A stretch of 64,000 bases of DNA from Colius striatus (taxonomy: Eukaryota > Chordata > Aves > Coliiformes > Coliidae), in contig NC_084768.1 of NCBI RefSeq assembly GCF_028858725.1, positions 29,418,664 to 29,482,663 of the forward strand, read 5' to 3'. Shown here in pieces: positions 1 through 64,000 of the stretch (position 1 is the first letter of the stretch; the number at the start of each line of letters is the position of its first letter). The position numbers and the translations under genes are program-made. Below the pieces are notes generated by a model that saw only the letters and a program-made list of their open reading frames with translations, did no database searches and was not told where the DNA came from.

Positions 1-903
1 GCTGCTTCTTCCTCCTCCTCCTCTTCCTCCTCTGAGCAACCCAGGGCCCGCAGACCTTTCTCCTCCGGTCAGAGTGCAGCCTGGAAGCCAGCACGGAGGG
101 AGGATGAAAGCTTTTACACCGACGGGGAATATGAATTTGGCCAAAGCGCAGGTGCAGAGGGGCCAGGCTGGGTGGGTCCCCGACCCCCCGGGAGGTAGGC
201 AGGGATGCCGGCATATTTAGCCCGTTTCCCGATGGAAACGATGCCGGTTCCCACCAGGGTGTGCGTGGGAGAGTCCCTTCCCCCAGCAGCCGCACTTGAA
301 CCCATTGCCCAATCTCACCACGTTTCCCGGAGGCGCAGGCATCGCCGGTATTTGCTCCCTCCACGAAAAAAGGGAGGCGAGAAAGCTGCCGGCGGCACTC
401 CCACGCTGCCAGGGAAAGGCTGCCAGCGGAGCACAGCCCTTTACTAGCCAGCGGAGCAGCCCCAGCACGAAGCGAACGGCGGGAAAGCTCCCGGCGATGC
501 ATGTGCCTTGTCCCTCCGGTGACACCCGTGGGGGAGACGACCCGCCACCGTGTCCTTGGCGAAGGTCCTCCCTGCCCTGATCCCCGGCACATCCCGGTTC
601 CCCGCACCGAGTCAGCGCCTGAGGGGTGCGTGGAGTGAGCGGGGCAGGACGGAGGGGTCCGTGCAAGCCCGGCGTGGGGGCTGGATGCTGCGTGGGCCGG
701 AGAGCGGAGAAAGACACGGGGGGTTATGAGTTGCGGGGTGTTAACCCGCGCGGGGAAGAAATGCAGGTTCCCGAAAGGCAGGCGTGGCGCGGGGCAGTAC
801 CGGGGGCTGCTAGCGGGGGGAAGGCAGGCAGGCACCCGGGGAGATGCGGTTAACCGGGGAGCGGGGTCGGGCTCTGCGCTGCCCCCGGCGCCGCGGCACT
901 CAC
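1..903 (-). other. LURAP1: LURAP1 intron 1 (left part off window)
   Basis: This stretch follows the donor of LURAP1 exon 1 on the minus strand. The expected second coding exon, which in the family begins with a leucine-rich helical segment, is not visible in any frame here, so it must lie beyond the left edge. The first 45 bases are pyrimidine-rich on the plus strand (purine-rich on the minus). The rest is GC-rich unique sequence at the shoulder of the CpG island. I see no other gene. Confidence 0.6.
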
Positions 904-1095
904 CAGCTCCAGGCGGAGCGCCCGGAGGCGATCGGCGAAGGGCGAGCGGCAGTCGCGGGCCGGCGCGGGCGGTACCGGCGGCGCAGGGGCGGCCTCGGCC
1001 CGCAGCCCCCTCAGCAGCCCGGCGGGCGGGCGCCGTCCCACCTTGCCGGCCAGCTCCCGCAGATCGGCGGGCAGCGTCTCTCCGCCGCCCTCCAT
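904..1095 (-). CDS. LURAP1: LURAP1 coding exon 1 (partial gene)
   Basis: The minus-strand ATG at 1095-1093 opens 64 codons that end at a clean donor (CTG then GTGAGT, GT at 903-902), phase 0. The peptide starts MEGGGE and contains DLRELAGKVGRR followed by GLLRGLR. This matches the N-terminus of leucine rich adaptor protein 1 (C1orf190), including the exon end after a LRLEL-like stretch. The family protein is a small cytosolic adaptor linked to MRCK/MYO18A-dependent actin flow and to NF-kappa-B signalling (family knowledge). A middle segment rich in Ala and Pro (residues 33-47) looks lineage-specific. The start has G at +4 but C at -3, a moderate context. The gene is divergent from POMGNT1, as in human. 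Exon 2 is outside the window, so the gene is partial. Confidence 0.85.
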
Positions 1096-1380
1096 GCGGG
1101 TCGGGGGGGGGGGGGCGGCGGCGGCGGCGGCGGCGGCCGCGCTGTCACCCGGCCCGAGCCCCGGGCCCGCCCCGGGCCCGCCCCCGGCCGCGGGTCGGGA
1201 GGGGTGCGGGCGCAGCAGCGAGGTCCGCCGGCAGCGCGGAGCGGCGCCGGGGGCGGGGCGCGGCCGGGGGGCGGCGCCGGCCCCTCTCTGCGGCGCCGGA
1301 AGCGGCGCGGCCCCGCTGCTGCTGGGGGTGGCGGCACCGACACAGCGCTCGCCGCTGCTGGCCTCGTTACCGGCCCGGGC
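1096..1380. promoter_or_regulatory. Bidirectional CpG-island promoter, LURAP1 / POMGNT1
   Basis: This short interval separates the LURAP1 start codon (minus, 1095) from the end of the non-coding POMGNT1 exon (plus, 1411). It is extremely GC- and CpG-dense and has GC-box sequence around 1249-1262 (GGGGGCGGGGCGCGG), with no TATA box. CpG density stays high from about 850 to 1700. The head-to-head arrangement implies one shared promoter; the transcription starts themselves cannot be placed from sequence. Confidence 0.7.
1103..1138. repeat. G13 run followed by (GGC)n
   Basis: Thirteen G (1103-1115) run directly into about seven GGC units. On the minus strand this is a CCG-repeat and C-run ending a few bases before the LURAP1 start codon, so it would lie in the LURAP1 5' UTR. 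Such tracts are length-unstable and are often misassembled. Confidence 0.85.
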
Positions 1381-1411
1381 CCGCTACCAGTCCGGCCTCC
1401 CCGCGCACACC
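1300..1411 (+). other. POMGNT1: POMGNT1 non-coding first exon (5' end approximate)
   Basis: A strong donor (CACACC then GTGAGT, GT at 1412) in the CpG island faces the acceptor at 2275 that precedes the start-codon exon. A non-coding first exon joined to exon 2 at 2276 is the simplest reading. The left limit is a guess because no start site can be read from sequence. Confidence 0.5.
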
Positions 1412-2293
1412 GTGAGTAGCGCGGCCGGCACGCTCGCTCCGGGCCGCCCCGCACCTCCCCGGCTGCCGCACGGCCCGGCCCCGCGCTCCCACCGCCGCCG
1501 CAGCTCCGCGCGGGCCGCCGCTCCTCGGTCGTCTCCGTCCTTGGCCTGCTCAAAGCGCCTGGTCCCTTCCGCGACCCCCTACCCCGGTGCCCGGGTCCCT
1601 CTGCGGTGCCCGCCCTCCTGCCTCCGGCAGCGCCGGGGTCCCGTCGCTCTTCCCCGCGGCCTCTTGGTGCCCTCCGGGCGGCTGCCGTGGGCTTCCCGCA
1701 CCGCTTCGTGTCGGCCCCTGGCTCTGCCGGGCCTCTGCATCCCACCCCAGGCCCGGCGGGCTGTGTGGGGAGCCCGGCCTCGGCCTGCCGCCGTCTCCAG
1801 CCGGACCAGCCAGCTGTGGTCCTGCCTCGGCTGCTGCAGCCCGCTGCCAGGGATGGCTGATGGTGCCTCTCCCCACCCGGCACCTCGCGGGCAGATGAGG
1901 CCGGTGCCGGCTCCTTCACCGGCTTCTGCCTCTTGGCCACTTTTCCAGAGGCTGAGAGTGTGCCCACCGTGCTGCAGCAGCCTCACTGAGGGGTCCTCAC
2001 TGGTCCCGCAGTCCAAGGGTTTCCTATTGCTCTACTTACAGTCCTCTAACAAAGTCTGGCCTTCTGGCTCACTCCCTGCAGGCGAGGAGGCTCCGTGGGG
2101 GTTTTATTGGTGGTACATGAGTGCCATTCGTGGCCACTGCTCCTGCCGGGACCTGCCTCTGCTGGGGAGAGAGCTTGAAGGTGCTCGGCTCCCTCACCCT
2201 GTGGCTGTCCCATCCTGGCAGGGAACCCCGATGGACTCAAGAGCGGAGCAGCACGCGTCCTGACCCCCTCCCCAGGCAGCTGCCCCCGTGACT

Positions 2294-15476
<13,183 letters not shown>

Positions 15477-17388
15477 GCTGGGCAGCCGAGAAGCACAGGG
15501 GACCGGGGAGGGGACCGAGCCCCCCGCGCTGCGGAGACCGCGGGCAGCAGCTCCGGCCCTGGCCACGGCCGCGGCTTCCCCTGGCAGGCTGCAAAACGAG
15601 AGCTCGGGCTCCCTCCAGCCCCCTCTTGTGGTGTTCCTCGCCCGGGCCAGGGTCGCTCCCTGCACACGTGCCACCCTCACCGCAGGAACTGCTGGGTTTT
15701 TTAACACAGACTCTTTACTAACGCTGCTCCTTTTGCCCCCTGGCTGGGCAGGGCTAGAAGAAGGAGATGCCCAACGCGGGGCTGGAGGGGTCTTTGAGAA
15801 ACACCTCTGCTCCCCTTTTTGTCCCCCGAGTCCTGAGAAGGCAGTGTGCTGGGATGCAAGTGCTGCAGCCTGCCAGCTGGGTGCTATTTATTAACTCTTG
15901 CCTGGCTGGCTTCATATTCACCACACAGTGGTGAGGAAGGAGATCTTCTACCATCTCTTCCATCTCCTGCACCACGGATCCCCCGGGAGGAGGCTGTGCT
16001 GGGTTGGACATCTCCCACGCTGGCTCCCTGCTTGGGCTGCAACCATGGAGCAGCTGCCTCCTACGTCAAGGGGATGCTGGAGGAGCTGCTGTGGACACAC
16101 TGGGGACACACTGTACCCAGCACCAGGGTGGGCCTGGGCCCCTTCCTCTGCAGTTCTGGGGATGACTGTAGCTGGAAGGGAAATGGGCTGTGTGCTGCAG
16201 CTCGGCCTGTCCTCACCCCTCCTTGTCTGTGGGGAACAGCCCTGTCCTCCAAGTCCTGGGAGAGGGGGTGAAAGTGCCTTGCAGAGCGAGCTGGGAGCAG
16301 GGGCAGGATGGACTGGGCTCCTCTGGAACAAGAGGTGCTGTGCCCTGGTGTGGCCCTTGCCTGTGCTACTGTACCTTGTCTCTCCCTCTACCCGGGCTGG
16401 CTACCCCCAGCTTCTGCTGAAGGCAGAGGGGGTTTTGTTTTCCTCCATCCTCACCCTGGTACACATCTAGCAGGGAAGCTGTGAGCTGACCGACAAGGGG
16501 CAGTGTGGCTCTCCTGGTACAGTCCTCATCCTTGTCCTCCCTCCCATGCCTTAGGAAAGACCCCAGGGCCACCTCCTGCCCTCAGCCCCTTGGTACTAAT
16601 GTTTCCCCTGTTCTAGGGGCAGCCCTGGTCCCCTCTCTCAGTATTCCCCTCTCCTCCATGCAGCAGGAGCTCTATTCTCTGCCCAGGTACCCGAGCCTCA
16701 GGCAGGGAGTCCATGCTTTGCCTTGCCCTTGGGGTGGAGGATTTGCTGCTCAGCCCTTTCTCTGTGGTTACAGGGGCTCTTCCCCTTCATTTTCTCACTG
16801 TGAACTGAGCATGGGGGTCTACACTACACTAACTTATTTATTTATTGCTTGTGGGAAGGGAAGGGTAGCAGGAAGGCAGGAGGAGAGCTGGCAGCCCCCA
16901 GCCTGCATGGGGGGGAGCCACTCAGGGGAGGTTTGTCTCATCCCCGCTGACTCCCTCCTCTCTTCTCCCCCTTCCTTCCTTATCTAGCATAGGAATGAAC
17001 GGTTGTGAATCTAGGAAATCTGCTTCTCCTTGGCCAAAATGAGCCCTGTATGGACACATCTCTAGCCTCAGCCTCTGGGCCATGCCAACATACCAGTCCC
17101 AGCAGCGGGGGCTGGATGCAGGAGAGGAATAAGAGGGTACAGCATGACTTAGCCCTTGAGACTGCAGTGGCAGGTCAGGGTTGAACACAAACATCCTCTT
17201 CCTCCACAGTGCTGCCCTTTCCCTGCTCCTTTTAACGTGAGGGGAAAAAGATTGGCTTCTAGGGAAAGCAGCTCACTCCCCTTCCCCTGCTTTGGAAAAA
17301 GCCACCCCTCCCCTCTGTGCTGCCCATTCCTTGGCATCTCTGGTCCCAAGGCCCTGTTTCCCTTCTCTGAAACTAAAGGTCCTCCTTT
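15477..17388 (+). other. POMGNT1: POMGNT1 3' UTR / proximal flank, unique sequence
   Basis: This is non-coding sequence downstream of the stop at 15474-15476, moderately GC-rich, with a TTATTTATTTATT stretch at 16832-16845 that resembles an AU-rich element. I find no AATAAA or ATTAAA on the plus strand here. A variant hexamer AATAAG lies near 17128. The true 3' end is therefore unclear. Confidence 0.55.
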
Positions 17389-17612
17389 CAGAATCACAGA
17401 ATGATGGGGGCTGGAAGGGACCTCCAGAGCTCACCCAGTCCACTCTCCTCCTAAAGCAGGTTCCCCTCCCATCAGGTCACACAGGAACGTGTCCAGGTGG
17501 GTTTGGAAACCTCCAGAGCAGGAGCCTCCACACCCTCCCTGGGCAGCCTGGGCCAGGGCTCCCTCACCCCAACAGCAAACAAGTTTCTCCTCATGTTCAA
17601 GTGTAATGTGTT
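17389..17612 (-). mobile_element. CR1 LINE 3' end (antisense)
   Basis: Read on the plus strand it begins AGAATCACAGAATGATGGGG, continues CTGGAAGGGACCTCCAGAG and ends near CAAACAAGTTTCTCC. This is the reverse complement of a CR1 3' terminus. It sits about 250 bp before the minisatellite array. Confidence 0.9.
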
Positions 17613-17859
17613 GTGTGCTCTCCCTTCTCCTCGGGCAGGGCTCAGGCTTGGCCTCCTCATGGGGCTGGGGCAGGGAGTCCTATGGCTCGGGCATGGCTAA
17701 ACACAGGTTCCTCTCCCTGCAGTCAGCAGGGGCTGTGGCTCCCAGCAACAGCAGGACTTGCCCAGTGGGCTTCAAGCTCTCTGCAGATGGGGCTGTGCCT
17801 GTTGGGTGCTACTTTCCCTCCCTCCCTGTCCCTGGTGCGGGCCTGCACTGTGGAGACAG

Positions 17860-20198
17860 AGGCGGGGCTGTGGGGGCAGAAGCGGGGCTGTGGGGGCAGA
17901 GGCGGGGCTGTGGGGGCAGAAGCGGGGCTGTGGGGGCTGAGGCGGGGCTGTGAGGGCAGAAGCAAGGCTGTGGGAGCTGAGGCAGGGCTGTGGGGGCTGA
18001 GGCGGGGCTGTGGGGGCAGAGGCGGGGCTGTGGGGGCAGAGGCGGGGCTGTGGGGGCAGAAGCGGGGCTGTGGGGGCTGAGGCGGGGCTGTGGGGGCAGA
18101 AGCGGGGCTGTGGGGGCAGAAGCGGGGCTGTGAGGGCAGAGGCGGGGCTGTGGGGGCAGAAGCGGGGCTGTGGGGGCAGAAGCGGGGCTGTGGGGGCAGA
18201 AGCGGGGCTGTGGGGGCTGAGGCGGGGCTGTGGGGGCAGAAGCGGGGCTGTGGGGGCTGAGGCGGGGCTGTGAGGGCAGAGGCGGGGCTGTGGGAGCTGA
18301 GGCGGGGCTGTGGGGGCTGAGGCGGGGCTGTGGGGGCAGAGGCGGGGCTGTGGGGGCTGAGGCGGGGCTGTGGGGGCAGAGGCGGGGCTGTGGGGGCAGA
18401 GGCGGGGCTGTGGGGGCAGAAGCGGGGCTGTGGGGGCAGAAGCGGGGCTGTGGGGCAGAAGCGGGGCTGTGGGGGCAGAGGCGGGGCTGTGGGGGCAGAA
18501 GCGGGGCTGTGGGGGCTGAGGCGGGGCTGTGGGGGCTGAGGCGGGGCTGTGGGGGCAGAGGCGGGGCTGTGGGGGCTGAGGCGGGGCTGTGGGGGCAGAG
18601 GCGGGGCTGTGGGGGCAGAGGCGGGGCTGTGGGAGCCGAGGCGGGGCTGTGGGGGCTGAGGCGGGGCTGTGGGAGCTGAGGCGGGGCTGTGGGGGCAGAG
18701 GCGGGGCTGTGGGGGCAGAAACGGGGCTGTGGGGGCTGAGGCGGGGCTGTGGGGGCTGAGGCGGGGCTGTGGGGGCTGAGGCGGGGCTGTGGGGGCAGAG
18801 GCGGGGCTGTGGGGGCAGAGGCGGGGCTGTGGGGGCTGAGGCGGGGCTGTGGGGGCAGAGGCGGGGCTGTGGGGGCTGAGGCGGGGCTGTGAGGGCTGAG
18901 GCGGTGCTGTGAGGGCAGAGGCGGGGCTGTGGGAGCCGAGGCGGGGCTGTGGGGGCAGAGGCGGGGCTGTGGGAGCTGAGGCGGGGCTGTGGGGGCAGAG
19001 GCGGGGCTGTGGGGGCAGAAACGGGGCTGTGGGGGCTGAGGCGGGGCTGTGGGGGCTGAGGCGGGGCTGTGGGGGCAGAGGCGGGGCTGTGGGGGCAGAG
19101 GCGGGGCTGTGGGGGCTGAGGCGGGGCTGTGGGGGCAGAGGCGGGGCTGTGGGGGCTGAGGCGGGGCTGTGGGGGCTGAGGCGGGGCTGTGAGGGCAGAG
19201 GCGGGGCTGTGGGAGCTGAGGCGGGGCTGTGGGGGCTGAGGCGGGGCTGTGGGGGCAGAGGCGGGGCTGTGGGGGCAGAGGCGGGGCTGTGGGGGCAGAA
19301 GCGGGGCTGTGGGGCAGAAGCGGGGCTGTGGGGGCTGAGGCGGGGCTGTGGGGGCAGAGGCGGGGCTGTGGGGGCAGAAGCGGGGCTGTGGGGCAGAAGC
19401 GGGGCTGTGGGGGCAGAGGCGGGGCTGTGGGGGCAGAAGCGGGGCTGTGGGGGCAGAGGCGGGGCTGTGGGGGCTGAGGCGGGGCTGTGGGGGCTGAGGC
19501 GGGGCTGTGGGGGCAGAGGCGGGGCTGTGGGGGCTGAGGCGGGGCTGTGGGGGCAGAAGCGGGGCTGTGGGGGCTGAGGCGGGGCTGTGAGGGCAGAGGC
19601 GGGGCTGTGGGAGCTGAGGCGGGGCTGTGGGGGCTGAGGCGGGGCTGTGGGGGCAGAGGCGGGGCTGTGGGGGCAGAGGCGGGGCTGTGGGGGCAGAAGC
19701 GGGGCTGTGGGGCAGAAGCGGGGCTGTGGGGGCTGAGGCGGGGCTGTGGGGGCAGAGGCGGGGCTGTGGGGGCAGAAGCGGGGCTGTGGGGCAGAAGCGG
19801 GGCTGTGGGGGCAGAGGCGGGGCTGTGGGGGCAGAAGCGGGGCTGTGGGGGCTGAGGCGGGGCTGTGGGGGCTGAGGCGGGGCTGTGGGGGCAGAGGCGG
19901 GGCTGTGGGGGCAGAAGCGGGGCTGTGGGGGCAGAGGCGGGGCTGTGGGGGCTGAGGCGGGGCTGTGGGGGCAGAAGCGGGGCTGTGGGGGCTGAGGCGG
20001 GGCTGTGGGGGCTGAGGCGGGGCTGTGGGGGCAGAGGCGGGGCTGTGGGGGCAGAGGCGGGGCTGTGGGGGCTGAGGCGGGGCTGTGGGGGCAGAGGCGG
20101 GGCTGTGGGGGCAGAAGCGGGGCTGTGGGGGCAGAGGCGGGGCTGTGGGGGCAGAAGCGGGGCTGTGGGGGCAGAGGCAGGGCTGTGGGGGCAGGGCT
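17860..20198. repeat. 2.3-kb G-rich minisatellite, about 117 units of 20 bp
   Basis: The consensus plus-strand unit is GGGGCTGTGGGGGCAGAGGC, repeated almost without interruption. Variant positions are CAGAG / CAGAA / CTGAG, and occasionally TGAGGG or TGGGAG. Five units are 19 bp (one G missing), at about 18450, 19310, 19390, 19710 and 19790; each shifts the register by one. Arrangements of variants recur: a block starting at 19191 repeats exactly at 19589 (offset 398 bp), and one near 18665 recurs near 18965 (offset 300 bp). These are signs of internal segmental duplication. Each unit pair holds four G-runs with loops of 4-7 bases, a G-quadruplex pattern on the plus strand. Because 20 is not divisible by 3 and the unit has no stops on the minus strand, long spurious open frames arise. 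Confidence 0.97.
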
Positions 20199-20253
20199 GG
20201 AGCCTGGGCCTCTCGGGGCCTCGCTGCTTTCTGAAACGAACTATTTTTTCAAG

Positions 20254-20259
20254 AATAAA
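20254..20259 (+). terminator. POMGNT1: Canonical AATAAA, candidate distal POMGNT1 poly(A) signal
   Basis: This is the first canonical plus-strand AATAAA I find after the POMGNT1 stop codon. It lies 56 bp past the minisatellite and is followed by a G/T-rich stretch (TGTTGGGCCTCGGGTGTGGGT), as a downstream element would be. If used, the 3' UTR would be about 4.8 kb and would contain the whole array. Confidence 0.45.
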
Positions 20260-20269
20260 CATTGCAGAG

Positions 20270-20600
20270 CTGTTGGGCCTCGGGTGTGGGTCAGTCCCGG
20301 GGTCCCCCCTGCCCGCGTCCCTGGCAGCAGAGGCCTGTGCCGCGGCTGTGCCGGCAGAGGTCCCCCGAGCCGAGCGGGGCCGGGCCGGGCCCCAGCAGCT
20401 GCCGAGGCGCCGGGAGCTGTTTCCTCGTCTTATCGCTCTTATCTTCGTTTCGGCAGCTGACGGAAGCGCTGCCCGGCTGCCTGAGGACTCGTGCGCGGCC
20501 TCACCTCCAGCCGCCGGCCCCTGGAACGCGCAGGCTCGTGGCCTTCAGCTCAGCGTCCCTGTGGCGGGACGGTCGGAGTCCCGGAGGGCTGAGCTGCGTT
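20270..20600. promoter_or_regulatory. CpG-rich block with paired GATA motifs
   Basis: GC- and CpG-dense sequence follows the minisatellite directly. It contains two CTTATC (GATA) motifs at 20429-20434 and 20438-20443 and CAGCTG E-boxes near 20396 and 20454. No open frame with family resemblance starts here. It could be an orphan promoter, an enhancer, or GC-rich flank. Confidence 0.35.
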
Positions 20601-22234
20601 TATGGCATCATCGGTAGATTTGGCTTTCTTTGAGAGAAACTGGGTCTTGGAGCAAGGAGCCCGTGGCCAGAGTCACAGCAGGAGGAAGGGACGGCACACA
20701 GTGGGCCCCTGCCATCAGCTAGGGCTGGGGGTGCCACAGCAGGGCCAGCCCCACGAGTTGCTCCTCAGCCACCCCAGCCTCTGCCTGCTGTGGCTGGGCA
20801 TGGCAAAGCAAAAGCAGGGGCTGCACAAGGGACCTCTGCCGCAACCCCTCTGCAGTGCCCAAGTGAAGCGAGGCCAAGCGAGAGCTCAGCTTGGTCCTGT
20901 CATGAGGGAAAATAGCCACAAGGTGCCAGGGCCAGCTGTGTCTGGGCGCCTTTTGCAGGAAGCCCAAGAGATGGCTTCCAAATTTCTGTCTTGTGGGGTA
21001 GGGAGCCCTGGGAGGCTCCTGGGAAACCATAATGAGAGAGTCAGCTGCAACTTGCATCCTGCATGGGCACCCACCACCCCCCTCCCTGGGATCAGGAACA
21101 GCTTTGGGGGCGTATTGCCAGAGGCTTTTTTGCTTAGCCCCAGGGGCTTTGCTTGGCAGAGCTGGAGGGACTCCCACCTCCTGGAAGCCTCCTCATCTGC
21201 ATCCACCTGCTGAGGCCAAGCCTCGTGGGAAAGGGGAGGATGTGGCTACAGGGACATGGGCAGAGACCTGCAGGGTGATGTGGGCTCAGGTTTGAAACCC
21301 ATCACACCATGCCTGCCTTGAGCAGCCAGTATTTGTCAACTGCTGCATACATAGGAGCATCCTGAGAGAGAGATGATGGCAAAATCGGGTTAGCAACCAC
21401 CTTGGAGGGGAGCACCTGTGCCAGGCTGAGGGAGAGCTTTGTCTCATTGCTCCTAGGTGATAGTGATGCCAAGACTCACTGCCCCAAGGGGCTCAGCCAT
21501 GGAGAGCTTGTTAGAGGAGCTGGGTTGCTGCCCATCTTGCCCCTTCTCAGGATCCCACACATCTCCTTCCTCAGCGCACAGGTGCTGCAGCATCCCCGTG
21601 GGGCCGGGAGCCGGGACGGGCCATCTCCTGCCCTCCCTGTGCCCTCCCACCACCTCCCAGGGCTCAGCCCTGTGTGGCACCAGCTTTAGCACATGCCCAG
21701 GTCTCACCAGCCCCCCCCAGCCCCCCTGCAGCCTCCCTGGCTTTGTGCAGCCATACAAACGAGAACCTGTCTGGGCTGCTCCCAGTCCCAGGAACTGGCT
21801 GATAATTAAACAAAAGCAAAATAGCCTTGGCACGAAACTTGACCTTTCCAGAGCCTGGAGGGCAGGGGGGAGGGGAATTTTACATCATTTTTGGTGGTGG
21901 TAATTTGCATACATTATGGGTTATTGATGGGAATCTCTGAGCTGAGTGAGTGAGGAGCCCCTGTACCCTGATGATCAGCTGGGATGTGGGAGACAAGGTG
22001 CAGGCTCCCCCTTCCCATAGCACATCGGTCCTTCTGTGCCCTACAGATAGAGGGAAGCATCCTCCAGGATAACAGACACAGTCCTCTGGGATGGAGGGAT
22101 CTCAGTGCTGGAGGGAATGCTGGCTCTGCTTGGTCCTGGCTGCAGAGGATCCCTCCCCTGTGCCCAGCCCAGCCCTGGCCCCAGCAGCCCAGCCCTGGGC
22201 TGCCACCTCCTGTGCCCGCACCCAACAAAGCCTG

Positions 22235-22261
22235 GTACCCAATTAATCTTCAACTGGGTAC
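22235..22261. repeat. Short inverted repeat
   Basis: Arms GTACCCA (22235-22241) and TGGGTAC (22255-22261) flank a 13-base loop containing ATTAATC. The stem is short, and it may simply be part of a regulatory cluster with the HNF1-like site 50 bp away. Confidence 0.5.
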
Positions 22262-22311
22262 TATGGGGTGCTCCTGTGATGGTTATTACACCGTGTCCTG
22301 CTCGGCAGAGC

Positions 22312-22324
22312 ATTAATGATTAAC
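22312..22324. promoter_or_regulatory. HNF1-like palindrome ATTAATGATTAAC
   Basis: The 13 bases match the HNF1 consensus GTTAATNATTAAC at 12 of 13 positions. HNF1 factors act in epithelia, where TSPAN1 is typically expressed (family knowledge). A link to TSPAN1, 8 kb from its promoter, is inference only. Confidence 0.4.
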
Positions 22325-25300
22325 CCCCAAGCTCAATGCCAGCTGCTGCCTGCCACCATTTGAATAGCCCTTCATCACTTGGTCTGATGTCCCAGCAAAT
22401 AACCAGGGGACAGAAATATACCTTTAAGGGCTGGGTGGGCACCTGGGATGGTTTACCTCTGGGGTGGGGAGGAAGAGAAGGGGAGCCAGGGAGGAAGGCT
22501 GTGCAAGGGAAAGGTTGCATTGCCTCACTCTCACAGGCCAGCCCAGGCCCTCCGATGACGTCCCCTTGCTCCCAGATCTGGGCAGGTTCTGGCCAGGCTG
22601 TCACGGGGAGAAGGCTCCTGCAGCGAGCACTCCTTGGGCAGCTGATGCCCCAGGACTTTGCTTCTGCTTCTCATTCTCTGCCTTTATCGATACAGACCCA
22701 AAGAGCTGTTTCCTTGTCCCACTCATGACAACCCTGTTGCTCGCCAAAGCTGATTCCCAGGGGGGTGTGGGGCTGCTCATTCCCTCAAGCCCCACACGCT
22801 ACCCTCTCAGTGCCAGCACACACACTGTGCCCCAGGGCAAGCCATGCCCCTGGCCAGCGTGCCCTGCAAATCTCCCAGCACTCTGGCCTGTGTGTGGCAC
22901 CCATTGTGGTGGGGTAATGGGTGAACAGGCACCCTGTGGGGCTGCCAGGGGTGAAAGGCAGCTCTTCAGGTATCTGCCTTCCTTCCCCATATGGCAGGGG
23001 CTCCGGTCCCTCATTTCCCCACCCTGAGCCCATGGGCATGCTGTCCCGGGGATGGATCCATCCCCTCTCAGCCCAGCCTCCAGCACACACACCAACCCCA
23101 TCCTTACTGACTCGGAGGGGGTGGCTCAGCCTTGGGCTATCACCAAACAGGGTGAAATTCCCCACATTGGCTCCAAAAGTGTCTGTTTCCTGCAGTGAGG
23201 TGGTGCAGGGCTGCTGCAGGCAGGGTGGAATACAGTGACACTGGACCAGTCCCCATTGCATGGGGCTTGTGGGGCCTCAGCAGACAGGATGAGCCAGAGA
23301 TGGACACAGCTTCCAGAGCTCTGCATGGGCAAAGGTCTGCCTGCACCCCTGTTTCCCTGTACAGGGCAAACCCTGGAGCCCAGGGATGAAACACTGCCTG
23401 TTTGCTGAGCCCAGCCATGACAGAGACCCTGGCTCTACTGTCCAGTGTCCCCTGGCACCACTGGGTCTCTCCCTGCCATCTTTTTCGCCTCCTCAGCTAG
23501 GAGAGGGACAAACCCAACCCAGGAGCAAAGCAAAGTCTGCTCCCAGGCCCAGCCACCTTGGCCTTCACTCCCACCAGCTCTGCCCACCCAGCTGGTACCC
23601 ACACAGGGTTTATGATGGAGCAGAGCAGGGCACAAGCCATGAACCAGAGAGCACCAGCGAGCATGTGGCCAGAGCCAGCAGTGACTCAGGCTCGGGCAGG
23701 CAGCAGGGTGGTACCTGCTGCAGTCCCTGACAGGGAGACTTTACCCTCCCGCTGTCCCCCACCCTGTGTCACACATGGAAAAGGATCCCTACCTCAGCAC
23801 ATAAACCTCATCAAATGGTTGGGCACCTGGTGCCCAAGGACGCCTTCCCAGGGGCAATAAGGAAGTTTTTTTATGTGCTACCACATTGTCTCCGGGACTT
23901 TTTGTCCTCACGCTCTGACGACACAACCGTCGGCTCTTTGGGTGCTGCCGGGCACCTGCCCTGGGGTGCCAGCCTGGGGGAAGCAGGGCAGCCTGAGTTA
24001 CAAGGTGCAGAGAGGCCTGGTGCCACCCAGATGGGTTGGTGGTGGGCTGAGGTGCATCCCAGGGATGATGGGGCACCGGCTGCCATGGGGCTCCTGCTGC
24101 TGCCCTTCGGCTGCCAGGGGAGCGGAGAGCCGGGAAGGGCATCCGGAAAGAGAAACTGGTCTTTCAAGTTTGCCCAGCAAGCAGAGGGGAGGAACCAAGC
24201 CTATGGTTGATGGATGACTGCCAAAACTCAGCACACAGAAACTGCCTCCTGTGTCTCAGAGAAACCCCATGGCTGAGAGGAGGTGTGAAGCCCAGGGCCG
24301 GACATTGCCCGCCCGAGCCCACGCCACTTGCCGGGGTGATGGCCAGAGGGAGACGGCCAGGAGACAGCTCTGCAAGGCAGCTCACAAGCTGGGAGCAGAG
24401 GGAGCCGTGGCCAGGCCAGGTGTGCCCAGCAGTGCCCAGTTCAGGCACCTCCCGGAAGGACTTTGGGCAGTGCCCAGGTGCAGGCTGCTCCCTCGTGCTC
24501 AGAGAGGGAAGAGGAATAAAAGCCTTCACGTCATCCATGACACCAGCAGTTTATGGTGGAGCCGGGGCCTTCACCCATCCAGTGAGGAGGAGGAGGAAGA
24601 GAAGGACATTTTCTGGAAGCTTCCTCCCCACACCTCACCACAGGGCAAGGCCAGAACCCACATCCCTGGAGCTGACTCACCCAGGGTGGCAGCGGGTCCC
24701 TGCACCCAGCCCCCTGATCGCACCAGCGCCAGGTGCTGGGTGCTGCTGAGCCCAAGGGCTGTGGCCCTGCCCCGGCACAGCCTGTACCTGGGGCAGGAGC
24801 TGATAAGGGGGTGGCATGGCGGGCACAGAGCGAGGCAGTGCCCGGGGAGGCTGTTTGCACACTGGCCTCCTGCCCCGTTGCCGATCGCCCCGTCCTTCAC
24901 CTCCCCACAGCCAGGGCACGGCGTGCGGTGGGTCTGAGATGAACCGGCCCTCAACAGCACCTGCCCCACCAAACACCTGCCCTTGCCCAGGGGAAACTGA
25001 GGCACGGCCAGTCAGTGCTCAAAGTGGGGTGGTACCAAAAGCAGGAGCCATCATGCTGGGGAGAGGAGGGGGCTGCAAACACCCCCAGCCCACCCCTGAC
25101 CCCCACCACTCCGACACACTGTGAGCGCAGCCCCCAGGCAGCTGGGGATGGAGATGCTCCGAGGGGGTGCTGGCAGGACCTGCTCCCTGCCCCACCACCC
25201 CAGGTTGGGTTCCTGGGGCTCATGGGTACAGCAGGGCACACACAGCTCCCCCCTCCCCAGCAGCCCTGCCTTTCAGGGCAGGCTGTGGCTGGGATGGTGA

Positions 25301-25534
25301 GCAGGCGTTGCTGGGTGAGCGCTGGCCGTTGTGGAAGGCAGGGCAGCTTGGCAAGGCCAGCGGTAGCCCCTGCCCCTCCCTGGCTGTTGTGCAAACACGG
25401 GGCTGCTTGTTTCCAAGCACCAGAGCAAGTGAGGAGCTACAGAGGAGGGCAGGCAGGGCTGTGCTGCCTGCATGGGGGAAGAAGGCAGAGGCTATTTGTT
25501 GAAGGCAGCGCAGAGATTGACTCCAGAAAACCAT

Positions 25535-26187
25535 TTGTATCCAAGATGAAAAATTTATTGGTTTTAATTTACATGGAGAGGGGCTCAGACATGAAATGTC
25601 AGGGGGTAGGGGACCCACAGGGCTGTCTTCATGCCAAGGCAGGGGTAGAGACCAGCCAGCGCCTCTTGTAGGGGACAACACGATGATAGGAGATGGAGTG
25701 GATACATCCCCCTGTGAGGAGTGGTTACCACCTGGCCCCAGTTCAATGGGGAGATGCAGGGAGGCACAGGCCAGCCCCACACAGGGACACTGTGGGAGAG
25801 GGGCAGGACATGCCTGCAAAGGTTTAATCAAGATGTAGCTGTGCTGCTGCTGGATCAGCAGCCCTGACCAGCCCCCCTGTGCTGCTTCATCTCCCACTGG
25901 CATCAGCCAAACAGATGGAGCAGCTTCCCCCTCAACACATCCCTCCACACCCCCACCCCCATCCCCAAATCTCTATGTACAGACTCAGTGTGCCTTATCA
26001 GTACAAAAATATACTCAAACTCTACAGATCCCAGCTCAGTAGACCAACACACAGCTATAAATCACAGTGCACAGGACAGCATCAGGCCCAGGGAGCGATG
26101 GGGTCCCCCCACGAGCACGGCCCAGCCACGAGCACGGCCCAGCGTGGAGGGGGGGACACACAGATCATCCTCCTGCTTCAGGGGGGG
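25535..26187 (-). other. TSPAN1: TSPAN1 3' UTR
   Basis: This runs from the stop codon (26190-26188) to about 20 nt past the AATAAA at 25559-25554, roughly 650 nt. It includes a two-copy 17-bp repeat near 26108-26141 (CACGAGCACGGCCCAGC). Confidence 0.75.
25554..25559 (-). terminator. TSPAN1: TSPAN1 poly(A) signal
   Basis: TTTATT on the plus strand is AATAAA on the minus strand, about 630 nt after the TSPAN1 stop. It is followed by TGGTTTTCTGG, a plausible downstream element. Confidence 0.8.
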
Positions 26188-29100
26188 TCATTTCTTATCC
26201 AGGTGGCAGTACAGGTACATGGAGACCGCCATGGCTGCGATCTGTGGGCAGCAAGAGGAGCGTCAGTACCCCCACGTGTCCCACCCCGTCACAGCTTTGG
26301 GTCACAGCCCATAGCATCCATCCCCGGGAGGAAGAGACAGCTGTTCCCAGAGAAGAAGGCTCAGTAGCCCCCCTGGGGCAGATGGTGGTCCTTCTGCAGC
26401 CCCTTGGCCACTTGAGTCGGCCCCTTACCCCACCACTCACGTCTGGGTACAGGAAGGAGGCAGCACAGTGATGCCCGGGCACTCACCTCCAAGGCAGCGA
26501 TGCCGGCTGCCACACCGCCCACCACTCCCCCGTTGGTCTTGATTTCTGTCAGGATCTGCTGGAAACAACCCTGTGGGAGGCAACCACACAGGTGAGGACA
26601 AGCCAAGGGATCCAGCCAAGGACAAGCCAAGGGATGGTGATCCCCCAACCAACCACTGGGGCCAATGACCCCAGGAAGGGAGGTGTGGGAGTGATCCCCC
26701 AGAGTCCCCAGGAAGGGAGGTGTGGGAGTGATCCCCCAGTGTCCCAAGGAAGGGAGGTGTGGGAGTGATCCCCCAGTGTCCCCAGGAAGGGAGGTGTGGG
26801 AGTGATCCCCCAGTGTCCCAAGGAAGGGAGGTGTGGGAGTGATCCCCCAGTGTCCCCAGGAAGGGAGGTGTGGGAGTGATCCCCCAGAGTCCCCAGGAAG
26901 GGAGGTGTGGGAGTGATCCCCCAGAGTCCCCGAGAAGTGCAGTTCACCCCTGGAGCTGCACAACCACAGAGATAGCCTAGGGGCTTCAAGAGGCAACCCA
27001 TCTCAGCTACTTCCCAGGCCAAAGCACAGTATTGCCAGAGGAGGAGGAGGAGGAGGAGAGGCAGGGAAACACCCAAAAAGGGCAGAGAGGTGCCTGGCTT
27101 CCCGCCCAGCTCCAGGCATGCCACCCTGCTGCAGAGCTCCCTTTAGGAGCAGAGCAATGGTGGCAGCTTTTCTTGTCACACCAGGGAGAAGCCAAGGACT
27201 TAAGGCCCATGGGATCACCATGCCCAGATCTGGAGCTACAAGAGAGATCTCCTTCCCTATGGCAAGGCACACCCCAACCCAGGCTGTGCCAGCGGGCCAG
27301 AGCGGTTGGCACGTCCGTACCGTGACATTCGATTGTGCAGCGACCGTGCTGGTGCAGGGAATCCTGTCCCTACAGCAGTAATCTGGGTAGGTGCCATGCT
27401 CCTCAAGCCAATAGGAGTTGTTGAAGTCTGTGTAGTTGTTCAGGCCACAGCATTTGAGCTAAGAGAGAAAAAGAGGAAAGGATGGGGAGAGCATCCTGCA
27501 GGTCTCCCTCCTGGGTCAGACACAGGCTCCCATGGAGGGGGTCATCCAGCTCAGCTCAGCTCTAAGGGGTGTTCAACAGCTTTCTTGGGACCAGGATTTT
27601 GCCCCACACTCCAGCATGTGCATACAGCTCTTGCCTCAGTCACAAGACTGCTGGGGCCCAAGCAGGTCAGTCCCAGGCACTCAGGAAGCAGATGGGGATG
27701 GCTCAGCACATCCAGGACTGAGACGGTGTCCCCATCCTGCTGGGTACCACCAAGTCTGTGCTGGGAGCATCCTGGGTGGGAGCCCCAGGACTCAGTGTAC
27801 CTCGTTCATGGTGAGATTCCAGATCTTTGTGAAACCATTGTCCTCCCCATACTTGTCCCTCAAGGCTGGGGTCACTGTGGCTGTCAGCAGCGTCCCTGCC
27901 TGGAAGAGGAGGCAGAGAAACACCCTCAGAGAAGGTCCTAAGGAACACCATTGAGACAAGAATCCCCATACTGGTCCCAGCCCACAGAGAGGAGACCATC
28001 CAGACTCAGCATGGCCAGGACCAAGTCACACTGCATCTCCTTGGCCTGAGGACAGCTTGGCCCCTTCCCCACTAATCAGTGCTTTATGGCCACAAGGTCA
28101 CTTATGCCCAGTGAGTCATCTGACAAGCAGTGTAAGGGAGCCAGGAATGATGTTTGCCCCACGGTTGACTTCCCCAGTGCCTAATGAGGCAGTCACCTTT
28201 CTCCCCAGGTGGTTTCTCAGGTGCCTAATAAGGGGTTGAGTTTGCTCAGCATGAAGCATTAGGGACTTCCTCCCCCATCTGGCTCCTACCCTCAGAGGTG
28301 AGAGGTGTCTGGCTTCAGCTAGTACAGGACTTAAAGGGGTTGAAAGAAAGAAGTGGGCAAAACTTGCACCATAACCCTTGTTTCTTGGGGTAATGGGAGT
28401 CCCTGTTCCCAGCACCCTCACCCCAGCCTGCCACGTCACTGGTGGGGGCAGAGACTGGCAGCCCACCTCTCTCCTTCCCCACTGTGGGCAGCACAGCCAG
28501 CCCCAGTGCCTCCTGCTCTCCCAAATTGTCACGTGAGCCCAACCCAAGGTTTGGATATACCACTCACAAGACTGGTGTAGACCAGAGCCACGACAGCAGC
28601 AGCAACTTCAGCAATGAAGATGATCAGCACCACTGAGAAGAACTGGGATACAGCAAGGGGAGGGAGGTTCAAGCAACAGCCAGAATGCACAGAGCCCCCA
28701 GGAACACATCAGGACCCTCCTGCAGGGCTCAAGCTCGCTCTCATTGACTTCAGCCCTGCTCCAAGGCAGAAGCAGCACAACCTTGGAGTCCTCCAGCCAT
28801 ATACACATGACTGACCTCTCTGGACATGCTCCAAGACAGACCCCTGCTCAGCACATTCTGCTTCCTTCCACCCTTGCCCAGGGCAGACTTTGGTTCTAGT
28901 ACTGCTTTTCCAAGGTCCACCAAGCCTTCTCCCACAAGGGAACATCAATAAGGACACCTCCTCAGAGAATTCTATCCCTCAGACCTCCCCCCACCACAGA
29001 CCCAACTCAACTGGGGCTTGATAAGGGGCTAAGTCAGGTCCATACCATCATCAGGAGGCACTTGCTTTCCTTCTGGGCACCGCAGCACCCGAGGAAGCCG

Positions 29101-30420
29101 ATGACCAGCAGGATGGCTCCAATGACAATGAGGAAGTAGCTCACATTCACAACCTGCAGGACACTAGAGGAGACTGGCCCAAATATATCCACAAACGAGT
29201 CTGAGTCTCTGGAGACCCAGATGCCAACTCCCAGGAGGGCCCCGCCACCAAGCTAGGACGAGACAGAGAGACACATCAGCTCCTGGGCAAGACAGAGGTC
29301 TGGGTTCTGAGGAAGATGCTGGCATGGGTATTTCTCCCCTTTGCAAGTTTTCACTCTGCCAAAGGAAGACTTTGAGGCCACTGAAGGTAGCTCAGAGTGT
29401 TGCCACTGAAGACTTGGTGTGGCCAGATGGACCACTACCCCAAAAGATACCCCAGCACCAAGCACGTGCCCAGCTGTGGTGTCACAGCTGCCCCTTCCTC
29501 CCTTCCCCAGCCCAAGGGGTTTCCATGACAGAAGGGGGCTAGTAGCCCTAATGCAGGGTGTCCAAGCCAGTGGCACCATGGGGCCACCTCTCTGAGCCCA
29601 GAGGGGCCCCGGGCAGCTGGCTCAAAAGCTGGCCCCCATGCCAAGTTCCTCCAGCCAGGGAAGCTGCTTACCCCCTGGCACCAGACATGCTCACTCCTGG
29701 TAAGTGCTGCCTCCAGCCTGCCCCAGTCCTGCTCTCCACCTTCCCCACCACCCCCAAGTTCCAGCAGAGGGAATGCAGTCTGGAGGCTCTGCACTCCCCT
29801 TTCCCAAGGCAATACCCCACCTCAGCCCTCCCAGGTGGCCCCATTGCTCCCACAGAGCCAGGGAAGCTCTCGGGGGCTCTAGTACCCTTTGCCCTGGGGC
29901 AGAGCAGTGGCTGTGTGTGCTCTGGAGATCACCAGCATCTGAGATCTCCAACACCACAGGTCACTGTCACACGTGGGCTGCTCTCCTACAGAAACTGAGA
30001 CCCCCCCAGGCAACTCCCAGCTCTGGGGCACTCTCCACTGGAACTTCAGCACAGGGAGGGATGTGGGTGGCTGATGCAACAGCCACTGTCCCACAGCCCA
30101 GCGCGGTCCCCTGGGCTTTGGCTGGAGCTGGAGAGCTGAGAGACCTTTGCAAGGCTGAGTCCTCACCTTGGGGCCAAAGGCCAAATCTCACACCCCACCG
30201 GCTCACCACCCAGTCTCACACTCTGCCCAGGTCCCAGAAGCCCCACCAACACCCTGCCCCCTCCATCCCCCGCGGAAGGGCTGCGGAGGGCCGGGAAGGA
30301 GACCCTCAGGCGATGAGGAGGGGGCTGCCAGGCTGGGACCCCCCGAGCAGAGCCGGCACTTACGAAGATGGCCAGGTTGAAGAGGATCATGATAACCTTG
30401 ATAAAGGTGAAGCACCCCAT
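26188..30420 (-). CDS. TSPAN1: TSPAN1, tetraspanin-1 (complete)
   Basis: Four-pass membrane protein of the tetraspanin family, which organises partner proteins in microdomains at the plasma membrane and in endosomes. Exons in transcript order (minus): 30420-30364, 29252-29046, 28642-28568, 27899-27801, 27458-27321, 26570-26487, 26241-26188. All are phase 0, giving 237 codons (human 241). Membrane segments lie at about residues 9-32, 52-75, 84-110 and 208-232. The large loop between the last two has the hallmark CCG (149-151), further cysteines at 174, 175, 181 and 194, and N-glycosylation sequons (NLT, NYT, NNS, NVT). GCCGA at 74-78 follows the second membrane segment. The ATG has A at -3 and G at +4. 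The last residues are basic (DKK). Identity as TSPAN1 rests on sequence resemblance plus its position beside POMGNT1. Three donors of this gene begin GTAC, which is unusual but valid. Confidence 0.95.
26669..26927. repeat. Seven perfect-length 37-bp tandem units in TSPAN1 intron
   Basis: Seven 37-bp units run without gaps, each like CCCCAGGAAGGGAGGTGTGG plus GAGTGATCCCCCAGNGT. Units differ only at two positions (CCCC/CCCA and AGAGT/AGTGT). The array lies in the intron between the last large-loop exons, about 100 bp upstream (minus sense) of the acceptor for exon 26570-26487. Confidence 0.97.
27040..27062. repeat. (GAG)n microsatellite
   Basis: A short run of about six GAG/AGG triplets in the TSPAN1 intron, purine-rich on the plus strand. 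Confidence 0.8.
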
Positions 30421-30427
30421 CTTTGCA

Positions 30428-30668
30428 CCTGGGGAGAGCAGAGAGGTTACCGGCGGAGCCCCCGGCCCGGCGCAGCCGCTGCGCTCCCACCAGCGGGGCT
30501 GGGTCTGGGGGCTCCGCGGGGACAGAGGAGGCGGGGGGCAGGGGTGGGGGAGGGAAACCGAGAGGTCAGCTCCCAGAAACGCCGTGCCCAACGTACCTGA
30601 GCGCGAGCAGCCCTCCGAGCCCCGTCCCGTCCCGTCGCGCACTGCCGCCCCCCCCTCGCACGGCCGCG
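30428..30668 (-). promoter_or_regulatory. TSPAN1: TSPAN1 5' UTR, non-coding first exon and core promoter
   Basis: Minus-strand acceptor CTCTCCCCAG (AG at 30430-30429) puts 8 nt of 5' UTR before the ATG in exon 2. A matching donor TCAG|GTACGT ends a non-coding exon at 30597. Upstream, TTAAAG (30674-30669) in a CpG-dense background may act as a weak TATA-like element, predicting a start near 30640. The CpG island covers about 30440-30870. Confidence 0.55.
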
Positions 30669-31039
30669 CTTTAACCGGGCGCGGCCCCGGGGCCGCCCCC
30701 CCGGCCCCCGCCCCGCCGGGGCCACCCCCTGGGGGTGGCGATCCCACGCGTGGCCACGGCTACCCGGTCACTTGCTGCCCTCTGCCGCCGGAGCCACCCG
30801 CCCCGCGGGGGAACGCGCGGGTCGCCCCGGGCAGCTGCTGCCAGCGCCCATCGCCGCGGCCTCTTGGCGTGCGCTGGCGACAGGGGACGCACAGCGGGGC
30901 ACACGCGCGTGGCCCTCGCTGTGTCCCAGCTGAGCCCTCGGACCCGCCAGAGCCAGCGGGAGGCCGGGAGCCCTGGGATGGGGACTTGATCGCTCGTGGA
31001 GATGTGATCACTCCCTCCAGGTGCCTGGCAGGAGGCTGT

Positions 31040-31312
31040 CGTGGGGGCGGTCACTTCTGCACAGTAACGAGTGAAAGGACAAGAGCAAATGGTTTAGATT
31101 GGAGATTGGGAAGGACTTCTTCCCTGAGAGGGTTGTTGGGCACTGTCCCAGGCTGCCCAGGGAGGTGGGGGAGTCCCCAGCCCTGGAGATATTGGAGACA
31201 CACAGCTGAGGTGCTGAGGGACGTGGGTTGGTGATGGGCTTGGCAGTGTGAGGTGAGGGGTTGGACTCAGTGATGGTCTTTTCCAACTGAAATGAGTCTC
31301 TGGTCCTATGAC
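31040..31312 (+). mobile_element. CR1 LINE 3' end (sense)
   Basis: CR1 tail with GATTGGGAAGGACTTCTTCC, CTGTCCCAGGCTGCCCAGGG and the end TTTTCCAACTGAAATGAGTC ... GTCCTATG. Boundaries are approximate. It is intergenic, just upstream of the TSPAN1 promoter. Confidence 0.88.
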
Positions 31313-34300
31313 TTTGGTATCAGTCCTGTGAGGTATTTCACTGTGGTTGGGATTTTTGAGGGGTCACAGCCCCTCTCTGCTACCACGGTTATCACTCCGT
31401 CATCCCAGGCTGATGCTGCTTGGACAGGGATTTCTCCAAGTCACAAACCTCTGACCTCCTGGGCCAAGCCAGAAGCAGGCAGAGGAGGGCATGTCCATAC
31501 CATCAGTTTGCAGAGGAAAAGCCAAAGATCTACCCTAACTGCTGCACAGGGGGGAACACAGCAGGGTGATGGCAGGAGAGGACAGCCACAGCTCTAACAG
31601 CTGCCAGCCCTGGTGGAGGTCACTACAGACCTGCCATTGCCCAAGGGATGCCAAAAGTGATTTTTCTTCGGACAGACACTTTGAAGCAGGGCTGGTTTCC
31701 CACAGATGAGGGCTGTAGCAGAGAGCCAAACGGCATGTGGGGGATGCTGCATCCCCAGGCCTCATTGTGGCAGCGGTCCCTCCCCATCCAGCACACCTTT
31801 GGGGCAGAGGGTCCTGTTGGTCCCCTCCTCAGCATTCCCATCAAACCAAGGAGTGATGCAGGAGGCTGAGGAGCCCTTGTGTTGCAAGAGCAGGCAGCAA
31901 ACACAGGCTCTGGGTGCTCTGGGTGCTCCCCCGAAACCCCACAGCAAATTCCCTGCCTGGCCATAATGATACATTTCAGGAGGATGAAGTCAGCTCCCCT
32001 GGGCTCCAGCCAAAGCCCAGTGGTATTTGGAGGAAGCCTTCAGCCCTCCCAGGCACCCTGGGTATTCATGCAACCTGTGCTGGAGCTGAGGCCATTAACT
32101 CTTCCCCCCCCTCAGCCCTTCCCTGCAGCAGTTGCCCATCTGTTGCTGCCACGAAGCCACTCAGAGTGGGGGCCTAAGCCTTCATCCCTCTCCCAGATGG
32201 GGTCTGCTGTCCCAGAATGAAGACCCTCATTGTATTGCCCCTCTCCCAAAAGCTGCCCCATCCCAGCCTGATGGGGCTATCTGCTGCATGCAATCTCCTC
32301 ACCTTGGAAAGCATTTTTGGTCAACAGGTAAATATTCACTCTCATTGCCAGCCAAAGGACACACAATGGGCTGCCCCACTCCCCCCAGCCAGGGGTTTGG
32401 CTGCTCCCCAGCATCACACAGCCAAGCCCCATTAGAGAGCCAGGGCTGGATTTTCTGGCTCTCCAGGAAGGCCTGGCCTGACCACAGCAGGACAAGCCTG
32501 GTGACATTCCCACATCCCTCCTGTCCTGTGAGGCTCTGCCTCGGTCCCACTGTCCCGATCCCTGTCTGGACTGCAAGCATCCCCTCCCCTGCGGTGTGGG
32601 GTCCATGGCTCCTCCCCAGAGACCTGGTCCTGAGAGCCTGAGGGAGCAAAGTGGCCATAAGTGGTGACCCCGAGGTCCTCTGTCCCCAGCTCCTCGCTAG
32701 CCCATGCCTGGTGTCTGCACCGAGGAACCCTCTGTTCTTGGCTTCATGCTTCTTCCAGCTTGTGTTTGCATTTTGAGCATTCAAGTGCTGGATTTCCACT
32801 CTGCTGATGATCCTGGGCCTTGGCACTCTCCAGTTAATGACTGGGCTCACTGTGGCCATGGGACCCTCCTGCCCAGGGCTCCAGTGAGGCAGCGCAGGGA
32901 GGAGGCATTTCGGAGCAGCCACCCATTCCTCTCTCCAGGCACATCAGCCTGCAAAGCTGGCAAAGCACCTGCTTGGGAATAGGTGTGGAGATGGAACCTA
33001 AATCAGCATCTCACCCACAGAGTGCTCTGGCAGCCCCCCCACCAGTGGGGCATCGATTAAGAGATGCTAATGAGCCTGAGCAATCTACCAGCACTGGGCT
33101 CACTTCATGCCACCTCCAGGGACTCAGCTGGGCACCAGGGACATCCCCCCTGTGCCTCACTTTCCCTCCTGGTAAAACATCAGCTAATAGACCCCGTGGG
33201 GACCAGCCCAGCCCAAGACTGATGAGATCTGGGGTAACCCCAGCCAAGTGAGCCCCTTGAAAAGGACATTTCCACATGTGTTTTGGGTTGGCAGCATCTG
33301 TCCTGCTGTCTGTCCAGCATCCCCCCTCCCACAGAGCGATGGGTGGATGGATGCTCTGCAGTGAGCCAGAGATGAACCTTTGGGCTTGCAGATGGAAGTC
33401 ACTGAATGTTGCAAATTTGTGCTGAATTCATCACTTCCCACCTCCCGCTGGGGAGAAATAAAAAAGCTACAGGAGCCAAAAGTTTTTGACATCTTGAAAA
33501 TGAAATCTTTTGGTTCTCAAGCTTGAAAGGACTCAAAGCATTTGGGGCAGAGAGCTGGTTCACCAGTTCCCCCACCCTGGGAGGGATCAGGCAGTGAGCC
33601 CACACCAGTTTCCCCATGGCTGCAGCTCCCACTTCAGGGGAATCCTCCCCATCCCTGTGACCACTTGTAAAACCACAACTTGAGCCCCAAAAAACTGGGA
33701 GCTGCCCCAGCTGGTGCTGTGAGGTGGAAATATGTGGGCAAGTAGGGACTGCAAGTGGAACATTCCCCCTCTCCATGTGAATCCCTTGGGATAAGGATCC
33801 AGCCCTGAGCCTTACTTAGTTTATTTAATCACAATGTGGTTTGTAGCCATGTGTTAATGATGCAATTAAAGAGGTGCTTGATGACATCTCCCTGCCTGTG
33901 TGTTGGGTGGAGCTTCAGCCTGTGCATTTACTCCCAGTAGCAACTCCTCTCATGCCTGCCCTGCTGCTGCCCACCTGCCCATGCCCCTCCAGATAACATT
34001 TGCTTGGTTCTCACATACATCCAGCCTGGCAAAGCCCTCCCAGACTGATTACCAAGAGCCATGCCATGCAGCTGCTGTGAAGCCCAGCTGGGTGGGCTGC
34101 ACCGGGGAGTCATGTCAGGACAACCCCATGGCTGATGCTCCGAGGGCTGCTGCAGGTGAGAGCTGGGCTGTGAAGCCATCATCTCGCCAGTGAGGATGGC
34201 CATAGCTAGCCCTGGTTGATGCAACCTTCTTCTGTCACAGGTCAGCATGTGGGACCTGGCCCAGCCTGGGGCTGGGGACCCAGAGAGGTGGCATGGGGGA

Positions 34301-36439
34301 GTTGGCAGCCCCCAGTGCAGTGGCAGGATGCCCTATGTGGCACAGTGGGCTCGCTGCCAGCACCCACTCCAGCAGCCCTGGCACTTGCCATGCTGGGAAG
34401 CTTCAGCCCCACAGAGAGGTGCAGGAAGGAGCCTTTCCTTATGTCCCTTGGGGTTTTTTTCAGCATCCCCCTCCCCAGGTTGGGGGTACTCCCAGCCCAT
34501 CTCATTTGAAGAAGCACTTGGCTCTTCCTACACTAAAACCTACAGAGGCCAGAGCTCACTCCTGGACAGACTGGGGGAAAACCAAGAGAGGGAGTTTTGC
34601 TGCTCCTAAAGAGAAAAAAGCATGAGCCCTTCTGAAGGGGGGAAACAGAGAGGGAGCAACAAACCACAGATGACTCCAAAATGTCTTCAGTACATCATTT
34701 CTCTCTGATTTCTGCAGCTGGGAAGGGCTCAGCCCAGTTTCACAGCCTCACTTGCTTCAGCCAAGCACAGGAACAGCTCTATTTATGCTCTATTTCTTCC
34801 CAGCTGTGTAGCTAACTCCCCCTGGCCACTGCCAGGAAGCATGGGGTGAGCAGGGCCAGCACACCTCTGGGCTAGGGGAGGATGGTGCTGGGCAGTCCCA
34901 GAGCAAAGCTGGGAGCAGTGGGGCTGCCCCTGTCACTTCAGCAAGGCCAAGACAGGCTGGTGCCTGCCAAACATCCCCTGGAGATGCTCCCATCAAGGGC
35001 TGTCCCTCCAGCAAGGAGAGGACATGGGAACCCCAGCAAGGAGACAGGTCCCTCTCTTCCCCCCATAGCCCCAGACCACAGATAGATGAGCAAATGGGGG
35101 CTTGAAGGCAAAGTGGGGTAGAAGGTGCAGGGATGACTCCTCCTGCACACCCAGCAGAAAAGCAAATTCACAGCTCTCATTGCAATGAGTGCTGCTCATT
35201 AAGCAAACGAGGAAGCATCTGTAGCTAATCATGGCCTGACAGGCAGCTCCTCTGCTTGCTCAGTAAATAGCAGTGAAGAGCTGAAACACCTTTCACTTCA
35301 TAGGGTGCTCCCTCAGGGCTCTGTGCCCACCCAGAGTGAAGCACCCACCTCTGGGCTGGAGTGAGGTGAGGGTTTAAATCAGGGGTGGTGGGAACGATCT
35401 TGCTGCAGTGTAGCTGGAGTAGGTAAGGGGTGGGTTTGGAGATGTCTGGAGATAAGCAATGAGGAGGGACAGGAGCTGGCTGTGCTGTGGAGGGTCTAAC
35501 TTGGAACAAGAGGGCCATGGGATTTGGCTCCAGCAGGAGATGGTGCCTTGGGGTTTGGGTACCCTGGGGTACCTCAAGAGGGGAAGATGCCTACTGCTGG
35601 GAAGGGAGAATCCCACTCAGCAGCCTGGGAAGGTGAGGTGGTGGGTGTCGTGCCAGGGTGATCTCCCACCCCAGAGCCCTGACCTCTCTTAATTCCTGGG
35701 CTGTAAGCAGGATGGGTGTTAATATCAGGTGATAATGTAGCCACTAGCCTCCCCAGCCCTATTCCTCTTCCCAGAAGGAAAACACCTCCTTGCCTTATCC
35801 CTGGAGTGCTAGCACTGTGCTCAGCCCTACTGAACTTGACAGCCTCTTGGGACAGGCTGGGGAGACAAGAAAAGCTTTAGGCATTCAGCAAAAGCTCTTT
35901 GTCCCTACTGAAACACAGAGGACAAGAGTGGGGGCAGCTCCAGGCAGGGAAGCACAACTCAGGGCAGTGTCTGGCTGCTGCCATTCTGACTCTGCAGCAG
36001 CACAGGGACAGCACAAATGGGACAAGGGAGAGGAAAAGCCCTTTCAGCCCCGAAGCCAGGCTGGAAAGTGGGGCAGTGGGGGCTGTGTGCTGCCCAGGGA
36101 AAGGCAGCTGGGGTGCAGTCCTCTAGGATAGTGATGACATGCAATGAGGGGGGGTCCTTTGCTGAGGTTATGAATGAGAAGGGCTGTACAGCTCCTCTAT
36201 TGCTCTGGTGGCCTCAATTTCCTCCATCTTCCCAGCCCTTCCTCAGCTACTGGGGTCCCCCTGTGACCTCATGCCACCCTTGCACTGCTCCAGCACGGGC
36301 TCAGATTCAGCCAGCATGTATTTCCCCAAGCCCTTCTTTTGGGTACCATCTATTTTTAGGATGCCCAACCTGCAGAGAATACAAAGGGCAAGTGCCAGTT
36401 CAGAGAAGTCAGGGTGAGAAGCAAGGATTTTTAGAAGAT
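31313..36439. other. Intergenic region between TSPAN1 and PIK3R3 promoters
   Basis: This is the spacer between two divergent genes. I recognise no coding exon. AT-richer islands at about 33400-33550 and 33815-33890 stand out as possible conserved non-coding elements. The latter holds TGTGGTTT (RUNX-type, 33835-33842) and TGATGCAAT (C/EBP-like, 33859-33867). Confidence 0.6.
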
Positions 36440-36492
36440 AAAGACAAACAAAAACCAACCCACAACAAAACCAAAACCCAAACCCCAAGCCT
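36440..36492. repeat. A/C-rich low-complexity tract
   Basis: A CAAAA/CCAAAACC-type low-complexity stretch without clear unit length, between the intergenic spacer and the PIK3R3 CpG island. Confidence 0.7.
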
Positions 36493-36769
36493 CTGCACCC
36501 CTGGGAGCATCACATCAACCTCCCTGTGCCTCAACCAAATACTGGGACAGCTCATCAATGCCCCAGAGTAATGGAGACTGGGTGGGGGGTGTCCATGGGG
36601 TGCAGGTCCTTCTCTGCCCTTTAGAGGATGGATGGAGACGCTGCCACCACCAACCCCCGCCCCGCATCTGTAGTTCCCCAGCCGATAGAGAAAGCAATTT
36701 TGGAGCAGAGCTGCTGCATCTAGAGATGAAATCATCCACCTGCTCTGACAGTTCCCTTCTCCCCGGTAG

Positions 36770-36945
36770 CCGGGCGGCCCCCCCACTGCAACGCGGCGGG
36801 GGAGGCCGCCCGAGGAGGGGAGGAGGAGGAGGAGGGATGCTGACATCACCGCCGGAGCTCGGCTCGGCTCGGTGGGGCCGGTCCGGCTCCATTCCCGTTC
36901 TCCGCTCCCGTTCTCCGCTCCCGCCGGGAGAAGCAGCCGCGCCCG
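36770..36945 (+). promoter_or_regulatory. PIK3R3: PIK3R3 CpG-island promoter and candidate non-coding exon
   Basis: A CpG-dense block with a purine run, TGACATCA (ATF/CRE-like, about 36839-36846) and GCTCGG repeats, followed by duplicated CCGTTCTCCGCTC. It ends in a good donor (GCGCCCG|GTAAGG, GT at 36946). A non-coding first exon of roughly 90 nt spliced to the start-codon exon is likely. A second CpG cluster at 37320-37420 could be an alternative start. Confidence 0.5.
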
Positions 36946-36996
36946 GTAAGGCTGAAGGGGGCAACGGAAGGGGTTTGGGATGCTGTTTATCATCCC

Positions 36997-37018
36997 TCCA
37001 TCCATCCATCCATCCATC
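36997..37018. repeat. (TCCA)n microsatellite
   Basis: About five and a half TCCA units, in the candidate first intron of PIK3R3. Confidence 0.85.
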
Positions 37019-37740
37019 ATCTTTCCTCCGCGGGGTCCTGCAGGAAGCCGGGGGGCAGCGGGTTGGAAGCAGCACAGCCTTTTCTCCTCCCCGGGGAAGA
37101 TGTCACTCTCAGAGGAATCTTTTAAAATGCACCAAAAACCTTCCCTCCCCCCCCCAGAAAAAACCCCTCTGAAAATGGTCTTCATCCGGCAGCTCCGTGC
37201 AGCGCTGCCAGGCGGGAGCTGCCGGAGGGGACTTGCGTGCAGGCAGGAGGTTTCTCAGCACATATGTCTATTTTAAAAGCCCGTGGTGTGATCTCTTGCC
37301 CTACTTTCCAGACTCTTGCCGGTACTTTCCTTGCGTGCAGCGGCCGAGCGGTGCCGGCGGGAGCTCCCTGGGAAGCGGGAGCCGAGGAGCCGCTGGGCTC
37401 TCCCCGCTGCCGGGGGGGTGGGATGGGGGCCAGGGCACAGGAATTGGGCTCAAGACAGCACTTTGGTCACTAACACGCCGCCTTTCCCTCCGGCAGAGAA
37501 AGGAAGCCCCTCAGCGCGGATGAGAGCCGGCTGGGAAGAGGACGGCGCGTTTGTGCCCAGCGCCCCAACCAGCCTCATCCGCTCCCGTTTGCCCTGGCGA
37601 TGAAAAGCCTCCCTGCCCACACCTGAGCCAACCCTGCGTGGCTCTACAGCGATTCTGGGGGCCGGAGGGATTAGGCACCACTCTCCAAGGTGGAGGTTTT
37701 TCCAAGGCTGAGCTTTTCCTCGTGGTTGAGCGGTGCAAGG

Positions 37741-37808
37741 AGCGCTCCCCCCCCGCTGCCAGGAGCGCTGCCCCCCCGCTGCCAGGAGCGCTCCCCCCCG
37801 CTGCCAGG
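37741..37808 (+). repeat. PIK3R3: Triplicated 22-23-bp unit, each a 3' splice-site look-alike
   Basis: Units 37741-37763, 37764-37786 and 37787-37808 read AGCGCT(C/G)CCCCCCCGCTGCCAGG. Each has a pyrimidine tract followed by CCAG, so acceptor AGs lie at 37761-62, 37784-85 and 37806-07. A fourth AG is at 37849-50, just before the PIK3R3 start codon at 37865. Any of these could begin the start-codon exon. Confidence 0.85.
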
Positions 37809-37864
37809 AGCGGGCATCCCGGGCCCCGATGCCCGGCTGCGTGTGGGCAGCGTGAGCCACGGCC

Positions 37865-40800
37865 ATGGGCTCCTCGGACGGGCTGCAGTACCGGGCTCTG
37901 TACGAGTACCAGAAGGCCCGGGAGGAGGAGCTGGCTCTGTGCCCCGGGGATGTGCTGACGGTCAGCAGGGCCGGCGACTACAAGGAGGGGGACGAGCGCA
38001 GCCCTCAGGGTTGGCTCCACGGCCTCAACGAGCGCACCAAGGAGCGTGGCAACTTCCCCGGCACCTACGTGGAGTACCTGGGTCCTGTACGGATCGGCAG
38101 CGCCGGCACCAAGGCCAGGCCACGGCCCGTGCCCCCACCGCCCGCCGGGACCCCCACAGCCCGGGGTGAGTGCTGGGAAGGTGGGAGCTCGGGGGGGGTG
38201 AGCCCTGCAAGATGGCAAGGGCGGCGTGGAGCCCGGGTGGATGCTTGCATTTGGGATGACTCGGTCTTTGGGATGGGGATCCGACCCCATGAGAAGGAGC
38301 TGCCCCGGGAATTATCTGCCCCGGTGCATGGAGGCAGTGTGGGAGAGGCAGGGGGTGCCCAGGATACTGCTCCCCTCCAGGCAAACACACTGCAGGGATC
38401 GCTCCTCTACGGCATCCTTGGCTGACTGTGCTGGTGTGGGCTGTGAGAGGGGGTCCATGGCCGTGGGAGCTCAGGAGAAGACACAGGAGTCCTTTGACCC
38501 ACCTAGGGAGGAGCAGAAAGCTGCACAGTGCTCCCCGGGGACCTTTGTTCCCCAACTGCTCTTCTCCCCACCACTGCGGCACCCAGTTGTGTCTGCTCTC
38601 AGTGCCCAGGTGAGTGCTGGCCCCCAGCCAGCTCCTGGGCTCACTGTCACTTTGTGCAAGGTGGGACAAGGGATGATCATGGCAGGTGATGGGGTTGGTC
38701 TCTGGGGAGGAGGCTTCTTTGTGCCCAGGGGCTGCAGCACGGTGCTGGGGGGAGGGTATTTGGCAGGGTCCTTCCTGACACGGGGGGCCTCGACCCATTT
38801 CTCTACTGGGATCTGCCGAGCTCATGCAGCCGCCTCTGCTCTCACCACTCCCCGTGGCCAAGTGTGTTGGGGCTGGGAGGGGTTTCTCAGCAGTTGCATA
38901 ATGTACCCAAGCTAAAAAAAACCCCAGCAAAGTAAGAACCCCCCGTTCCAGCCAGGCATGAGCCAGTGACCCAGGCCAAAGCCCTGGTGCTCCTCTTCTC
39001 AAGGATGTGATGGAGAAGTGTCTGTCCGTGTGGGCCAGCGGCTGTGGGAGCTGCAGTGCCCTTAGCCATGGCTGCCCAAAACCTGCCTGGCTGCTGACCC
39101 AGTGCCTTGGGCACCCTCCTCACCCAGCTTGGGACTGGGTGCAACTGGAGAGGCCGTTTTCCTTCTGGACTGGGTAGGCACTGGAGGTACCTTAGTGCTG
39201 GGTTTAGAGGGACACCCACTGATGAGAAATCCATCTCCCTCCTAATAAGGTTCAAGGTCCCCTTGTCACCGTGGTTAAAGAGGTGGGGACCACCTGGCCA
39301 CTGGGCTGAGCATGGCAGGACTGAGCTCTAGCAAACTCAGTGCTGTAGTGTGTACAACTCTGGTCAGACAAGAGCCAGACCCAAGGATGCTTCAGCCCAC
39401 TTCACCAGGGAAAAGTGTGAAGCCACCTTCTTGCTTCTGCCCTTGCTGCCCATCACCATGGCCTCACACACCTGCCCCACGCAGGGGGGGGTCTCTTCTC
39501 AGAGGGGCTGGGAGACGTGCCCAGGGACCCCTGCCCACAAGTGCCAGGGACATGGCAATGCCCCACAGATGAAGGCACGTCCCCAGCAGCAAGCACAGCC
39601 AGGCTGGAGAGGGTGCTGCTGTCTGCAGGACAAGCTCTGGCCGATGGCTCAGTGTCCAGCCCCTCGGTCCGGGGAGTCGTTAGGTGCTGTGCCCTGGGGT
39701 GCCACTCCACGGGTGACTTTGCAGGGGCAATGCCAGGGTGTGCAGCTGGAGGAGGTCCCCTCAGCAGGGGACACTCGTGGCACATGACCGCATCTTTCTG
39801 CAGCAGCAGAGCAGCATGTGCCATTTTATGCTGGTTTCAACCCAAACCTCCTGACTGGTGGGGTTTCCCTTTGAGTAAAAATCTCCATCACAGTCTTGGA
39901 GGAGAAGGGACTATATATTTTTTTACTATTATTTGGAAAACTCACCCTGCACTATTTCCATTCCTAGGTGGAGGTTTTGAGGGACATTTGGTTTGGCCAT
40001 CTTGGATGCTTATTTTTCCGCAGCAGTGGCTTACTGCTCCGTGTGTCCTCAGTGCCCACTGAGCCCCACTGCTGGCTGGGCACTCGGGGCAACTTGAGCA
40101 TGGTGAAGCCCTGGGGGAAACCCTGGGTAGGAGAGAGGATACATTTCCCAGGCATGCTCAGAGCCAGGGCTGGCTCTGCAGGGAGCAATGGTCTCTTTTA
40201 GGTTAGTATTTAAACAAACCAAAGCAATGCTTCTGCAGTGAATCTGAGTCCCAGGGGGACTTCCCAGGAGTTTGGTGGCTGTTTTGCCCCTGCCTGGTTG
40301 CCCTGGGTGGCATCACTGCTGCGAAGCATTGGCTCTGCTTCCTCCGGGGCCAGAGCCAAGCAGTGAGTCAGGATGCTGGGGTGCAGCCTGAGGGAAGAGG
40401 ATGGGCTAAAGCTCCAACCTTGAGGCTATTCCTGCTGCTTCCAGCAAGGAGAAACAGTGGGTTATAATTTTTTTGCCATCATTGCCTTATCCCAAACCAT
40501 CACCTTGGAAGCCAAAACCCAGTTTTCCCAAATTCAAAACCCACCCATGTGGTGGGAACATTTTCTAGAGGCTCCCAACCTCCTGCTTTGCTTTAAACCC
40601 TGAAATCTTTCCTGTTCCTGCCTTGTGTGGACACAACCTCACCAGGCAGGGCAGGGGACCCTGGTGCCAGGTCATGGTCTTGTCCACAGATTTTTCTGGG
40701 GGTTTTTTTGTTCTTTTTCCATTCCTTTAAAACCATGATGGGTTTAATGGCTTCACACACGAGTTCTCTGTCTTCTGCCAGGCAGCAAAAACCAAAGATA

Positions 40801-43800
40801 GAATGAAGGCTGGAGCTGGCTGGGCTGGGGTATGCCACACTCAGAGGTTATTTAATTTGCTATCATTTTTTGAAAGTAATATTTCCACCAGGATGGGTCC
40901 TCTCACCACATAAACCAGGCAGGAGACCTCTTGACACAGCAGCTTTTCCAGATGCCATCTGCATCCCGGCAGTTGCACGCAGCTCTGGTGTGCTGCAGCC
41001 CCTGATTGTCCCCTGTCACTGCCCAAGGCCTTCCTGGGGGGATTCAAAGCCACTAATGAAAGATTGTGGGGAGAGAATTGCAATGCTGTCAGGATCTGTC
41101 AGGTATAACCCACATAGGTTGAGGAGGGAGGAGGGATGAATGGATAGATGGAGCATGTCCTGAGGTAAGAAGAGGTTCTTTCAGCCCTGCCAGGGGAGTT
41201 GCTGCTCTCTGGCAGTGTCTGGGATAAGATTTATTTTGTATAAAACCTAGGAGGCAGCAGCAGTTGGGGATTTGTGCCGTGGGAAGCCTGGCCCATGGTT
41301 GGCTGAAGGGCTCCTCGAGGGCTGGTGCAGGTCTGCGTCAGCCAAAGAGATGGCTGAGCCCTCTCTGGGCCTGTTCTCAACCTTAGTGTAGAACATCAGA
41401 GAATTCAAGTGGGTGAGAGCTGCAGAGACCTATGTCCATGTCAGGTATGGATCTGGCCCCCCAGCTCCTGCCTGGTGCTGCAGAGGGCTGTGGGTGATGA
41501 GTGAAGGAGAAGTGGGAAAGGGGTTTTGGCCTAAAGGAGCTCCAGGCTCAGGGTGGGATGCTCTGCGTGGGCAGAACACGTGCCTGGGCATCTCTTTGCA
41601 TCTCACCAAGTGGCTCCTTGACTCTTATTACAAAGAGGGAATAAAATGAGGGAGAAGTTCTCCAAAACTGGACAAGTGTTGGTTGTGGCTGTGCCAAAGC
41701 AACAGCTTGATTCTGTCCTGGGGCAGCCAAGGAAAGAGGCTGGAATTCCTTCAGGCAGGAATTTTCAAGCCCCTTCTCCCTGTCTTTCTACCACAGGGCT
41801 TCCTGGGCAGGCTGAGCTCCCTGAGCACCCCCCTCTCCCTGAGCAGGCGCTGCTGACTGTCACCAGGCTCCTCGAGGCACTGGAAAAACAAGGTATGGGC
41901 ACCCAGGGCACCCGTCTGCAGGGTGCGTGTGGCCAGAGATGCCCCGAGAGCATCATCAGAGCCAGAGCTCTCCCCAACGCCTGGGCAGGGTGAGGGAAGC
42001 TGCTGATTTCAGTCCCTGCCTCCTTCCATGGCACTGGAGGAGGGATTTGGGGCTCAGGACTGAGCCTTCTCTCCTGGTTGCTCCCCAGGTCTTGACAGCG
42101 AGGTGCTGTGCAGGGCCAGCCCTGGCGTGCTGGGGGATGCTGAGCTGAAGCAGGCTCTGCTGGCAGGTAAGTGCCCGTGTCCCTGGGCAGGGGGTGGTGG
42201 GGGAGGTGATGCTGCCAGGTGAGCCTGGCACAGTGGGGATGAGCCACTGCCTCTGACCTCTTTATGGCCCTGACTACAGCTCTGTAAGGCCCTGCCTGTG
42301 TGTGAGACCCCCAGTGCCCTCAGACAGTGTGATGCTGCCAAGGGGGATGCAGGTGTGGGGCTGGGGCACCTCGCTAGAAGACCTATTTTATTCGGTTTAT
42401 TTTAGGCAAAAGCCCCATTTTGTTTAGCAAACCTTTAGATCTGAGGAATGGGGCAAGGGGAAAAAGCCTCTTGTGGGTGTGATTGGGGAAAATGTGAAGG
42501 AAAAGCTCATATATTTTAGGAAAATGGGAAGAGTTTTGCAGGACTAGTGAAGCATGAGCAGCGGCGAGGGGGAGGGAAAAACCATCTCCCCTCCACCCCG
42601 TTGCCCAGTTCGCGGCTGGGATGGCACAGGGGCGTTGGGGGGGTGATGGAGCCAGCGTGCAGCTCTGACCGGGAGCCGGGGGTGAGCCGAGCATCTCCAT
42701 CCTCCCGGCCGCGGTGCCCAGAGGGCGGCACTGTGGCACCAGGCACGGCCCGGCTGTGTCCCCCCCGGCCCCGGCTGTGTCCCCCCGGCCCCGGCTGTGT
42801 CCCCCCGGCCCCGGCTGTGTCCCCCCGGCTGTGCCCCCCGCCGCCGTGGGGCTCGGCATCCCGGAGCTGCGGCACGGCGGGGGCGGAGCGGGGGGCGGCG
42901 GCGGCTGTGCCAGCGCCGGGAGCCGGCGGCAGCCGGGCCGTGTTGCTGGGGAGAAAGGGCTGTGATGAAATCGCTATATTCGGCAACATGACCTCATCGC
43001 TTCCCCCGCGCACCGGGAGCCGAGTCCCCGCCGGGCGGGTGACGGGCTGCGGAGAGGGAAGGGATGCAGGAGAGATGTTGCTGGGGGAAGGATGCGGGAG
43101 AGATGGTGCTGGGGGATGCGGGAGAGGAGTTGCTGAGAGATGCAGGAGGTGCTGGGAAGCTTAAGGCTGCTCTGTGCTCTCTGCCCGAGGAGGGCTCCGC
43201 TTCCCCAGGGATGATAGGGGGCATGGGGCACTCAACCACCCGGCTCTTCTGCCCTTGAGGAAGCCTTTGCTGCAGTCTGAGAAGGGCAGGAGCGATGGGG
43301 TGCTCTTTTGCACAGCCTTGTTTCGCAGCCCAGATTTCCCATCTGAGGGGGTGAAGGCAGCTGGTGATGAGTCCCTGTAGCCCCGGCTATCCTGGGCACT
43401 GGTGCCCAGCCTGGACAGGGCAGAGACAGCAGCGTGAGAAGGATGCTTTGCTTTCTGAGCACACAGGGGTTCCGAGTTGCCAGTGCAGGCACAGGGCTCC
43501 CTGGCAGCACTGCAGTGGTCATTACCCAAATCCTGCCCAGCCTCAGGTCGCTCCCCCAGCCCAGGGGCAAATTCAACTGTCTTTGGCAGAGCCTGGGCTG
43601 CAGATCTGAGCAACTCCTGGCTCCATCCAGGTTTTCATCTCCCACTGCAGGACCCAGCCCTCAGCAGGGAAATGCCATCATGGTTTTCAAACCATTTGAA
43701 AGCCCCAAAAAACCTCCAACAGCCATGAGTGACCTGATGCTCCTTGAGCCCCCCATTTCCTCTAAGACTTAAATAACCTCTTTCATTTGGCAACTCAGGG

Positions 43801-46800
43801 GGCTGCCCTGTGTGCCCAGCAACACTGAGCTAGGCAAAGCCAGAGCTCCACAGAGCTGGCTGGGGGTGTAGGATATGTTGTGCATTTGCTGTCTCTCAGG
43901 TGAAGTGGCTGATGCTCAGCCCTGCCAGAGGGATGCTCTGCAAACAGGACGGGGATGACATTCCTGCCAGGGGCAATGCATGCTAGCAGAGCCCAGGCTT
44001 GGCAGTCTGCTCCCCACACAGCTTCCTGCATAGACCCAGCTTCCTCAGGGCCCTGCTGGAGCCCAAACCAGCCTGGGGAGGGCAGAAGAGCATCTCTGCT
44101 TCGGCCCCCATACAGGCTCTTTCACTGCATTTGGTGGAGCAAAACATCCCTGCCAAAAAAAAGGGGGAGTTTGTATGCCCTGTGTGTGAGGGTCACCTTT
44201 CCTTTCCTCCTGTACTCCCAATGGTCCACCCCTACAGCATCACATCTCTGCCAGCAGCCTGCCTCCAAAAACCAAGCTCCATCTTGGACAATGGGGAGAA
44301 ATCAGAGCCCAGGCTGCTAGAGGCTTCAACTGAACTGTGTCTTGGCTTGGGGGAAAAGCAGGTTCCCACCGGGGGTTTCATCTTCCTTTTGAATACTCAA
44401 ATCATACTGATGTTTGGCACTGGTGGGCCTTCCTTTGAATACACAGATCCCGCTGGTGTTTGGCACTCGTGGCAGGAAAACTTCTAGAGAGTGCAAGGAA
44501 AGAGGAGTAAGGGCTGCAGAAGTTGTCTATTGGTTTTCTAACCCTCAAATCTTAATGTATTGGAGAAAACAGAATGTTCTACACTGAAAGAGCATCTGAA
44601 TTCGTGGTGGGGAGGAGAAGGAGAAGGTTTCTCTGAGGACAAGGAGCTGTGCAGGTTAGAGTGGTGCTGGCTATGCCAGGGAGGCCACAAGCATTGTGTC
44701 CCTGAGGCTGGGCAGTGCAGGCACCCATCTGAGTCATGCTGATCAAATCCTTTCCCCATCCCTTTCAGAGCCCTTACCCTGGGGGTTCTAACCTGAGAGG
44801 GCGGCCCCTGAGTTGAAGTTGCTGTTTCAATATTGAACCGTGAGCCAAGTGACTCTGATGCCCCTGGGGCTGGCAGGTGACGCACAGAGGGAAGGGTGGT
44901 TGGGCTCACAGCCTGCTTACCCTGGCTCCAGAGGAGAGTTGTTTTAGGACACTTGGTGTTTCATTCAGACCCTTACACCCTGAGAGGCGAGCAGGGGCCG
45001 TGTGACACCACTGAGCACTGGAGTGAGAGTCAGCACCAAAAAGGGACATAAAGAAAAGGCCCAGGGGCCTGGGAGGACAGTGGGTGATGAGCCATCCGGG
45101 AGCCCCACTGCAGCCACAGGGAAGGAGCTATGGGCAGGGAAAGAAGAAAGTAGAGCTTTAAATGGCAATGGCAGGGTGCAGGACTCACCCCGGCTGCCCC
45201 CAGGTGTGAAGCTGCTGCATGGCCTGGGGACATCTCTGTGCTTATAGAAGCCAGGGGCCACATGCTGACCCCAAGGAGTCCCAGCTCCCAGCACTCCTGC
45301 TGTCCCCTGTGTGAGGCTGAGGGGCTGTTTGGAGCACAGGGGCTGATGCAAATCACCTGCAAAGTCCCCGGTGCTTGTGAGGGAGAGCTGTGTAAGAGAA
45401 TCATAGATTCATCTCAGTTGGAAAAGACCTTTAAGGTCATGGAGTTCAACCACTGCCCTCACACTGCCAAGCCCATCACTAATCCATGGCCCTCAGCACC
45501 TCAGATGTGTGTCTTTGCAATACCTCCAGGGCTGGGGACTCCACCACCTCCATGGGCAGCCTGGGACAGTGTCTGACAACCCTCTCAGGGAAGAAGTTCT
45601 TATCTCCAATCTAAACCTCCCCTGGTGCAACTTGAGGCCATTTCCTCTTGTCCTGTTGTTCATTACTGGGGAGAAGAGACTGACCCCCACCTCACTACAA
45701 CCTCCTTTAGGTAGCTGTAGAGAGTGCTCACGTCTGCCCTCAGCCTCCTCTTCTCCAGGCTGAATACCCCCAGCTCCTTCAGCCGCTCTTTATCAGACTT
45801 GTGCTGCAGACCCTTCCCCAGCTCTGTTGCCCATCTCTGGACACACTCCAACACCTCAATGACCTTCTTGTAGTGAGGGGCTCAAAACTGAACACAGTAT
45901 TTGAGGTTCAGCCTCACCAGTGTGAGCCCCTCCAGTGCCTGGCAGTGATGCCCTCTCACTCCATACAGCCTTCTCCTCTCAGCTGCTGCTGAACCTGGAA
46001 ACTGATGGGTGCTAGAGCCCTTTGGAGCTGAGGGAGGCTTGTCACAGGGATGGCTGTAAAGTCCTGTGTGGAGTGGCTGGGCAGTGCTTTGCCACCACTG
46101 GGTAGGGATGGGCTGCACCCTCCTTCCTTGTTAGGAATGTGGCATAAAGACTCTGCAGGACCCCTCACCCCAGGGCTCCCTCCGTTTCTGACAAAGCACA
46201 GAAACTTCCCCCATTTTGGCCAACCTGTGCCCCAGATGGCTCAGAGGGGGCTGATCTCATCCAGGACACTGGCAAAGCACAGAAACTTCCCACATTTTGG
46301 ACAAGCCGTGCCCCGGTCTGAGCTCTGGCATCCAGCTGCAGATGGGAACACCGAGACCCTTCCCCAGCTGCAGGAGCAGCCGTGGGAAATGCCCGTGCTG
46401 TTGTCAGGGCCGGGCAGAGGCTGCCTGAGCCTCGGGGTGCGGGATTGGAGCCGGTGTCTCCAGGCGTGCCGCGGCTGCGCTGCCGTCCTGCTCGCTGTCA
46501 TCTCGCCCGCTCTGCCTGGAGACACGCTCACACGCCCCGCAATTGGGTCAGGGCTCGCTGGGGATTAACCGAGCGCTGGTCGTGGGCCCTGGGGGCTTCG
46601 CTGGGGCTGCCAGGAGCTGCTGCTGGGCAGAAAGGGCTGAGCTGGAGGGGAGGGCAGCCCAGGGGACCTCACGCCGTTCCCCTCATCGTTGAGACGCGGA
46701 TGCCCAGGGAGGCAGCGCATCCCCATCCTCATCCCTGAGATGCCTGAGGAGGTTTGGAGGCTCCCGAGGGCTCTGGTTTCCCCTGGCCAAGCTATTAACC

Positions 46801-49800
46801 AGCCCTCAACGCCTTCGCTCCCGAAGCCCGGGCGCCCCGGTGCCTGCCGCGCTGCTTTTTATTTATACCTGCAGTAGAAATAACCCGTGTGTCATCAGAG
46901 CCTGGCGACAGGCATGAGCTCAGCTCTTATATTTGGTGGTGACGAAAGAAGGGTAAATAGATGGCAGCGGTGCAGACATCCCTGCCAGACCCACGGGGCC
47001 GGACTGGGGGTGAGCTTTCGCCATCCCCTCCCCTAGCTGCTGGGGAAACGGCCTGAGGTGGGGCAAGGCGAGGCAGTGTGACGGGGTACCCTTGAAAAGG
47101 GGTGTCAGAGGGCAAGGCAGGGGTATGCTGAGGTGAGACGCGGCTGAGGGAGGGTGTTTGAGGCTGCCAGGAGCTCCTGAGTAAGGGCAGGGGGTGTCCC
47201 AGCAGCTACCAACCCCCAGGCACAAGGTACCAGCCGACTGGCTGAGAGGTGCAGAATCAAACCTTGGGGAAATAGTCCCAGATTCGGTGCAGTTCCCCAG
47301 GAAACCCCCAGCGCGGGATGCACGGGAGGCTCAACCGCCCGGCCGGCTCGGGGGGATGTGCAGGTGCTTGCGCAGGCAGCATCCCCGGCCCCAGGGGCGC
47401 AGGCTCACCTCTGGCCACCTGCAGCGGGCAGCCGCTCACCGGCACCCGCCCAAAGCCCTCCTTCCCCTCCCCTCCTTCTCTCCACCTCTTGGCTAAACAT
47501 CCTCCGCGTTTACCGAAACTCCGCGCTTACTCAGCGCATCCCCCCCCATCCCTCCCCGAGCTCCGTCTGGCTGCGGCTGCCGGGAGAGGTGCCGGCGCGT
47601 CCTGCCCTGCCTGGCTCAGCCCAGAGCCCCGGCACCCCTCTGCCGGGACGTGGGCTCTGGCAGCACGCTGGGAGGAGGCTGGGAGCACCCGTTGCTTTCC
47701 CTCTGGGCCGGTGCTCATCCCATGTAACCCTTCCCCAGCTCCACGCTTATTCCTGCTTTTCATCCCCCATCTTTCATCCCTCTGCTGGTCCCTGCCCGCT
47801 CACTCGCTGTGCTGGCGAGTCAGCAGGCGGGTTGTGTGCTGGAGAGGGTTGCTTTGGGGTTGAGGCTGGGGTTTTGGGGTGTTTTCCTTCTATGTGTGAC
47901 AGGCAGATGGAATCCCTCCATCGCTCCCCTGGGGAAGGGACGGGAACATCTGGAGAGCAGCGGGAGAGCATTGACTCATCCTGCAGCATCATTAACTTCT
48001 TATTGCTGGTTATCATCTCCCTCTGATAAGAAGAGAGCAGCATCCCTGGGGTCAGGCCGGTGGTAATTGCCTGGGAAGGCTCCAGGGTTAACCCTTTCCC
48101 AGCTTCTGTGAGTTGCTGGGGTGCAGCTGGTGCTGGGGAACAGCAGCTCCAGGGAAAGGAGCTGGGCCAGGAGGATGCTACTGCATCTCCAGGAGGATGT
48201 GAGCAACGGGCTAATAGCTATTTCTAGCCAACATGCTGAGGAAAATGGTGCCATCAGCAACCAGTCCCTGTTAGCAGGCAGTAAATCCCCCTGGTCTCCC
48301 CACCTCTCTGTGGGTATAAAGATGTTTTTGAGCCTGGCTTTGAAACAAGCCCAGCCTTCCCTTTGAACACCCCCCCAAGCCTATGCCTAACGAAGCAGAC
48401 GAGCTAATTAGGCCGCAGTGGAGCCCTGGGCTGGTCACCTGGGGCCAGAGCCCAGCAGCAGCCCCTTCCCTGTGCAGAAACAGCTCGGGGCTGCTCTCCC
48501 CAGTCTGTGCCAGCATCCTTAAGGCGAGGGACAGGTCCCTCTGTGGCAGGCAAGGGAGAGCAGCCAGGCTCATCCCCAGTGAGAAGGGGGTTGGGGTTTG
48601 CCTGGTGCATCCCATTGGTGAGAGCAGCTCTCTGCAATGCAGTCACTTGCCCAAGCAATGAGACTCTGAGGTCTCCCAGCTGCATTCCTGACTTTTAGCC
48701 ACACACTGGGGTTTCAGCCCAAGCCAGGGTTGGAGCACCTCGTGGGATCCCTGACCTTACTCTCCTCCCGCTGCCTGGCTGGAGCCAATCTGACAGTGCT
48801 TCTCCAGGGGAAATGGTAGCAAAAATGGGAAACTGGCTGTCATCCCCCCACAAACACTGGTAGAAAGAATCCTTTTGGCCAGCTGGTCCAAAAGTGTGTC
48901 TGGGAGGTGAGAGCATCAGTGGGGCCAGGGTGCCGCAGGTGAGAGGTGGCACAGCTCTGCCCTCCTTGGGGCTGGCAGTGGCTGGGTGGGCCATGGGGTG
49001 ATGCTGTGAGGTCAGGGGGTGCCCAAAAGGCAGCAGCCACCTTTGCCCCAGCTGATGTTTGGGCACGCTGGCCGGCTGCCTGCCCTGGCGCCGTGGCAGC
49101 TCTCCCGGCTGTCCCCACGCTGCCCCGGCGCAGCTCCTGAAGATGAGGTAGTGTCTCCAATGGCTGGGTTAAAGGCTTCACTTCAGGCATTGGCCAATCT
49201 GTTTTCTCTCAGATCTCTGAGCCAAATGGCAAGCACTGGCCATAAGGGACCTGCCATGGCTTCTTGTCCCCTAGCAGGCGGAGGGGCAGGCGGGCAGGCT
49301 CCCGGGCTGGGATGCCCCAAGGAGAGGAGACCAAGGTCAAGGTGCCCAAAACCAGTCAGGGAGCTGGTCACCATCCCATCACCTCTAAAGCCTTGCCCTA
49401 GGCAGTAGATTTTCTCCACTCTTTTGGGTTTAATTGCCCCAGAAGGGAGCAAAGCCACACATGCCCAGCTGGGATGGTTGGAGGCTCAAGGTGTTTTCTG
49501 CTGGGAAATGCTGGGCTGGGAGATGGAGCATCTCCCAGAATGGCATTGATTTCAGTAAAGCTGCATTTGGGGGTAAAGACATACAGAAGGGAAGGAAAAG
49601 ATGCTTTCTTAGAGCAAGATAAACCTACCACCTTCTTCTCAATCACAACACACTGGCTATTTGGGGCCTGACGTGTCATCTTTAAGAAACTGCAAAGTCT
49701 GCTGGGGTTTCTTCCCCCAATATTCTGGTTTAGAAGAAGTGAGAAATTCCATTTCTACAAACAAGCCACTTCAAAGGACCCCAAATACCTTGAGGGGTTG

Positions 49801-52800
49801 TTTTTATCACCCCCACCCTGCCCAAGATTTCTCCTGCAAGCAGAATTTCAAAACATTGCCTTTGGCTCCAGTTTGAATCAAAGGCAGATTTTGAAACCTC
49901 CAAGTCTTTGCAAAAGGGACCATCACTCTCCCAGCAGCCACCTCCTGGCCCAGCTGGCCTGAGAGACCTCCAAGACAAACACCAAATACCAAAGGATGCT
50001 GTAAGGGCTCTTCCCCCTGGACCCTGGTGAAGCAACGGCCCTGCAGGGCTCAGACAGACACAACCCATCCTTTGGCTTCTGCTGGACCGTGGGACTTGTC
50101 TGCTCGGAGCACTACCCATGTCCTGAGCCCAAGCTGGGTGGGCTCAGGCTCCCCTGGCTGCTTTGCCCTGGTCCCTGGAGCATCCTTCACCACCTTCCCC
50201 TTTTGAGGCTGGGAGTACTGATGCCTGGGGGTCATAACTCTGTCCTACAGATGCATTTTGCCAAGTAGTTCCTCCAGAGATGGAGTTGGCACATGGTGCC
50301 TGATGGCCAGAGGGTCCCAAGCCCCATCCCTTGGGTGCTACCCTGCAGTGGGAGCCCCTGCCCCACGTGCTGGGTATAAGGTGCACACAAAGCAGAGATG
50401 TCGCCTCTCACTCTCCATGGGCACATGGAGCTCTGGGCACAGTGGAAACTGGGCCAGGAATATTTGCTGGAGGTGGGTGGCAGTGAAATCACAGGCTGTC
50501 ACACGTGTGGGATGGGGGCATGGGTGGGGAAACTGGAGCTCAGGTCCAGGGGAAAGCCTGTGGGGCTGCAAGGAGCCAGAGCAGCAGCGCTGCAGCCTAA
50601 GGGCTCCCGCCGGGTCTCTCCCTGCAGATGCCTCGGCCGTGGACATGGACCTGTACGATGCTCAGACACTGGCAGAGGCCCTGAAGTGGTACCTCCAGGA
50701 GCTGCCATCACCCCTGGTCCCCACAGCCCTCTACAGTGACTTGATCCACATGGCTCAAGGTAAAGCACAGCCGGGCTCCCCTGTGCCAGGACCAGGGGGG
50801 TGCGGGTGGGCTGCAGCAGCTTTGGGAAGCTCCTAGAAAGCTCTCCAGCATCTCCAGGGTGGCTCCTGACCCCATCCCCTGCCCAGTGCTACACTATAAG
50901 GCTGATCCTAAGAAGGCCCACCAGCAGCATCACCCTGCCCTGAAGCAGCATGGCAGATTTAGGGAGATGCTGCAGGAAAGCAGCAGCTTCACCCTGGCCA
51001 TGGCACAGCCCTCTGCCCTCTCAGTGCCCGGGGGGAGGAGGTGCTGCCTGCTGGGACCAGTGCCTGCCAGCCTTGGGTGATGCTGAAGAAGAAAGCATTA
51101 TGCTATTTTGGCTCTGCTGCCTGGGAATTTTTGACTGTAATCTCATTAACTCTTGGCTTTATATGGGCATAGAGAACTCTGTGTTTTTTCAGCTTAGTGC
51201 CGTTAGGAAGTTCCTTTGGGTCCCTGCAAGCTTTCCAGCCTTTGTCAAATGTATGAGAGCATCAAGGTTTTGATTTTATTTGAGGGGTTTTTTCATTCAA
51301 GGAAACAGGGCAGGGTTCATAGTCAAGTCACCAGGGTTCCTGGCCCATGCCAACAGGCAGCCTGGACCAAAAGCCCTTTGAAATGAGTCCTCACGGGGCT
51401 GCTCAGCCCTTCCCAGCATCACCAGCCCATCACCAGGCACGTGCCAAGCCTTTGCTCACCATCTTACATAGGACCTGGGTGCCTCACCACCTTCAAAGCC
51501 AGGGTTTGCCCTTTTGCAGCAGCAAAAGGTCGCTGCAGTGTCTGCCATCCCTGTGCACCTTCCTGTCCTAAGCCAGATTAGCACTTGGGTAGATCCTGCT
51601 CTCGGCTGCCTTAAGAGGCACCAGAAGATCACCCATGGCCAGACCAGCGTGGCCTTTTCCTACTGTGTCCTGGTGGGAAGAAGGCTCTTTAGCCTCCAAC
51701 AAGGCAGAAGAGACACACTGGGAAGATGAGGGATAACTCACACCCTCTAACTCCCTGCCCTGAGCAGAGACACAGAGCCAGGAGAAATACCCCCGGGGCC
51801 CAGGGCACCAGACTCTGCCTTCCCCTCACCTCTCAGAGAGAGGAGAAATCAAAGGCTGCCTCCTTTCCAAGGATAAAAATGCAATTAGGAAGCAATTAGC
51901 TGGGTTGCCTCGTTAAGCGACTTCAAAGGGAAGCGCCTTTCCCCGAAGCCTGTGCTGGAGTGGGCTCTGCTCCTGGCACAACGGCTTCGGGAGGAAGGGG
52001 AGGGAGAGGGGGAGGGGGCAGGAACTGAGACAAAACCGATGGGAGTTTCTCTGATGCTTTTGGAAAAAAAAAATACAGAAAAAGACAAGTGTTTCAGGAG
52101 CCAGAGCTGGTGTTCTGGCTGCCTGCCCTGCCAGCAGGCTCCTCCTGTCCCACTCCAGCCTGTGAGCTGACCACCTACAAAAGGAGGTAGAAAATATCCC
52201 CAGATTCCCCCTTCAGCTGTGGCACTTCCCCCTGGGTGCAAAAAGGTGCAAAAAGCAGCAGGTTGAGGTCAGGGAAGCCCGGGGCAAAGCTGAGCATCCC
52301 ATGGGAACAGCTCCGTGGATGCAGGGGCGCACACACACAGAGCTCATCACTATCCCCGCTGGATCCTGCACCTCCTCTGAGGTCTCTGGTGCACCCCAGC
52401 CCCGAGGATGGCAGCCAAGCCTCAGCCCCAGTGCACAGAGCCCCAGCTGAGCCGGGCTGAGAGCAAGCAGCCCCGAGGACCTCCCCGTGCCCTGCAGATG
52501 AAAGGCTGGGCCAAGGCAAGGATGGAGAGTGGCTGGAGAGCGGCTGTTTCTCATGCCCAGGGCAGGACCGCAGGCTCAGGCCACTGAGCTCACAGCTCAC
52601 AAGACTGGGGAGCCCTGGCCAAGGCTGCCAGAGGGCACAGGGACACAGGAGGATGCTGGTGGGGACACAGCGAGGCTGTGGGGCTGCTTGGAGTGCCCAC
52701 CACAGGGGTGCTGGCAGCATCTCCGTGGTGTGCAACACCATTAGGTACCCAGTTGTAATAACATGAGCAATTCAGGTGTCACTAGCAGCAGTTGCTCCCT

Positions 52801-53920
52801 AGTCAGCCCTCCCTGCTGCTGTGTTTCAAGGGGCAAGAGCAGCCACACTGGGAGGGCTACAGCACTACAACTCTGCCTGTAGCTCTCAGCCCAGGTGCAG
52901 CTTTTTTCCCTCCTAAAAAGCCTTTTCCCTCCCAGCCTGTTTTGGTTTTTCTGCAGGGGAAGGCTGAGCCTTTAAATTCAGGAGGTCTGGCAGGTGCTGC
53001 CTGCTTCACCTATTTGCTTTGCCCTGCCTTTATCAATGGCTTTGCAGGGTAGGGCTCAGCAAGGCTTTTGCTGTTCCCCTCTGCTGGAGCAGCAGTGAGG
53101 GGTGTTTGGGTGCAGTCCTTGCTAGGTGAACAGCTTAGCCCTCCTGTGCTTCCCTCACTGACTGTGCTAAGAGGGGGAAAATGTGCTCATGTCACCCCAC
53201 AACCTGATCTGAGGTGGCATGAGTGGGTAAATGGAGCTGGCAGCCTCCAGAGGGAGGCAGCTGAGATGCCCGGGACACCACCTCTTCATGCCTGGGGTAC
53301 CCATAAGTCTCATAGTCTGGCTGTGGGAATAGGTGTGCTGTAAAGAAACAGTCATTTTTTGGTAGGGGAAGGCTGAGGTCAGGTATTTTGGGGGGCTCTG
53401 TGGGGGGTTGAGACTTGCCACAGCTCATGCCATGTGCACTGGCAGGTACCAGGCTCCCCAGGAGGCAAGGGGATGTGCCAGCCTCCCCCACTGACCTTTA
53501 CTTCTCCTGTTTCCTCTCTGCTGCAGAGACTCCGGGCTTGGAGGAGTGTGGCCAGCGAGCCAGAGCCCTGCTGGCCCCCCCAGCCCTGCCCCAGCCCCAG
53601 GCACTGCTCCTGTACCAGCTCACCCACCACTTCAGCCGCCTCTGCCAGGGCACCCGCCGGAGCTGCCTCTCGCCCCGGCTCCTCGGGGAGTTCTTTGGGG
53701 AGCTGCTCTTCTGCCCCACGGCAGCCAGGTGAGGTGCCTCTGCCATGCAGGCCACAGGGCACGAGGAGGCTGCCTGCAGCCAAGCTGGTTTGGCTGAGCT
53801 GCTGCCCTCTCACAGCTCCCCTTTCTCCCTGCAGCGCCGAGGCGAGCCCCGAGCTCCGCGTCAGGATCCTCGAGTCCCTCATCGTGGCCGGCGAAGCAAC
53901 CGAGGTGCCAGCAGCCCCTG
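37865..53920 (+). CDS. PIK3R3: PIK3R3 locus, p85-like long form: SH3 and RhoGAP/BH exons (partial, 3' exons off window)
   Basis: Regulatory subunit of class IA PI3-kinase. Exons: 37865-38165, 41797-41892, 42089-42166, 50628-50759, 53527-53728, 53835-53920. All have AG/GT borders and compatible phases (895 nt, 298 codons plus one base). Residues 7-73 form an SH3 domain (RALYEY at 10-15, W50, [11 protein letters not shown] at 62-72) of the p85 type. A proline-rich linker PRPVPPPP follows at 86-93. Residues about 105-292 match the p85 BH/RhoGAP domain: GLDSEVLCR carries a candidate arginine finger at R141; [20 protein letters not shown] follows. The last exon ends after VPAAP in phase 1, where p85 continues into a proline motif and the first SH2 domain; those exons are not in the window. 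The start has a strong GCCATGG context. Neighbouring TSPAN1 argues for PIK3R3. Mammalian PIK3R3 (p55-gamma) lacks these domains, so this is a p85-like form; PIK3R2 is the alternative by sequence alone. Confidence 0.85.
38166..41796 (+). other. PIK3R3: PIK3R3 intron after SH3 exon
   Basis: A 3.6-kb intron with no recognisable coding or RNA gene. A T/A-rich patch (39895-39965, with ACTATATATTTTTTTACT) and another at 40840-40890 interrupt otherwise GC-rich sequence. Confidence 0.6.
42650..43060. promoter_or_regulatory. Intronic CpG island in PIK3R3
   Basis: A CpG-dense block about 0.5 kb after the exon ending at 42166, with GC boxes near 42880-42900 (GGGGGCGGAGCGGGGGGCGG) and CRE-like TGACCTCA at 42990-42997. 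It lies in the middle of the gene and may be an alternative promoter. No start codon in a family-like frame was found. Confidence 0.45.
42751..42833. repeat. 20-bp tandem repeat inside intronic CpG island
   Basis: Three full units CCCCCCGGCCCCGGCTGTGT (42761-42780, 42781-42800, 42801-42820) with partial units on both sides. Confidence 0.92.
43060..43150. repeat. Degenerate tandem repeat, about 27 bp
   Basis: Four decaying copies built on GGATGC(A/G)GGAGAGATG(T/G)TGCTGGGGG, shortening to the right, just after the intronic CpG island. Confidence 0.75.
43151..45397 (+). other. PIK3R3: PIK3R3 intron segment, unique sequence
   Basis: Intronic sequence between the degenerate repeat and the reversed CR1. 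I see no exon, RNA gene or strong regulatory motif cluster. Confidence 0.55.
45398..45990 (-). mobile_element. CR1 LINE 3' fragment (antisense)
   Basis: Plus strand starts GAATCATAGATTCATCTCAG TTGGAAAAGACC, then shows the CR1 3' region in reverse (TGGGCAGCCTGGGACAGTG ... CCTCCTCTTCTCCAGGCTGA ... TTGCCCATCTCTGGACACAC). It is the largest CR1 copy with the one at 2583, and lies in the 8.5-kb PIK3R3 intron. Confidence 0.92.
46192..46314. repeat. Two 42-bp direct repeats, 81 bp apart
   Basis: Copies 46192-46233 and 46273-46314 both read CAAAGCACAGAAACTTCCC(C/A)CATTTTGG and end in TGTGCCCC/CGTGCCCC. They differ at only a few positions. Confidence 0.9.
46380..50627 (+). other. PIK3R3: PIK3R3 intron, GC-rich patches then unique sequence
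   Basis: The first part has CpG-rich patches at 46400-46620 and 47290-47660. The remainder, to the RhoGAP exon at 50628, is plain intron. No exon with p85 or p55 resemblance appears between 42166 and 50628. Confidence 0.5.
51848..51910. promoter_or_regulatory. Candidate intronic element: TCF/LEF motif plus paired homeodomain motifs
   Basis: ATCAAAGG (51848-51855) is followed by GCAATTAG at 51881-51888 and again at 51892-51899, 11 bp apart, about one helical turn. It lies in the intron between the RhoGAP exons at 50628 and 53527. Confidence 0.35.
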
Positions 53921-55299
53921 GTAAGTGATGCCTGGCTGGTGGCAGGGGAGGGGGCAGCAGGAGGCAAATGCAGGGAGGTGACAGCAGCAGGTTGCAGGGT
54001 GGTTCTGGTGACCAGTGTGGTGATGGGAGGGTGCCCACATCTCTGTGACGATGCGTAGGCTGCGCTGCCTCCCTGGACTGGCACACTGTTCCCTTTTCCC
54101 TCCCTCCTTTCCTCTCAGAGAGGCTGTTTTTGGGGGGCATTTCTCTGTGGTGTCTCAGAAGGTTTGCAGCTGTTTTCTTGCCTAATGTCTGTGTTGGTGA
54201 CAGTGTGGTGCAAATGCGTCCTGCTTCCTTGTTCTGGGGGGCTTGGTGGGGTGCGATGCTCTTGGTTGGGGGATGCTGCGGGGCTTGTTTTGGGGAGCTG
54301 GGGCTCTGGCTGCAGTCTGGGAGGAAAAACTTGCCAATACACCCATAAAATGGCAGGATGGTGGTGCTTGCTACAGGATCGGATCCGAGCTCATGATTTT
54401 TGGTTAGCATTTAGCTTTCATGTGTGCAGTATCTCACTGTGACCATTGACACGCTGCTGCCTGTCCTGTGGGGCATCCCCAGGGTGAGGATGAGGATGGG
54501 CACTTGGCCCCTACCTCCCCATGCATTGCACACAAGCAGAGTGTGTGTTTCTTCAGGTGTTAGTGACCTCAACCAGCCTTCACTCGCCAGGGCTGCACCT
54601 CTGCCCCTTTTATTACCAACACCTCTTTGCTCTTTACTTCTGCTCTGGTGGTTGAAGTTTCAGCCCTCCTCTGGACACCTGCTCCTGCTGTGTCACTCTT
54701 GCTTGGTGGCATCTGATGTCCCATCAGTGTTCAAAACCAAAGCCTGAGCTGCCCAGAGCCCTGGGAAGCACGACTGCTTGCAGCCCTTCTGCTTAGAGAC
54801 ATGGTCTGCATTGGCCCCAGTGAGTCCTGTCTCCTTGTGATGTATCTGGGTCCCTGTCATCCCCTACTTCCCCAGGGAGTGGCCAGGCCAGACAGGATTA
54901 CAGCTCTTAATATCCCTCATAAATCAACCCTTTCAGCCCTGTCATCTCATTTATTGCTGTCCCCTGAGCTCTCACCCACGAGCTTGTTGCGACCTGTATG
55001 TCTCTTCCACGAGCCGATCCAGATGTTGGGCAGCTGCAGCCTGGTCCCCAAGCTCCCTGCTGCCATCCCCAGACCCTGTGTTGTTACAGCAGAGGGATTG
55101 GGCAGGATCCTGGGGTCCTGATCCCTCTTGTGAGTAAGAATCTCCCCTATAGTTGTGTCCCCACACGGACACCCCACAGGTACAGAGCAGCACACGGGGA
55201 ACCTGGGCTTGCTGCTTCACTGCAGGACTTCAGACAAGTCCTGCCACCTCCTCTCCCTTTGTACCTAGAAGCCAGGATATTGTTACTTGGCTGTCATCA

Positions 55300-55625
55300 C
55301 ATTAGGATGTTGGGAAGCTTAATTAAATGCCTGCAAAGCGTTTCTGAGGCTGCAGATGAAAGGGGCTCTATATAAAGCGCAAAGGATGATTATTAGCAGT
55401 GGGGTCTGGGCCCTGGCCCTGCTCCCCCCTGTCCCGGCACCAGCAGTATTTTTGTGCCTCTGTGTGTGTGTGGAGTTGTGGTTTGATAATGATACGTGTG
55501 AAACAGCTATAAATACCCTGCAATAACACAGAGGGGGTGTGTGCAGAGCACAGGAATAGGAGTCGGGAGCTGACATGGAGGAAACCGCGCTGTGACCTCA
55601 TTCTGACTCAGGAGTAAATATACCT
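55300..55625 (+). promoter_or_regulatory. TATA-containing AT-rich block in PIK3R3 intron
   Basis: TATATAAA (55369-55376) and TATAAATA (55508-55515) lie in an AT-rich island with CTTAATTAAAT, a TG run and TGATAATGATA. It could be an internal promoter or an enhancer. No good start codon with a family-like peptide follows. Confidence 0.3.
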
Positions 55626-56340
55626 CATGTGAGCAGGAGGCTGTGGGCTGGGGTGATGAGACAGCTGGAGTGGGGGGCGAGGGACAGTGGCCACCTTGGC
55701 AGCCAGTGTCAAGTTTTGGGTGAGGTCTGAAGCTGGCTGCTAACCCTGGGGAGGCTGCTGCGGGGTTGAGCTCCTTCCCCTTCCACGCGTTCAGGGGCTG
55801 ATGGTGGAGGCTTGGATGTGAAAATCATCAAGAATAAAACTGTAAATGATGAGAGGTGGTTGCTGGAGGGGCTTCCTTGGGCAGATTCCCTGTTGGTAGG
55901 GTTTGTGGCATCCCTTCCTGCAGGCGCTGCTCATAGAGGGTCCCTGCAGCCACCCATGGCTGGGCTGCAAACAGCACACGGCATGGGATGGGTCTGTCTC
56001 CTGGCAGCTCTTCGATGGGCTGTGCCTGGAGGCACAGGTTTGCAAGGGGCAATGCCAAAGGATCCACAGCAAGGCTGGGATGGAGCCTGAGGCCAGGCAG
56101 CCACATCCAGACTACCTCACCGTGCTCCCCAGCACTGGGCAGCCACCACCAGCCCAGCCCAGGGCACGGGGACAGTCCCCAGCCCCACGGGAGCCAGAGG
56201 GGCACCCAGCAGGACCCCAGAGCCTGGGGGGACTGTTTGCTGAGCGAGGTGAGGGGGCAGGGGAAGGCAAAGGGAAGAAGTGATGCAAATACCAGCTCAG
56301 CTGAAGGAAGATGACTTCATCTCCTTTTCCTCTCCTGGTG

Positions 56341-56350
56341 CTATTTATAG
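56341..56350. promoter_or_regulatory. Perfect MEF2 motif CTATTTATAG
   Basis: The ten bases match CTA(A/T)4TAG and sit in an AT-rich patch (CACTTTAATTTACTCCCC follows). A single short motif has little weight alone. Confidence 0.3.
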
Positions 56351-58649
56351 CCACTTTAATTTACTCCCCTTTGCTTTATTATCTCTCCTGCAAGCCGTTA
56401 GCCCTCAGACAGCAGGATGCCTTTACTCACCATGCAGCACAGACTGCTGGAAAAAAAATAAAAGCAACCTAAAACCACCACCAAAAAAAACCCCCAAGAG
56501 CAGGGGCAGGAGGCAGAGAGCTGAGAGCAGAGTATCACTGTTCTGTGGCATAGGATTTTGGCTGCTTTGGGGGAAGAGACTGAGAATCAGGCAAGGGGGA
56601 TCTCCCATTCTTCCTTCAGAGCAGTGGTTGGAGGACCAGTGATTCCAGAGTCCCCTCCTCACCCCAGGACAGGGGCTGCTGTTTTGCAGGTCCCTGCTGA
56701 GGCAGGGCCCCCCTGCTCCCCCAGGAACCCCAGCCCTGCTGTACGTGGGGTAGTGGTGTAATGCCAGTGGGTGGGGATCAGACTTCAGCACCCAACCCAA
56801 GGGCCTGGAAAAGCACATTTGGCAGCCCTGTGCCATGGGAAAACTGAGGCACAGCCTCCCCCCATGCAGTCACTCTTCCAGCTTCTCCAAAATCCAGTCC
56901 TTGGGGAGGGTTGGCACCCTGAGCACAGCATCATGACACCCCACAGCACGGTGCTCAGCAGGGATGGAGGTCCCAGGGCTGTGCTGGTGGTGGGTGACAT
57001 CTCACACTGGGCCCTTCCCAGCCTGAGCCCCATGCAGCATCTGTGACAGCATTGCTGCTGAGCAGGACTGCACTGTTAAACCAAAGGAGAAATAGCTGCC
57101 TTTGAAGTTTTTAATTAGCTGGGTTTTTTCTTTCCTGTTTGCTTTCTTCTGAGTCCAAGGGAAAAGCCCATCCTCTGTCTCTCCCTGGCTCGTGTGTCAG
57201 CCTGTCACGGCACAGGGCTTGCAGACTGGGGTGTGCAAGGGGTCAGGAGGGAGCAGAGGGCTTGCCAGCAGGGGCCAGCCCAGGGGATGCAGCCCTCTGA
57301 CTGCCTGGGATGCTGAGGGCTGTGTCCAAGAGCTGTCCTGCTCATGGGCATTCTGTGGGAGCAGCCCAGCACGGCCCTTGGCATCCTGCCACTCAGCCTG
57401 GCACAGGGGCCACAGAGTCTCAGGGTGATGTTACCCCTTGGTGCATCATCCACTTGGGACTGCAGATGGGGGTTAAAAATAACCAGGAAGGAAAAATCCA
57501 CCCAGACTCTCCCTGGGGTGAGGGCAGCATGAGGAGGCTGTGGTCAGGTGGGTCACTGTGCCAAGACACCTGGGGGCTGCTTCCCCTAATGTGCAAATAA
57601 TGAGGAGAGAACAAATGAACCCGTGGGAAGGTGTGGGGGTAGATGAGACAGAGCCTAGCTAGTGATGTGAGATGGGGAGAGTGGCTAAAAATAACAGACC
57701 CCTGAAGGCACAGGGAGGAACATGGCAGGGCTTCACACTCCTGCCCTCCCAGAAGGCAGCATCGTTCCCCCCCCAGCTGCTCTGGCTGTAACACATCCCC
57801 TGAGACAAGAGGTGCAGAGCTGTGCCATGGAGCAGGGAGCTATTCCCACTCCTAGCAGAGGATGGGGGTCCCCCAAGCCCCTAGGATGCCCAGCTGGGAG
57901 GCAGCTGCTGCCTGACCCACTTGCAGGCAGCTGGCGGGCAGTGGGATGCTGCTGGGAGACCCCAGAGCTGCTGCCTCCGCAGCTAATTTTAGCCTGTGTT
58001 CAATTAATCATGGAGCAGGAGGGAACCACAGCAAGCCCAGCCTCTGCCAGCTCCCAGGCCTGCCCCGTGCTGGGAGGGCTTGGAGGAGCAGGGGCCGAGG
58101 GCTGCATCCAGCCTGGGATTTTGGGCTGAGGGACTAGGAGTGAATCTGTGCCAGCTTTGAGCTTTAAGCAGCTGGGACAGCCTTGGTAAGGATGTCCCAT
58201 GGCAGTGGAGGGATGAGATGGGTAGGAGGCCTCGTTGGCATCTCCTTGTGCCTCGGTTTTCCCTGCTGGCTGTCAGAGGTGGCCTTAGCTGGTGCAGTTT
58301 CTCAGGTTGCCTCTCCTGCTCCGGGCAGGCATTTTCCTGGCATGCCAGGGCTCTGGGATGCTTTCCTGGGGTGGGAAGCAGTGACAGCCAGCAAGGGGTG
58401 TTTCAGCTGCCACATGCCCCAGTGGCAGCCCCTTTCCTGGGGGTCACCAGCTCTGGCCCCTTCCCATCCCCAAGCTCCGAGGGTGGCCATGCCCAGGCCA
58501 TGACACAGCGCTGCTGGGCAAAACCAGGGCAGGAGCAACTGCATTGCTCAGAGACCAGCAGCTTCCCTGGCACGAGGAGGGACCCTCATGCCCCTGGGGA
58601 TGGATCCCCAGCACGATGCTGTGGGGAGAGGTGGTGGCACCCCACGGCA

Positions 58650-58805
58650 GCCACAGCCCTGCTCCGCGGGTCCCGGCGTGGAAGGCGCGGCGCGGTCCCG
58701 CCTGCCCCGCGACGGAGGGAACGGCTCCCGACGGAAACACGGCTCGGCTGGGATTGAAACCCTTTTCCTCCCCACACAGCATGGCCAGGGCTGATAAGAT
58801 AACCC
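58650..58805. promoter_or_regulatory. CpG-rich patch ending in tandem GATA motifs
   Basis: A compact CpG-dense segment (58655-58745) is followed by TGATAAGATAA (58792-58802), two overlapping GATA motifs. It may be an intronic enhancer or alternative first exon. Confidence 0.35.
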
Positions 58806-59969
58806 TGAGCATTGTGTGTAGTGCTGGCCCGTGACCTGCCCGGGCTTCCACTGCCGGGGAGGAAGCACTGCTGCTCGGATGTGGATGTGGATGTGGAGGG
58901 AGGCTCTGTGCTTGCTGCTTTTTGGCTGTTTTGCTGGCATGTGAAGTTTTAGGCTGCCCCAGGCTGCTGTGCTGTCACACACCAGCCAGGTCCTGGCTGT
59001 GTGGCCACACAAGCTGCCGGCCTGGAAAACTTGGGGATCCGGAGAGGGTTTTCTGGCAGAGCCAAGGTCTGTCCCTCAGGGTTTGCGGGACCCTCCGGAC
59101 TGTGCTTTGCACCTGGCTTGTCCCTGCTTGCTTCAGGAGCAGGGCCAGAGGCTAGGCTGGCTGAGCAAACCCTCCCCATGGCAGCTGCAGCCGCTGGCTT
59201 TGCTGTCTCATCCCAGGCAGGGCTGGCTCGCTCCTTGTGCCGCCTGCTCGCCCAGCCAAGCTGCAGGAGCGTGTGTGCCAGCGCACGTGTCCTCCCTGCT
59301 CCTGCCCCCACACGCTGCTGGGCTGGAGTCCCTCTTTCTGCTGCAGTGACTCCAGCTAAACACCACCAGCAGCTCCACAGCAGAAGCTGGGGAGGCTGGC
59401 AAAGTGCCAGTCACACCAAAGCCAGCCAGAGCTGCTTTGCCAGCTTGGCACCAAAGCCAGGAGCATCCTCTCCTATGTGGTGACATCTCTGTCCCCGGCA
59501 GCCTGCCTGGCAGTGGATGGGCAGCCCTGCTGTCCTTTTGGTCAGGAGGTGCTAGAAAAGAGCAATGCTGCTCAAGGGGGATTTCATGCTGGAGCAGAAG
59601 GGCTAAAGGGTGGCTGATTCCTCCGTCATCCCACCAGCACCCCTGCAGCCTGCCTCCCTGGAGAGCACCCTGCTCTGCTCTGAAGGGGTGGGAGGAGGCA
59701 CACACATGGGCAGCTCTGGGGAAAGGCAGGATTTGTGTTTCCAGGAGGGAAGATGAGTCCTGGGGGCAGTGCAGCAGGGCCATGCCAGTGGCTGAGCACA
59801 GGGCCAGGGTAAGCGGTGACCGCCGGCTGCTATCCAGGAGGTCGGGCAGAAATGCTCTCGCAGACCTTGCCTGGCTTTAACATCCATTAACATCATTTTA
59901 GCCTCTGAGCCGAGCGCCACACGGGCAGCAGAGACGGTCGGGCATGGCTCAGATCAGAGCAGGATTTCA

Positions 59970-60125
59970 ATTACAGTAATCAAAGGTGACACAGATAAGA
60001 AACCCCTGGTCTCCGGAGCCGTGACAGCTGTCCTCTGGCTCTAGCCTGCACCCAGCCAGAGCAGCTCCATCAAAACCACTGGAGTGGGGCTAGGGTAAAA
60101 TTGGATTGTGAATCCATTTGCATCT
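59970..60125. promoter_or_regulatory. Candidate intronic element: TCF/LEF, GATA and octamer motifs
   Basis: ATCAAAGG at 59979-59986, AGATAAG at 59993-59999 and the octamer ATTTGCAT at 60116-60123 occur within 150 bp in AT-richer sequence. Confidence 0.3.
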
Positions 60126-63100
60126 GCCGTGGTGGAAAATGCTTTGCCCACACTCCTTGGGGAAGAGAGCCACCTTCTCAGAGGAGCAGCGAGGCAGGAA
60201 GGTGCCAGGCGTGGCAGAGGGGCCGTTGGCCCCAGCTAAGGCACAGACAGCTGCTTGTGGGCACACAGGAGCTGCCAGGGAGGGAAAGAGGATGAGAGTG
60301 TCTCTGCTGTGAGTGCCTGGATGTACAGGGATTAAGGAGGCTGGCTTGCTGTCCCCAGACTTGCCTTATCTGCGTGTATCTGCTCTGACCCAGCGCTGCT
60401 GGAGCAGCTCCTGATGCTGCACAGCTAATCCCAGAGGCTGCCGGATAGGGCAGGGGCCGCTGCTTCCACCCACACGCTGCCTGCCCTGCGGGGCCAGGGG
60501 CACAGAGCTGTGCCACGACATGCTTTGCCCCCAGGCCAGCTGCTGCCAGAGAAAACCAGGAGCCTGGGCAGAGGAGCAATGAGTTTGGCATTCTTAGGCA
60601 ATGGCTTAGCGCTGGCATTGCTTCTTATCCTCACCTCAAGGCTCGGTCACCTTCCAGTTCCCCCAGCAGAGAGCAGGTTTCTCCAGGATTTGGATGCTTC
60701 TAGCATTTGGGAGGGGTATGGGTGGTGAAGGAGCTGTGGTACCCACAGAGGCTGCCTTCTCACCAAGCAGCTTGGCAGTGTCATCTCCAGGGGACACAGA
60801 GCTGGGGCTAGACCATTCGATCTCACACCAGGCAGATGAGGCTGCAGCATCCTTGCTGAGCATCCTCAGCTCTTCCCACATACCTCGAGGACCCACAAGG
60901 CCTGTTGCCCATCCCTAGTCAGCAGGGTGCCCTCCCACTGGCCTCTGCCACCCCTAATTTCTCCATCTTGCTTAAGCCCTTCAGGGCTTCAGCCCACAGC
61001 ATCCAGGGCTGTGCTTTAGCACCATTCCAGGTTTCCAACCTGGCATGCACAGTGCCATGGCAGCACCTTAGTATTTTTCAGCTGCTTCCCTGTTTCCTTT
61101 GCAATCGAGCTCTTCTGCTGGGTGATGGCAATCATGGGGGTTATTTGGGGAGGCCCTTGAACAAGCAGCTTGCAGCATGGTGCCCAGACCCAGGACCTCA
61201 TGGTGACCTAGTATGTCACATACCCCACATCTGGGATGGCTCTGAGCCTCTCTGGCCACGACATAGGGGGGAAAAAACATCTCACTTGGGCTTGAGAAAG
61301 GCAGTTAGGCACTGAACACCCCAAAGGCACCCTGAAGTCACCAATATCAGCAGAGCTTTCAGGCTGCAGCAAGATGGTGCTGAGCCCACTGAAGCAGACA
61401 CCCAGCATCAGTGGCATTGCTCTCTCTCCAATGCTGGTGGCTCTCAGCCTGGGGCTTCTCCACAGCATCTCTTCTGCTGCCTCCCAGCTCTGGTACACTG
61501 ACATTTAAAGCTATGGGTAAGGTGGCCTGGAGGAGGATTTGTAAGGTGCCAGCAGGGAGTGATAGCAAATAAGCCACCTCAGGGGAAAGACTGGGGTCAG
61601 GAGAGCAAGAGCTCTCAGGACCCCTCTGTCAATGGGATTTGGAAGACTGAAATGACACAATGACAGGGTTTGGGTATGCAGAAAGCACCAGGCTGAGCTG
61701 GCCCTGCCCAAAGAGCCTTGCTGGGCTGTTTTGGGAGCAGTTGTAACCGTTGAGTGGCTGCACATTCCTGCAGGGACTCTGCTCCGCAGCCTCCAACAGC
61801 TGTTTCTGCAACAGCCTCGAACCGAAACATCTGGAGTGTTTCAGAAGGAGAAACCCGAGTGTTTTGGGGTCCAGAACAAATCAAAAGATCCAAGACAAAT
61901 TCATGAGCCATCAGGCTTGACCTGAATCTGGTCCTATCAGCGAGGAAGCCAAAAACCCTCATCCAAGTTGTTTCCTTCCAGCTTTCAGTGGGATTAGAGG
62001 CGCAGTGTTCTGGGCTGGCTGGCGTGACGAGCACATCCAGCCCCTGAAATCCTTTCAGCCTGGCCCCAGAGCCCACCTCAGCATCCCCACGCTTCCTGCT
62101 GCCATCACTTCCAATTTAGACCTTCCTGTGGCAGAGCCTGACACAGAAGCTCTTTGCAGGACGGTGCTTCCCATCCCTGCATCTCGTTCTTCGCGCTTGC
62201 CAACGCTGAGGAGGACCAAGGAGTTTGAATTACCTTTTTTCCAAGAAAGGTGGATTTGGTTTGCAGAAAGATAAGGGCTGAGGAGCAGTTGTGCTGCCCT
62301 GCTGAGCCTTTTGCCCTCTGGAATAGCTTTTGGTTTCCTTCTGGATGCCTCTTCCATGGCTTGTGTTGGCAGGGCTGGGAGAGGGATGAAGGCATCGCCC
62401 AGATCTTGGAGGATGGGGAGAGGGAGGAGATGGAGCTGAGGGGGACACATCCCTGTGCACCCTCTTTGCAGGGGTGGGGGAAAGTCAGGCCAGGCAAATG
62501 GAGAGCTGGTTTAGGGAAAGGCTTGGAACAAACCCCACTGTGCCAGCTGTGGAAGTCTCCAGTCAGCCCTCCTGTGAGCTGTGCTTGCCTCAGCTGCCAC
62601 CAGCCTGTCCCTTCACCAGGGTGGTGGACATGGAGTCCTGCAGTTGCTGCTTCTCATGCCATGTCCTCCAGCCCAAGGATGGACAAAGCCTCTTCTTCTC
62701 CATCCACTCTTTTTCCCTCCTGGGGAAAAAGGTACAAGCAAGGAAGTCAATGGCAGAGCTGGATAGCCCAGTGTCTAAAAGCTGGGAGAGCTCTCCCCAG
62801 GGCAGGGGTAACTAGCCCCCAGCTGAGGGGTCTGTTTAGTCAGGGGTTATGTTCCTGCAGCTACTTTGTCCTCAGGGTCTGCCCATTCCCACTGAATCTG
62901 AGGGACAGCTGGGTGTCTTGGGCACAGCGCTCCTCCCAACCGCAAACCACCCCACAGAGCTCAGCCAGGGGGTGGATGTCAGCTCCCACAGCCCCGCACG
63001 GCTCTGTGCCACACATCAGGGTCCCCTGGTGTTCAGTGACTCTATGTCAACTATTTCCTACATGCTGGCTTGGATTTGGTGTCCCAGAGGCTGACACCCA

Positions 63101-63199
63101 TCTCAGGCCCACGCTGCTGCTACCCAGGCAGCCCGTAGTGTCCTCAGCATCCAGCACTTGAAACCACAACGTCTCGGTGAGCGTCGTCCCCGGAGAGGC

Positions 63200-63445
63200 T
63201 GCTCTCTGCAATTAATCTGAGCCTGGTTTATGCTAACGACTCTCCCCACTTTAAATTATAAATGGCCCTTGGCATGTGTGCACACAAACACACGTGCGTG
63301 CGCAGAGATCCTTTAAGGCCATCATTAGCTGTAATTAGCAGGATCTGTCACTCATCTTTGGCAGTTAACGATGAGCCCTGAGTCAGAGGAATCCGGCGGC
63401 AGATAAAATAAACACGATTTCTAACAGTTTGGAAATAACAAGCCC
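63200..63445. promoter_or_regulatory. Candidate conserved non-coding element with homeodomain and AP-1 motifs
   Basis: An AT-rich island in GC-rich intron. ATTAGC is repeated at 63324-63329 and 63334-63339 (10-bp offset; the second within TAATTAGC). AP-1 TGAGTCA is at 63379-63385. AGATAAAATAAAC follows. A purine/pyrimidine alternating stretch (CA/TG, 63273-63303) precedes. Confidence 0.4.
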
Positions 63446-64000
63446 TCATTAATCAGACAAGCCCCAAAGGGAAGGGCTTGCAAAAAGTGCAGTTGCCGAG
63501 AGAGAGGGGCTGGGTGGGCTCTGCACTGGCCCCTGCCCCCCCTAAACCCCCTCTCCAGAGGGAGCTGCACCGAGCAAGGAGCCTGAAAACCAGCAAAACT
63601 CACCCAAAAGGGTTCCTGTGTGGCTTTTCTCTGGGTGAAGGCAGCCGGGGCAGGATTTGGCCCTGAGGTGCATGTAGGGGCTCAGCTCTGCAGGCAGACA
63701 AAGCAGCTCTGAGGCAGCACATCCCACGGCCACAGCTCACCCCAAGGTGTGAAAGGCTGCACCTAAGGGTGCGGGGAAGGCAGCGGGAGCATCGCCGGCA
63801 TCCAGCCACGCGGGGCAGGGCAGGGTTTGGGGAAGGGGCTGGTAGAGAGACGTTTCCTAGGGAGCAAGGGGAGCTGGGGAGGTTTCTAGCTGTCACAGCT
63901 GCAGCTAAATCACAGCAAATAGGAGGGGAATGGGACACATGAGGCTGGATTATATTACAAAGGAGCAGTCCATCATGGGGTATTTAAAATAATCCTCTTA

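What the first reader, a model, noticed from the sequence alone, without database searches (positions are those of the whole stretch)
37865..53920. PIK3R3 locus carries intact SH3 and RhoGAP exons: a p85-type PIK3R3
Six exons with valid splice sites and unbroken phase encode a p85-type SH3 domain, a proline linker and a BH/RhoGAP domain directly beside TSPAN1, where mammals have PIK3R3. Mammalian PIK3R3 makes p55-gamma, which lacks both domains. Intact frames suggest birds keep the ancestral long form, so the third p85 paralogue would bind SH3 and Rho/Rab-type partners in this lineage.
Basis: partly seen in the sequence, partly recalled or inferred. Interest (0 to 1): 0.75.

Follow-up and report, generated by a model that had tools for sequence, protein, structure and literature searches.

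The report
Long p85-type PIK3R3 in a bird
In this bird-like genome the gene that in mammals makes only a short signalling adaptor still carries intact exons for a full-length version with two extra domains, as well as the start of the short version, so the short mammalian form looks like a later loss.

Summary
Six exons at 37865-53920 have GT-AG borders, one open frame and the same phases as the matching exons of both paralogues in this genome; they encode a p85-type SH3 domain, proline linker and BH/RhoGAP domain. Followed past the window, they join in frame to nine SH2/iSH2 exons 43-54 kb further on: an uninterrupted 726-residue p85-type protein. The SH2 half is 91.8% identical to (recalled) human p55gamma, but 80% and 75% to the PIK3R1 and PIK3R2 paralogues. 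A TSPAN1-like gene lies head-to-head; each PIK3R contig carries one of the three MAST-type loci found. The locus also keeps the p55gamma first exon, with a CpG island before it, so one gene can encode a long "p85gamma" and the short p55gamma, laid out like PIK3R1. The partner claim is weaker: most SH3 binding residues are kept, but the Arg that p85alpha needs to bind GTP-loaded Rab5 (R274) is Cys. No transcript or second bird genome was available, so expression and "birds in general" are inferred. My literature searches showed no paper on a p85-type PIK3R3; database annotation could not be checked.

The parts
36501..38250 (.). CpG-rich stretch over and before the first coding exon: candidate promoter of the long form
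   Evidence: CpG observed/expected 0.58-0.67 in six overlapping 500-bp windows against a median of 0.18 over 453 windows of the 113.5-kb locus; 40 of the 453 windows pass the same limits, most of them elsewhere and several at no known promoter
37829..37855 (+). 8-codon upstream reading frame in the same frame as the main ATG, closed by TGA; it marks 37865 as the first in-frame start not followed by a stop in this stretch
37865..38165 (+). exon 1: start codon, SH3 domain, proline linker (phase 1 end)
41797..41892 (+). exon 2: start of BH/RhoGAP domain
42089..42166 (+). exon 3: BH domain, with the residue matching p85alpha Arg151 (kept)
50628..50759 (+). exon 4: BH domain, 132 bp as in both paralogues
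53527..53728 (+). exon 5: BH domain, 202 bp as in both paralogues; residue matching p85alpha Arg274 is Cys
53835..53920 (+). exon 6: end of BH domain; its phase-1 G joins the nSH2 exon about 43.2 kb on (outside the window, C12:29515828) in frame
26532..30420 (-). TSPAN1-like gene, head-to-head neighbour
   Evidence: 5 matches to a recalled human TSPAN1, E 1.6e-21 to 0.67; not compared with other tetraspanins

Best explanation
The locus is PIK3R3 in its ancestral, p85-type state. From a CpG-rich start region at about 36.5-38.2 kb, exons 1-6 are spliced over a 43-kb intron to the shared SH2/iSH2 exons and give a 726-residue p85gamma (SH3, proline linker, BH, nSH2, iSH2, cSH2). From a second CpG island just before a separate first exon at C12:29500798, about 18 kb past the window, the same shared exons give a 463-residue p55gamma. 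The gene is laid out like PIK3R1, which makes p85alpha and p55alpha; mammals, whose PIK3R3 is described as making p55gamma only, have then lost the long start. p85gamma would bind and restrain p110 through iSH2/nSH2 like other class IA regulatory subunits, and in addition recruit proline-motif partners with its SH3; its BH domain is more likely a scaffold or dimerisation part than an active Rab5 GAP. Shown: exon structure, frame, domains, both first exons, orthology (with recalled human rows). Inferred: transcription, promoter use, protein partners, loss in mammals (mammalian state from the literature).
For: Unbroken 726-aa frame through 15 exons with 14 of 14 introns GT-AG; no N in the assembled stretch. 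Exon phases equal to both paralogues. Full p85 domain order. SH2 half 390 of 425 identical to recalled human p55gamma against 336 of 418 to PIK3R1 and 315 of 421 to PIK3R2, and the pair joined at 100 in an IQ-TREE of 5 rows. p55gamma first exon present, 34 of 39 aligned residues identical to the recalled human one, 33 of the 35 that are coding. TSPAN1-like gene head-to-head; three DUF1908 (MAST-type) loci found in the genome, one on each PIK3R contig, as expected of copies from the two early vertebrate genome duplications (established knowledge). Long-half dN/dS against paralogues far below 1: likelihood ratio 118.9 (with PIK3R1) and 149.9 (with PIK3R2), largest ratio still fitting 0.1 and 0.05 on the grid tried. 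A frame this long survived neutral decay in 9 of 400 simulations at 3% divergence and 0 of 400 at 5%, with an assumed indel rate. CpG islands at both first exons. Most SH3 ligand-site residues kept.
Against: No transcript seen. Paralogue dN/dS averages a very long time with saturated dS and cannot exclude a recent loss; by stop codons alone the GC-rich frame would survive 5% divergence in about 20% of simulations. The BH half is the most divergent of the three paralogues (38-40% identity against 49% for PIK3R1-PIK3R2), and the SH3 has lost 6 residues of a loop. CpG-rich stretches also occur elsewhere in the locus.
Confidence: 0.85

Rival explanations
1. The six exons are a recent relic: the long start lost its promoter or splicing a few million years ago and only p55gamma is made.
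For: 43-kb gap to the next exon, fast-changing BH half, no transcript evidence; stops alone accumulate slowly in a GC-rich frame.
Against: Every splice site, phase and the reading frame are intact; CpG-rich stretch kept at exon 1; neutral survival at 5% divergence 0 of 400 with indels.
Confidence: 0.1
2. Exons 1-6 make a separate short SH3-BH protein that ends within the 43-kb intron and is not joined to the SH2 exons.
For: Long intron; GC3 differs sharply between the halves (0.82 against 0.52).
Against: Exon 6 ends in phase 1 with a full donor (CTG|GTAAGT) and matches the phase-1 nSH2 exon, as in PIK3R1 and PIK3R2.
Confidence: 0.03
3. The BH domain keeps p85alpha-like GAP activity and Rab5 binding.
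For: R151 kept; BH match to p85alpha E=2e-29. Two of the three changed places are changed in the bird paralogues too: PIK3R2 has Gln at 191 and Ala at 263, PIK3R1 has Ser at 263, so those two may matter little.
Against: R274 is Cys, while both bird paralogues keep Arg; L191 is Gln, V263 is Leu. In p85alpha R274A lowers GAP activity and loses Rab5-GTP binding, and L191D or V263D strongly reduce Rab5 binding (PMC5940657, passages). The published changes were to other residues.
Confidence: 0.15

Closest known systems
PIK3R1 (p85alpha/p55alpha), and its copy in this genome on C40
   Same: Same domain order, exon phases, and a separate p55 first exon in the intron before the nSH2 exons
   Different: SH2 half 80% identical; one SH3 loop 6 residues shorter in p85gamma; R274 Cys instead of Arg; the C40 p85alpha instead has Gly at R151
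PIK3R2 (p85beta), and its copy in this genome on C31
   Same: Same exon phases and alignable over the whole length; SH3 the nearer of the two paralogues (50 of 75 identical against 44 of 74)
   Different: SH2 half 75% identical; no p55 first exon found by tblastn in the 29 kb fetched, only a weak antisense match at E=0.06
Mammalian PIK3R3 (p55gamma)
   Same: SH2 half 91.8% and p55 first exon 33 of 35 residues identical to recalled human sequence
   Different: Mammalian PIK3R3 is described as coding for p55gamma only, and p55gamma homologues as lacking the rho-gap domain (PMC7458397 passages; PMC4617754 passages)

Membership tests
Class IA PI3K regulatory subunit, p85 type | SH3, RhoGAP/BH, SH2, iSH2, SH2 in this order in one reading frame | tested here: met
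   Joined exons give 726 aa without interior stop; Pfam hits over cut-off for SH3_1, RhoGAP, SH2 (two stretches) and PI3K_P85_iSH2
Class IA PI3K regulatory subunit, p85 type | Conserved exon phases of the N-terminal half | tested here: met
   1,1,1,1,2,1 in all three paralogues of this genome
Class IA PI3K regulatory subunit, p85 type | One mRNA carries all these exons | not testable with these tools
   no expression data
Class IA PI3K regulatory subunit, p85 type | Arg151 and Arg274 of the BH domain (Rab5 GAP) | tested here: inconclusive
   R151 kept, R274 Cys; this is a function mark of p85alpha rather than a family mark, and the C40 p85alpha itself lacks R151
PIK3R3 orthologue | SH2 half groups with p55gamma | tested here: met
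   91.8% identity, support 100 in a 5-row tree; human rows recalled, not fetched
PIK3R3 orthologue | Neighbours TSPAN1 and MAST2 (order in human recalled) | tested here: met
   TSPAN1-like matches at 26.5-30.4 kb; a DUF1908 locus begins 50 kb past the PIK3R3 stop; that they are TSPAN1 and MAST2 rather than paralogues rests on place and on one recalled bait, not on a tree
PIK3R3 orthologue | p55gamma-specific first exon | tested here: met
   C12:29500798-29500903, phase-1 donor

The most novel reading that the evidence does not exclude
Birds (and perhaps most non-mammals) make three full p85 subunits. The third, p85gamma, is a live SH3 adaptor whose BH domain has given up the R274-dependent Rab5 function, while the bird p85alpha has lost the arginine finger R151, so that the GAP residues are shared out differently among the three bird subunits than in mammals, and mammalian PIK3R3 is the derived, truncated case.
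Probability: 0.3. Interest if true: 0.65.

Novelty: new variant of a known kind. Interest (0 to 1): 0.55.

Why it matters
PIK3R3 is treated as the short, SH3/BH-free regulatory subunit, and the comparative study I saw passages of reports p55gamma homologues as lacking the rho-gap domain. A kept p85gamma would show that the short state is a loss rather than the founding design, add a third p85 to PI3K, PTEN and insulin-signalling models in birds, and give a natural comparison for what the SH3-BH half does beyond binding p110.

Tried and rejected
Relatives of exon 1 in prokaryote and viral contigs: none, as expected. No vertebrate collection was at hand, so between-species dN/dS was not possible; paralogue dN/dS was used instead and is saturated. 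The first codon-model run gave a likelihood ratio of 242 for the BH domain against PIK3R2, larger than for the whole half; the fit with the ratio held at 1 had not converged, and the repeat with several starts gives 102.6, which replaces it. A fold of the SH3 exon was asked for but never ran. A genome-wide search for further copies of exon 1 did not complete. Solved p55gamma structure: none among the 40 matches at E up to 1e-20, which are all named alpha or beta. NCBIfam: no match for the first 166 residues of the p55 form (a library for prokaryotes). Rfam: no match in the window. UQCRH as a further neighbour: no match with a recalled bait in the stretches held. Literature: ten searches, of which looked for a human upstream reading frame and for R274A; no listing shows a paper on a p85-type PIK3R3. 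Of the papers listed I opened four, as passages only (PMC4617754, PMC5940657, PMC7458397, PMC9127371); the 22 papers that print 'p85gamma' were seen as a listing. PMC4617754 itself writes 'p85 gamma' once, for Chondrichthyes.
Full report
What was checked. The window lies at C12:29418664-29482663 of a 1.21-Gb genome in 191 contigs. I call it bird-like from its size and from a repeat near 45.4 kb that resembles avian CR1 ends by memory; no tool named the organism. Borders: 37865-38165, 41797-41892, 42089-42166, 50628-50759, 53527-53728, 53835-53920. All six donors are GT and the five internal acceptors AG; polypyrimidine content of those acceptors is 0.72-0.89. The start codon has a good context (GCCATGG), and the nearest ATG upstream, which is in the same frame, runs into a TGA after eight codons.

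Where the exons lead. A genome scan for the inter-SH2 domain of p85 gives 9 exon matches in three loci, 3 each: C12, C31 and C40. I took 49.5 kb past the window plus the two other loci, located the exons by tblastn with a recalled human p85alpha and set their borders by hand. The C12 gene has nine further exons, ending at C12:29526522. Joined with exons 1-6 they give 2181 bp, 726 residues and a stop, without an interior stop and with 14 of 14 introns GT-AG. The two paralogues give 724 and 727 residues. Exon phases of the N-terminal half are 1,1,1,1,2,1 in all three genes, and exons 4 and 5 have the same length (132 and 202 bp) in all three.

Which gene. The SH2 half of the C12 gene is identical to recalled human p55gamma at 390 of 425 places, to the C40 gene at 336 of 418 and to the C31 gene at 315 of 421; C40 is identical to recalled human p85alpha at 403 of 418. 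The five-row tree joins C12 and p55gamma with support 100. The human rows are recalled, so this is strong but not fetched evidence. Five matches to a recalled human TSPAN1 (E 1.6e-21 to 0.67) lie on the minus strand at 26.5-30.4 kb. A search for the MAST-type domain DUF1908 found 18 exon matches in three loci, one on each PIK3R contig: 50 kb past the C12 gene, about 17 kb from the C31 gene, and about 360 kb from the C40 gene (distances to the matches). This is what copies from the early vertebrate genome duplications would look like (established knowledge), and it fits C12 = PIK3R3, C31 = PIK3R2, C40 = PIK3R1.

Long and short start in one gene. A separate first exon that matches the recalled human p55gamma start at 34 of 39 aligned residues (33 of the 35 coding ones) lies at C12:29500798-29500903, with a phase-1 donor that fits the same nSH2 exon; PIK3R1 has its p55alpha exon in the matching place, and no such exon was found in the fetched part of PIK3R2. 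CpG-rich stretches lie at 36501-38250, over exon 1, and at 80251-81750 of the assembled locus, just before the p55gamma exon; the median CpG ratio of 453 windows is 0.18. In all 40 of the 453 windows pass the limits used, and some of the others (for example 18.0-20.0, 42.5-43.2 and 46.3-48.0 kb) mark no known promoter, so this supports a promoter without proving one. The gene is thus built like PIK3R1: a long p85 start and a short p55 start.

Is the long half under constraint. Against the paralogues a codon model gives dN/dS of 0.06 for the SH3 (PIK3R2-PIK3R3), and a ratio of 1 is rejected in each of twelve comparisons (three gene pairs by four regions; eight involve PIK3R3, and the whole half overlaps its SH3 and BH parts): likelihood ratio 43 to 567 (which mends one badly converged value). 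For the pairs with PIK3R3 the largest ratio still fitting is 0.1 or less for the SH3, 0.2 or less for the BH and 0.1 or less for the whole half, on a coarse grid. dS is saturated, in several cases at the bound set, so the point values mean little, and the ratio averages over the time since the genes split. Against a recent loss, simulated neutral decay leaves the frame whole in 32% of 400 runs at 1% divergence, 7.5% at 2%, 9 of 400 at 3% and none at 5%, with an assumed 0.12 indels per substitution; counting stops alone, about 20% survive at 5%. A loss within the last few million years is therefore not excluded.

What the extra domains can do. The SH3 keeps eight of ten binding-site places that I recall for p85alpha (Y12, Y14, R18, E19, E20, W55, P70, Y73); D21 is Glu and place 52 falls in a gap, part of six residues missing from what I take to be the n-Src loop. 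The BH domain is 38% identical to PIK3R1 and 40% to PIK3R2, against 49% between those two. R151 is kept, R274 is Cys, L191 is Gln, V263 is Leu; of these changes Gln at 191 is shared with PIK3R2, and place 263 differs from human in all three genes. In p85alpha R151A and R274A lower Rab5 GAP activity, R274A also loses Rab5-GTP binding, and L191D and V263D strongly reduce Rab5 binding (PMC5940657, passages; R274 also PMC7458397, passages). A p85alpha-like Rab5 function is therefore unlikely, though the published changes were to other residues. The SH3 and BH half is also what p85alpha uses for N-terminal dimers and PTEN (PMC7458397, passages); whether p85gamma does so is open.

What is known. PMC7458397 and PMC9127371 (passages) list five regulatory subunits from three genes, with p55gamma the one of PIK3R3; the latter names p85alpha and p85beta as the larger isoforms. 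The comparative study PMC4617754 (passages) states that p55gamma homologues lack the rho-gap domain. The listings of the ten literature searches show no paper on a p85-type PIK3R3. Gene annotation databases were not at hand and may already hold predicted long isoforms, so I claim a new variant of a known kind and not a first sighting.

Noticed in passing
window 17848-20194: A 20-bp unit repeated 117.6 times (93% matches), GC-rich, open in three frames of the minus strand; next to a CpG-rich stretch at 20.0-20.75 kb.
   Followed up: no
window 26662-26931: A 37-bp unit repeated 7.3 times (96% matches) between two TSPAN1-like matches.
   Followed up: no
C40 PIK3R1 exon 3, locus L028:6429-6503: The p85alpha of this genome has Gly at the place of human Arg151, the arginine finger of the BH domain, while PIK3R2 and PIK3R3 keep Arg.
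   Followed up: partly
window 37865-53920 (PIK3R3 exons 1-6) against the SH2 exons downstream: Third-position G+C is 0.82 in the long half and 0.52 in the SH2 half of the same gene; such GC-rich exons could be missing from older assemblies (inference).
   Followed up: no
window 42501-43250: A CpG-rich stretch in the intron after exon 3, with a 20-bp unit repeated 4 times at 42749-42829, at no first exon that I know of.
   Followed up: no
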